Positions 1 to 30,104 of a stretch of 30,104 bases of DNA are shown piece by piece. This stretch comes from a virus. Made by a program: the position numbers and the translations under genes. The stretch covers positions 1-30,104 of IMG/VR virus record IMGVR_UViG_3300050120_000086, one strand, 5' to 3'. Positions within the stretch are counted from its first letter, which is position 1. The number at the start of each line of letters is the position of its first letter. Under the pieces are notes generated by a model. That model worked only from the letters and a program-made list of their open reading frames with translations, ran no database searches and was not told where the DNA came from.

Positions 1-1731
1 AGTGTACGGTCGGGTGCACGGCAGTCCATGCCCGGTATGATGGACACCATTCTCAACGTAGGCATTGACCACAAGTCGTGGGCACTCTGGCAGGAGAAGT
101 TGGGTAGTGACTGCCTGATTAACAGCCACCATCGGCTGGTGGAAATGTATGGCAATGTGGTTAAGGGGCTGGATAAGAAGCACTTTAAACGCGTGTCCGA
201 TCACGCCGAGTTAGAAGACAAGTACCACGGGCTGGCCGATGAAATGTTTCCAATGGCCGAGGGCCAGTTGCTGGGCGCGATTGAGGCGGTATTCAAGTCT
301 TGGAATAACCAGCGTGCGAAGGATTACCGCAAGATTTACAATATCCCCGATGATTGGGGTACAGCAGTTGTGGTGCAAGCCATGGTATTCGGTAACCTGA
401 ATTCCAATAGCGGTACGGGCGTGCTGTTCACGCGCAACCCCGACACCGGTGAAGACAAGTTGGTGGGTGAATTCGCGGTGAATGCGCAGGGTGAGGATGT
501 AGTGGATGGCAGCACAACGCCGATGCCCCTCCCGGAGTTAGAAATCTGGAATCCGGTTGTAGCCAAGGAGTTGGCGGCGGTGGCTGAGAAACTGGAAACA
601 GCCAAGAAAGACGTACAGGATGTGGAGTTCACGATTCAGGACGGCAAGCTGTACATCCTGCAAACGCGGAACGCCAAACGCACGCCCACCGCAGCCCTAC
701 GCATGGCCGTTGAGATGTACGAGCAAGGCATGATTGGCGCGAACGTACTGTACCACCGGTTGACCATCGAACAATTCGATAAAGCCCAGCAAGTGGTGGT
801 TGACCCGACATTCGAAGGCGCGGCGTTTGCCAATGGCACAGCAGCCTGTAGTGGGGTGGTTACCGGCAAGATAGTCACCAGCGCGCAAGCCGCAATTGAT
901 TGCGCAGAACCCTGCATTCTGGTGACACAGGAGACCAATCCGAACGACATCGAGGGCATGTACAAGTCGGTTGGCATCGTGACTATGACGGGTGGGTCTA
1001 CCTGTCACGCAGCAGTGGTGGCGCGCGGCATGAACAAGCCGTGCATCGTGGGGGTTGGCAGGCAACTCAAAGAATTTCCTGCTGGCACGACCATCAGCAT
1101 AGATGGTGCGAACGGTTGCATTTGGATGGGCACGGTGCCAGTAATTGATGGCACGAATAACGAGTACGCGTGGCGGTATCTCAAAATTCTGCGGAATACC
1201 TTGGGGTACATCCCGATTGTGAGCAACGCCGATGCTGGCGGGGCCAAGGCAGTTATGTATCATCCGAGTGGTAGTCCTGCCAACCTGACTACCGATATTG
1301 AGAACGTGAAGTTGTTGTTGAAGCAAGTTGACCAGCTTTACGTTGATTGCCGATACACACGACTAGATGATGCGGAAACAAAGTTCTACAGCCTGTTCCA
1401 CGTCAACAAGGTGCAGGGCTATAGTGAGTTGTACACGGCCATGAATGGTCTGTTAACATCTGAAAAGCAGAAGATAACAGTGATTGGACAGCCAGTAGTC
1501 GCCAAGCCCATGGCAAAGATAACTGAAGTACAGACCTTAGAGGACTTGATCGAATTCGAGGGCATGGCAATAATGGGCGGTCTTTCGCTGGAAAGTGCGG
1601 CGGTTAAAAAGGTGTTGGGTTGGCGCAAAGGCGATCCCGACTTCGAATTCATTGCATACGGTGGTATTGTAGAGGGCACCAAGAGTTTCGCATCAGATGT
1701 TCTGGCATTACAAAGTAAGGACAGTTGTTAA
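1..1731 (+). CDS. Pyruvate phosphate dikinase-like protein, 5' end outside window, atypical C-terminus
   Basis: The reading frame is open from base 1, so the gene starts upstream; 576 residues are visible. The first codons give SVRSGARQSMPGMMDT, the signature of the PPDK ATP-grasp domain, and SGTGVLFTRNPDTGE follows. The phosphohistidine swivel domain is clear as TGGSTCHAAVVARGM, with the catalytic His encoded near 1006. PPDK interconverts pyruvate, ATP and Pi with PEP, AMP and PPi. After the His domain only about 240 residues remain, where PPDK normally has about 420. They begin with a PPDK-like VSNAD stretch, but the GLCRTEH motif of the PEP/pyruvate barrel is not visible. The protein may therefore phosphorylate its swivel His without making PEP, or use another acceptor. 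Rifampin phosphotransferase has a similar domain order, but the N-terminal motif favours PPDK. It ends just before the next gene. Confidence 0.85.
   Translation, partial: SVRSGARQSMPGMMDTILNVGIDHKSWALWQEKLGSDCLINSHHRLVEMYGNVVKGLDKKHFKRVSDHAELEDKYHGLADEMFPMAEGQLLGAIEAVFKSWNNQRAKDYRKIYNIPDDWGTAVVVQAMVFGNLNSNSGTGVLFTRNPDTGEDKLVGEFAVNAQGEDVVDGSTTPMPLPELEIWNPVVAKELAAVAEKLETAKKDVQDVEFTIQDGKLYILQTRNAKRTPTAALRMAVEMYEQGMIGANVLYHRLTIEQFDKAQQVVVDPTFEGAAFANGTAACSGVVTGKIVTSAQAAIDCAEPCILVTQETNPNDIEGMYKSVGIVTMTGGSTCHAAVVARGMNKPCIVGVGRQLKEFPAGTTISIDGANGCIWMGTVPVIDGTNNEYAWRYLKILRNTLGYIPIVSNADAGGAKAVMYHPSGSPANLTTDIENVKLLLKQVDQLYVDCRYTRLDDAETKFYSLFHVNKVQGYSELYTAMNGLLTSEKQKITVIGQPVVAKPMAKITEVQTLEDLIEFEGMAIMGGLSLESAAVKKVLGWRKGDPDFEFIAYGGIVEGTKSFASDVLALQSKDSC
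890..905 (-). repeat. 16-bp inverted repeat, copy 1 (in PPDK-like gene)
   Basis: CCGCAATTGATTGCGC, 15 of 16 bases of the consensus in TTGA orientation; lies in coding sequence as AAIDCA. Confidence 0.65.
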
Positions 1732-1742
1732 AGGGGTACGTC

Positions 1743-2036
1743 ATGGGCGCGAGAGGTGGGGCACTGTCTCTGGGTGTACAAGCGGGTAGCAAGATAAAAA
1801 TCGGGAAATCCGTACTCAGCGTACTGCAAGTTCTGAATACCGGTCTACAGGTACGAGTCTTCGTACGCGGACGGTTCTACACCATTTCAGACGATGAGCG
1901 GGTGGAAGTGCTGCCCAACGTATTTATTTTCTGTGGCGTATCGGCTGGCCGGGGCTGGAATATGCCGAACAAGAGCAAGTTAGCCATTGAGGCACCTACC
2001 GATATCCTGATTGACCGGTTGGGAGTGACCCCGTGA
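1743..2036 (+). CDS. Possible CsrA-like small protein with an insertion
   Basis: 97 residues. I chose the ATG at 1743, which has AAGGGG six bases upstream, over the TTG at 1725 that overlaps the PPDK-like gene. The N-terminal half (SLGVQAGSKIKIG, then VLSVLQV) resembles the first strands of CsrA, the RNA-binding carbon storage regulator. The C-terminal KLAIEAPTDILIDRL resembles the CsrA strand ending in GINAPKEVAVHRE. Between them are about 35 extra residues that CsrA lacks. CsrA binds GGA in hairpin loops of mRNA leaders, which is notable because this window has many leaders of that kind. The family call is made by eye and is tentative; otherwise the protein is unknown. Its stop overlaps the next start. 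Confidence 0.72.
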   Translation: MGARGGALSLGVQAGSKIKIGKSVLSVLQVLNTGLQVRVFVRGRFYTISDDERVEVLPNVFIFCGVSAGRGWNMPNKSKLAIEAPTDILIDRLGVTP

Positions 2037-2332
2037 AAATTGTTGGTGTGTCCGATCAAGTGAAGCGGGTGATGGATGCCACGGCTATCTCCATGGATGA
2101 TTTACAGCACATGGTGGACCGGGCGGCTATCGTCACTCACGAGAGCGGGTGCAACAGACGGTATCACAGTTGGATCATGCACTGGCACGGCACTAAAGTG
2201 CTGTTGCTACGCAAGTTGGACATGACAGTCTACAGACATGGGCTTAACCGCAGTCCCGAGGAAGAATGTGAAGACTGCTTCGGTGATGGCTGCGCGCACT
2301 GCGGTTGGGTCGGGCGGGTGAAGTGGGAGTAA
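2033..2332 (+). CDS. Small protein with C-terminal zinc-ribbon-like cysteine cluster
   Basis: 99 residues, GTG start overlapping the previous stop (GTGA), so probably translationally coupled. The last 25 residues contain CEDCFGDGCAHCGW, a CxxC-x4-CxxC arrangement like the zinc-binding repeats of DnaJ. The N-terminal part carries no motif I recognise. A metal-binding protein is likely; a specific function cannot be assigned. An inverted repeat directly follows the stop codon. Confidence 0.75.
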   Translation: MKIVGVSDQVKRVMDATAISMDDLQHMVDRAAIVTHESGCNRRYHSWIMHWHGTKVLLLRKLDMTVYRHGLNRSPEEECEDCFGDGCAHCGWVGRVKWE

Positions 2333-2333
2333 C

Positions 2334-2349
2334 GCGCAATTGATTGCGC
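2334..2349 (-). repeat. 16-bp inverted repeat, copy 2 (perfect)
   Basis: GCGCAATTGATTGCGC just after the zinc-ribbon gene. Its terminal TTGCGC (2344-2349) stands 16 bases from TATACT and may act as a -35. Confidence 0.9.
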
Positions 2350-2371
2350 AGAAGAAGTGGGCAGCTATACT
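2344..2371 (+). promoter_or_regulatory. Putative promoter P1 using the repeat end as -35 (TTGCGC-16-TATACT)
   Basis: -10 TATACT at 2366-2371 with the same 16-bp spacer as the other promoters; the -35 is the right arm of the inverted repeat. Weaker than its relatives. Confidence 0.55.
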
Positions 2372-2383
2372 ACAAACGTCAAA

Positions 2384-2396
2384 TGCAAGGAGTGCA
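2384..2396 (+). promoter_or_regulatory. Leader hairpin displaying the ribosome binding site
   Basis: TGCA and TGCA pair around the loop AGGAG (2388-2392), five bases before the ATG at 2402. Confidence 0.6.
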
Positions 2397-2401
2397 CAGA
2401 C

Positions 2402-2962
2402 ATGTTGGGATACCTTGATTTACCCCTGATTAAGTACGGTGAGACGTTCAAGTTCCTTGGGCTATTCAAGCGCACGTCCAAGAAGACCAAGTTCTTTTCG
2501 GTCTTCGGTGGTCCGTACGTCGAGAAACCTGAGCACATGGTGGGTGTGAAGATGGCGGTGGAAGTGCCGTTCTTCGATGATGGCTCGATTGAGATAGACG
2601 TACCGACGCGAGACTACAACGTGCCAGACAAGTTCGATCTGGCTGACGGGCTTGAGGAAGCGGGGTACTACATCCTGCAAGGCCGTCCGGTGTACATCGG
2701 GTGCATGGGTGGCAAAGGCCGCACGGGGCTGTTCATGGCCGTGCTGGCTAAGGCATTCGGTATTGCCAACCCAGTGGCGTACGTGCGGGCTGAATACTAT
2801 GCCCATGCGGTGGAGACGGCGGAACAGAAGAAGTACGTCGAGGATTTCGTTATCCCCCCACGTGTGTTGAGCGCCATTAAAGTGGCTCGTCGGCTGGCAC
2901 AGGTCAACCCGCGCCGGTACAAGACCAACGTCCCGAGGGAGGGGGCGGTGAGTTATGAGTGA
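2402..2962 (+). CDS. Cysteine-dependent (dual-specificity-like) phosphatase 1
   Basis: 186 residues. The ATG at 2402 is preferred over the GTG at 2357 because AAGGAG lies at 2387-2392 and the putative promoter -10 lies at 2366, inside the longer version. The P-loop is GCMGGKGRTG (Cys101, Arg107), matching CX5R(T/S) of protein tyrosine and dual-specificity phosphatases, which form a phosphocysteine intermediate. The residue before Cys is Gly rather than the usual His. The segment after the P-loop (FMAVLAKAFG, YVRAEYYAHAVET) is clearly related to the second phosphatase at 4284, so they are paralogues. The substrate is unknown and could be protein, nucleotide or RNA 5' phosphates. First gene of a promoter-led unit. 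Confidence 0.85.
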   Translation: MLGYLDLPLIKYGETFKFLGLFKRTSKKTKFFSVFGGPYVEKPEHMVGVKMAVEVPFFDDGSIEIDVPTRDYNVPDKFDLADGLEEAGYYILQGRPVYIGCMGGKGRTGLFMAVLAKAFGIANPVAYVRAEYYAHAVETAEQKKYVEDFVIPPRVLSAIKVARRLAQVNPRRYKTNVPREGAVSYE

Positions 2963-3167
2963 TGTTCAAGACTGGGAACTGTGGTACGTCACCCCAAAAG
3001 TGGTGGGTTCCCGCATCATATTCCGGGCAGACTCGCACGACAACGTGGTACAGAAGGCGCGTTGCGAGTTGTTCATGATGGACATCCTCTTCGACTGGGC
3101 GTGGGTGGAGTACGTGGGGTACTATCGGCCTCCACCCCGCAAACCTTATTTGACAAACGGCGGCTAA
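2955..3167 (+). CDS. Hypothetical protein, 70 aa
   Basis: ATG at 2955 overlaps the end of the phosphatase gene by eight bases. The protein is rich in aromatic residues (WELWYVTP, WAWVEYVGYYRPPP), with no membrane segment or known motif. Its TAA stop lies inside the spacer of the next promoter. Unknown function. Confidence 0.65.
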   Translation: MSDVQDWELWYVTPKVVGSRIIFRADSHDNVVQKARCELFMMDILFDWAWVEYVGYYRPPPRKPYLTNGG

Positions 3168-3177
3168 GTGCTATACT
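3150..3177 (+). promoter_or_regulatory. Promoter P2 (TTGACA-16-TATACT)
   Basis: -35 TTGACA at 3150-3155, -10 TATACT at 3172-3177; the TAA stop of the upstream gene lies in the spacer. Confidence 0.85.
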
Positions 3178-3186
3178 GAAAGCGTT

Positions 3187-3200
3187 CCCAACGGAGTGGG
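3187..3200 (+). promoter_or_regulatory. Leader hairpin displaying the ribosome binding site
   Basis: CCCA and TGGG pair around the loop ACGGAG (3191-3196), one base before the ATG at 3202. Confidence 0.7.
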
Positions 3201-3201
3201 C

Positions 3202-4257
3202 ATGAAACAAATACCCGACAACACGCTTGCGCATTACGCGTTACTTCCGCAGTGCCAGTTGCTGAATATGGGCACATGTAACACCCAGTTGTTCGCCAAG
3301 AACATTCAGGCATACCGTGGCACTCTGGATGGCAGCACGCCTGCTAAAAAGTGCCAGCCCTTGCCTGACAGTGAGGCAATTCAGTTCTACCTGTTTAATC
3401 ACTTGGCTTCTATTGTCCGTAGCCGGTTCACCGCGCATGAAGTGCTGCCTGATTGGGCGCGCGATGTCATGCGGGTGTACAAAGACATTCTGGGTAATCA
3501 GGGCGTCAGACTAACGGTGTACATGGGGTTGATTACCACGCGCGAGAGCCGCCATATGGGTAGCAAAGACAGTGCGTGGTGGGAGAACTCCATCGTCAAG
3601 CCCTATGGCAAACCTTGCTACTCGTTCCATAGCAAAATCAAAGGCAAGAGCAGTGGTAGTGTGGTCGAATCGCTGATGGGCAGTCCCCCGGCAGTGGAAG
3701 TGGGTAAGTTCTATAACGCCATTCAGACCATGTTCTTTGATGGGCCTTTCAGCAGTAGCTATGGTGGCCCGCCATGGGGTGAGATTACGAAGTGTCTTTG
3801 CCAGTTTCTCGATGGCAAGACCACGCAGGAGATGATGATAGACACCGCGTACACGCTGGCGCACAACAATGGCCCGATGTTCAACAAAGGCATGGTGTAC
3901 GACCATTATGGGCCGGAATTGAAGAAAATACTGGACGTCCAGCGTAGTGGGCAGATACCCCAGTATGTGATCGAGTACGGTGACAAACACCTCACCAAAG
4001 AGCAAGACAAGGTGTTCACGGCTGCGGTGTATGCACTGCCCGGTGAGTTCACCAAATACGTGGACTGGTATGAGGTTGAGAAACTGGGCGCGCTGGGCGA
4101 ATACCCGGTGGAGAAGGCACAGCAAGACAAGAAGTACGGTAAGGGTGGTATGAGCAAGGTGTTGGTTGATTTTGATGGGCACAAGGCTAAACAAATCGGG
4201 GTGTTTCAAATCGCACCCGGAGTGTCAGTGCCCATATTGGAGCGGATTCCCGCTTAA
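3202..4257 (+). CDS. Hypothetical protein, 351 aa, between two phosphatase genes
   Basis: Soluble-looking protein with no transmembrane stretch. The ATG at 3202 is favoured over the in-frame GTG at 3196 because the GTG overlaps the Shine-Dalgarno ACGGAG (3191-3196). Several Cys residues occur near the N-terminus (PQCQLLNMGTCNTQLF), and an aromatic/Gly patch (FDGPFSSSYGGPPWGE) lies in the middle. I do not recognise the family. It has its own promoter at 3150 and is followed 26 bases later by the second phosphatase, so a substrate or partner of the phosphatases is a reasonable inference but is not shown by the sequence. Confidence 0.85.
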   Translation: MKQIPDNTLAHYALLPQCQLLNMGTCNTQLFAKNIQAYRGTLDGSTPAKKCQPLPDSEAIQFYLFNHLASIVRSRFTAHEVLPDWARDVMRVYKDILGNQGVRLTVYMGLITTRESRHMGSKDSAWWENSIVKPYGKPCYSFHSKIKGKSSGSVVESLMGSPPAVEVGKFYNAIQTMFFDGPFSSSYGGPPWGEITKCLCQFLDGKTTQEMMIDTAYTLAHNNGPMFNKGMVYDHYGPELKKILDVQRSGQIPQYVIEYGDKHLTKEQDKVFTAAVYALPGEFTKYVDWYEVEKLGALGEYPVEKAQQDKKYGKGGMSKVLVDFDGHKAKQIGVFQIAPGVSVPILERIPA

Positions 4258-4265
4258 CGTTTGCC

Positions 4266-4281
4266 TACGAACGGAGTCGTA
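4266..4281 (+). promoter_or_regulatory. Leader hairpin displaying the ribosome binding site
   Basis: TACGA and TCGTA pair around the loop ACGGAG (4271-4276), two bases before the ATG at 4284. Present although no promoter precedes this gene. Confidence 0.7.
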
Positions 4282-4283
4282 CC

Positions 4284-5009
4284 ATGGCAAAGAAATACGG
4301 TAACAGCACGGCGGCGAGCACTGCCAATGCATGGGATAAACATTGGAAGCCCAGCACTGCCAGTTGTTACGCCAGCCACCCAGCGCTGAAGTTTACGGGC
4401 ACGGATGGCGTGGAGTACAGTATCTATGGTGGCAATTGCAGCACGCCGGTCGTGCACGATGCGAATGTGTACGTGGGGTTCACCGGCATGAACGTCAGCA
4501 ATGGCAACCCGGCTTTCCCATGGGATGAGGGGTATGAGGCCACAGTCGTGGTGGATTACCCGATCACAGACATGAGTCCGCCGAGTGATCCAGTGTCATT
4601 CCACAAGTTGGTGGATTGGACGTGCAATCAATTGCGCGCTGGCAAGAAAGTCCATGGCGGGTGCCACGGTGGGCATGGTCGCACGGGCATGTGGCTGGTG
4701 GCGGTAGTGGCGCAAATGACTGGCATGAAGGACGCCATTCAGTACGTGCGCAAGAACTATTGCGAAAAGGCGGTCGAGACGTACAAACAGATCGACTTCC
4801 TGATGGCCGAATTTGGGGTGAGCAAGGCCGATGAAACGAAGAAATTCATTACCACCAAAACCAGTGCCACGCTGGCCGATGACTGGGATAAGTACAAGAC
4901 CAACGGCTATCAGGGCAGCAGCGGGTCGTCCGTTAAGTCCTCACCCGCGAATTTCCTGAATGCCACGCGGCACTTCAATGCAGTGGATTCGGTAAAGACC
5001 ATTTGGTAA
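4284..5009 (+). CDS. Cysteine-dependent (dual-specificity-like) phosphatase 2
   Basis: 241 residues. The P-loop GGCHGGHGRTG has nucleophile Cys127 and Arg133 (CX5RT). The flanking region (YVRKNYCEKAVETYKQ) matches the first phosphatase at 2402. An acidic stretch about 35 residues upstream (VVVDYPITDMSPPSD) could hold the general acid. The C-terminal 70 residues, including a Ser/Gly-rich linker, are specific to this copy. Codons at 4622-4637 overlap a near-perfect copy of the 16-bp inverted repeat. There is no promoter directly upstream, but the ribosome binding site still sits in a leader-type hairpin. Confidence 0.86.
   Translation: MAKKYGNSTAASTANAWDKHWKPSTASCYASHPALKFTGTDGVEYSIYGGNCSTPVVHDANVYVGFTGMNVSNGNPAFPWDEGYEATVVVDYPITDMSPPSDPVSFHKLVDWTCNQLRAGKKVHGGCHGGHGRTGMWLVAVVAQMTGMKDAIQYVRKNYCEKAVETYKQIDFLMAEFGVSKADETKKFITTKTSATLADDWDKYKTNGYQGSSGSSVKSSPANFLNATRHFNAVDSVKTIW
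4622..4637 (+). repeat. 16-bp inverted repeat, copy 3 (in phosphatase 2 gene)
   Basis: GTGCAATCAATTGCGC, 15 of 16; encodes NQLR in frame. Confidence 0.65.
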
Positions 5010-5014
5010 ACCAT

Positions 5015-5042
5015 TTGACAATCCTTATGCACGCTCTATAAT
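5015..5042 (+). promoter_or_regulatory. Promoter P3 (TTGACA-16-TATAAT)
   Basis: Perfect consensus hexamers: -35 at 5015-5020, -10 at 5037-5042, spacer 16. Drives the Gly-rich protein and probably the polymerase group behind it. Confidence 0.9.
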
Positions 5043-5055
5043 CACATTACTCCCG

Positions 5056-5069
5056 GCAAACGGAGTTGC
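5056..5069 (+). promoter_or_regulatory. Leader hairpin with ACGGAG loop, not next to a start codon
   Basis: GCAA and TTGC pair around ACGGAG (5060-5065). Here the start codon is 15 bases beyond the stem and has its own AAGGAG pair, so the hairpin may have a role besides initiation. Confidence 0.65.
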
Positions 5070-5084
5070 ATAAGGAGAAGGAGC

Positions 5085-6158
5085 ATGGCCGTGGTATTAA
5101 CGCCTGATTCACAGAAGACTTTCTTCAAACAGACCTTTGGTCAGCAGTGGACGGATAAGCACATTGCGCCTCTCATTAACATGGGCGCAACGATTCAGAC
5201 CGAGTTCACGCAAATCAAGGTCAAGTACAACGGTCTTACCGACTCCATTTCGTTGCCGGTGAACATCAGCGCCATCATGAAGGGCAGCGGCAATCCTGAA
5301 TTCGTGTCGAAAGCCAAGGCAGACATTCAGGACTTCATTGCCAAGTTCACCACGTCCATACTGTCCGATCAACTTCAGAAAAATTTGGAGAAGGCAGTTG
5401 CTGATGCCGCGCCAGTCACGTACACCCCAGAGGGCATCGAAACACTGTCCCAGCAGTTGCAGAAGAACATTGCGCAAGCATCTGTGATGCCACCGAACCT
5501 GATTGCTGGCGGGGCAGCAAGCCCCCCGGTTGGCTTTAAGACTGGCGGTGCAGGCGGAGGAGGTGCTGGTGGATTCGGCGGGGTTGGTGGTGCGGGCGGA
5601 GGGGGGTGGCCTAGTGGGGTCATGGCGGTTGGTCATGGGGGTGGGGCGAGTGGTGCTAACACTCCATTCGAAGTCAAGATAGTGCAGAAGCCCGTGGATA
5701 TGTCGGATGAAGACATAGCCAATATTTTGGGTAAGCAGTCATCGGCTAAACCCCTGTACAAGAAGTCACTGAGTGAATTGGCGTCTGAATTGATGGGCGG
5801 CAAGAAGCCAGTGGCTAAAGGCATTATCAAATTGCGTGACGCCGAGCACGTGGGTCAGAAAGTGTGCGGCACCAATCCCGAATCTGTCTACACGGTGATG
5901 GCGCTCAACAAACGAGTGAAAATTGCGGTGCGGTTAGTCGGTCATGGCGTGAGTATTCGCGCTGAATTCGATCAGGCCCACAACGATGAGAAGCAGTCAC
6001 TGATAGACCTTGGCATGACACAGAAGGGGCCTGATTACTACAGCCTGCATTGCAATACGCTTGAAATCAGCCCAGCACGGGTAGTCGGTGCTTTCTTATT
6101 CGACTGCGACATTCATTTCGATGAACAGATCAAGAACCTAAAGGAGTTACAGGCATGA
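5085..6158 (+). CDS. Hypothetical protein with long glycine-rich linker, 357 aa
   Basis: The N-terminal part (about 1-140) looks helical and soluble. A linker around residues 145-190 is almost entirely Gly, Ala, Pro and Val (GGAGGGGAGGFGGVGG). A folded C-terminal part follows (about 200-357). Two tandem AAGGAG motifs (5072-5083) precede the ATG, in addition to an ACGGAG hairpin further upstream. It has its own promoter at 5015. Not recognised; a two-domain protein joined by a flexible linker is all that can be said. Confidence 0.83.
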   Translation: MAVVLTPDSQKTFFKQTFGQQWTDKHIAPLINMGATIQTEFTQIKVKYNGLTDSISLPVNISAIMKGSGNPEFVSKAKADIQDFIAKFTTSILSDQLQKNLEKAVADAAPVTYTPEGIETLSQQLQKNIAQASVMPPNLIAGGAASPPVGFKTGGAGGGGAGGFGGVGGAGGGGWPSGVMAVGHGGGASGANTPFEVKIVQKPVDMSDEDIANILGKQSSAKPLYKKSLSELASELMGGKKPVAKGIIKLRDAEHVGQKVCGTNPESVYTVMALNKRVKIAVRLVGHGVSIRAEFDQAHNDEKQSLIDLGMTQKGPDYYSLHCNTLEISPARVVGAFLFDCDIHFDEQIKNLKELQA

Positions 6159-6397
6159 AAGCCACGTCGAAAGAGGCTAAGGCATTGATGGAACGGATCA
6201 ACCCGCTCAAAGTGGGAGACAGTCTGCATTTCGACGGTTTCCTCAAGGGCTTCGGTCAGTCAGTTGATGCGCACTGCACAGAGATTGAACCGGGGCACTT
6301 CTGGCAGTTTGCGTTGTACTGGAACGCCATACACATTCAGGACGTGGTAGTCGAACGCCTGCCGAATGAAGTCGTAGTTGATGTACTTGGGGTATAA
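6155..6397 (+). CDS. Hypothetical protein, 80 aa
   Basis: ATGA overlap with the preceding stop and a good purine-rich site (AAAGGAG) inside the upstream gene suggest translational coupling. Mixed alpha/beta character, no motif recognised. Confidence 0.7.
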   Translation: MKATSKEAKALMERINPLKVGDSLHFDGFLKGFGQSVDAHCTEIEPGHFWQFALYWNAIHIQDVVVERLPNEVVVDVLGV

Positions 6398-6398
6398 A

Positions 6399-6875
6399 AT
6401 GGACGAACAAGTCAAAGACATGCAGTTTTACAGCCTCGCAGATGCTATGGGCATCAACCTGCACGAAATGCCAGACGGTCGGGTACGTGGGTTCGAGACC
6501 CGTAAAATCAAGATTGGCCCGTGGGCGATTGAGGCAGACGTGAGTGTGATCGGTGACATCAAGCGTCCCGCAGAACTCTCGTTTTTCGTCAAGGTGCTGG
6601 GCAACGTCTGGCTGTACATGGTTGATGACCCCCAAGGGTTACGCGCAGTGGTGTTTGATGGGTCGGCTGTTAAAATGCACGTGAAGGATTGCGCGACCTT
6701 CGGCGGAAAGTCCGTCAAGGACACGCTGACCAAACTCAAGCCCGGTATCGTCACGACCTACGGTTTCGACCAAGTAACACATAAATGGGTGGAATATGAA
6801 GTTGGTCATTTGGTGCAGCAGCCCAACGTACAAAGTCCGGTCCTCGCTCTCCCTAGCCCTACGCCAACAACCTGA
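6399..6875 (+). CDS. Hypothetical protein, 158 aa
   Basis: The ATG at 6399 directly follows the previous stop, with a GGGG-type site upstream; an in-frame ATG at 6381 is possible. Predicted beta-rich. The C-terminal 25 residues are Pro/Gln-rich and are encoded in the 80 bases that overlap the DNA polymerase gene in another frame, an unusually long overlap for this genome. Unknown function; the position suggests replication. Confidence 0.72.
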   Translation: MDEQVKDMQFYSLADAMGINLHEMPDGRVRGFETRKIKIGPWAIEADVSVIGDIKRPAELSFFVKVLGNVWLYMVDDPQGLRAVVFDGSAVKMHVKDCATFGGKSVKDTLTKLKPGIVTTYGFDQVTHKWVEYEVGHLVQQPNVQSPVLALPSPTPTT

Positions 6876-9219
6876 CCTACAAGTCGATGTAGTCCAGAGT
6901 TACGACGAAATAGCAGACTTGTCGCCCAACGCGGTATTCGCCTTGGGCGACGATGCGTTAGCAGTATTGCAAGACCTTGGGGTGGCGCACAAGGGGCGTA
7001 AGATCGGATCACTGCGGGGCAAAACCATGATGCTACCGAGCGGAGTGCCGGTCATGGTGAGTTATAGCCCCAGCATTGGCGAAGTAGACCACGGTATGTA
7101 CGTCAACCTGTTGACCGACACCAGTATGGTGGCGCGACTGGCCGCGACTGGCTCACTAGAGGCACAGTTGGGTGACTACCGGTATGTCGAGCATTTCAAG
7201 GAGTTCCAACAACGGGTGATCACGCTGTTTGAGAAGAATGGTGGTAAGGCCGTTGACTGCTCACTCGACCTTGAAACCATCGGACTAGACGAGTTCGCAG
7301 AGCCGCAGTACGCACAGGCAATTGATGGGCTGATGCACACCCAGATAGAAGTCCATCCCGGCGCGTATATCGTGAGTATTCAACTGTCTTGTGAGTTCGG
7401 TAAGTCCGATGTGGTGCGGTTTAACAACCGCATCCATGAGCAGACGATGCTACACGACTGGGCGTTCGTGCAGACATTGAGTTGGATTCTGAGCACGCCT
7501 ATGATTAGCATGAAGGGCGCTAATCTCAAGTTCGATTTGAGGTGGTTATATGCCAGAGCAGGACTCACGTGCACCAATTTCAGATTCGATACCACGCTCG
7601 TGGGAAGTTTGTTGGACGAAAACCGGATCAATGGTCTGGACGTACACGCAAAGATATATCTCCCCATCCTTGGTGGCTACAGTGATGAGTTCGACCGCAC
7701 CGTCGATAAATCGCGCATGGACTTGGTGCCCCCAGAGCGGTTGTTACCTTATGCTGGAGGCGACACCGATGCTGATCTGCAAGTAGCGGCTGCGATGAAG
7801 CAAGAGCTATTGGCTGACCCCAAACTAGCGGGGTTCTACGTCAATATCTTGCACCCGGCAGCGCGTGCATTCGAGGTGGTGGAACGCGGTGGCATCTACA
7901 TTGATCGTGAGAAGTTCCGCGCGCTGGAAGCCGATCTGAATACCGAGGCGATTCGCATCGTCCACAAAGCCAAACAGATATACGGTGGGTTGTTGGTGGC
8001 GAAACACAGTGACGAGACCAAGGCCGGTGGAATGAACATCACCAAAGCCTCGTTGATCACCGAGTACATGTTTAGCCCGCGCGGCCTCAACCTGAAACCA
8101 CTGGATTTCACAGACAAGACACACGCACCGTCCACGAGTATGGATCACCTACTCAAGTTTAAGGACGTACCAGAGGCCAAGGAGTTGGTGGAGTGCCTGA
8201 GTGAGTATGGGAGCGTCACCAAGACGCTGGGCACGTACGTAGTGGGGTTCATGAAGCACCTACGCAGTGATGGCCGCTTCCACCCCAGCTATTGGTTCTT
8301 CGTGGGAGACAAGGAGGATGGCGAGGGCGGGGCAAACACCGGTCGCCTGTCATGTAAGACCCCGGCATTCCAGACCATTCCAGTACACACCAAGTGGGCA
8401 CCCCGCATTCAAGAGTGTTACATCGCACCCGATGGGTACGTCATAGCTGCCAAGGACTACAGTCAAGGTGAGTTGCGTACGATGGCCTGCATTGCTAATG
8501 AGCCGAATATGCTCAAGGTGTACCGTGAGGGGCTGGACATGCACTCTCTCACCAGTGGCAGATTTGCGGGCTACACGTATGACGAGATGATGGCGATGAA
8601 GAACTCTCCTGATAAGGCTATGCGTGAGAAGTTCAAACATATACGTCAGTACGGTAAGGCAGGCAATTTCGGCAAGATATATGGAATGGGTGTTGATGGC
8701 TTCATTGCCTATGCCTTCATTAACTACGGTGTGACACTAACACAGAAAGAGAGTCAGGAGTTCCACGACACGTTCTTTGGTACGTACCCGGTGCTGCTCG
8801 AATACCACAAAAACCAGAAAGCCGAGGCCAAGAAGTACAAACAAGTCCGCAGCCCTCTTGGGCGCATTCGGCACTTGCCTCTTATCGATAGCCCCAAGCA
8901 AGACGTGCGGGCACAGGCAGAACGTCAGGCCATCAACAGCCCAAATCAATCGACCCTCAGTGACATGATGCTTTGGTCATTCAGCGAAATGCAAGCCCAG
9001 TACCCAGAGTTGTATGAACAGCAAATCATTATGCCGTTCGGAGCCGTGCATGACAGTGGTTATGACTACCTGCTAGAGGATCGGGCTGAGGAGCTAATCA
9101 AGTACCAAATTGAGGTAATGCAGAATTTACCATTTCACAAAGTCGGGTGGCATCCACAACTTCAGTTTCTTGCTGATGGAAAACTCGGTAAGAACATGCG
9201 TGATATGGAGGACGTATGA
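6796..9219 (+). CDS. Family A DNA polymerase with 3'-5' exonuclease and UDG-like N-terminal domain
   Basis: 807 residues, replicative polymerase of the phage. Residues about 38-105 (VFALGDDALAVL, then a LRGK...VPVMVSYSPS segment) resemble the uracil-DNA glycosylase-like domain fused to some phage polymerases. The proofreading exonuclease has DLET (Asp158, Glu160), NLKFD (Asn243-Asp247) and YAGGD (Tyr319-Asp323). The polymerase domain shows motif A DYSQGELR (Asp554), motif B RQYGKAGNFGKIYG (Arg617, Lys621, Phe625, Tyr629) and motif C VHDS (Asp753). Motif C has Ser where most family A enzymes have Glu, and motif A has Gly where Ile is usual. Phe625 at the ribose-selectivity position is the E. 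coli Pol I type. The start overlaps the upstream gene by 80 bases, but GGTGG just upstream supports it. There is no 5'-nuclease domain. Confidence 0.97.
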   Translation: MKLVIWCSSPTYKVRSSLSLALRQQPDLQVDVVQSYDEIADLSPNAVFALGDDALAVLQDLGVAHKGRKIGSLRGKTMMLPSGVPVMVSYSPSIGEVDHGMYVNLLTDTSMVARLAATGSLEAQLGDYRYVEHFKEFQQRVITLFEKNGGKAVDCSLDLETIGLDEFAEPQYAQAIDGLMHTQIEVHPGAYIVSIQLSCEFGKSDVVRFNNRIHEQTMLHDWAFVQTLSWILSTPMISMKGANLKFDLRWLYARAGLTCTNFRFDTTLVGSLLDENRINGLDVHAKIYLPILGGYSDEFDRTVDKSRMDLVPPERLLPYAGGDTDADLQVAAAMKQELLADPKLAGFYVNILHPAARAFEVVERGGIYIDREKFRALEADLNTEAIRIVHKAKQIYGGLLVAKHSDETKAGGMNITKASLITEYMFSPRGLNLKPLDFTDKTHAPSTSMDHLLKFKDVPEAKELVECLSEYGSVTKTLGTYVVGFMKHLRSDGRFHPSYWFFVGDKEDGEGGANTGRLSCKTPAFQTIPVHTKWAPRIQECYIAPDGYVIAAKDYSQGELRTMACIANEPNMLKVYREGLDMHSLTSGRFAGYTYDEMMAMKNSPDKAMREKFKHIRQYGKAGNFGKIYGMGVDGFIAYAFINYGVTLTQKESQEFHDTFFGTYPVLLEYHKNQKAEAKKYKQVRSPLGRIRHLPLIDSPKQDVRAQAERQAINSPNQSTLSDMMLWSFSEMQAQYPELYEQQIIMPFGAVHDSGYDYLLEDRAEELIKYQIEVMQNLPFHKVGWHPQLQFLADGKLGKNMRDMEDV

Positions 9220-9584
9220 AAGGTATGCGCAAAATGACGCTGCAAGAGCGCATTATCGCGTACATGAAAATTGATGATAAAGGGTGCTGGATTTGTCAGC
9301 TAACGCCAACCCGAGATGGTTATGTGCTTATGCGATGGCAAACGGTCAAGACCCTTGTTCATCGGCTGGCATACGAGGCATTTGTTGGCCCTATCCCGGA
9401 AGGGCTGTCGGTATTGCATACATGTGACGTACGTGCGTGTTGCAACCCCAACCATTTGTTCCCCGGAACCTATTCTGATAACTCTAAAGACGCAGTAGCT
9501 AAGGGGCGTCAGAAAAATCTCTTTCCCTCCGGGGATGAACACCCCAAACGGAAAGCTAAATTACTTGCTATGGAGGAAGTGTGA
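9216..9584 (+). CDS. HNH endonuclease (HNH_3-type, homing-like)
   Basis: 122 residues, ATGA overlap with the polymerase stop. The order GCWIC, VHRLAYEAFVGPIPEG, HTCDVRACCNPNHLFPGT, then a KGR segment is the typical free-standing HNH_3 homing endonuclease seen in phages; His and Cys residues form the beta-beta-alpha metal site. Such genes often sit next to polymerase genes and spread by cutting genomes that lack them. The overlap with the polymerase implies it is well integrated and coupled. An in-frame ATG at 9228 is an alternative start. Confidence 0.93.
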   Translation: MKGMRKMTLQERIIAYMKIDDKGCWICQLTPTRDGYVLMRWQTVKTLVHRLAYEAFVGPIPEGLSVLHTCDVRACCNPNHLFPGTYSDNSKDAVAKGRQKNLFPSGDEHPKRKAKLLAMEEV

Positions 9585-9730
9585 TGGAGAACTTTCTGGC
9601 ATATATGGTGTACAAGCGCAGTTGCCAGCGCGATCATTTCGAGCCAGTGTGCTACCGCACGTGGCTGCTCTATCACCTGCCGCTGCGCAATCAATTGCGC
9701 GAGGAAGACGATGATGACCAAGTGGGTTGA
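9584..9730 (+). CDS. Small protein, 48 aa
   Basis: TGATG overlap with the HNH gene and GGAGG at 9572-9576 give strong start support. The sequence is MENFLAYMVYKRSCQ at the N-terminus and an acidic run EEDDDDQ at the C-terminus. A perfect copy of the 16-bp inverted repeat lies inside the frame and encodes RNQLR. Unknown function. Confidence 0.62.
   Translation: MENFLAYMVYKRSCQRDHFEPVCYRTWLLYHLPLRNQLREEDDDDQVG
9685..9700 (+). repeat. 16-bp inverted repeat, copy 4 (perfect, in coding sequence)
   Basis: GCGCAATCAATTGCGC inside the 48-residue gene, encoding RNQLR. Confidence 0.9.
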
Positions 9731-10025
9731 GTGGTGTGAGCCACTATGGGATGGCGCAGAGCCTGTCTACCAGTACGCCAAGGCAGAAGACATAGTGGCA
9801 GTACGCAGGCGACAAGAGCCACGATACATCGCTGATGGCAAGACCGATCAGGAAGTGCTTGATGACTTTATGGTTGTCCACTGGGCACAGTTTGTTGAGC
9901 CACTGGCGTACACGAACGAACCCAGTTTGGCGCTGATGAACAAACACCACGTGGGTAATATGTACAAAGTCCCCGAAGAAGGGGAGATACCTGTCTACAG
10001 ACGAGGGAGTGGAAATGACGTATAG
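9711..10025 (+). CDS. Hypothetical protein, 104 aa
   Basis: Begins with ATGATG overlapping the previous gene by 20 bases; GAGGAAG lies ten bases upstream, immediately after the inverted repeat. Many Trp, Glu and Asp residues; no motif recognised. Confidence 0.7.
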   Translation: MMTKWVEWCEPLWDGAEPVYQYAKAEDIVAVRRRQEPRYIADGKTDQEVLDDFMVVHWAQFVEPLAYTNEPSLALMNKHHVGNMYKVPEEGEIPVYRRGSGNDV

Positions 10026-10224
10026 TGACGAAGTGAAGCGTGCGAACTGGGAAAGCAAGGCTCGCATGATGGCCGCAATGGCCTTATTAGATGGTGTGGT
10101 GCTAACCATCACGTGCACGCCTACTCTACCGCTTAAGATGGGTGGGCATGTTCCAGTAGTAGAAGTGCGGCTTGCACGCACGCTCGATACCCCTATTGAC
10201 CGAGGAGCAGAACATGACAGTTGA
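10015..10224 (+). CDS. Hypothetical protein, 69 aa
   Basis: ATG at 10015 with GAGGGAG upstream; the frame is also open from a GTG at 10009. Overlaps both neighbours by about ten bases. No motif recognised. Confidence 0.65.
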   Translation: MTYSDEVKRANWESKARMMAAMALLDGVVLTITCTPTLPLKMGGHVPVVEVRLARTLDTPIDRGAEHDS

Positions 10225-10696
10225 TTACGCACCAAAGATTGGTGATCACGTACGTTGCGCCAAGCCAGCCGGTGGGCTGAAGCCGTACACGGGTAAAGTC
10301 ACTACGGTGTTCAGTGGATTCGTACGCGTGGACTTCGATCAGCCACAAGGTCCGGGGGGCCTGCACACATTCGCGCTCACCGCTCCCAAGAATTTGGAGT
10401 TCGTTAGTCCCGGCGTTGTCGTGGGTGCACCAGAAACCATGCACGCTATCAACGCACCAGCCGGTGGGGGCCGCATATACCCGACTGGTACATTCAGTGA
10501 AGCCCCAGAGCCGCTGCCGATGACCAGTAGCGTGGTTGCTCCACTCCCTCCATACACGCCTGATCAAGCACCTGTGGTGGCCGCAGTAGAAGGGCAATCC
10601 ACGGCAGAAGCAGTAGTGCTGGAGGACAAGAAGGAAGAACCCCCGGTAGAACAACCAACAGGCAACACCGTAACGGCAAGTGCAGGGCTGGCATAG
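10214..10696 (+). CDS. Protein with SH3/KOW-like N-terminus and Pro-rich tail, 160 aa
   Basis: ATG at 10214 with CGAGGAGCAG upstream. Residues about 1-55 (IGDHVRCAKPAGG, YTGKVTTVFSGFVRVDF) look like a small beta-barrel of the KOW/SH3 kind, which often binds nucleic acid or protein. The rest is Pro/Ala/Glu-rich and probably disordered. The family call is by eye only. It is the last gene before a 77-base gap with an inverted repeat. Confidence 0.7.
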   Translation: MTVDYAPKIGDHVRCAKPAGGLKPYTGKVTTVFSGFVRVDFDQPQGPGGLHTFALTAPKNLEFVSPGVVVGAPETMHAINAPAGGGRIYPTGTFSEAPEPLPMTSSVVAPLPPYTPDQAPVVAAVEGQSTAEAVVLEDKKEEPPVEQPTGNTVTASAGLA

Positions 10697-10738
10697 TAGT
10701 TGACCACGTAGTTTGTCATGGTCTAAAGTAGTGCGTGC

Positions 10739-10754
10739 GCGCAATCAATTGCGC
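10739..10754 (+). repeat. 16-bp inverted repeat, copy 5 (perfect)
   Basis: In the 77-base gap before the transposase-HTH gene. A weak promoter-like TTGACC (10700) with TAAAGT (10724) lies upstream. Confidence 0.9.
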
Positions 10755-10773
10755 AGGCCAAGGACTGTAGATC

Positions 10774-11274
10774 ATGACGAACAACTGCCTGCCAGATACC
10801 ACAGACATAGTGGACTGCCAGAAGTACTTACCCCTCACAGACGCTGAGTGGGAGGCAGTACGTACAATAATCGCGCAGGTGAGTAAAGAAGGTGAAGTAC
10901 GGCGCGGACGGCCCAGTGTAAATTGCCGCACGCTCGTGGACGCCATAACACACGCCATAAGTTTCAACATCCCCATTAAGTGGGTGGGCAGCAGTACTAT
11001 GGTGTACCCAAGTAGACCAACGTTATACCGGTACTACAAAATGATGGTGCTAAGCGGGGTCATCAACCAGTATGTACTTCGGATGGCCTGCTACAGACAG
11101 GACTTCCTAGAGCAGTATCTGCAATACCGGCATCGAGTGAAAGGATGTCCGCCACCACCGCCAACGCGCGAACAACTCAAAGTGATGTTAAAGCCAGAAC
11201 CTGAGCCAGTTCGTGGGCGGGCAGGAATTATCTCGCCCGTACCATGGGGTCCACCCGGCAGACCAACACAGTAG
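10774..11274 (+). CDS. DUF4096-like (IS4/IS5 transposase N-terminal HTH) protein
   Basis: 166 residues, AAGGA nine bases before the ATG. Residues about 20-105 follow the pattern of the N-terminal helix-turn-helix domain of IS5-type transposases: LTDAEWEAVRTII, a GRPS segment, LVDAITHAISFNIPIKWV, then PTLYRYYKMMVLSGV. The catalytic DDE domain is absent, and a Pro-rich tail follows instead. I see no terminal repeats or flanking duplications, so this is not an active insertion sequence. Position just before the terminase genes suggests a domesticated DNA-binding protein, perhaps assisting packaging or regulation. The family resemblance is fairly strong; the role is inferred. Confidence 0.8.
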   Translation: MTNNCLPDTTDIVDCQKYLPLTDAEWEAVRTIIAQVSKEGEVRRGRPSVNCRTLVDAITHAISFNIPIKWVGSSTMVYPSRPTLYRYYKMMVLSGVINQYVLRMACYRQDFLEQYLQYRHRVKGCPPPPPTREQLKVMLKPEPEPVRGRAGIISPVPWGPPGRPTQ

Positions 11275-11298
11275 TAGGTAGAGCGCCCGCGCGCGCCC

Positions 11299-11314
11299 GC
11301 GCAATCAATTGCGT
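11299..11314 (+). repeat. 16-bp inverted repeat, copy 6
   Basis: GCGCAATCAATTGCGT, 15 of 16, in the 99-base gap before the small terminase gene, next to an alternating GC run. Confidence 0.85.
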
Positions 11315-11373
11315 AGAAGCCAGCGAGTAAGTTAGACTGGTCCTCCGAACGCTGCACAGACCCAGACCACGCC

Positions 11374-12351
11374 ATGGCCGTCACATTCAAGAACCCCCAA
11401 CAGTACGCCCATGCCTATCCACGGCAGAAGGCGGAGGCGCGGGCGAAAAAAAGTATTACCCAAACCAAGAAAGAAGAATTGCATGCTAAGAAACTACTGG
11501 CATTCTGGGAAGCCAGAAGCGAAGTAGATGCAGAATTGCGGGCGAGTCTCGATAAGCTGCATATACCACAAACAATAGAAATGGGGATCAAGACCGGCAG
11601 AATCAGTGCTCAAGAAATCATTGAGACCGTACAGACAATGTACAACTGCACACTCGGACCACTTGAGCGGCGATGGATCGTGGCGAACATTATCTCAAGG
11701 GACATGTTTGCTGGCCGATCACCTGATAGCCAGAAGTACTGCCCGGAGGTCGCACAGTACATTATTGAACGTATGTGCCAAGGCGAACCGCTAAGGTCGG
11801 TCTGTAGAGACCCGTCTATGCCGTTTATTTCGCGTTTTTTAGTCTGGGTGATAGAAAACCCGGATTTGCAAGAACAATACAACCGTGCGAAGGAAATAGC
11901 GGCCATGAGTATGGCTGAGGATATTCCACACATTGTTGATGACGCACGCATGGGCGTGACGTTGTACCACAAAGCAGACGGGACCGTAGAAATACAGACA
12001 GTAGACATGTTGGGTAGGAGCAAGCTGCAATACGAGGCCCGTAAGTGGATTATCAGCAAGATACTGCACAACACGTACGGCACGGTCGAAGCCGAACTCG
12101 AAGGTGGTGACAATACGGTCCACGTTAAGGTCACGGGCGGATTGCCTGATGGACTGGCGGGTCAATTGATGACGCCAGAACAACGTAAAGCCCACGATGA
12201 TGCCCAATACGCGGCAGTAAATGGCAACAAGTCAGTCAATGGCGGACTGGAATTGGGTAAGGGCCTGACGGTTGAAGGCGGATTACCGGGCGGTCAAGGT
12301 GGTTTGCCTGCCAACCCATGGGACAACCCTATCCCTACGGCGGACGCATGA
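11374..12351 (+). CDS. Terminase small subunit (Sf6 gp1-like)
   Basis: 325 residues, longer than the usual 150-200. The core (about 125-260) matches the Terminase_5/Sf6-type small subunit: EVAQYIIERMCQGEPLRSVCRD, a VWVIENPDLQEQYNRA segment, AMSMAEDIPHIVDDA, and KLQYEARKWIISKI near the end. This subunit recognises the packaging site and feeds DNA to the large subunit. The N-terminal 120 residues are Lys/Glu-rich, the last 60 Gly-rich. There is no good Shine-Dalgarno before the ATG at 11374. Its stop overlaps the large-subunit start (ATGA). Confidence 0.9.
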   Translation: MAVTFKNPQQYAHAYPRQKAEARAKKSITQTKKEELHAKKLLAFWEARSEVDAELRASLDKLHIPQTIEMGIKTGRISAQEIIETVQTMYNCTLGPLERRWIVANIISRDMFAGRSPDSQKYCPEVAQYIIERMCQGEPLRSVCRDPSMPFISRFLVWVIENPDLQEQYNRAKEIAAMSMAEDIPHIVDDARMGVTLYHKADGTVEIQTVDMLGRSKLQYEARKWIISKILHNTYGTVEAELEGGDNTVHVKVTGGLPDGLAGQLMTPEQRKAHDDAQYAAVNGNKSVNGGLELGKGLTVEGGLPGGQGGLPANPWDNPIPTADA

Positions 12352-13667
12352 GTGCGCACAGCCACGTTATTCTGCCAACCTTCCATAGCGGCCAGATTGC
12401 TGCGTGGAATGCCCGTACGCAGTTCTTTGCACTATGTTGCGGCAGGCGCTGGGGCAAGACTGACTTTGCAAAGATCGTAGTGGGCGATGCCGCGATCAAG
12501 GGCAAGACCGTGGGTATCTTCGTCCCTAACTACAAGATCATGGTAGAGCTTTATAACGAAATGGAGGCCATGCTCTTTCCCATCAAACGCACGTCCAGCA
12601 AGGCAGAATGGCGTCAGTCCTTCCTGACGGGTGGCCGGATTGACTACTGGTCGCTGGAAAACGAGCAAGCTGGGCGCTCGCGCAGATACGACCTCGTAGT
12701 GATCGATGAAGCGGCGTTCGCCAAGAACTCCACCATGAACGAGCAGTGGGATAAGGCCATTTACGCCACGATCTTTGACACCGGAGGCAGTGCGCTGGTC
12801 ATGAGCACGCCCAATGGCGTGAATGATGAGAACTTCTTCTACAGGGTGTGCCAACGCGGTAATCCACAAGGTTTTACGCTGTTCCACGCGCCAACCTACA
12901 GTAATCCGCTCATTCCTTATCGCAAGATCGGAGAAACAGATGAGGAGTACCGGCTGCGCAGGAATGCCGAATTCCAAAAGGTGAAGGACCAGAAACCCCC
13001 GCTGGTCTACCGGCAGGAGTTCCTTGCGGAATTCGTGGACTGGGGCGGCGATGCGTTCTTCGATATCAGTAAGATGCTGGTCAAGAATGCACCAGTTGAG
13101 TACCCGCAACACGTAGAATATGTGGTCGCCACCATTGATACGGCGGTGAAAGACGGTCAAGAGAACGATGGCACGGCGGTATGTTTCTGGGCGGTCAACA
13201 AGTACGGTAAAGGCGCACCGCTGACGCTGCTGGACTGGGATATCGTGCAAGTCACAGGCAACCTACTTATCGACTGGTTACCCGGTATTTACACCACGCT
13301 TGAGGAACTGGCGGTCAAGTGCAAGGCCCGATATGGCACGGGCGGGTGCTTCATTGAAGACAAGATTAGCGGTACGATCCTTCTCCAGCAAAGTGCGGTG
13401 CTGGGCTATCAGACCACACCGATACCGGGCAAAATCACGGATAAAGGCAAGGACGGGCGTGCACTGGGCGTCAGCGGGTACTATCATAGAGAACAGATAA
13501 AGATTCATGAAGTAGCGTGGAACCGAACCAAGAACTACAAGGGTGAGGAGAAGAATCACCTGCTAGACCAGATCAAGAAGTTCTATCTGGCTGACAAAGA
13601 CTTGCTGGATGCATTCGTTTACGGCCCAGCCTGCGTATTCGGCATTGGTGAAGACATATTTGAGTGA
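12348..13667 (+). CDS. terL: Terminase large subunit (packaging ATPase-nuclease)
   Basis: 439 residues from the ATG that overlaps the small-subunit stop; an in-frame ATG at 12318 is less likely. Walker A is CCGRRWGKT (Lys37), Walker B is YDLVVIDE (Asp120, Glu121), and the coupling motif is STPNG. The C-terminal RNase H-like nuclease has acidic residues in TIDT (Asp264), FIEDK (Glu337, Asp338) and LLDAF (Asp421). It is the motor that pumps DNA into the prohead and cuts the concatemer. All key residues look intact. Unusually, no portal or capsid genes follow. Confidence 0.97.
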   Translation: MSAHSHVILPTFHSGQIAAWNARTQFFALCCGRRWGKTDFAKIVVGDAAIKGKTVGIFVPNYKIMVELYNEMEAMLFPIKRTSSKAEWRQSFLTGGRIDYWSLENEQAGRSRRYDLVVIDEAAFAKNSTMNEQWDKAIYATIFDTGGSALVMSTPNGVNDENFFYRVCQRGNPQGFTLFHAPTYSNPLIPYRKIGETDEEYRLRRNAEFQKVKDQKPPLVYRQEFLAEFVDWGGDAFFDISKMLVKNAPVEYPQHVEYVVATIDTAVKDGQENDGTAVCFWAVNKYGKGAPLTLLDWDIVQVTGNLLIDWLPGIYTTLEELAVKCKARYGTGGCFIEDKISGTILLQQSAVLGYQTTPIPGKITDKGKDGRALGVSGYYHREQIKIHEVAWNRTKNYKGEEKNHLLDQIKKFYLADKDLLDAFVYGPACVFGIGEDIFE

Positions 13668-13674
13668 GGTGCGT

Positions 13675-14004
13675 ATGAACCGCAACATGTTGAGCAACAT
13701 CGAGCATCAAGTGCGTGGCGGCAAGTCTGTTGGAGTGTTTGCCAGTAGCTACCCGGAAATGGCGGAGTTATTCAAAGAAGTACAGACGGCCATGCCGCAG
13801 GGGCTATTTAGTAAAGCCGAATGGATTGGGCGCTTCAGCACTGGCGGTCGCATTGACTTCTGGAATACCGAAGTAGCAAATACTGGCCGGGGTCGAAAAT
13901 ACGACCTGACTGTGGTTGACGAGAAAGTGCTGGGCACACCAGTGTGGGAGAGGGACATCAAACCATCGATGTTCGATACCCAAGGCGTGTGTCTAGTTGC
14001 TTAG
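13675..14004 (+). CDS. Stand-alone fragment-like paralogue of the terminase ATPase core
   Basis: 109 residues, starting seven bases after the large terminase stop; GTGAGGTG precedes the ATG. By eye, about 41 of roughly 90 positions match the large subunit from just after its Walker A through Walker B: VGVFASSY against VGIFVPNY, SKAEW, TGGRID, GR-R-YDL-V-DE, then FDT. The Walker A loop and whole nuclease domain are missing, and it stops shortly before the STPNG motif. The Walker B acidic pair (VVDE) remains. The frame is intact and has a ribosome site, so it looks expressed rather than decayed. It could bind the terminase or prohead, or be a recent partial duplication. Confidence 0.83.
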   Translation: MNRNMLSNIEHQVRGGKSVGVFASSYPEMAELFKEVQTAMPQGLFSKAEWIGRFSTGGRIDFWNTEVANTGRGRKYDLTVVDEKVLGTPVWERDIKPSMFDTQGVCLVA

Positions 14005-14013
14005 GAGCAGATC

Positions 14014-14262
14014 ATGGGCTTCGTAATGAGCAAGGAATTACCGTTTGAGTACGACCCGCAAGCCACGTACCCTAACACCGGCCAACGTGGGTGTAGTAGT
14101 TTGCAGGTAACGCGTATGAACATCGATAAGCACGAGCGAGTGTACGCGACCATTCCGAACTTCGACATGCGGTACATGGTAGTTGTGGCGTTGACCAAAA
14201 GGCAGTTGGAGATGCTGATGGCCGATGATCCGCAGGCATTCGATGATGTTCAACCCGTGTAA
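14014..14262 (+). CDS. Hypothetical protein, 82 aa
   Basis: TAGGAG precedes the ATG, at the end of the terminase-like fragment gene; an in-frame ATG at 14026 is possible. The middle (HERVYATIPNFDMRYMVVVALTK) looks like two beta strands and the end is acidic. Unknown. Confidence 0.7.
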   Translation: MGFVMSKELPFEYDPQATYPNTGQRGCSSLQVTRMNIDKHERVYATIPNFDMRYMVVVALTKRQLEMLMADDPQAFDDVQPV

Positions 14263-14277
14263 GTAGACCCAGAACCC

Positions 14278-14293
14278 GCGCAATTGATTGCGC
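14278..14293 (-). repeat. 16-bp inverted repeat, copy 7 (perfect)
   Basis: TTGA orientation, in the 53-base gap before the gene at 14316. Confidence 0.9.
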
Positions 14294-14315
14294 AGGCGCA
14301 CGTACAGGAGTAGTC

Positions 14316-14693
14316 ATGGCGATCACCAAACGAGTTAAGTTAGTGGACCCGAAGATGCAGCAGTTCGAGGAAGAACTTCAGGTTGAAGAACAGCGCATGC
14401 ACACGCGGGTCAATCATGCCAACGCAGTAAGCCGTACGGCGGTTGCTCAGACCGAACGCGCACGCGTGGACGCATGGAAGGTCAGCCGGTCCAAGGAATT
14501 GGGCTTGACAGTAGGAGGCGAACGCGCTGATACTACGGTTATCGAGCCAGCAACCAACGAAGTCCCGGCAACGCCTAGTGCAGATAAGACCGGATCGGCA
14601 ACGGCGGTTCAAGTGCCCGATAAAGTAGTAGAAGTGCCGAAGAAAGAAGTAGTTGCTGCACCCCCGGAGAAAAACTCCACACAATCTGAGTAG
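14316..14693 (+). CDS. Hypothetical protein with charged N-terminus and Pro/Val-rich tail, 125 aa
   Basis: Good AGGAG before the ATG, 22 bases after an inverted repeat. Residues about 10-60 are Glu/Gln/Arg-rich and probably helical or coiled coil; the rest (PATNEVPATPSADK, VVEVPKKEVVAAPPEK) is low complexity. It may be structural or a scaffold, but that is only inferred from the composition and the place after terminase. Confidence 0.7.
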   Translation: MAITKRVKLVDPKMQQFEEELQVEEQRMHTRVNHANAVSRTAVAQTERARVDAWKVSRSKELGLTVGGERADTTVIEPATNEVPATPSADKTGSATAVQVPDKVVEVPKKEVVAAPPEKNSTQSE

Positions 14694-14702
14694 GACCGTA
14701 CG

Positions 14703-14725
14703 CCAGTTCTCACGCGAGACTGGCT
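14703..14725 (+). other. Imperfect hairpin between small genes
   Basis: GCCAG and CTGGC flank TCTC/GAGA with one bulged T and the loop ACGC. There is no T run after it, so an intrinsic terminator is not supported. It may be a processing or stability element. Confidence 0.4.
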
Positions 14726-14746
14726 ATTCGCATATGTGGAGTCCCA

Positions 14747-14986
14747 ATGACCAAGTACAACAGCGACGAGAAAATCAACAACTTCACGAACGGCGGTAGT
14801 GATACCAAGGGCGGTGGTAAGCCCCCACAGGGAAGTGATACCCGTCCGTTCTATCAAGATAATCGGGACAGCCGCACGGGCACGTTCGCACGCGGCACGG
14901 AGTCCGAAAGTAAGAAGCCTGCTGATGGACGGCCAGTAGATGACCGCAACAAGAGCTACGCCAACAACGTGCGTAAACCCCGCTAA
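14747..14986 (+). CDS. Small disordered polar protein, 79 aa
   Basis: GGAGTCCCA precedes the ATG. The composition is almost wholly Asn, Asp, Ser, Gly, Lys and Arg, with hardly any hydrophobic core, so it is probably unstructured. Unknown function. Confidence 0.62.
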   Translation: MTKYNSDEKINNFTNGGSDTKGGGKPPQGSDTRPFYQDNRDSRTGTFARGTESESKKPADGRPVDDRNKSYANNVRKPR

Positions 14987-14998
14987 GCCGAGGCAGGT

Positions 14999-15559
14999 AT
15001 GACAGTCAAGTTCCTTGCGCCAACCAAGCGCGCCTACAAGAAGGTGTCCGAGGAACAAGTTCAATCGGCACTGGCCCTGTACTTTGACTACCAGCAGAAC
15101 CACTGTTTCCGTGGGGTCTACATGTGCGAGTGGGAGAGCGATTTCATCGTCATCAGCAAAAGCATGTACGCATGGGAAGTAGAGATTAAGATCAGTATGG
15201 GCGACTGGAAAGTCGATGCTGACAAGGCCAAGTGGCAGTCCAAGAACTGGAAGTACGTAAACCGGTTTTACTACGCGGTGCCAGCCAAGTTGCTACGAGC
15301 AGGCATTCCCTCGTGGGTACCCGAGTGGGCGGGCGTGCTGGAGTTGCGGCTGATGCCCGGTGGACGGCTGAGGGTGTGGGAAGTACGCAAGCCCACTGCT
15401 CTTAAGGGCGAGAAAGTAAGTCCAAGCATGTTGCATAACCTGTACCGTTCCACTTATTTCCGGTTCTGGCGCAATCAAGCACTAGACCCCGACGCCGTGG
15501 GAGTCGTGGATTGCCGAGACCTTCAAATGTTGCAACTCGTGGGAGCGGTAGATGGCTAA
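14999..15559 (+). CDS. MmcB/PD-(D/E)XK nuclease-like protein
   Basis: 186 residues. Asp48 (ESDFIVIS) is followed 14 residues later by Glu62-x-Lys64 (WEVEIKIS), the spacing of a PD-(D/E)XK nuclease core; a hydrophobic strand and FYYAVPAKLL come next. This resembles the MmcB family of DNA repair nucleases and related phage proteins. KADKAKWQSK-type basic segments could contact DNA. Possible roles are DNA repair, recombination or processing of packaged ends. The motif is visible; the family name is inferred. Confidence 0.82.
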   Translation: MTVKFLAPTKRAYKKVSEEQVQSALALYFDYQQNHCFRGVYMCEWESDFIVISKSMYAWEVEIKISMGDWKVDADKAKWQSKNWKYVNRFYYAVPAKLLRAGIPSWVPEWAGVLELRLMPGGRLRVWEVRKPTALKGEKVSPSMLHNLYRSTYFRFWRNQALDPDAVGVVDCRDLQMLQLVGAVDG

Positions 15560-15941
15560 GTGCATGGTGGTACGAGATTCCGAGGGCCTGTTCTTTGGCG
15601 TACGCTGGTGGTGCCCCGGTTGTGTGTACATGGATGGCTCTCCCATGGCCGTTACGTTGGCCGTAGACTGGCGTGAAGTACCGGGGGAGCCGGAAAGTCC
15701 GCATCAGCAGGATCGTCCACGTTGGTCGTTCAATGGCGATCTGGACAAGCCAGTCTTTGGTCCGTCCGTCAATAGCTGGTGGGGAGGCGAGAACGGTATT
15801 CCGCTACACCGCTGCCACACGTTCATTGGTTGCCAAGGTGCGCAGCCGGGTCAGATACAGTTCCTCGGGGATTGCACGCACGCATTAGCAGGGCAGACCG
15901 TAGACTTACCGGACGTACCGGCCAAGAAACCGTGGGAGTAG
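15552..15941 (+). CDS. DUF6527-like phage protein, 129 aa
   Basis: Overlaps the nuclease gene by eight bases. The order WWCPGC, WSFNGDLDKPVFGPS, CHTFIGC, then IQFLGDCTHALAGQTVDLPD is the hallmark of a family widespread in phages (DUF6527), sometimes misnamed ammonia monooxygenase. Conserved Cys and His residues suggest a metal site. The biochemical role is not known. Confidence 0.85.
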   Translation: MAKCMVVRDSEGLFFGVRWWCPGCVYMDGSPMAVTLAVDWREVPGEPESPHQQDRPRWSFNGDLDKPVFGPSVNSWWGGENGIPLHRCHTFIGCQGAQPGQIQFLGDCTHALAGQTVDLPDVPAKKPWE

Positions 15942-15952
15942 GCCATGCGGTC

Positions 15953-15968
15953 ATGCAATCAATTGCGG
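15953..15968 (+). repeat. 16-bp inverted repeat, copy 8 (degenerate)
   Basis: ATGCAATCAATTGCGG, 13 of 16 with the core GCAATCAATTGC intact; 20 bases upstream of the -35 at 15989. Confidence 0.75.
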
Positions 15969-15988
15969 TAGCCCATTGAGATAACTCA

Positions 15989-16016
15989 TTGACAATCGCA
16001 GTACACGCGCTATAGT
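15989..16016 (+). promoter_or_regulatory. Promoter P5 (TTGACA-16-TATAGT)
   Basis: -35 TTGACA at 15989-15994, -10 TATAGT at 16011-16016, 16-bp spacer. Drives the gene at 16053 and the cassette behind it. From 15989 to 16026 it is identical (38 bases) to the promoter at 26828. A degenerate inverted repeat lies 20 bases upstream. Confidence 0.87.
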
Positions 16017-16035
16017 TTGAACATGCCCGACAACC

Positions 16036-16051
16036 TCAGAACGGAGTCTGA
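16036..16051 (+). promoter_or_regulatory. Leader hairpin displaying the ribosome binding site
   Basis: TCAGA and TCTGA pair around the loop ACGGAG (16041-16046), two bases before the ATG at 16053. Five base pairs. Confidence 0.7.
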
Positions 16052-16052
16052 A

Positions 16053-16298
16053 ATGTCAACCATCCCGACGATCAAAGATCAACTCGCTCACCTGTCAGTC
16101 ACAGCCCGCGCTGTTGCTGAAGCCGCAATGAACAGCTTTCCCGCAGACACGTGGGGCATCAGCGTGGCCGATATCAATCACGCCATCGAAGCCCAGCAAG
16201 TCGGCCTTGAGGGTGTGCTGAGCAAGCCAGAAATCGACATGATCCAGCAAACGATGATCCGCATGTGCAGCCGGTTCATCGGAGCCGCCAAGGAGTGA
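16053..16298 (+). CDS. Hypothetical protein, 81 aa, first gene of cassette
   Basis: The ATG at 16053 is chosen because the ACGGAG hairpin lies just upstream; the in-frame ATG at 16023 coincides with the expected transcription start. Helical, with no membrane segment or motif recognised. Confidence 0.73.
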   Translation: MSTIPTIKDQLAHLSVTARAVAEAAMNSFPADTWGISVADINHAIEAQQVGLEGVLSKPEIDMIQQTMIRMCSRFIGAAKE

Positions 16299-16300
16299 GC

Positions 16301-16501
16301 ATGAAAGTTCTAGTAGACGACTACGGCCCTGATGATGGCATCGAGATAATCGAGGCCGAAGAAGACGAGGAAAACCTTCGCTCGTTCTTTTTGACCATCA
16401 AGTACGACATGGAGTACGGCACGATTAACCTGATGACCGAGCACCTAGCGGCGTTGAGAGATATGTGCAACGAACTCTTGAAGGAGACCCCCAAGTGTTA
16501 G
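16301..16501 (+). CDS. Acidic small protein, 66 aa
   Basis: AAGGAG precedes the ATG at 16301. The N-terminal half is strongly acidic (IIEAEEDEENLR), a property shared with many phage inhibitors of host DNA-binding proteins. That is only a compositional hint. It ends inside the next tiny gene. Confidence 0.7.
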   Translation: MKVLVDDYGPDDGIEIIEAEEDEENLRSFFLTIKYDMEYGTINLMTEHLAALRDMCNELLKETPKC

Positions 16502-16578
16502 TCTTGCAGATACTGTGGTTGGCCTGCGCAGTAGGATTGGGTGCGTGGGGTGCGGTGCTGGCGCTCAAGGGGGCGTGA
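16495..16578 (+). CDS. 27-aa single-pass membrane micropeptide
   Basis: GTG at 16495 with AAGGAG at 16481-16486; the stop overlaps the next ATG (TGATG). The product, with an LQILWLACAVGLGAWGAVLAL core, is essentially one transmembrane helix ending in Lys-Gly-Ala. The overlaps on both sides argue it is real. Function unknown. Confidence 0.55.
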   Translation: MLVLQILWLACAVGLGAWGAVLALKGA

Positions 16579-16988
16579 TGAAGAGAATCTACATCAGTAG
16601 TACAGACTACCGTGACGTGCAGACCCTAGAAAGCCCCGGTCTGCTCAACGTGGCTGTTGCCACCTCGCCCATGCCCCAACTGGGGGTCGTGCAGGAGTAC
16701 GTCAACCGGCTGGATGTAGACCAGCTATTGAGCGTTATGGACAAACTGGCGGCAGACTACGAGGATCGAGGCGAGACCGTGGTGGCGCTGGCTATCCGCA
16801 ACGGCGTGGCCGCGTTTGATGGACTCCCGGTTACCCAACAGCTAGAGCCGCCCAAGCCTACGGCCATCCCAGACCGGGTGTTCTGGTCACTCAGTAGACA
16901 GGACTTCAGGAAGTACGGCAGTGGGTCCATGGGTGAGGAATTCTATCGGAAGTGGTTGGCTCGTAAAGACGAGTTCCCACGGGAGTAA
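16578..16988 (+). CDS. Hypothetical protein, 136 aa
   Basis: ATG overlaps the stop of the membrane micropeptide; upstream GGGGGCG could serve as a ribosome site. The centre (LDVDQLLSVMDKLAADYEDRGET) is helical, and the C-terminus (YGSGSMGEEFYRKWLARK) is basic/aromatic. Not recognised. Confidence 0.74.
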   Translation: MKRIYISSTDYRDVQTLESPGLLNVAVATSPMPQLGVVQEYVNRLDVDQLLSVMDKLAADYEDRGETVVALAIRNGVAAFDGLPVTQQLEPPKPTAIPDRVFWSLSRQDFRKYGSGSMGEEFYRKWLARKDEFPRE

Positions 16989-16997
16989 TGCGTGGTC

Positions 16998-17013
16998 GCG
17001 CAATCAATTGCGT
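16998..17013 (+). repeat. 16-bp inverted repeat, copy 9
   Basis: GCGCAATCAATTGCGT, 11 bases before the -35 at 17025. The stretch to the promoter (AGAATATTTATTTGAC) is shared with copy 13. Confidence 0.88.
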
Positions 17014-17024
17014 AGAATATTTAT

Positions 17025-17052
17025 TTGACTAACCGAGTAAACGCGCTATAGT
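17025..17052 (+). promoter_or_regulatory. Promoter P6 (TTGACT-16-TATAGT)
   Basis: -35 TTGACT at 17025-17030, -10 TATAGT at 17047-17052. Exactly 11 bases separate its -35 from the inverted repeat at 16998. Confidence 0.85.
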
Positions 17053-17066
17053 TTGGACATGCACAC

Positions 17067-17080
17067 GGGAACGGAGTCCC
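17067..17080 (+). promoter_or_regulatory. Leader hairpin displaying the ribosome binding site
   Basis: GGGA and TCCC pair around the loop ACGGAG (17071-17076), three bases before the ATG at 17084. Confidence 0.7.
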
Positions 17081-17083
17081 ATC

Positions 17084-17383
17084 ATGAAACTTACCGTCGA
17101 ACGCCATCAAGCAGTTGTCGAAGCCGGTTTGTCCCCCATGTTTTATAAAGGCAGAACCCCGGTGTACTCCACGCATCAAATCGATGCGGTGATCGAGAAG
17201 AAAGTGGCGGCAGAAGTGGCGGTCACCATGAAGGCCGACAGCGAGTATTTCACCAGTGCGGAGTTCCGTGAGGACGTGATGGATGAACTGATGAATGACG
17301 GCGCGACGTACGAACAGGCGTTCAACCGCACGCGCGATCAAGTCCGGTTGTTTGCCGAAGCCCGTACTCTCAACCTGATGTGA
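17084..17383 (+). CDS. Hypothetical protein, 99 aa, first gene of cassette
   Basis: Start fixed by the hairpin-borne ACGGAG. Mostly helical and charged (IDAVIEKKVAAEVAVTMKADSEYF); the first 30 residues (VVEAGLSPMFYKGRTPVYSTHQIDAVI) could be a small winged-helix-like unit, but this is weak. Unknown. Confidence 0.74.
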   Translation: MKLTVERHQAVVEAGLSPMFYKGRTPVYSTHQIDAVIEKKVAAEVAVTMKADSEYFTSAEFREDVMDELMNDGATYEQAFNRTRDQVRLFAEARTLNLM

Positions 17384-17389
17384 GAAACC

Positions 17390-17494
17390 ATGAAAAACAG
17401 TTGCTACTTGCATCACCGCGTCTGCCGGGGCACGCACAAGCTGCGTCTGCACGTCTGGCTTAGACAATCGAGACTCAATCATGCAGCCGCATGA
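17390..17494 (+). CDS. Possible 34-aa basic peptide
   Basis: ATG seven bases after the previous stop, with GAGAAACC as a weak ribosome site. The product is rich in His, Arg and Cys (SCYLHHRVCRGTHK). It overlaps the next micropeptide by 14 bases. Coding status uncertain. Confidence 0.35.
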   Translation: MKNSCYLHHRVCRGTHKLRLHVWLRQSRLNHAAA

Positions 17495-17564
17495 GTATGT
17501 GCTCACGCTCGTGGTGTTTCTCGCCACCGCGTATCTAACATGGCGTGCAGGCGAGCACGCATAG
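17481..17564 (+). CDS. 27-aa single-pass membrane micropeptide
   Basis: The product has one hydrophobic helix (YVLTLVVFLATAYLTW) flanked by short polar ends. The ribosome site is weak (GAGACT). It sits between two genes with no other coding explanation for this stretch and resembles the other micro-membrane genes of this region. Confidence 0.48.
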   Translation: MQPHEYVLTLVVFLATAYLTWRAGEHA

Positions 17565-17572
17565 GAGAAGCT

Positions 17573-17821
17573 ATGAAGATTTTCTCGTTGGTCATGAATC
17601 GCGATGGCGGTGATATCGACACCTTCAGTATGCGCGAGTACGAACAGGCAGTGCCCGAGGCCGAGCGGGTGGCTCAGCAGATGTTGCAGGCCATCGCACA
17701 AGAGGAGAAGTTGGCGCTGGACGCCCTGTCGTACCAACGGGTGGGTGAGTGCTGGGAGATTTATCAACACGATCAAGGCATGGTCGGGTACGTCAAGATT
17801 CATCACACGGAGTTGCGGTGA
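17573..17821 (+). CDS. Hypothetical protein, 82 aa
   Basis: AGGAG precedes the ATG at 17573. Helical middle (EAERVAQQMLQAIAQEEKLALDAL), then a short beta-like end (WEIYQHDQGMVGYVKI). Unknown. Confidence 0.72.
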   Translation: MKIFSLVMNRDGGDIDTFSMREYEQAVPEAERVAQQMLQAIAQEEKLALDALSYQRVGECWEIYQHDQGMVGYVKIHHTELR

Positions 17822-17961
17822 TGGACGCCACCGGGTTTAGCATTTCGTGCATTCCACTCGTAATGGGGTTGTTGTTTATGTTAGTGTGGGTGATGCCCAC
17901 GTGGGTATTCGTGCCGCTGTTTGCGGCCTACCTGTACTGGGCGCTGAAAGACGTGGGGTGA
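17821..17961 (+). CDS. 46-aa two-pass membrane protein
   Basis: TGATG overlap with the previous gene. Two hydrophobic segments (CIPLVMGLLFMLVWVM and WVFVPLFAAYLYWAL) are separated by Pro-Thr, with a KDVG tail. A holin-like size and shape, but no lysis genes are nearby to support that. Confidence 0.65.
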   Translation: MDATGFSISCIPLVMGLLFMLVWVMPTWVFVPLFAAYLYWALKDVG

Positions 17962-17964
17962 GCC

Positions 17965-18129
17965 GTGGAAGCGCAAGCGCATCAAGTAATGGCCGATGAC
18001 TTCGGCAATGCCATACAGCAGGCGCAGGTCAAGACCACGCTGTACATGGCCATGAGATTCTTATTCGAGGGCCGTGAAGACGAATTCTTCTGCGACCTCA
18101 CCACCAAGGTGTTGTATGGCGAACTCTGA
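17965..18129 (+). CDS. Hypothetical protein, 54 aa
   Basis: GTG start with GGGGTGA upstream, three bases after the previous stop. Helical N-terminus, acidic C-terminus (FEGREDEFFCDLTTK). Overlaps the next gene by 14 bases. Confidence 0.55.
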   Translation: MEAQAHQVMADDFGNAIQQAQVKTTLYMAMRFLFEGREDEFFCDLTTKVLYGEL

Positions 18130-18397
18130 GACGATGGACATAGCAGATGCGTGCGTGGTGTTCCGCGAGACCGTGCGGTACGAGCCAACCAAGAAGCGCG
18201 CTATCGCCCGCCACATGGTTAAGTCGCTGGCGGCGTTGGTGATAGAACTCGAAGCGCTGGAAGCCGTTGAGGAAACACTGGGAGTCGGTACATGCGCGTT
18301 GAACTGCCACACCCAGTGCAAGGCCGAATTACACGGTATGCCCAGCGAGTGCCGTAACTTGAATATGCGCAATCAATTGCGAGGCGATGGCACTTGA
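18116..18397 (+). CDS. Hypothetical protein, 93 aa, ending across an inverted repeat
   Basis: ATG at 18116 with AAGGTG upstream; ATG at 18134 is an alternative. A long helix (ARHMVKSLAALVIELEALEAVEETL) is followed by a Cys/His cluster (CALNCHTQCKAELHGMPSEC). The last codons read through the 16-bp repeat as RNQLR, and the TGA stop lies inside the -35 of the next promoter. Confidence 0.65.
   Translation: MANSETMDIADACVVFRETVRYEPTKKRAIARHMVKSLAALVIELEALEAVEETLGVGTCALNCHTQCKAELHGMPSECRNLNMRNQLRGDGT
18367..18382 (+). repeat. 16-bp inverted repeat, copy 10 (in coding sequence)
   Basis: GCGCAATCAATTGCGA, 15 of 16, encodes RNQLR near the end of the gene at 18116; 11 bases before the -35 at 18394. 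Confidence 0.88.
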
Positions 18398-18421
18398 CAA
18401 TCAGTTCATCAGTGCTATAGT
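18394..18421 (+). promoter_or_regulatory. Promoter P7 (TTGACA-16-TATAGT)
   Basis: -35 TTGACA at 18394-18399 overlaps the stop codon of the upstream gene; -10 TATAGT at 18416-18421. The repeat at 18367 ends 11 bases before the -35. Confidence 0.87.
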
Positions 18422-18437
18422 TCTTACATTGCTCAAC

Positions 18438-18451
18438 CCGAACGGAGTCGG
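18438..18451 (+). promoter_or_regulatory. Leader hairpin displaying the ribosome binding site
   Basis: CCGA and TCGG pair around the loop ACGGAG (18442-18447), two bases before the ATG at 18454. Confidence 0.7.
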
Positions 18452-18453
18452 AC

Positions 18454-18699
18454 ATGAGAACGCAAGCCCTTACGGCCATCACCTTCGCGCGCACGCACTT
18501 GCACAATGGTGCGGTCATGAGCACCAGCGCCACAGCCTGTTTCAATGACGCGGTTGACCGCTATCTTGATGCCGCAGACGCAGCCGCTTACATGTGGGCC
18601 TTCAAGTCACTGGCGTACAGCGTTGGCATTTTCCACCCCGATTACCAATACGTGAAGGCACTGGGAGACCAGTATGACCGTCAAAATCAACAGGGGTAG
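18454..18699 (+). CDS. Hypothetical protein, 81 aa, first gene of cassette
   Basis: Start set by the hairpin ACGGAG. Ala-rich helices and several aromatic residues (DRYLDAADAAAYMWAFKSLAYSVG is hidden partly within this stretch). No motif recognised. Overlaps the next gene by 26 bases. Confidence 0.72.
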   Translation: MRTQALTAITFARTHLHNGAVMSTSATACFNDAVDRYLDAADAAAYMWAFKSLAYSVGIFHPDYQYVKALGDQYDRQNQQG

Positions 18700-18889
18700 T
18701 ACCGAGCCGGTCTTCGCCTCGTACATCGAACGCGCCAAGTACAAGAAGGCGCTGGAGAAGGAAGCACGAGACGCTGAGAATGACCGGCAACACCCGCCAG
18801 CCCCTGCACGTAAGTCCTCGTTGGCTGAGCAGGAAGCGGCCATCAAATATTTCTTTGACCACTATGTTGGTCCCGGAGAGCTAACGTGA
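18674..18889 (+). CDS. Hypothetical charged protein, 71 aa
   Basis: GGGAG precedes the ATG. Lys/Glu-rich helix (YKKALEKEARDAENDR), a Pro-rich turn, then a short amphipathic end. Unknown. Confidence 0.68.
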   Translation: MTVKINRGSTEPVFASYIERAKYKKALEKEARDAENDRQHPPAPARKSSLAEQEAAIKYFFDHYVGPGELT

Positions 18890-19107
18890 GAGAACTCGTG
18901 GGGTTCGTTTGCATATTCGCTGCCAGCTTAAGTGCAAGTTGGTTCGGCAAGGGCTTCAGCATTGCCACGCGCGAGTGGTTCAAGCGGCACGACACCAAGC
19001 ACGAGCTAGACGACGATGGTCTGAAGTCCATCCAGCACGTCACGTGGGTGCTGTCGATAATCGTAATGGTGTTTGCCATCGCCCAACTGATCGAGGCCCT
19101 GCAATGA
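18886..19107 (+). CDS. 73-aa two-pass membrane protein
   Basis: GTG start in a GTGA overlap; CGGAG lies upstream. Hydrophobic segments at about residues 4-20 (LVGFVCIFAASLSASWF) and 51-72 (VTWVLSIIVMVFAIAQLI) flank a charged 30-residue loop. Size and topology resemble small phage membrane proteins, including superinfection-exclusion factors, but no specific match is claimed. Confidence 0.7.
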   Translation: MRELVGFVCIFAASLSASWFGKGFSIATREWFKRHDTKHELDDDGLKSIQHVTWVLSIIVMVFAIAQLIEALQ

Positions 19108-19286
19108 GTCAAGAAGAAGACTTGACGCTGGGCGGCTATCACACACAGCAGGAGGTTGACGAGGTGATTGCGTTCTTCGCCACCCTCACAGACGAGGAAC
19201 GGCAGGCCGCGAAAGTGTGCCGGTTCTTGGGCATGCCGCCGTTCATGGCGATGGAATTCCTGATTGACCAACGGAGAAACAAATGA
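19104..19286 (+). CDS. Hypothetical protein, 60 aa
   Basis: ATGA overlap with the membrane protein gene. Acidic N-terminus and helical body (DEVIAFFATLTDEERQAAKVC). Unknown; coupled on both sides. Confidence 0.65.
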   Translation: MSQEEDLTLGGYHTQQEVDEVIAFFATLTDEERQAAKVCRFLGMPPFMAMEFLIDQRRNK

Positions 19287-19546
19287 CAGCAGAAGAAATC
19301 AATAAATGTGCCGAGCAGTTTTGGAAGGACGTGGATGGAGTTGTTGACTACCCGGCGTTTGATGCGGTGGGGTTCGCCAATGCCATCCTTGAACCGGTCG
19401 AGGCCGAGCGTGAGATGTATAAGAAGAAGTTGGACGATCTGACAGCACAGGTGCTGAACTACGCACAGACAGTGCTGAAGGAAGTCGCGCATGAAGTGAA
19501 GTTTCAAGAAACACTGGCGGGGGGCGATCATGGGAAGTCTGTGTGA
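19283..19546 (+). CDS. Hypothetical protein, 87 aa
   Basis: ATGA overlap. A coiled-coil-like middle (VEAEREMYKKKLDDLTAQVL). No motif recognised. Confidence 0.7.
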   Translation: MTAEEINKCAEQFWKDVDGVVDYPAFDAVGFANAILEPVEAEREMYKKKLDDLTAQVLNYAQTVLKEVAHEVKFQETLAGGDHGKSV

Positions 19547-19991
19547 TTGGCTGGCTCGCATGTGCAAGCCCGAAGATGGCTCGTACAGCGATGCTCGGTT
19601 GAAGTCGGTCGCCAAGGAAGTGCTGGCTAACAAAAAGAAGCCTGATGACGACTACATGAAGACCTACTATCAGCACGAGTTGGACAGGATGATTCCCGAA
19701 GAAATCCGGCGCTTGCGTAAGCAACTGAGTACGGCGTTGCAAGAGCGCAAGACCTGTACCGAGCATGACTGGCGCGAGCAAGTGGGTAAGTTGCTGGCTG
19801 CACAGACGGCAGCGGTACAACAGCGAGTATCGGGAGTGAGCAACGACAGTGAGTTAGCCCGGTTGGTACAACGTAACTTGGACGAGGAATACCGTCGCCT
19901 GCGGTTCTTGTCATTCAGCAACATCGATCTGCCTGCGGACGTGGTGGCGGAGATTATGGCGAAGTACGAAGGGTATGGAGACGCGCCATGA
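19530..19991 (+). CDS. Coiled-coil protein, 153 aa
   Basis: Overlaps the previous gene by 17 bases; GGGGGCG lies upstream. Long charged helices (IPEEIRRLRKQLSTALQER, ARLVQRNLDEEYRRLRFL) suggest a coiled coil or helical bundle. Function unknown. Confidence 0.74.
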   Translation: MGSLCDWLARMCKPEDGSYSDARLKSVAKEVLANKKKPDDDYMKTYYQHELDRMIPEEIRRLRKQLSTALQERKTCTEHDWREQVGKLLAAQTAAVQQRVSGVSNDSELARLVQRNLDEEYRRLRFLSFSNIDLPADVVAEIMAKYEGYGDAP

Positions 19992-20194
19992 GCCGGTCCT
20001 TCGTACGCGCAGCCGCTCCAACCAGCATAGCCGGGTCGTTGATGGAAAACATACGGGTATGCAGGAATGACGGACTAAAGTCCGTGTTGGTGTACGAAGG
20101 ACCACGTTGGAAATGTGAGATGTACTGCACGACCATGAATTATCGGGTGGTGAGCGAGTTTGATGAAGTCTGGTACGTGGAGGCCCGAGAATGA
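19988..20194 (+). CDS. Hypothetical protein, 68 aa
   Basis: ATGA overlap. Beta-rich C-terminal two thirds (KSVLVYEGPRWKCEMYCTTM); two Cys close together. Unknown. Confidence 0.66.
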   Translation: MSRSFVRAAAPTSIAGSLMENIRVCRNDGLKSVLVYEGPRWKCEMYCTTMNYRVVSEFDEVWYVEARE

Positions 20195-20370
20195 AAGCCC
20201 TAGATAAGCTGATGTACTTCGTGGTGCACAGGATCGACAAGACAGTGCTGGCTGGATTCAAAGTTCAGATAGACGCCGAGTCGTTCTACTGGAGCCTGAA
20301 GACCGAACGCCAGTTCTACGCGGTATGGGATCGGCAACGGCTCAAGGAAGAAGGGCACGTGCGCAATTGA
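20191..20370 (+). CDS. Hypothetical protein, 59 aa, stop codon inside the inverted repeat
   Basis: ATGA overlap with the previous gene. The protein is mixed hydrophobic/charged (LDKLMYFVVHRIDKTVLAG). The TGA stop at 20368-20370 is the TGA of the repeat in its TTGA orientation, so the repeat ends the gene. Confidence 0.62.
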   Translation: MKALDKLMYFVVHRIDKTVLAGFKVQIDAESFYWSLKTERQFYAVWDRQRLKEEGHVRN

Positions 20371-20376
20371 TTGCGC
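20361..20376 (-). repeat. 16-bp inverted repeat, copy 11 (perfect, supplies a stop codon)
   Basis: GCGCAATTGATTGCGC; the TGA ends the gene at 20191. Confidence 0.9.
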
Positions 20377-20387
20377 GAGGAGAAGAA

Positions 20388-20564
20388 ATGAAATTCGCTG
20401 GAGTCCCCAAGGACAAAGTGCCTGAGCTAGTACGTGACCTACTGGCTTTCGAGTGGAAGACCGGGGTCGATCACGCGCAGGTGGGTAGTATAAGCATTGA
20501 GGTAGACCCACAAGACCTGACGCTGTACAACGTTGAGGCCGATGGTGTGGCCGAGGTGGGATGA
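20388..20564 (+). CDS. Hypothetical protein, 58 aa
   Basis: GAGGAG right after the repeat and 6 bases before the ATG. Helical first half, beta-like second half (VGSISIEVDPQDLTLYNV). Unknown. Confidence 0.66.
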   Translation: MKFAGVPKDKVPELVRDLLAFEWKTGVDHAQVGSISIEVDPQDLTLYNVEADGVAEVG

Positions 20565-20893
20565 TGGATTTAAAGAAGTTGTTCCTCCGCAGGCCGTGCG
20601 CGAACTGCCCGTTCAACAAAGTGAGAGCCATTGAGTTGAATCCGGGACGGGTTGAAGGAATCATTGACGACATGGTAGAGCATGACGACCGCCCGTTTTT
20701 GTGCCACAAGATGCTAGATCAAGATACGCGTTCGTACTGCACTGGCGCGGTCACGTACCTGCTGAAAGTCCGTCAGCCCAACATTGCAATGCGGCTTGGT
20801 GCAAGCCTGAAGATGTTCGACCCCGACCAAATGTTGTCTGAATGTGGGCAGGCAGTGATAGACCCGCCTGTCGAGAATAAAACATTTGACTAA
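20561..20893 (+). CDS. Cysteine-rich DUF6283-like protein, 110 aa
   Basis: Starts ATGATG overlapping the previous stop. CANCPFNK near the N-terminus, FLCHK in the middle and SYCTGAV after it form a Cys/His set seen in a phage family I take to be DUF6283, probably a metal or Fe-S site. The TAA stop lies in the next promoter's -35 region. The family call is by memory of its pattern. Confidence 0.76.
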   Translation: MMDLKKLFLRRPCANCPFNKVRAIELNPGRVEGIIDDMVEHDDRPFLCHKMLDQDTRSYCTGAVTYLLKVRQPNIAMRLGASLKMFDPDQMLSECGQAVIDPPVENKTFD

Positions 20894-20913
20894 CCCAGTA
20901 CGCGTGCTATAGT
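20886..20913 (+). promoter_or_regulatory. Promoter P8 (TTGACT-16-TATAGT)
   Basis: -35 TTGACT at 20886-20891 overlaps the upstream TAA stop; -10 TATAGT at 20908-20913. No inverted repeat is nearby. Confidence 0.85.
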
Positions 20914-20928
20914 TTGACCATACACCAC

Positions 20929-20940
20929 GGCATGGAGGCC
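20929..20940 (+). promoter_or_regulatory. Leader hairpin displaying the ribosome binding site (short stem)
   Basis: GGC and GCC pair around the loop ATGGAG (20932-20937), three bases before the ATG at 20944. Only three pairs, so weaker than its relatives. Confidence 0.5.
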
Positions 20941-20943
20941 AGT

Positions 20944-21153
20944 ATGTGTACCTATTTCAGTCTTACCGCAATGGCAGTAGACAACACGGTGGCAGTCACC
21001 GTCGAAGTCCAGCGCATTACCGACACCCAGTACGAAGACCTTGGAGACGAGGGCTGTCTGGCGTTGGCGCAGGAGTTCTGCGATGGCCGCGCGTGGGATT
21101 TCACCGGCTACAAGCTGGTGGAGATTGATGAATTCGGACAACCAACCCCGTAA
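20944..21153 (+). CDS. Hypothetical protein, 69 aa, first gene of cassette
   Basis: Start set by GGAGG at 20934. Begins MCTYFSLTAMAVDNTVAVTVEV, one long beta-like stretch, then an acidic helix. Unknown. Confidence 0.7.
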   Translation: MCTYFSLTAMAVDNTVAVTVEVQRITDTQYEDLGDEGCLALAQEFCDGRAWDFTGYKLVEIDEFGQPTP

Positions 21154-21161
21154 GGACAGCC

Positions 21162-21398
21162 ATGCAAGACCTACATCTGTTGCCCGAGGCCGTAGCTATC
21201 GGTATGACCGCCGAGGAAGGCGACCGACTCGGGTTGATCCGGGTCAAAGCCATGCTTGCCGCCAATGGTGGACCGGCAGTGAGCAAAGACGACATGAAGT
21301 TTGCGCTCGATCTGTTCGACCGGCTGACACCCGTTTGTGACTTCGATGAGGAAGTCCGCTGGAAGGCCACGTGTGCTCGCAAGGAGTTGGCATCATGA
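21162..21398 (+). CDS. Hypothetical protein, 78 aa
   Basis: AAGGAC precedes the ATG. Helical, with no membrane segment or motif recognised. Confidence 0.68.
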   Translation: MQDLHLLPEAVAIGMTAEEGDRLGLIRVKAMLAANGGPAVSKDDMKFALDLFDRLTPVCDFDEEVRWKATCARKELAS

Positions 21399-21610
21399 CC
21401 GGAGTTACGCCTTACGAAGTGCCGCCAGTGCTGCGGTTGCTGGCACAGAAGTACGCGTACCCGACTCCGCGTGAGCATGGGTTCAAGGCGTTCGGCACCG
21501 GCCATACCCTGTCGTACAACATGTACCTAAGCGGTAGTCTCAGTTGGCAGGAGTGGAATGATGGGTGGTACGCCGCCCAACGGGCTTATCAACAGCAGTA
21601 CATCCTTTGA
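21395..21610 (+). CDS. Hypothetical protein, 71 aa
   Basis: ATGA overlap, AAGGAG at 21380. Tyr/Trp-rich (LSYNMYLSGSLSWQEWNDGWY). Small phage proteins of this kind lack a known role. Confidence 0.66.
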   Translation: MTGVTPYEVPPVLRLLAQKYAYPTPREHGFKAFGTGHTLSYNMYLSGSLSWQEWNDGWYAAQRAYQQQYIL

Positions 21611-21617
21611 GGTGCGT

Positions 21618-21893
21618 ATGACCGAGCAAGTAAAACAGTTGACACCCGATGAACTGCGCGCCACAGCCGGTATCTCGGATGCAGACATGCAGGAGTTTTT
21701 CAAGGCATGGGCGAGTACGCGCATTGACATGCTGATGGGCCGCGACCCGAACATGGCGGCGTCCAAGGTAATCGTCAACCTGTGGGACAAAATCAAGCCG
21801 TACGTGCAGTCACCCGAGCCAGACCAACTGGTTATCATTGAGCGCATTCGTGAGCGGGTGCGGCTGTTCGACCTATCGTTGAAGGACGACTGA
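21618..21893 (+). CDS. Hypothetical protein, 91 aa
   Basis: TTGAGGTGCGT precedes the ATG at 21618; nearly the same ribosome-site sequence precedes the terminase-like fragment at 13675. Helical protein (LTPDELRATAGISDADMQEFF). Unknown. Confidence 0.7.
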   Translation: MTEQVKQLTPDELRATAGISDADMQEFFKAWASTRIDMLMGRDPNMAASKVIVNLWDKIKPYVQSPEPDQLVIIERIRERVRLFDLSLKDD

Positions 21894-22093
21894 TGCACGC
21901 CTGCCACGTTCGCCATCTGTTAGCCCATGTGCTGATGGCTGCGCCGTTGGCAGTGTGCATGGCAACTCACGCCGGTCATCAAGGCAGCATCGCGAACGCG
22001 CTCAAGCGCCGCCACAACTGGGAACACCATGTGCAGATCGAAGCACTGGTGCGCCACAATCACTTTCATGGAGGTGGTCATGGACAAGTGTAA
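21893..22093 (+). CDS. 66-aa His-rich protein with hydrophobic N-terminus
   Basis: TGATG overlap. A hydrophobic stretch (LLAHVLMAAPLAVCMA) could be a signal peptide or membrane anchor. After it come many His residues (RRHNWEHHVQ, RHNHFHGGGHG), possibly metal-binding. Unknown. Confidence 0.6.
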   Translation: MHACHVRHLLAHVLMAAPLAVCMATHAGHQGSIANALKRRHNWEHHVQIEALVRHNHFHGGGHGQV

Positions 22094-22196
22094 GTTGTAC
22101 GCGTGGGCAGTGATGATTGGTGGCGCTGCGCTTGCACTGGTAGGGCTTGCAGGTATGATCTACATTCTCACCGGTCACCCAGTGGTGGTGCTATGA
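22080..22196 (+). CDS. 38-aa single-pass membrane micropeptide
   Basis: GGAGG before the ATG at 22080, overlapping the previous gene. One helix (AWAVMIGGAALALVGLAGMI). The stop overlaps the next start, supporting translation. Confidence 0.6.
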   Translation: MDKCKLYAWAVMIGGAALALVGLAGMIYILTGHPVVVL

Positions 22197-22396
22197 CTGA
22201 ATTACGTTGGTTGATTAAAAAGAACTTGGACGTCACGGTAGACACCGTGTTGATGTACGCCGAGCGACACATGTGCACGATGAACGAAGCACGCGCTCGC
22301 ATGATTGACGAACGGCCCCCGGTTTTGCAGTACCGAGATGGCATGGGCTGTGAGTGGCAGGATGTTCCTACGGTAGTTGAACAGCACAAGGAGTAA
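22193..22396 (+). CDS. Hypothetical protein, 67 aa
   Basis: ATGA overlap with the micropeptide gene. Charged, no motif recognised (LRWLIKKNLDVTVDTVLMYA). Confidence 0.66.
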   Translation: MTELRWLIKKNLDVTVDTVLMYAERHMCTMNEARARMIDERPPVLQYRDGMGCEWQDVPTVVEQHKE

Positions 22397-22398
22397 CG

Positions 22399-22572
22399 AT
22401 GAACACGTTTCCCAAGGTGGTATTTGGCGTACTGGGGTTGCTGAATCTCGCCATCGCCACCAGCCCGTACTGGTCCCTCATTCCAATTTCCCCGTACGTG
22501 GGTGGGCTAAGTGGTTTTGCCTGTGGTATATCATTCGGGATGTTGTTTGCCAACCTGTGGAGTAAGAAATGA
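22399..22572 (+). CDS. 57-aa two-pass membrane protein
   Basis: AAGGAG before the ATG. Two hydrophobic segments (VVFGVLGLLNLAIA and GGLSGFACGISFGMLFANL) with a short Pro-containing loop, ending in Lys-Lys. The stop overlaps the next ATG. Unknown role. Confidence 0.65.
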   Translation: MNTFPKVVFGVLGLLNLAIATSPYWSLIPISPYVGGLSGFACGISFGMLFANLWSKK

Positions 22573-22874
22573 CCCCTCGCAACAAGAAGACTGGTATCGC
22601 AGCCGCAGTGGTCGCGTTGATCGCGCTGGGCATCTGGGGGGTCGATGAACTCACCAAGCCCGAAGTGCCGGTACAACATGTGCAGGTCAACACGCCGGTT
22701 GCCAGTGACTCGGTGCCCATGCCTGCATCGGACAGCGCGCCACCCCCGGTAGAGGCCGCACCAGCGCCAGCGCCTGCCGTAGCCAGCGCACCGGCTGACG
22801 CACCCGTGCTGGAGCAAAGCGCACCCGTAAGTCACGCGGGCCTGCCGACCGTTCACAAGAAGATTGGGGGCTGA
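22569..22874 (+). CDS. N-anchored Pro/Ala-rich protein, 101 aa
   Basis: A basic N-terminus (TPRNKKTG) leads into one membrane helix (IAAAVVALIALGIWGV), followed by about 70 residues dominated by Pro, Ala and Val that would extend into the periplasm. The layout recalls TonB linkers and some inner-membrane spanins, but no other lysis genes are seen here. Confidence 0.68.
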   Translation: MTPRNKKTGIAAAVVALIALGIWGVDELTKPEVPVQHVQVNTPVASDSVPMPASDSAPPPVEAAPAPAPAVASAPADAPVLEQSAPVSHAGLPTVHKKIGG

Positions 22875-22875
22875 T

Positions 22876-23103
22876 ATGGCCTCACCGTCTTACAAGGTGT
22901 ACGTCAAGCTGGGAGCCGGTTATGAAGACGGCACGTACTGTTGGGATGATCGCGCGGGCGAGACCCAGCAGCACGAGTTTCACACCGACAGCGAGGAAGA
23001 AGCACGGGCGTTCCGGGTGGGCATGAACCGGAGATACCCGGATGTTACGTACGAAGTGCAGTTGGTGGCTGAAGACGGTACGGTGCTGGATGTACTGCCA
23101 TGA
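22876..23103 (+). CDS. Hypothetical protein, 75 aa
   Basis: ATG at 22876 immediately after the previous stop, with GGGGG upstream. Beta-rich with an acidic helix (TDSEEEARAFRVGMN). Unknown. Confidence 0.68.
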   Translation: MASPSYKVYVKLGAGYEDGTYCWDDRAGETQQHEFHTDSEEEARAFRVGMNRRYPDVTYEVQLVAEDGTVLDVLP

Positions 23104-23177
23104 GCCACAATCTTAAACGTGCGCTCTGGTGGACGGCTTTCATCATGTTTTTAATCATTGTGGGGTGTTCGTTATGA
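23100..23177 (+). CDS. 25-aa membrane micropeptide, possible mini-lipoprotein
   Basis: ATGA overlaps both neighbours (23100 and 23174). A basic start (HNLKRALWW), a hydrophobic core, then IIVGCS, which could act as a lipobox with only three residues after it. Tiny but well embedded. Confidence 0.5.
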   Translation: MSHNLKRALWWTAFIMFLIIVGCSL

Positions 23178-23554
23178 AGAAGCTTTTGCTGGCTATGGTG
23201 TGTGGGGCTGCGTTGCTGGGCGGCTGCGATAACGATGCGAATGTGGTTAGCCAGAACCTGAGTACGGCGGCTGACAACTTCCAGATTCAACGCCGGATTG
23301 TGTTTTACAACACGATTTCCGACACGTACATGATGACCATCGAGGGACTGTGCTCGTTGGGCAACAGCGACAAGCAAGGTGAGTTGTCGGTGACTTGCCA
23401 AGTCGGTCCCTCGGAGTACAAGAAGCACTTCCTCGGCCTGAGCCGCAACGTCACGTATTTCGTGGAGCAGATGGACGGCGCGGCGGTGAGCAAGTACCAC
23501 TACATGGTGGTGTTCAAACCCAGCACGGTCATCCCTGATATCGCGGTGCATTGA
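23174..23554 (+). CDS. Phage beta-sandwich-type lipoprotein, 126 aa
   Basis: The signal peptide MKKLLLAMVCGAALLGGC ends in a lipobox with Cys18, so it is a predicted outer- or inner-membrane lipoprotein. The mature part (VSQNLSTAADNFQIQRRIVF, TIEGLCS, YKKHFLGLSRNVTYFVEQ, KYHYMVVFKP) matches a lipoprotein family common in phage genomes and labelled beta-sandwich lipoprotein. Surface lipoproteins of phages can block superinfection; that role is only an analogy. Confidence 0.83.
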   Translation: MKKLLLAMVCGAALLGGCDNDANVVSQNLSTAADNFQIQRRIVFYNTISDTYMMTIEGLCSLGNSDKQGELSVTCQVGPSEYKKHFLGLSRNVTYFVEQMDGAAVSKYHYMVVFKPSTVIPDIAVH

Positions 23555-23739
23555 TGGCCCGCGTAGACAGCGAGTACAGCCATTGGCCCGAGGAGCACCC
23601 GGAGTTATGCGTGTCGGGTGAGTCCTGCGGTGAAGCCCGGTGCGTGAAATGCGATGGCGGCGCATGGGACGTGGTGGAATGCAGTAAGTGCGGCAAGCAA
23701 CGCACCGTACCCTGTACGTTTGACGAGGATTACTCATGA
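23554..23739 (+). CDS. Zinc-ribbon small protein, 61 aa
   Basis: TGATG overlap. CVKCDGG followed by CSKCGKQ forms a two-knuckle zinc ribbon (CxxC twice), with three further Cys before and after. Unknown partner. Confidence 0.66.
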   Translation: MARVDSEYSHWPEEHPELCVSGESCGEARCVKCDGGAWDVVECSKCGKQRTVPCTFDEDYS

Positions 23740-23906
23740 ACTTGAATGACACGGTGAAGGAATACTACTTACACCAGTGCCGTAAGCACGATCTGGCACC
23801 GGACCCCGAGCAGTACGCGGTTGACCAGATAAACAGCATGTCCAACAATCATTTTCTGGCCGTTCTGAGTGATGCCCTAGAAGAGATGGGGGTGGGCCGT
23901 GAATGA
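23736..23906 (+). CDS. Hypothetical protein, 56 aa
   Basis: ATGA overlap. Helical and acidic (VKEYYLHQCRKHDLAPD, LAVLSDALEEMG). Unknown. Confidence 0.6.
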   Translation: MNLNDTVKEYYLHQCRKHDLAPDPEQYAVDQINSMSNNHFLAVLSDALEEMGVGRE

Positions 23907-24117
23907 AGACCTTGAAGGTTTTCTGGAATCCATGTGGATGGACATCGCGGTAGAACTGTCCTATCGTGAAGAAGGGGTTCGCAACGGCCACGTGATCGTC
24001 TGCGAGGAAGTACACAGTACTACCGAATGCCCGCGTTACTGCAAGTGGTACGTTGACGGCCAGTTGGTGGACTATCAAGACATCGAGGTGCTGGTGGACG
24101 CGCCACCTTGCAATTGA
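23899..24117 (+). CDS. Hypothetical acidic protein, 72 aa, stop inside the inverted repeat
   Basis: GTG start with GGGGGTGG upstream, overlapping the previous gene. Very acidic N-terminus. The TGA stop (24115-24117) is supplied by a repeat copy in TTGA orientation. Confidence 0.65.
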   Translation: MNEDLEGFLESMWMDIAVELSYREEGVRNGHVIVCEEVHSTTECPRYCKWYVDGQLVDYQDIEVLVDAPPCN

Positions 24118-24123
24118 TTGCGC
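24108..24123 (-). repeat. 16-bp inverted repeat, copy 12 (supplies a stop codon)
   Basis: TTGCAATTGATTGCGC, 14 of 16; its TGA ends the gene at 23899 and it abuts the promoter at 24127. Confidence 0.8.
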
Positions 24124-24126
24124 GCT

Positions 24127-24154
24127 TTGACAAACGCAGTACAGGTGCTATAGT
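24127..24154 (+). promoter_or_regulatory. Promoter P9 (TTGACA-16-TATAGT)
   Basis: -35 TTGACA at 24127-24132, -10 TATAGT at 24149-24154. A repeat copy ends three bases upstream of the -35. Its leader is the exception: AAAGGAG is present, but ACTC/GAGT would pair with part of it. Confidence 0.87.
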
Positions 24155-24178
24155 AGGATCACACTCAAAGGAGTAAGC

Positions 24179-24673
24179 ATGGCCCTCACTCGTGATATTC
24201 GTTTTCTCGTAGACCCGTATTTCAGTGGTGTGGGGCAGGGGGAAGTTACGCTTCGTAGCGACAACCCCGGCACCAGCATGAGCGCACACACGCACGGCAT
24301 TACCGACCCCGGTCATTGCCATCAGATCAGCGATCCCGGTCACAGTCATGGCTTGATTCCGATTGAAGAGTACCCGTTCTACAGTTCGGTGACGCACGGG
24401 GTTGACGTTGAACCGAAGTTCACTATCACCATGCCCAAGGGCCGTAAGACCACGGAGTACGACACGTACTTTGCGAAGCTGCGTGAGACCTTTGGTTTTC
24501 TCGACATAGAAACTGAAGTCGTCAAGCCCAAGTTGCTCGCACTGGATGTTCAATTGCACACGCACGAAGGTGGTACGTGGGCCAAGCCCGAAGTGAAAAA
24601 GCCGCACGTAGCCGGGTTAGATGCGGAGTCCATCAACTGGGATGAGCACCGGGCGTTCATGCGGGGTCTGTGA
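24179..24673 (+). CDS. Protein with His-rich tail-fibre/collar-like repeat, 164 aa
   Basis: AAGGAG at 24168 sets the ATG. Residues 38-61 hold the repeating motif HTHGITDPGHCH then ISDPGHSHG, which in phage tail fibres and collar domains forms metal-binding or turn structures. A second HTHEGG occurs near residue 130. The rest is unlike a fibre and the gene sits in the accessory region, first behind its own promoter. It may be a truncated structural protein or a metal-binding protein; no firm call. Confidence 0.75.
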   Translation: MALTRDIRFLVDPYFSGVGQGEVTLRSDNPGTSMSAHTHGITDPGHCHQISDPGHSHGLIPIEEYPFYSSVTHGVDVEPKFTITMPKGRKTTEYDTYFAKLRETFGFLDIETEVVKPKLLALDVQLHTHEGGTWAKPEVKKPHVAGLDAESINWDEHRAFMRGL

Positions 24674-24840
24674 TGCATTTTGATCAGTTCCTAGCTGACT
24701 GGTATAAGCATCACGGCGTCAGCATGACTCCACCAACGCCCAAAGAAGCATGGACTGCCGCGCTAGACGAGGCAATAAAGTTGGTGGAAACCCCTGCCGT
24801 TGCTGACTTTTGCCAGCGACAGTTATATCCGACAAAGTAA
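24673..24840 (+). CDS. Hypothetical protein, 55 aa
   Basis: TGATG overlap. Helical (FDQFLADWYKHHG, AWTAALDEAIKLVE), no motif recognised. Confidence 0.6.
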   Translation: MHFDQFLADWYKHHGVSMTPPTPKEAWTAALDEAIKLVETPAVADFCQRQLYPTK

Positions 24841-24890
24841 GGGCAACCGCGCAGAAGTAGTTGCTGCGCTCACCGCATTGAGGGACGGTC

Positions 24891-25439
24891 ATGAGTACCA
24901 TCCGTTTGGAGTACCACGAGATACGTGAGGTGTTCGAGCGTCACAACGAACGCATGAACAGCGCTGTCGCAGCGGAACTAGCTGACCTATCGTTGGCAAA
25001 GTACAGGGCTGCTGTTGCTCCGACCACTGGAAGCGCGCCGGTAGCTCTCGGCGAACTGGCTGGATGGTGCTTTCCATCAGGTGGTCGCACTCGCTTTGCA
25101 GACCAAGGCGATACGGTCGATCTGAGTCTTAAAGACGTGATGCGCCCGGTCTACTACGCCGCCCCTGCCAGTCCCGCCGCGACCACTGGAAGCGCGCCGG
25201 AGAAGCACAGTTCTGGATGCCAATGCCCCGCTTGCAACTGGGAGCGGAGTAACCCAGAGATTGCCATCACTGCCAGTCCCGCCGCGAGCGTGCTGACGGA
25301 TGAGCAAGTGCAAGCAGCTCGTATCGAGTGGTTCAGTGATAAATGGAACGAGTGTGAATTCGAGAACGTTGATGATTATTTCAACACTCGGATGCGTGCC
25401 GCCCTCCTTGCAGCGTCTATGGGCGGAGACGCCAAATGA
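24891..25439 (+). CDS. Ea22-like modular protein with internal repeats, 182 aa
   Basis: GAGGGA precedes the ATG. The N-terminus is helical, the middle is a Pro/Ala/Ser/Thr-rich region built from repeated units, and the C-terminus (LTDEQVQAARIEWF, TRMRAALLAA) resembles the end of Ea22-like phage proteins. A CQCPACNW motif could bind metal. The 21-bp DNA repeat (25021, 25180) and a 17-bp repeat (25166, 25271) show the middle grew by duplication. Function unknown. Confidence 0.75.
   Translation: MSTIRLEYHEIREVFERHNERMNSAVAAELADLSLAKYRAAVAPTTGSAPVALGELAGWCFPSGGRTRFADQGDTVDLSLKDVMRPVYYAAPASPAATTGSAPEKHSSGCQCPACNWERSNPEIAITASPAASVLTDEQVQAARIEWFSDKWNECEFENVDDYFNTRMRAALLAASMGGDAK
25021..25041 (+). 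repeat. 21-bp direct repeat, copy 1
   Basis: CGACCACTGGAAGCGCGCCG plus one G; the identical copy is at 25180-25200 in the same gene. Encodes a TTGSAP unit. Confidence 0.85.
25166..25200 (+). repeat. Overlapping repeat block in the Ea22-like gene
   Basis: Holds copy 1 of a 17-bp repeat (25166-25182, second copy 25271-25287) fused to copy 2 of the 21-bp repeat (25180-25200). Confidence 0.8.
25271..25287 (+). repeat. 17-bp direct repeat, copy 2
   Basis: TGCCAGTCCCGCCGCGA, identical to 25166-25182; encodes ASPAA. Confidence 0.8.
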
Positions 25440-25663
25440 AGTGCATCTTGTGTGCTGGCACCGGATGGGTATGCGAGTGGCACCTGAGTAAGCCTTGGGA
25501 AGGGCCGGGTGCGTGCGGGTGTGGTGGCGCTGGCACTAACTGCACGTGCAACCCAGAGGGGCAAGTCGATGACTCAGACTGGTTATATCTGGCTTCGGTT
25601 GACCCGGAGAAGCAAGCGGCGATTACCGCCACCAACGAAGCATTGAAGAAGGCGGTGAAATGA
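25436..25663 (+). CDS. Cysteine-rich zinc-binding phage protein, 75 aa
   Basis: ATGA overlap. CILCAGTGWVCEWH followed by CGCGGAGTNCTCN is the Cys pattern of a small protein family found in many phages and proteobacteria, with two CxxC-like knuckles. Metal binding is likely; function unknown. Confidence 0.74.
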   Translation: MKCILCAGTGWVCEWHLSKPWEGPGACGCGGAGTNCTCNPEGQVDDSDWLYLASVDPEKQAAITATNEALKKAVK

Positions 25664-25845
25664 GCAAGTATATTATTGGCGGTATGTTAGGGCTGGCGCT
25701 AGGGATTACCATGGGGTGCGTTATTCTGGTGTGGAACGACCACGAAGACAAGGCGTTCTACGCGCCCTTCGAAGGCAAAGTCTGCATGTCCGAGGAATGG
25801 CTGGAGAAACTTAACCTGACGCGCGGACGCCCGGAGGCCAAATGA
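25660..25845 (+). CDS. 61-aa membrane-anchored protein
   Basis: ATGA overlap. N-terminal hydrophobic helix (YIIGGMLGLALGITMGCVILVW) then a 37-residue soluble tail. Unknown. Confidence 0.68.
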   Translation: MSKYIIGGMLGLALGITMGCVILVWNDHEDKAFYAPFEGKVCMSEEWLEKLNLTRGRPEAK

Positions 25846-26183
25846 CCAAGAAGAAGTGGTTCGGCAGCGAGTTGATAGACAACGTACTGGCTCAGATTGG
25901 ACTGGGATCACCCTACCCGCCACGTGCGACACCCGAGATGTGGGAAGACATCAAAGAAATGCAGAACAACGCACGTGGTCCAGTGCCCCATGTCTATCAG
26001 TATCAAGACCTGTGGTGCTACAGAAACAGCATTGGCGCATCCTACGCGTTCACCAGTGTTAGTGCGATGTCCCGGCTGTACGAGCAGTACGAACCCAATC
26101 CCTGTTACTGGCGCAGCCTGCCAGCCACGTTCACGGGAATTCGCCCGCGTACGAGAATAGGCTATACCGGAGGTGAGAGATGA
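25842..26183 (+). CDS. Hypothetical protein, 113 aa
   Basis: ATGA overlap. Tyr/Pro-rich, no membrane segment; the C-terminus is basic (GIRPRTRIGYTGGER). Unknown. Confidence 0.72.
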   Translation: MTKKKWFGSELIDNVLAQIGLGSPYPPRATPEMWEDIKEMQNNARGPVPHVYQYQDLWCYRNSIGASYAFTSVSAMSRLYEQYEPNPCYWRSLPATFTGIRPRTRIGYTGGER

Positions 26184-26416
26184 CTTACGAAGAATGGATG
26201 GGCTACCGCACGAAGGCCAATGACATGTTCGGTGGGCTGGGTATGCCGTGCGACCGCGCCACGTACGATCACGAAGTCCAGTTGGGGTTGAAGGGCATGG
26301 GCGAGCGGTTCGTTGAGCAGTCCATGAAGCACGGGTACACCGTGACGGTGGCCGGTGGGCAAGTGGTGCTGGAGAAGGTTGAGCCAATGGGTGAAGCCGA
26401 CGAGGCCGCAACGTGA
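26180..26416 (+). CDS. Hypothetical protein, 78 aa
   Basis: ATGA overlap, GGAGGTGAG upstream. Ends with an acidic tail. No motif recognised. Confidence 0.7.
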   Translation: MTYEEWMGYRTKANDMFGGLGMPCDRATYDHEVQLGLKGMGERFVEQSMKHGYTVTVAGGQVVLEKVEPMGEADEAAT

Positions 26417-26799
26417 CTCCCACTCAGTGCGTGGCCGCACGGGCGTTGCTACGCTGGACGCAGAAAGACCTTGCACGCATGGCTAACCTGTCGTCCTCTG
26501 TGGTTGCGGACTTTGAACGCTGCGCTCGCACGCCCCTACGGATGTCCGTCGAGGAGATAGAACGTACGTTTATAAAGGCCGGTCTATCCTTCGTGAGTGG
26601 TGGCGTGGTGTGGGGCACCAGCGGTACGACCTTGCCGGGTATGTCTCCCGAGGCTGTAGACGCACTGACAGCCTACGTTGATGCCCGAGTTCATCAAGTT
26701 CTGGTTAGCCAGACACAAGGCGTGGCTGCACTGATGGACGCCGATGTTGAACACCGTAAGGCCAAAGACCGGCTGAGCAAGATCGCTCGTAACGACTGA
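26413..26799 (+). CDS. XRE-family helix-turn-helix regulator, 128 aa
   Basis: GTG start in a GTGA overlap. Residues 8-62 (ARALLRWTQKDLARMANLSS, VVADFERCARTP, IERTFIKAGLSFVSGG) are a standard XRE/Cro-type DNA-binding domain. A helical C-terminal half (AVDALTAYVDARVHQVL) could dimerise. It is the last gene before a repeat copy and promoter at 26828. A repressor acting on the repeats or promoters is plausible but unproven. Confidence 0.88.
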   Translation: MTPTQCVAARALLRWTQKDLARMANLSSSVVADFERCARTPLRMSVEEIERTFIKAGLSFVSGGVVWGTSGTTLPGMSPEAVDALTAYVDARVHQVLVSQTQGVAALMDADVEHRKAKDRLSKIARND

Positions 26800-26800
26800 T

Positions 26801-26816
26801 GCGCAATCAATTGCGG
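26801..26816 (+). repeat. 16-bp inverted repeat, copy 13
   Basis: GCGCAATCAATTGCGG, 15 of 16; 11 bases before the -35 at 26828, right after the XRE gene. Confidence 0.88.
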
Positions 26817-26827
26817 AGAATATTTAT

Positions 26828-26855
26828 TTGACAATCGCAGTACACGCGCTATAGT
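26828..26855 (+). promoter_or_regulatory. Promoter P10 (TTGACA-16-TATAGT)
   Basis: -35 at 26828-26833, -10 at 26850-26855. Identical over 38 bases to the promoter at 15989; the upstream repeat ends 11 bases before the -35. Confidence 0.88.
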
Positions 26856-26869
26856 TTGAACATGCACCT

Positions 26870-26885
26870 ACGGAACGGAGTCCGT
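26870..26885 (+). promoter_or_regulatory. Leader hairpin displaying the ribosome binding site
   Basis: ACGGA and TCCGT pair around the loop ACGGAG (26875-26880), just before the ATG at 26887. Five base pairs. Confidence 0.7.
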
Positions 26886-26886
26886 G

Positions 26887-27075
26887 ATGACGAACCTTCA
26901 AAGCATGAAATCCAAGACGGAAGCAGAGCTTCAGTACATCATGAAGGACGCGCACGAAGCCGCAGTCTGCGCACGCGAACTCCGTAACGAGCAGGCCGAG
27001 ATGAAGTACCTCGACCAAATCAACGATGCAGCAACCGAACTATATCGTCGTCGCAACCTGCTGGTGAGGAAATGA
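26887..27075 (+). CDS. Hypothetical helical protein, 62 aa, first gene of cassette
   Basis: The ATG at 26887 suits the hairpin ribosome site better than the GTG at 26884, which lies in the stem. Almost entirely charged helix (TEAELQYIMKDAHEAAVCA). Unknown. Confidence 0.7.
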   Translation: MTNLQSMKSKTEAELQYIMKDAHEAAVCARELRNEQAEMKYLDQINDAATELYRRRNLLVRK

Positions 27076-27173
27076 GAAAATACTGGGATATGTTGAATCC
27101 CGTGGAGAAGACTCTCTACGGCACAATCACGGTCATCGTCGTGCTGGTGGCCGCATACTGGAGCCTGACGTGA
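27072..27173 (+). CDS. 33-aa single-pass membrane micropeptide
   Basis: ATGA overlap with the previous gene, GTGAGGA upstream. One helix (LYGTITVIVVLVAAYWSL) after a charged start. The stop overlaps the next GTG. Confidence 0.6.
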   Translation: MRKYWDMLNPVEKTLYGTITVIVVLVAAYWSLT

Positions 27174-27754
27174 TATCAACCGATTTTCGTTACCCCCCGT
27201 TTGCCGGGGCTGAAGACGTGATTGCGGCATTCGCGGAGAAGGCCAAGGGCTTTGACGTGGAGATACTTCAGGCGGTTGACGATCACGGCAAGATCGTGTG
27301 CGAGAATGTGGGTGATGACGGAAGTGTGTCAGTACCTGAAGAAGCACGCGGCCACTGGCTGATGCACTCGCACGCGCGCAGCAGCGCCCCGTTATCCACG
27401 CAGGACATCATGGTTATCAACGCTCACAAGGTGAAGATGAACATGGCGGTCTGCCACGATGGGTCGGTCAGTTGGACCACCGGGTTCAAGCGCCGGGACT
27501 TGCGCATCTGCTACGCCGCAGACATGTTCATCAGCAGCTATGACGTGCAGATGCAGTTGATGGCGTTTCAGATGATGGGCGGCGAGGACGTGGGTTGCCC
27601 TGCCAGCAACTGGTGGTTGCTCGACTTCTTTACCAACAAAGAAGACCAACTGCGTGACCTGCATATCAAGAGCGGAACCGATAGCAAGCCGTGGGCGCTG
27701 GCGCGGGCGTTCGAAGTGACGTTACCACGAACATTCAGCTATTACGCAGAATGA
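27170..27754 (+). CDS. JAMM/MPN+ metalloprotease-like protein, 194 aa
   Basis: GTG start in a GTGA overlap. HSH at 66-68 followed by seven residues and then STQD (Ser76, Asp79) is exactly the JAMM zinc motif HxH-x7-S-x2-D; a Glu for the upstream position may be Glu31 (FDVEIL). JAMM proteins cleave isopeptide bonds of ubiquitin-like modifiers or, in phage tail protein K, peptides. Here it stands alone, without the NlpC/P60 domain and away from tail genes. The C-terminal 90 residues are unrecognised. The motif is strong, the substrate unknown. Confidence 0.83.
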   Translation: MISTDFRYPPFAGAEDVIAAFAEKAKGFDVEILQAVDDHGKIVCENVGDDGSVSVPEEARGHWLMHSHARSSAPLSTQDIMVINAHKVKMNMAVCHDGSVSWTTGFKRRDLRICYAADMFISSYDVQMQLMAFQMMGGEDVGCPASNWWLLDFFTNKEDQLRDLHIKSGTDSKPWALARAFEVTLPRTFSYYAE

Positions 27755-27755
27755 T

Positions 27756-27783
27756 TTGACAAAACCAGCGGCAGTGTTATAGT
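27756..27783 (+). promoter_or_regulatory. Promoter P11 (TTGACA-16-TATAGT)
   Basis: -35 at 27756-27761, directly after the upstream stop; -10 TATAGT at 27778-27783. No repeat copy nearby. Confidence 0.86.
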
Positions 27784-27791
27784 TACATCAC

Positions 27792-27807
27792 TCTACATGG
27801 AGGTAGA
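27792..27807 (+). promoter_or_regulatory. Leader hairpin displaying the ribosome binding site
   Basis: TCTAC and GTAGA pair around the loop ATGGAG (27797-27802), three bases before the ATG at 27811. Five base pairs. Confidence 0.7.
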
Positions 27808-27810
27808 AGC

Positions 27811-27966
27811 ATGTCTATCAAAGGTGCGTTTGTTGTGTGCGACAAGCACGGAACCGAGGTGGTGAAGGGGCTGAAGAAGATGGTGCGCGCCCCGATCCCC
27901 AAAACCAAGAAGCAACGTTATTTGGGCGGGTGCCCAATCTGCCGTAAAGAGGCGTTGGCGAAGTAG
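27811..27966 (+). CDS. Small zinc-ribbon protein, 51 aa
   Basis: Start set by the hairpin ATGGAG. Cys10 and His13 pair with CPIC (41-44) to form a likely zinc site; a basic stretch (KKMVRAPIPKTKKQR) lies between them, suggesting nucleic-acid contact. Confidence 0.68.
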   Translation: MSIKGAFVVCDKHGTEVVKGLKKMVRAPIPKTKKQRYLGGCPICRKEALAK

Positions 27967-27976
27967 CGAGGCAGGT

Positions 27977-28117
27977 ATGGACGCGGCAAACCGTATCAAG
28001 TACGACGAAGTGCGCGGTATGTGGAAAGTTATCCACGGCGGCAAAGAACTCACCAATGAGTTCAAATCCAGTGGAGAGGCGTTCAAGCACTTACAGACGC
28101 TGACTCCCAAGAAGTGA
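27977..28117 (+). CDS. Hypothetical protein, 46 aa
   Basis: GAGGCAGG precedes the ATG. A short beta-beta-alpha-like layout (WKVIHGGKELTNEFKSSGEA). Unknown. Confidence 0.6.
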   Translation: MDAANRIKYDEVRGMWKVIHGGKELTNEFKSSGEAFKHLQTLTPKK

Positions 28118-28124
28118 GGATGTC

Positions 28125-28244
28125 ATGAAGAACGTAGCGAAGGCAGTTGCAGTAGTGGCGCTGGCCGTGCTGATGGGCGGCTGCATTTTCCCCGGTGGCT
28201 ACGGCCATGGTGGGGGCTATCACCAAGAGTATCACCGGTACTAA
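28125..28244 (+). CDS. 39-aa mini-lipoprotein
   Basis: GTGAGGATG precedes the ATG. Signal peptide with VLMGGC lipobox (Cys20); the mature peptide is 20 residues, rich in Gly, Tyr and His. Entericidin-like in size only. Confidence 0.62.
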   Translation: MKNVAKAVAVVALAVLMGGCIFPGGYGHGGGYHQEYHRY

Positions 28245-28249
28245 GCAGC

Positions 28250-28333
28250 GGGCGTGTGGCTGAGTGATCGAAGGCGCTGGACTGCAAATCCGGTTCGAAA
28301 GACACAGTGGTTTGAATCCACTCACGCCCTCCA
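28250..28333 (+). tRNA. tRNA with GCA anticodon (Cys), unusually long variable region
   Basis: Seven perfect acceptor pairs (28250-28256 with 28323-28329), encoded CCA at 28331-28333, D arm 28259-28275, anticodon stem 28277-28281 with 28289-28293, loop with anticodon GCA at 28284-28286, and T arm 28306-28322. The variable region is 12 bases (28294-28305) instead of the 4-5 normal for tRNA-Cys, and the D arm looks like tRNA-Ser. The discriminator base is U, as in tRNA-Cys, not the G of bacterial tRNA-Ser. Confidence 0.9.
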
Positions 28334-28353
28334 GCCGCGTAGGATCATCAGGT

Positions 28354-28424
28354 GTGGCCGTATCTCAATGGTAGAGACGTGGGTTGTGATCCCGCTTACG
28401 TGAGTTCGATTCTCACCGGTCACC
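28354..28424 (+). tRNA. tRNA-His (anticodon GTG)
   Basis: Acceptor GTGGCCG (28354-28360) pairs with CGGTCAC (28417-28423); four-pair D stem; anticodon stem 28379-28383 with 28391-28395 and GTG at 28386-28388; T stem GTGAG with CTCAC. The discriminator is C73, the histidine identity base, but the base before position 1 is T, not the G-1 normally encoded in bacteria. CCA is only partly encoded (CCT follows). Confidence 0.92.
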
Positions 28425-28436
28425 CCTGATGGTCTT

Positions 28437-28452
28437 GCGCAATCAATTGCAG
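28437..28452 (+). repeat. 16-bp inverted repeat, copy 14
   Basis: GCGCAATCAATTGCAG, 14 of 16, between tRNA-His and the DUF551-like gene. Confidence 0.8.
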
Positions 28453-28472
28453 ACAAACGAACGGAGTTCACA

Positions 28473-29111
28473 ATGAAGGCACGTAACACCACTCAAGGCA
28501 TTACCGTTGAAGACATGCAGGCAGCAGCCACCGCGCGGGAAGCCACGTACCCGGAAGTGCTGACTGACGATCAGTTGAAGCACCTTCAGCAAGACGCCAA
28601 CATCTATAACGACACGAAGTACAGCATGATGATGAGCGCCAAGCCGACGCGCGAGCAGGTTGCGTATGGGTGTCGGTTGATTCTGAAGGGCGAGCCGAAC
28701 TTGGGCATTGCCGACAAGAGCATGGCGGTCAAGGCGATGTGGGTACGGCACGCGGTCAAGCAGGCCGAGACCGACCCGGAAATTCAGAAGATGTTCGACG
28801 GTTGGAAGGCCGCGTATGCGCTGACGCACGCGGGCGAACCGAAGCTGGAAGACGCGTGGCAAGTGGCAACCGTCTATCAATCATTTCAGGCACGCTGGAT
28901 TGACGTTGAAGAAAGCCCGCCAGAAGAAGGCCAGAAGGTGCTGTTTTGCTACGGTGAAATGGCGAAACCCGAGGACTTCAAGTACGGTGCGGGCAAGTAC
29001 ACCAACGGTCAGTATTATGACGACCTGCAAAACACGTCCGGCGCGGGCATCAAGAACGTGGTTTGCTGGAAAGACCTCGCGATCCCAGTCCTGCAAGGAA
29101 TCGTCGGCTAA
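28473..29111 (+). CDS. Protein with C-terminal DUF551-like domain, 212 aa
   Basis: ACGGAG at 28461 sets the ATG, following a repeat copy. The N-terminal 140 residues are helical (DDQLKHLQQDANIYND, AVKAMWVRHAVKQAE). Residues about 143-207 (RWIDVEESPPEEGQKVLFCY, then a KYTNGQYYDD segment and VVCWKDLAIP) match the small DUF551 domain common in phages and prophages. Role unknown. Probably read from the promoter at 27756 through the tRNAs. Confidence 0.82.
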   Translation: MKARNTTQGITVEDMQAAATAREATYPEVLTDDQLKHLQQDANIYNDTKYSMMMSAKPTREQVAYGCRLILKGEPNLGIADKSMAVKAMWVRHAVKQAETDPEIQKMFDGWKAAYALTHAGEPKLEDAWQVATVYQSFQARWIDVEESPPEEGQKVLFCYGEMAKPEDFKYGAGKYTNGQYYDDLQNTSGAGIKNVVCWKDLAIPVLQGIVG

Positions 29112-29123
29112 GCAGAGGGCGGC

Positions 29124-29510
29124 ATGAACGGTAAAGAGCTTGAGCAGTTCGAAAAGAAGGTCAAGGATTTGACGACCAGTGATAAGACCCTGACTGCCTA
29201 CGAACTCGCCAAGCTCTTTTGGCTTCATGGTCGTAAGTACGAGCAGACGATAAACCCAGCACCAGTGTACCATCTGCCCTACTTCAATCCGCACGACCCC
29301 CAGCAGCTAAGCATGTTGCTTCAAATGGCGGCGAGTACCTCCAACGGGTACGAGCAGCATCACGGTTATCATCACCACCATTACGATATGGCTGGCAAGG
29401 TTGTGTACGACCATCACGGGCCTTATTCGTACCCAGACATGGAATTCAGATTCAAGACAGAGAACTTGATCTATTTTGTAGAACGGATTTTGAAGGGAGA
29501 TTATTCATGA
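29124..29510 (+). CDS. His-rich hypothetical protein, 128 aa
   Basis: GAGGGCGGC precedes the ATG. The central part (EQHHGYHHHHYDM, then DHHGPYSYP) is unusually rich in His and Tyr, suggesting metal binding or a disordered pH-sensitive loop; the first 40 residues are helical. Not recognised. Confidence 0.72.
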   Translation: MNGKELEQFEKKVKDLTTSDKTLTAYELAKLFWLHGRKYEQTINPAPVYHLPYFNPHDPQQLSMLLQMAASTSNGYEQHHGYHHHHYDMAGKVVYDHHGPYSYPDMEFRFKTENLIYFVERILKGDYS

Positions 29511-29686
29511 CTGAGTACGTAGATTTTGTGTTTGCGGAAGTCCCGAACACACCCGATCTATTGTTTGTTGAAGTCGAGGACAAGGACGGAAAGAGTGTTG
29601 ACTTTGGTACGTGGGCGCGGCGTGCGGACGGCTATCTGGTGCTGCGCGTACCGCTGCCTGAATCAGAAGGAGCAGAGGGTGTCTGA
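29507..29686 (+). CDS. Hypothetical acidic protein, 59 aa
   Basis: ATGA overlap, AAGGGAG upstream. Beta-rich and acidic (LLFVEVEDKDGKSVDFG). Its end overlaps the next gene's start by eight bases. Confidence 0.62.
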   Translation: MTEYVDFVFAEVPNTPDLLFVEVEDKDGKSVDFGTWARRADGYLVLRVPLPESEGAEGV

Positions 29687-29900
29687 GAATTTCGGGGAAC
29701 GGCTCACGCGCATCTGCCGAGAACGTGAGATTTCACAAGTAAAGCTCGGCAAGTTGGTGAAGGTAACGAATCGAGCAGTAAGCGGGTGGATGCGCAGTGA
29801 GTATTACCCCAAGTATTGGGAGTTGTTCGAACTGTCGGTAAAGCTGAACCTGTCTCTGGATTATCTTTGCTGCATCACCGACGAGCCTCGTACCTGCTAG
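29679..29900 (+). CDS. XRE-family helix-turn-helix protein (Cro/CI-like), 73 aa
   Basis: GTG at 29679 with AAGGAG at 29667-29672. The whole protein is one XRE domain: FGERLTRICREREISQVKLG, then VTNRAVSGWMRSEYYPKY and LSLDYLCC, where AVSGW is the recognition helix. It ends at TAG (29898-29900), but the frame stays open for 31 more codons up to a TAA right before the next ATG. A regulator of phage genes is likely. Confidence 0.82.
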   Translation: MSENFGERLTRICREREISQVKLGKLVKVTNRAVSGWMRSEYYPKYWELFELSVKLNLSLDYLCCITDEPRTC

Positions 29901-29913
29901 TACGTAAGTCCGT

Positions 29914-29930
29914 CAGCAACGCCGTTGCTG
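29914..29930 (+). other. Hairpin after the XRE gene
   Basis: CAGCAAC and GTTGCTG pair around GCC, seven perfect pairs, 13 bases after the TAG stop. No T run follows, so it is not a standard terminator. Confidence 0.55.
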
Positions 29931-29996
29931 CAAGTGCAAGCGCCAATTCCGATGCCCGGTAGCTGGCGTACCCAGCTTTACAAGCAGGAGGATTAA

Positions 29997-30104
29997 ATGT
30001 CAGTTCTTGATGAGAGGATGAGGAAAATGGACCTTGAAACTAGCGAGTCGCTGCGTACACTACACGAAAGCGTGGACAAATTGCATCGTGGTCTTTACGC
30101 GATG
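29997..30104 (+). CDS. Partial gene at right edge
   Basis: ATG at 29997 with AGGAGG at 29985-29990; 36 codons are visible (VLDERMRKMDLETSESL, helical and charged) and the frame runs out of the window. No motif recognised. Confidence 0.68.
   Translation, partial: MSVLDERMRKMDLETSESLRTLHESVDKLHRGLYAM

What the first reader, a model, noticed from the sequence alone, without database searches (positions are those of the whole stretch)
13675..14004. Free-standing terminase ATPase fragment downstream of the terminase
The 109-residue protein aligns at about 41 of 90 positions with residues roughly 53-145 of the large terminase directly upstream. It starts just after the Walker A loop, keeps the Walker B Asp-Glu, and ends before the coupling motif and nuclease. 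It is in frame and has a ribosome site, so it is not simple debris. It cannot hydrolyse ATP alone. It might form mixed rings with the motor, regulate it, or be a decoy.
Basis: partly seen in the sequence, partly recalled or inferred. Interest (0 to 1): 0.76.

Follow-up and report, generated by a model that had tools for sequence, protein, structure and literature searches.

The report
Free-standing, P-loop-less terminase ATPase core
Right after its DNA-packaging motor gene this phage carries a small intact gene for a piece of the same motor that cannot bind ATP by itself; similar stand-alone pieces, kept by selection and mostly annotated 'hypothetical', sit beside the motor genes of many actinobacterial phages, which suggests an undescribed accessory part of the packaging machine.

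Summary
ORF 13675-14004 (109 aa) starts 7 bases after the large terminase (TerL, 12318-13667) and is a paralogue of TerL residues 62-161 (41/100 identical, E 2e-22). It begins after the P-loop, keeps Walker B Asp-Glu and stops before the coupling motif. It shares TerL-clade signatures and branches beside TerL of the window and of L001; L001 itself lacks it. Going beyond the finding: annotated actinophages carry whole families (PHROG 6910, 34977, probably 3167) of free-standing 108-155-aa proteins with the same span, no P-loop, mostly no catalytic Glu, and usually gene order small protein-TerS-TerL. They are under purifying selection (omega 0.1-0.35 in most resolvable pairs). All 24 actinophage proteins read, and the window's, keep an Arg at the place of the P74-26 trans-arginine finger. 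The window gene looks like a separately arisen member of this kind. Best model: a non-hydrolysing accessory protein that binds the TerL ring, perhaps offering its arginine to a neighbouring ATP site. Paralogy and recurrence are shown; the function is inferred. Recent decay of the window copy is disfavoured, not excluded.

The parts
12318..13667 (+). large terminase TerL, 449 aa (Walker A GRRWGKT ending at K47-T48, Walker B VVIDE 130-131, coupling motif STPNG 163-167, nuclease domain)
   Evidence: PHROG 2 terminase large subunit E 1e-29 and Pfam Terminase_6N E 3e-5; alignment A1
13675..14004 (+). free-standing P-loop-less TerL ATPase core, 109 aa
   Evidence: BLASTP to TerL E 2e-22; AlphaFold2 mean pLDDT 93.7; Foldseek best PDB matches are TerL ATPase domains
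13665..13677 (+). terL stop codon, GAGG-type ribosome site and ATG of the fragment (7-base gap)
   Evidence: sequence read
13885..13923 (+). GRGRKYDLTVVDE: R72 at the place of the P74-26 trans-arginine finger, followed by Walker B D82-E83
   Evidence: phmmer and profile alignments to 4zni and its R139A mutant 4znj; alignments
11374..12351 (+). small terminase (TerS), directly upstream of TerL
   Evidence: Pfam Sf6_terminase E 4e-23, PHROG 1482 E 5e-25
14014..14262 (+). next gene, 82 aa, unknown; its ribosome site overlaps the fragment's stop codon
   Evidence: sequence; no PHROG below E 0.04

Best explanation
The ORF is a working gene that arose from a partial copy of a terL of this phage's own lineage. 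It makes a stand-alone TerL ATPase core: the helix after the P-loop, the following strands, the loop with the conserved arginine and the Walker B strand. It has no P-loop, coupling motif, lid or nuclease, so it cannot bind and hydrolyse ATP by itself. It belongs to a recurrent kind of packaging accessory protein seen beside TerS-TerL in many actinophages. The most likely mechanism is that it docks on the TerL ring at a subunit interface, offering its loop arginine (R72) to the ATP site of a neighbouring TerL while having no ATP cycle of its own, and thereby regulates motor assembly, start or stop. Shown: homology, boundaries, intact reading frame, recurrence, selection on the actinophage family, conservation of the arginine. 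Inferred: translation, TerL binding, the role of the arginine and the regulatory effect.
For: Paralogy with TerL and placement beside window and L001 TerL (FastTree 0.78; IQ-TREE 95/74), supported by shared signatures SKxEW and FDT. It keeps 21 of 31 strongly conserved TerL positions in its span, including W63, G71, R72, R74, D82 and E83, while changing 10, more than any of 63 TerLs (maximum 8): constraint differing from TerL rather than random decay. omega=1 on its branch is rejected, 2 delta lnL 11.3. Confident fold matching TerL ATPase domains. BFVD best hit is a free-standing 108-aa actinophage protein, TM 0.81/0.82. The actinophage families match TerL profiles and TerL, commonly sit directly before TerS-TerL, and have pairwise omega mostly 0.1-0.35 with omega=1 rejected. 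All 26 stand-alone proteins examined (24 actinophage plus window and L069) lack a P-loop; 25 keep Arg five residues before the Asp position that opens the Walker B strand, L069 excepted. [quoted passage not shown] L069 has a TerL-adjacent ATPase half with all three catalytic motifs lost and an open frame.
Against: No close relative of the window gene exists in the collections searched, so its selection rests on one sequence with saturated synonymous sites, and a recent neutral phase is tolerated. L001 (TerL 73%) lacks it. Its codon usage is less typical than TerL's. The Arg-Gly loop may be kept for folding only; in D6E TerL the finger is a different residue, R158 (PMC5727402). Some weak relatives lie away from terL: UmaThurman gp10, LeBron gp94. 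No complex was predicted.
Confidence: 0.5

Rival explanations
1. A recent, decaying remnant of a partial terL duplication or of a terL acquired from a related phage; not yet broken by chance.
For: Only one copy known; absent from L001; the codon model prefers a long TerL-like branch and tolerates a short neutral phase (up to about 0.25-0.5 substitutions per codon costs 1-2 lnL units), and P(no stop) is still 0.27-0.46 at that length.
Against: Neutral evolution since the split is rejected. It has changed 10 strongly conserved TerL positions, more than any TerL, yet kept 21, has a ribosome site and operon spacing, and its span matches that of independently kept families.
Confidence: 0.25
2. A decoy or poison aimed at other phages' or satellites' terminases, or protecting TerL from an inhibitor.
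For: It resembles the motor core without catalysis; the site after terL is variable (HNH gene in L001, nothing in L009), typical of accessory genes.
Against: Closest similarity is to its own TerL clade; the actinophage counterparts sit in the structural/packaging operon in a stable order.
Confidence: 0.12
3. An adaptor of the packaging initiation complex (binding DNA near cos/pac, TerS or an HNH protein) that no longer touches the TerL ATP site.
For: Most actinophage genes are first or near the genome ends, next to TerS and in some cases HNH genes.
Against: The arginine that acts on the neighbour's ATP site in P74-26 is the most constant residue.
Confidence: 0.13

Closest known systems
PHROG 34977 / Arthrobacter phage gene 1 family (Elesar gp2, Andrew gp1, Kuleana gp1, LittleTokyo gp1 annotated 'terminase large subunit, ATPase domain')
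   Same: Same length class, same start and end relative to TerL, no P-loop, Arg-Gly loop, next to TerS-TerL
   Different: Lies upstream of TerS; Walker B Asp-Glu mostly lost (DRVFVP-type); groups near actinophage TerL, not with the window's
PHROG 6910 / Mycobacterium cluster O phages (Catdawg gp4, Ryadel gp5-gp6; MadKillah gp4 annotated 'ASCE ATPase')
   Same: P-loop-less TerL core, Walker B DE kept in Catdawg gp4, Arg-Gly loop
   Different: Near the left genome end on the opposite strand, about 12 kb from terL
L069 (IMGVR_UViG_3300044691_000536) ATPase half
   Same: Free-standing ATPase half beside TerL of the same TerL family
   Different: Upstream of TerL, 172 aa, keeps the P-loop region but with K to A, Walker B E to N, STPNG to LSDED, and no Arg at the finger position
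Thermus phage P74-26 TerL ATPase domain (4zni, 4znl, 4znj)
   Same: Best solved structural match; trans-arginine position shared
   Different: Complete ATPase domain with P-loop and lid

Membership tests
Large terminase (TerL) | Walker A / P-loop | tested here: not met
   Fragment begins after it; no P-loop motif
Large terminase (TerL) | Walker B Asp-Glu | tested here: met
   D82-E83
Large terminase (TerL) | coupling motif, lid and RNase H-like nuclease | tested here: not met
   ORF ends at the place of TerL M162
Free-standing P-loop-less TerL cores of actinophages (PHROG 6910, 34977, 3167) | 108-155 aa, same span, no P-loop, full-length fold match | tested here: met
Free-standing P-loop-less TerL cores of actinophages (PHROG 6910, 34977, 3167) | Arg-Gly loop just before the Walker B strand | tested here: met
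   RGRKYD, R72
Free-standing P-loop-less TerL cores of actinophages (PHROG 6910, 34977, 3167) | significant profile match to the family | tested here: inconclusive
   PHROG 6910 E 0.026, 3167 E 0.077; family HMM 19 bits, lower than for some TerLs
Free-standing P-loop-less TerL cores of actinophages (PHROG 6910, 34977, 3167) | common descent (one clade) | tested here: inconclusive
   Best tree puts it with its own TerL (95/74); joining the family is 17 lnL worse, AU p 0.146
Free-standing P-loop-less TerL cores of actinophages (PHROG 6910, 34977, 3167) | location in the TerS-TerL module | tested here: met
   Directly after terL, although the actinophage genes lie before TerS and some elsewhere
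Pseudogene / debris | stops, frameshifts or neutral evolution | tested here: not met
   Open frame, gaps in frame; omega=1 rejected over the whole branch, a recent neutral phase not excluded
Trans-arginine-finger donor in a TerL ring | biochemical rescue of an Arg-finger mutant in trans | not testable with these tools
   needs protein experiments

The most novel reading that the evidence does not exclude
Tailed phages have repeatedly turned a piece of their own packaging motor into a separate pseudo-ATPase subunit that carries the trans-acting arginine but no ATP site. It would be a dedicated interface partner that sets start, stop or symmetry of the TerL ring, and several hypothetical-protein families next to TerS-TerL would share this role.
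Probability: 0.25. Interest if true: 0.85.

Novelty: new variant of a known kind. Interest (0 to 1): 0.62.

Why it matters
TerL motors are modelled as homomeric rings. A conserved, selected, non-hydrolysing TerL core encoded in the same operon would mean that some phage motors have a regulatory pseudo-subunit. It gives a tentative origin and function to protein families now listed as unknown (PHROG 6910, 34977, 3167) in about 70 or more annotated phage records. It is directly testable because many of these phages grow on laboratory Arthrobacter, Gordonia and M. smegmatis strains.

Tried and rejected
Second full or split terL or intron in relatives: none found (the extra short match in L151, L152, L154 and L156 is the start of the same terL read in another frame). 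Close homologues of the fragment in IMG/VR or annotated phages by sequence: none but TerLs, apart from a weak Arthrobacter phage Elesar gp2 hit (E 0.5) that fold and profile comparisons then supported. Relatives through the TerS and MmcB-like neighbours: none. Origin by horizontal transfer from the actinophage family: not favoured by tree and signatures, but not rejected. The 'ASCE ATPase' genes of the cluster AK and DV announcements (PMC11385102, PMC11468179) are listed there under DNA metabolism or modification; I did not examine those sequences and do not count them as this family. Literature searches for truncated, paralogous or pseudo-ATPase terminases found no description. The Catdawg gp4-Ryadel gp6 pair is too close to give a selection estimate (omega 0.98, LR 0). 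Pairs with saturated distance (t 33) give omega values that should not be read as numbers. A simple NG86 estimate gave higher ratios (0.13-0.8 for the pairs with enough changes); I rely on the codon-frequency-aware model.

Full report
Observation. The ORF at 13675-14004 is real and lies 7 bases after the stop of terL, with GTGAGGTG before its ATG; the next gene's ribosome site overlaps its stop. It is homologous to TerL residues 62-161 (41/100 identical, E 2e-22). By ungapped extension its first residue sits at the Walker A lysine, so the P-loop is absent. It keeps Walker B Asp-Glu and its last residue falls just before the STPNG coupling motif. The upstream protein is a TerL (PHROG 2, Terminase_6N) and the gene before it a TerS.

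Relatives. The nearest TerL is L001 (99.5-kb IMG/VR contig, 73% identical) with a syntenic TerS. L001 has no second match anywhere in its contig and carries an HNH endonuclease gene after terL instead. L009 (52%) has only a 35-base gap there. Scans of viral and genome contigs plus profile searches of 200 loci found one other phage of this TerL family with an extra ATPase half: L069, where a 172-aa ORF directly before terL keeps the fold region but has Walker A K to A, Walker B E to N and STPNG to LSDED. The fragment shares SKxEW and FDT with window and L001 TerLs, and branches beside them on a long branch (1.1 against about 0.1-0.2 for the two TerLs).

Selection on the window copy. A codon model on 95 codons and 8 sequences gives omega 0.07 on the fragment branch against 0.036 for TerL; omega = 1 is worse by 2 delta lnL 11.3. 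A TerL-like period followed by a short neutral phase cannot be excluded: 0.25-0.5 neutral substitutions per codon cost 1-2 lnL units, and the frame would stay open with probability 0.27-0.46. Synonymous sites are saturated, so this is moderate evidence. The fragment retains 21 of 31 strongly conserved TerL positions and changes 10, more than any of 63 TerLs: not under full TerL constraint, yet far from random.

Fold and the wider family. AlphaFold2 gives a confident model (mean pLDDT 93.7), with the caveat that the alignment consists of TerLs. The best solved structures are TerL ATPase domains, P74-26 first. The best viral match is not a TerL but a free-standing 108-aa protein of Arthrobacter phage MargaretKali (TM 0.81/0.82), and several other small actinophage proteins follow. 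Following these up, PHROG 6910 (Catdawg gp4) matches TerL profiles and Catdawg's own TerL. PHROG 34977 (Elesar gp2) matches PHROG 6910 and 3167. There are 42 Arthrobacter and 31 Mycobacterium records in two searches (some are GenBank/RefSeq duplicates), with weaker relatives in Gordonia and M. abscessus phages. In Andrew, Kuleana, LittleTokyo, Aoka, Polka, TaylorSipht, Galaxy, Abidatro, Bauer, Zucker, Brynnie, Orcanus, Eesa and Gordonia NancyRae the gene directly precedes the TerS (or the DNA-binding or hypothetical gene at that place) and TerL. In Elesar and Ryan one or two genes intervene. In MargaretKali, Whytu and P3MA it lies near the right genome end, and in cluster O near the left end. 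UmaThurman gp10 and LeBron gp94 lie elsewhere. Pairwise codon models give omega 0.1-0.35 for most resolvable pairs, with omega = 1 rejected.

What is constant. All 26 stand-alone proteins examined (24 actinophage, window, L069) lack a P-loop; the Walker B Glu is lost in most; all except L069 have Arg-Gly five residues before the position of the TerL Asp that opens the Walker B strand. Alignment to P74-26 puts this arginine at chain residue 144 of 4zni; the alignment to the R139A mutant 4znj starts only after that residue, so 144 should be R139 in the published numbering (the offset is my inference). [quoted passage not shown] So the catalysis-related residue that persists is the one that would act on a neighbour. 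It may equally be a structural turn.

Interpretation. I consider the window gene a separately arisen case of a recurrent solution: a stand-alone, non-hydrolysing TerL core kept in the packaging module. Binding to TerL at a subunit interface, with the arginine offered in trans, is the mechanism I rate most likely; it is inferred. Descent from the actinophage family is not favoured but not rejected (17 lnL worse, AU p 0.146). I found no paper that describes these proteins, and annotators have used 'terminase large subunit, ATPase domain' (LittleTokyo), 'ASCE ATPase' (MadKillah) and 'ASCE ATPase domain' (P3MA) for single members.

Limits. One window sequence without close homologues, no complex prediction, no experiment; the actinophage sample read in detail is 24 proteins of which several are close relatives; absence from papers refers to the open-access library only.

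Noticed in passing
window 2357-2959 and 4284-5006 (with 28-1728): Two paralogous DSP-PTPase-like proteins (both PHROG 17568, 33% identical over 90 aa) near a PPDK_N/PEP-utiliser-like gene at 28-1728; an unusual phosphotransfer set for a phage.
   Followed up: no
window about 13590-13610 (end of terL): TerL lacks 6-7 residues present in the aligned relatives just before the conserved DLLD of the nuclease domain; the Asp residues themselves are kept.
   Followed up: no
window 9216-9584: HNH_3 endonuclease gene overlapping the end of the DNA polymerase A gene.
   Followed up: no
window 10774-11274; L001 3929-4363: DUF4096 (transposase-derived) protein upstream of TerS in both phages, 33% identical: a conserved neighbour that may be a DNA-binding packaging factor.
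   Followed up: no
L212 2998-3846 (Ryadel gp6 and gp5): Tandem pair of P-loop-less TerL cores (about 46% identical) in one genome; gp5 has a C-terminal Cys/His-rich extension that resembles a stretch in other mycobacteriophages.
   Followed up: partly
L225 7330-7695 (UmaThurman gp10), L227 1462-1833 (LeBron gp94): Weak relatives of the small ATPase core in the head-tail connector region and next to a DnaQ-like gene, so location beside terL is not universal.
   Followed up: partly

Follow-up and report, generated by a model that had tools for sequence, protein, structure and literature searches.

A two-fold symmetric DNA site scattered over a group of phages and phage-plasmids: its preferred position upstream of −35 elements and a candidate phage-encoded binder

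Why does one palindrome recur shortly upstream of promoters in this viral DNA, and what might read it? The window, meaning the whole 30,104-nt fragment analysed, contains 14 copies of a 14-bp dyad, (C/T)GCAAT-YR-ATTGC(G/A), in which YGCAAT half-sites are arranged with two-fold symmetry about a flexible central Y-R step. A search allowing two or fewer mismatches returned 14 matches in the window and a mean of 1.5 in shuffled sequences, and 14 was reached in 0 of 100 shuffles. The GCAAT-YR-ATTGC dyad was the commonest dyad with 5-bp arms both in the window and in the genome G001. In the window, G001 and three Stenotrophomonas phages every centre was Y-R, almost always CA or TG; the two occurred in mixed orientation, with CA:TG ratios of 9:5 (window) and 19:23 (G001). 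Such centres indicate a single DNA site that can be read on both strands, and an RNA hairpin was therefore disfavoured. The dyads of the window are as follows.

891..904: dyad CGCAATTGATTGCG, inside a PPDK-like kinase gene; place matches that of the DLP5 dyad at 86707, both outer bases differing
2335..2348: dyad, intergenic, without an adjoining near-consensus promoter
4623..4636: dyad TGCAATCAATTGCG, within a coding gene; place matches that of the DLP5 dyad at 90558
9686..9699: dyad, intergenic by ORF tiling
10740..10753: dyad, intergenic
11300..11313: dyad, intergenic, 5′ of the terminase small subunit gene
14279..14292: dyad, intergenic, with a stop codon before and the next start after
15954..15967: dyad TGCAATCAATTGCG, −35 at 15989 lying 21 bp downstream
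16999..17012: dyad CGCAATCAATTGCG, −35 at 17025 lying 12 bp downstream; cassette duplicated at 26801
18368..18381: dyad CGCAATCAATTGCG, −35 at 18394 lying 12 bp downstream
20362..20375: dyad across the end of a gene, whose stop codon is the dyad's TGA; next ribosome site directly after
24109..24122: dyad TGCAATTGATTGCG, −35 at 24127 lying 4 bp downstream; overlaps a gene end
26802..26815: dyad CGCAATCAATTGCG, −35 at 26828 lying 12 bp downstream; copy of the 16999 cassette
28438..28451: dyad CGCAATCAATTGCA, tRNA-His on one side and a gene at 28473 on the other

Nine promoters of the form TTGAC(A/T)-N16-TATA(G/A/C)T were found in the window, all on the plus strand; the same scan of its minus strand gave 0 matches.

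3150..3177, plus strand: promoter of this type, without dyad
5015..5042, plus strand: promoter of this type, without dyad
15989..16016, plus strand: promoter TTGACA-N16-TATAGT, dyad upstream, gap 21
17025..17052, plus strand: promoter TTGACT-N16-TATAGT, dyad upstream, gap 12
18394..18421, plus strand: promoter TTGACA-N16-TATAGT, dyad upstream, gap 12
20886..20913, plus strand: promoter of this type, without dyad
24127..24154, plus strand: promoter TTGACA-N16-TATAGT, dyad upstream, gap 4
26828..26855, plus strand: promoter TTGACA-N16-TATAGT, dyad upstream, gap 12
27756..27783, plus strand: promoter of this type, without dyad

A dyad stood 0 to 30 bp upstream of five of the nine promoters, and five promoter-linked sites were reached in none of 20,000 trials in which 14 sites were placed at random. 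The earlier note had reported a constant gap of 11 bp at 17025, 18394 and 26828, and gaps of 20 and 3 bp for the repeats at 15953 and 24108, all counted from a 16-bp unit; counted here from the 14-bp dyad, the same distances are 12, 12, 12, 21 and 4 bp. The distances are thus real, but a single event accounts for two of the three equal gaps, because the cassettes at 17025 and 26828 are copies of each other, with 26 of 27 bases identical from the site to the −35 and only 9 of 40 just upstream. The probability of at least three equal gaps among five was 0.01, and with the duplicate counted once that of at least two among four was 0.18. The steps between gaps had also been likened to a helical turn; at 8 and 9 bp, they fall 1.5 to 2.5 bp short of one. 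The note's account covered neither the four promoters lacking a dyad nor the nine dyads that have no promoter within 30 bp.

Promoter-dyad gaps were surveyed across the window, full-length relatives and IMG/VR loci, with nine loci that duplicated others left out. The dyad was 0 to 48 bp upstream in 57 of the 62 pairs and 45 to 69 bp downstream in the other 5, with none between (gap −44 to 0). Upstream gaps ranged from 1 to 48 bp with a mode of 8, and 27 of the 57 measured 5 to 9 bp; the window's usual gap of 12 is about 4 bp off that mode. A Rayleigh test at 10.5 bp gave a p of 5e-4 for all gaps (n = 57) and found no such period among gaps of 10 bp or more (n = 25, p = 0.57). Helical phasing was rejected because the periodicity was absent once the main 5- to 9-bp peak had been removed. 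We conclude that the dyad has a preferred position upstream of the −35, at about 8 bp, and that helical phasing does not hold.

One protein that could occupy such a position is an activator, as the earlier note allowed; it would recruit RNA polymerase to the promoter from a dyad whose centre lies about 50 bp ahead of the start. Both the upstream placement, which never covers the core promoter, and the excess of gaps of 5 to 9 bp would suit activation. The promoters, however, are near-consensus (TTGACA/TATAGT), so that little help should be needed, and no dyad is found at 4 of the 9 promoters in the window or at 11 of the 19 in G001. Moreover, most dyads lie away from promoters (9 of the 14 in the window have none within 30 bp), and the gaps vary widely, the window's own value differing from the family mode. 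We consider activation unlikely. A bound protein that affects RNA polymerase, as the earlier note proposed, is the natural reading of the upstream dyads, but the proposed phasing is not upheld, and since most dyads are not promoter-linked, a promoter-only reading is too narrow.

Against the 14 dyads of the window fragment, plasmid p7 and the close full-length relatives had 25 to 42 each. The dyad also recurs among phages of several groups of bacteria, and a Rhizobium plasmid carries it as well. TGCAA-N4-TTGCA, which is the same site, ranked top in DLP5, DLP3, Summit, RcZahn and TM16; the GC-rich repeats of L171 and L145, being long repeats, were not considered further. In a 4.8-Mb Burkholderiaceae assembly, 14 of the 15 TGCAA-N4-TTGCA matches fell on one 95,965-base contig, indicating that the sites belong to a phage replicon. 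A host factor was disfavoured as the binder because the dyads occur replicon-specifically. Dyads were evenly spaced in the window, G001, DLP5, DLP3 and Summit, where the CV of spacing was 0.47 to 0.59 versus 0.90 to 0.97 for random placement (P = 0.028 in the window and ≤0.003 in the other four); the regularity was not significant in RcZahn or TM16. Spacing and conservation tests kept 27 of the 28 DLP5 sites, the one at the record end being dropped. Between DLP5 and DLP3, 20 of 26 aligned sites were identical, compared with 15.9% of 2,088 frame-matched control windows, and between DLP5 and Summit the figures were 26 of 27 and 34.7% of 2,214. At one DLP3 site the centre had swapped from CA to TG, giving the same dyad on the other strand. 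In DLP5, 19 of the 28 dyads lie wholly within coding genes. We conclude that dyads inside coding genes are under selection. The outer bases of the dyad differ between phages, and they do so on both sides together.

The best candidate for a protein that binds the dyad is most likely DLP5 gp66 (phrog_17202). All full-length dyad genomes that were tested carry a gp66 gene; none was found in the window fragment, and the phage presumably encodes it on the missing part. The 72 gp66 loci held 431 GCAA-N4-TTGC dyads versus 17 control matches, with at least three dyads in 56 of the 72 loci and in 0 of 72 controls. In 11 of 16 genomes a dyad lay near the gp66 start, mostly 7 to 9 bp before a −35 when read by hand, and a hand reading of the Rhizobium plasmid again gave an 8-bp gap between a dyad and the promoter of the gp66-like gene. 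Among the 66 of 72 loci used for binning, 25 dyads fell within 300 bp ahead of the gp66 frame, compared with 0 to 16 in other 300-bp bins; distances of −2 at the gp66 start are frame-finder artefacts, some frames starting at a TTG within the dyad. It counts against gp66 that TGCAA-N4-TTGCA occurs just 5 times in the 6.1 Mb of an Azospirillum genome in which a gp66-like gene is present. A separate ParB_N protein is present in many dyad phages but not all, and it was not detected in 29Fa.3, ValSw4_1 or the L124 phage, in which dyads are present. The ParB_N protein of DLP5, gp114, was rejected as the binder because 29Fa.3 and ValSw4_1 have 20 to 21 dyads without ParB_N, and it is also contradicted by two ParB_N-bearing Arthrobacter phages without dyads. 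Two XRE-type genes in the window (26413-26799 and 29679-29900) gave only weak HTH_3 matches and were set aside since gp66 tracks the dyads better. We propose TGCAATCAATTGCA as the putative cognate dyad of DLP5 gp66, with CGCAATCAATTGCG as the window's form.

The arrangement of sites resembles the stoperators of cluster A mycobacteriophages (L5, Bxb1), which are described in PMC6550527 as genome-wide, with phage-specific motif variants and a conserved site close to the gene for the repressor. If the dyads were stoperators, elongating RNA polymerase would be blocked at scattered sites to keep a prophage silent, and nearness to promoters would be a by-product of the crowding in intergenic gaps. 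The tens of sites spread evenly over the genome, variants of one motif specific to each phage, a site beside the gene of the putative regulator and the existence of extrachromosomal relatives (DLP5, a phagemid according to PMC5834331, and the 109-kb Rhizobium plasmid with its gp66-like gene and 42 dyads) are all consistent with stoperators. In contrast to the cluster A sites, which passages of the same paper (PMC6550527) present as asymmetric and mostly in one orientation, the sites here are dyads with mixed CA and TG centres, often at a favoured distance ahead of a −35, and the preference for an 8-bp gap would be left unexplained. We therefore find stoperators an improbable account.

The gp66 model matched DNA-binding domains of the ParB/Noc/KorB type over residues about 43-167, with Z scores against PDB structures of 9.9 for Spo0J-parS, 9.0 for ParB-parS, 8.8 for Noc-NBS and 7.0 for the KorB DBD-operator complex (1r71), on a scale on which the unrelated protein Raf1 scored 7.9. 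Foldseek alone returned no PDB match for the model at E ≤ 0.001, a gp66 sequence profile found no convincing match in the PDB, and HTH_ParB had no match in 7 genomes. Judged from the model, the central domain of gp66 is closest to the ParB/Noc/KorB DNA-binding type and may belong to it. ParB_N was absent from gp66 in a Pfam scan of 14 members, and CTP-driven sliding as in KorB therefore cannot be assumed. Residues 98-101 were altered in 5 of 8 loci with half-sites other than TGCAA versus 7 of 58 others, a post hoc comparison among related, nonindependent sequences (Fisher p 0.004) that left out 10 near-duplicates and genomes with a top half-site count below 5. In these alignments a different half-site tends to be accompanied by changes in the putative recognition helix; against this, RcTiptonus retains TGCAAT although its aligned residue 99 differs. 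Lys at residue 98 with Asp or Glu at 102, as in L103 and L093, is predicted for the gp66 of the window phage, whose operators carry outer C:G.

A fold of this type could also serve centromere- or Noc-like sites, at which a protein would chiefly condense, segregate or position the phage-plasmid genome, any regulation coming second. Palindromic sites are shared with Noc, whose numerous NBS sites are spread around the Bacillus chromosome, and the very even spacing, the selection on intragenic dyads and the existence of a plasmid-state relative point the same way. Unlike NBS, however, the dyads are on a phage genome and strongly promoter-associated, both in the window and at gp66, and gp66 is without the CTPase domain. 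Moreover, ParB_N is not universal, and the system differs from type I ParABS in that no ParA-type ATPase (PF13614) passed the cut-off in any of 15 genomes or records, in a search whose controls gave a signal in 14 of 14. A primarily centromere-like role is, in our judgment, quite improbable.

We give slightly better than even chances to a gp66-family regulator that acts on scattered operators, combining upstream repression with genome-wide silencing, blocking or organisation, in the manner of RK2 KorB. The dyad would be the symmetric operator for one phage-encoded regulator, with tens of evenly scattered sites. We infer that gp66 binds it and that the effect is repressive: strong sigma-70 promoters, that of gp66 itself among them, would be less active when a dimer is bound a few base pairs ahead of their −35, and at dyads away from promoters gp66 would silence, block or organise the remaining genome. 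Repressors more often overlap the core promoter, and that none of the surveyed upstream dyads does so counts against repression. Passages of PMC11790492 place the OB sites of KorB in RK2 4 to 10 bp or 45 to >1,000 bp upstream of promoters and report 4- to 5-fold repression by KorB from an OB 4 bp upstream of the −35. As in the RK2 (IncP) system in those passages, palindromes on one replicon are here both promoter-proximal and distal, most sites outside the 27 with gaps of 5 to 9 bp being distal, and the gp66 model resembles the KorB DBD, with a Z score that Raf1 exceeds. The phage system differs from KorB in the sequence of the dyad, which is unlike OB, in the 25 to 42 sites noted above and in the lack of a detected ParB_N/CTPase domain in gp66. 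Lysogenic silencing cannot be the sole role, since RcZahn is judged virulent in passages of PMC8601537. More tentatively, and as a possibility rather than an expectation, a CTPase-less protein of the ParB/Noc/KorB type may use one set of evenly spaced dyads, many in coding sequence, both for promoter repression about 8 bp from the −35 and for genome organisation, with protein and site specificity changing together.

No account of these dyads was found in open-licence papers, including passages of those on DLP3 and R. capsulatus phages, and the exact motif strings occurred in one unrelated open-licence paper. The regulation of phages and phage-plasmids of roughly 80 to 110 kb is little described. 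If the proposal is true, it would give this broad group a common control element together with a candidate protein identified by name, and it would explain many of the conserved palindromes within their genes. It would also offer a testable case of an operator and its reader changing together, and an instance of a ParB-class DNA-binding domain at work in a protein that has no CTPase domain.

The window, a virus fragment of 30,104 bases, contained 14 copies of the palindrome GCAAT-YR-ATTGC, a putative operator here called the dyad, most with an outer C:G pair and with centers of CA (nine) or TG (five), which are one site read from either strand. Promoters of the form TTGAC(A/T)-N16-TATANT numbered nine on the plus strand, and the same scan of the minus strand gave no matches. 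Five of the nine had an upstream dyad, with gaps of 21, 12, 12, 4, and 12 bp between the 14-bp dyad and the −35 element, an association far exceeding chance (matched by 0 of 20,000 random placements). The earlier note had proposed a fixed 11-bp spacing, and its gaps (20, 11, 11, 3, and 11, counted from a 16-bp unit) are real, but the equal gaps taken alone are weak evidence because promoters 17025 and 26828 belong to duplicates of a single cassette. The duplicated segments, 16998–17064 and 26801–26867, matched at 90% over 67 nt and preceded different genes. Elsewhere in the window, the dyad itself supplied the TGA stop codon of genes ending at 20362–20375 and 24109–24122, and genes for tRNA-Cys and tRNA-His (28250–28426) lay immediately before the dyad at 28438. 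Two small genes (26413–26799 and 29679–29900) gave weak XRE-type helix-turn-helix matches, the first stopping immediately before the dyad at 26802.

In G001, a 99,510-base IMG/VR contig, a dyad accompanied 8 of 19 promoters of the same type, the gaps being 7, 8, 6, 19, 7, 6, 7, and 17 bp. Pairs no more than 75 bp apart were pooled across the window, the full-length relatives, and those IMG/VR loci that were not duplicates of others. Among the 62 pairs, the dyad lay 0 to 48 bp upstream in 57 and 45 to 69 bp downstream in 5, with none between the two groups. Upstream gaps had a mode of 8 bp (12 pairs), and 27 of the 57 were 5 to 9 bp. A Rayleigh test at 10.5 bp gave a P value of 5e-4 for all 57 gaps but 0.57 for gaps of at least 10 bp (n = 25), both values being optimistic since the phages are related. 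We conclude from the 5- to 9-bp peak and the lost periodicity that the preferred distance is real, that the window's 12-bp gap is atypical for the family, and that the helical phasing also proposed in the earlier note is not supported.

The dyad was also a genome-wide element. Its T:A-outer form led all dyads in G001 (42 copies) and occurred 28, 25, and 27 times in the Stenotrophomonas phages DLP5, DLP3, and Summit, equalled only by the overlapping form TGCAA-N4-TTGCA. Dyads were independent of strict-type promoters, as the plus strands of DLP5, Summit, and phages RcZahn and TM16 had none and that of DLP3 had one weak match. Dyad spacing was more even than random (CV, 0.47 to 0.59 versus 0.90 to 0.97) in the window (P = 0.028) and in G001, DLP5, DLP3, and Summit (P ≤ 0.003); evenness was not significant in RcZahn and TM16. 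In DLP5, 19 of 28 dyads were entirely coding and 9 were not, an intergenic excess (P = 6e-6). Between DLP5 and DLP3, 20 of 26 aligned dyads were identical, versus 15.9% for frame-matched controls, and one changed dyad had both center bases swapped (CA to TG). Moreover, window dyads 891 and 4623 occupied the same places as DLP5 dyads with outer bases altered, on both sides at 891. We read this pattern as selection acting on a symmetric DNA site. In 10 of 14 genomes, among them DLP5 (L012:3264–3277), the prohead protease gene also had a dyad at its start, the second most conserved position after that at gp66.

DLP5 47761–48564: gp66, 267 amino acids, phrog_17202, annotated as unknown function.

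The gp66 family was present in every full-length dyad genome tested and was not found in the window fragment. Presence alone cannot single it out, because replication genes co-occurred with dyads equally. Three lines instead point to gp66 as the candidate binder: a dyad near its start, a fold match, and helix covariation. A dyad lay near the gp66 start in 11 of 16 genomes, and gaps to the −35 element, read by hand, were 8 bp in DLP5, DLP3, Summit, VH2_2019, PG28, V-YDF132, KarBoss, and RcZahn, 7 in G001, 9 in RcTiptonus, and 11 in JP1; no full dyad was near the start in 29Fa.3, ValSw4_1, VhaS-a, TM16, or Y1_11. An AlphaFold2 model built from 51 sequences had a mean pLDDT of 80.9, and its residues ~43 to 167 matched DNA-binding domains in the structures of Spo0J-parS (Z 9.9), ParB-parS (9.0), Noc-NBS (8.8), and KorB-operator (7.0), with the caution that Raf1 also scored 7.9. 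Foldseek alone gave no matches at E ≤ 0.001, and sequence profiles gave no link to ParB-, Noc-, or KorB-type domains.

The putative recognition helix, chosen by the fold match, was changed in 5 of 8 loci with non-TGCAA half-sites versus 7 of 58 typical loci (Fisher P = 0.004, post hoc and uncorrected for descent). Half-site CGCAAT accompanied KRKAD/E (L103 and L093), GGCAAT accompanied DRTIR (L124), TCCAAT accompanied RSKAF (L144), and TGCACT accompanied KRKAF (L123). Exceptions include L121, L109, RcTiptonus, and two Reyranella loci (L173 and L174) for which the leading half-site may be an unrelated one.

TGCAA-N4-TTGCA with lineage-specific centers occurred in Rhizobium phages TM16 and Y1_11, Rhodobacter phages RcTiptonus and RcZahn, Agrobacterium phage JP1, and several Vibrio phages. 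VhaS-a and KarBoss had only 6 and 8 dyads, RcZahn had few, and R21Y and two Arthrobacter phages had no leading dyad of this type. A single 95,965-base contig held 14 of the 15 matches in a Burkholderiaceae assembly; a counterexample is an Azospirillum genome that has a gp66-like gene yet only 5 dyads in 6.1 Mb. Rhizobium bangladeshense plasmid p7 (NZ_CP071625.1; 109,431 bp, circular), typed as non-mobilizable, is probably a phage-plasmid, as it carries 42 dyads, a phage-like replication module, and a gp66-like gene, where the gap to the −35 element, likewise read by hand, was again 8 bp. DLP5 is itself described as a phagemid (PMC5834331). The window's kinase and DNA polymerase genes were 46 to 50% identical to those of DLP5, whereas its large terminase (11374–13667) was not close to that of DLP5 and was nearest to that of G001 (73%), which suggests a module swap.

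Dyads abutted the −35 elements of near-consensus promoters without ever overlapping the core, and many others were distal. On plasmid RK2, the OB operators of KorB are reported 4 to 10 bp or 45 to >1,000 bp upstream of promoters, with 4- to 5-fold KorB repression from proximal OB (PMC11790492). Like that system, the dyads are proximal and distal to promoters, and the putative DNA-binding gene gp66 is apparently autoregulated. KorB-family membership is not claimed, because, unlike KorB, gp66 had no detectable ParB_N (ParB CTPase) domain, a separate ParB_N protein was common among these phages but not universal, and a search for ParA-type ATPases (PF13614) gave none over the cutoff across 15 genomes or records. 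Prophage silencing cannot be the sole role, because RcZahn, which has few dyads, was judged virulent (PMC8601537). Since the dyad and promoter layout matches that of KorB on RK2, we favor as most likely that gp66 works like KorB and, bound at the dyad, would repress promoters and silence or organize the genome as a whole.
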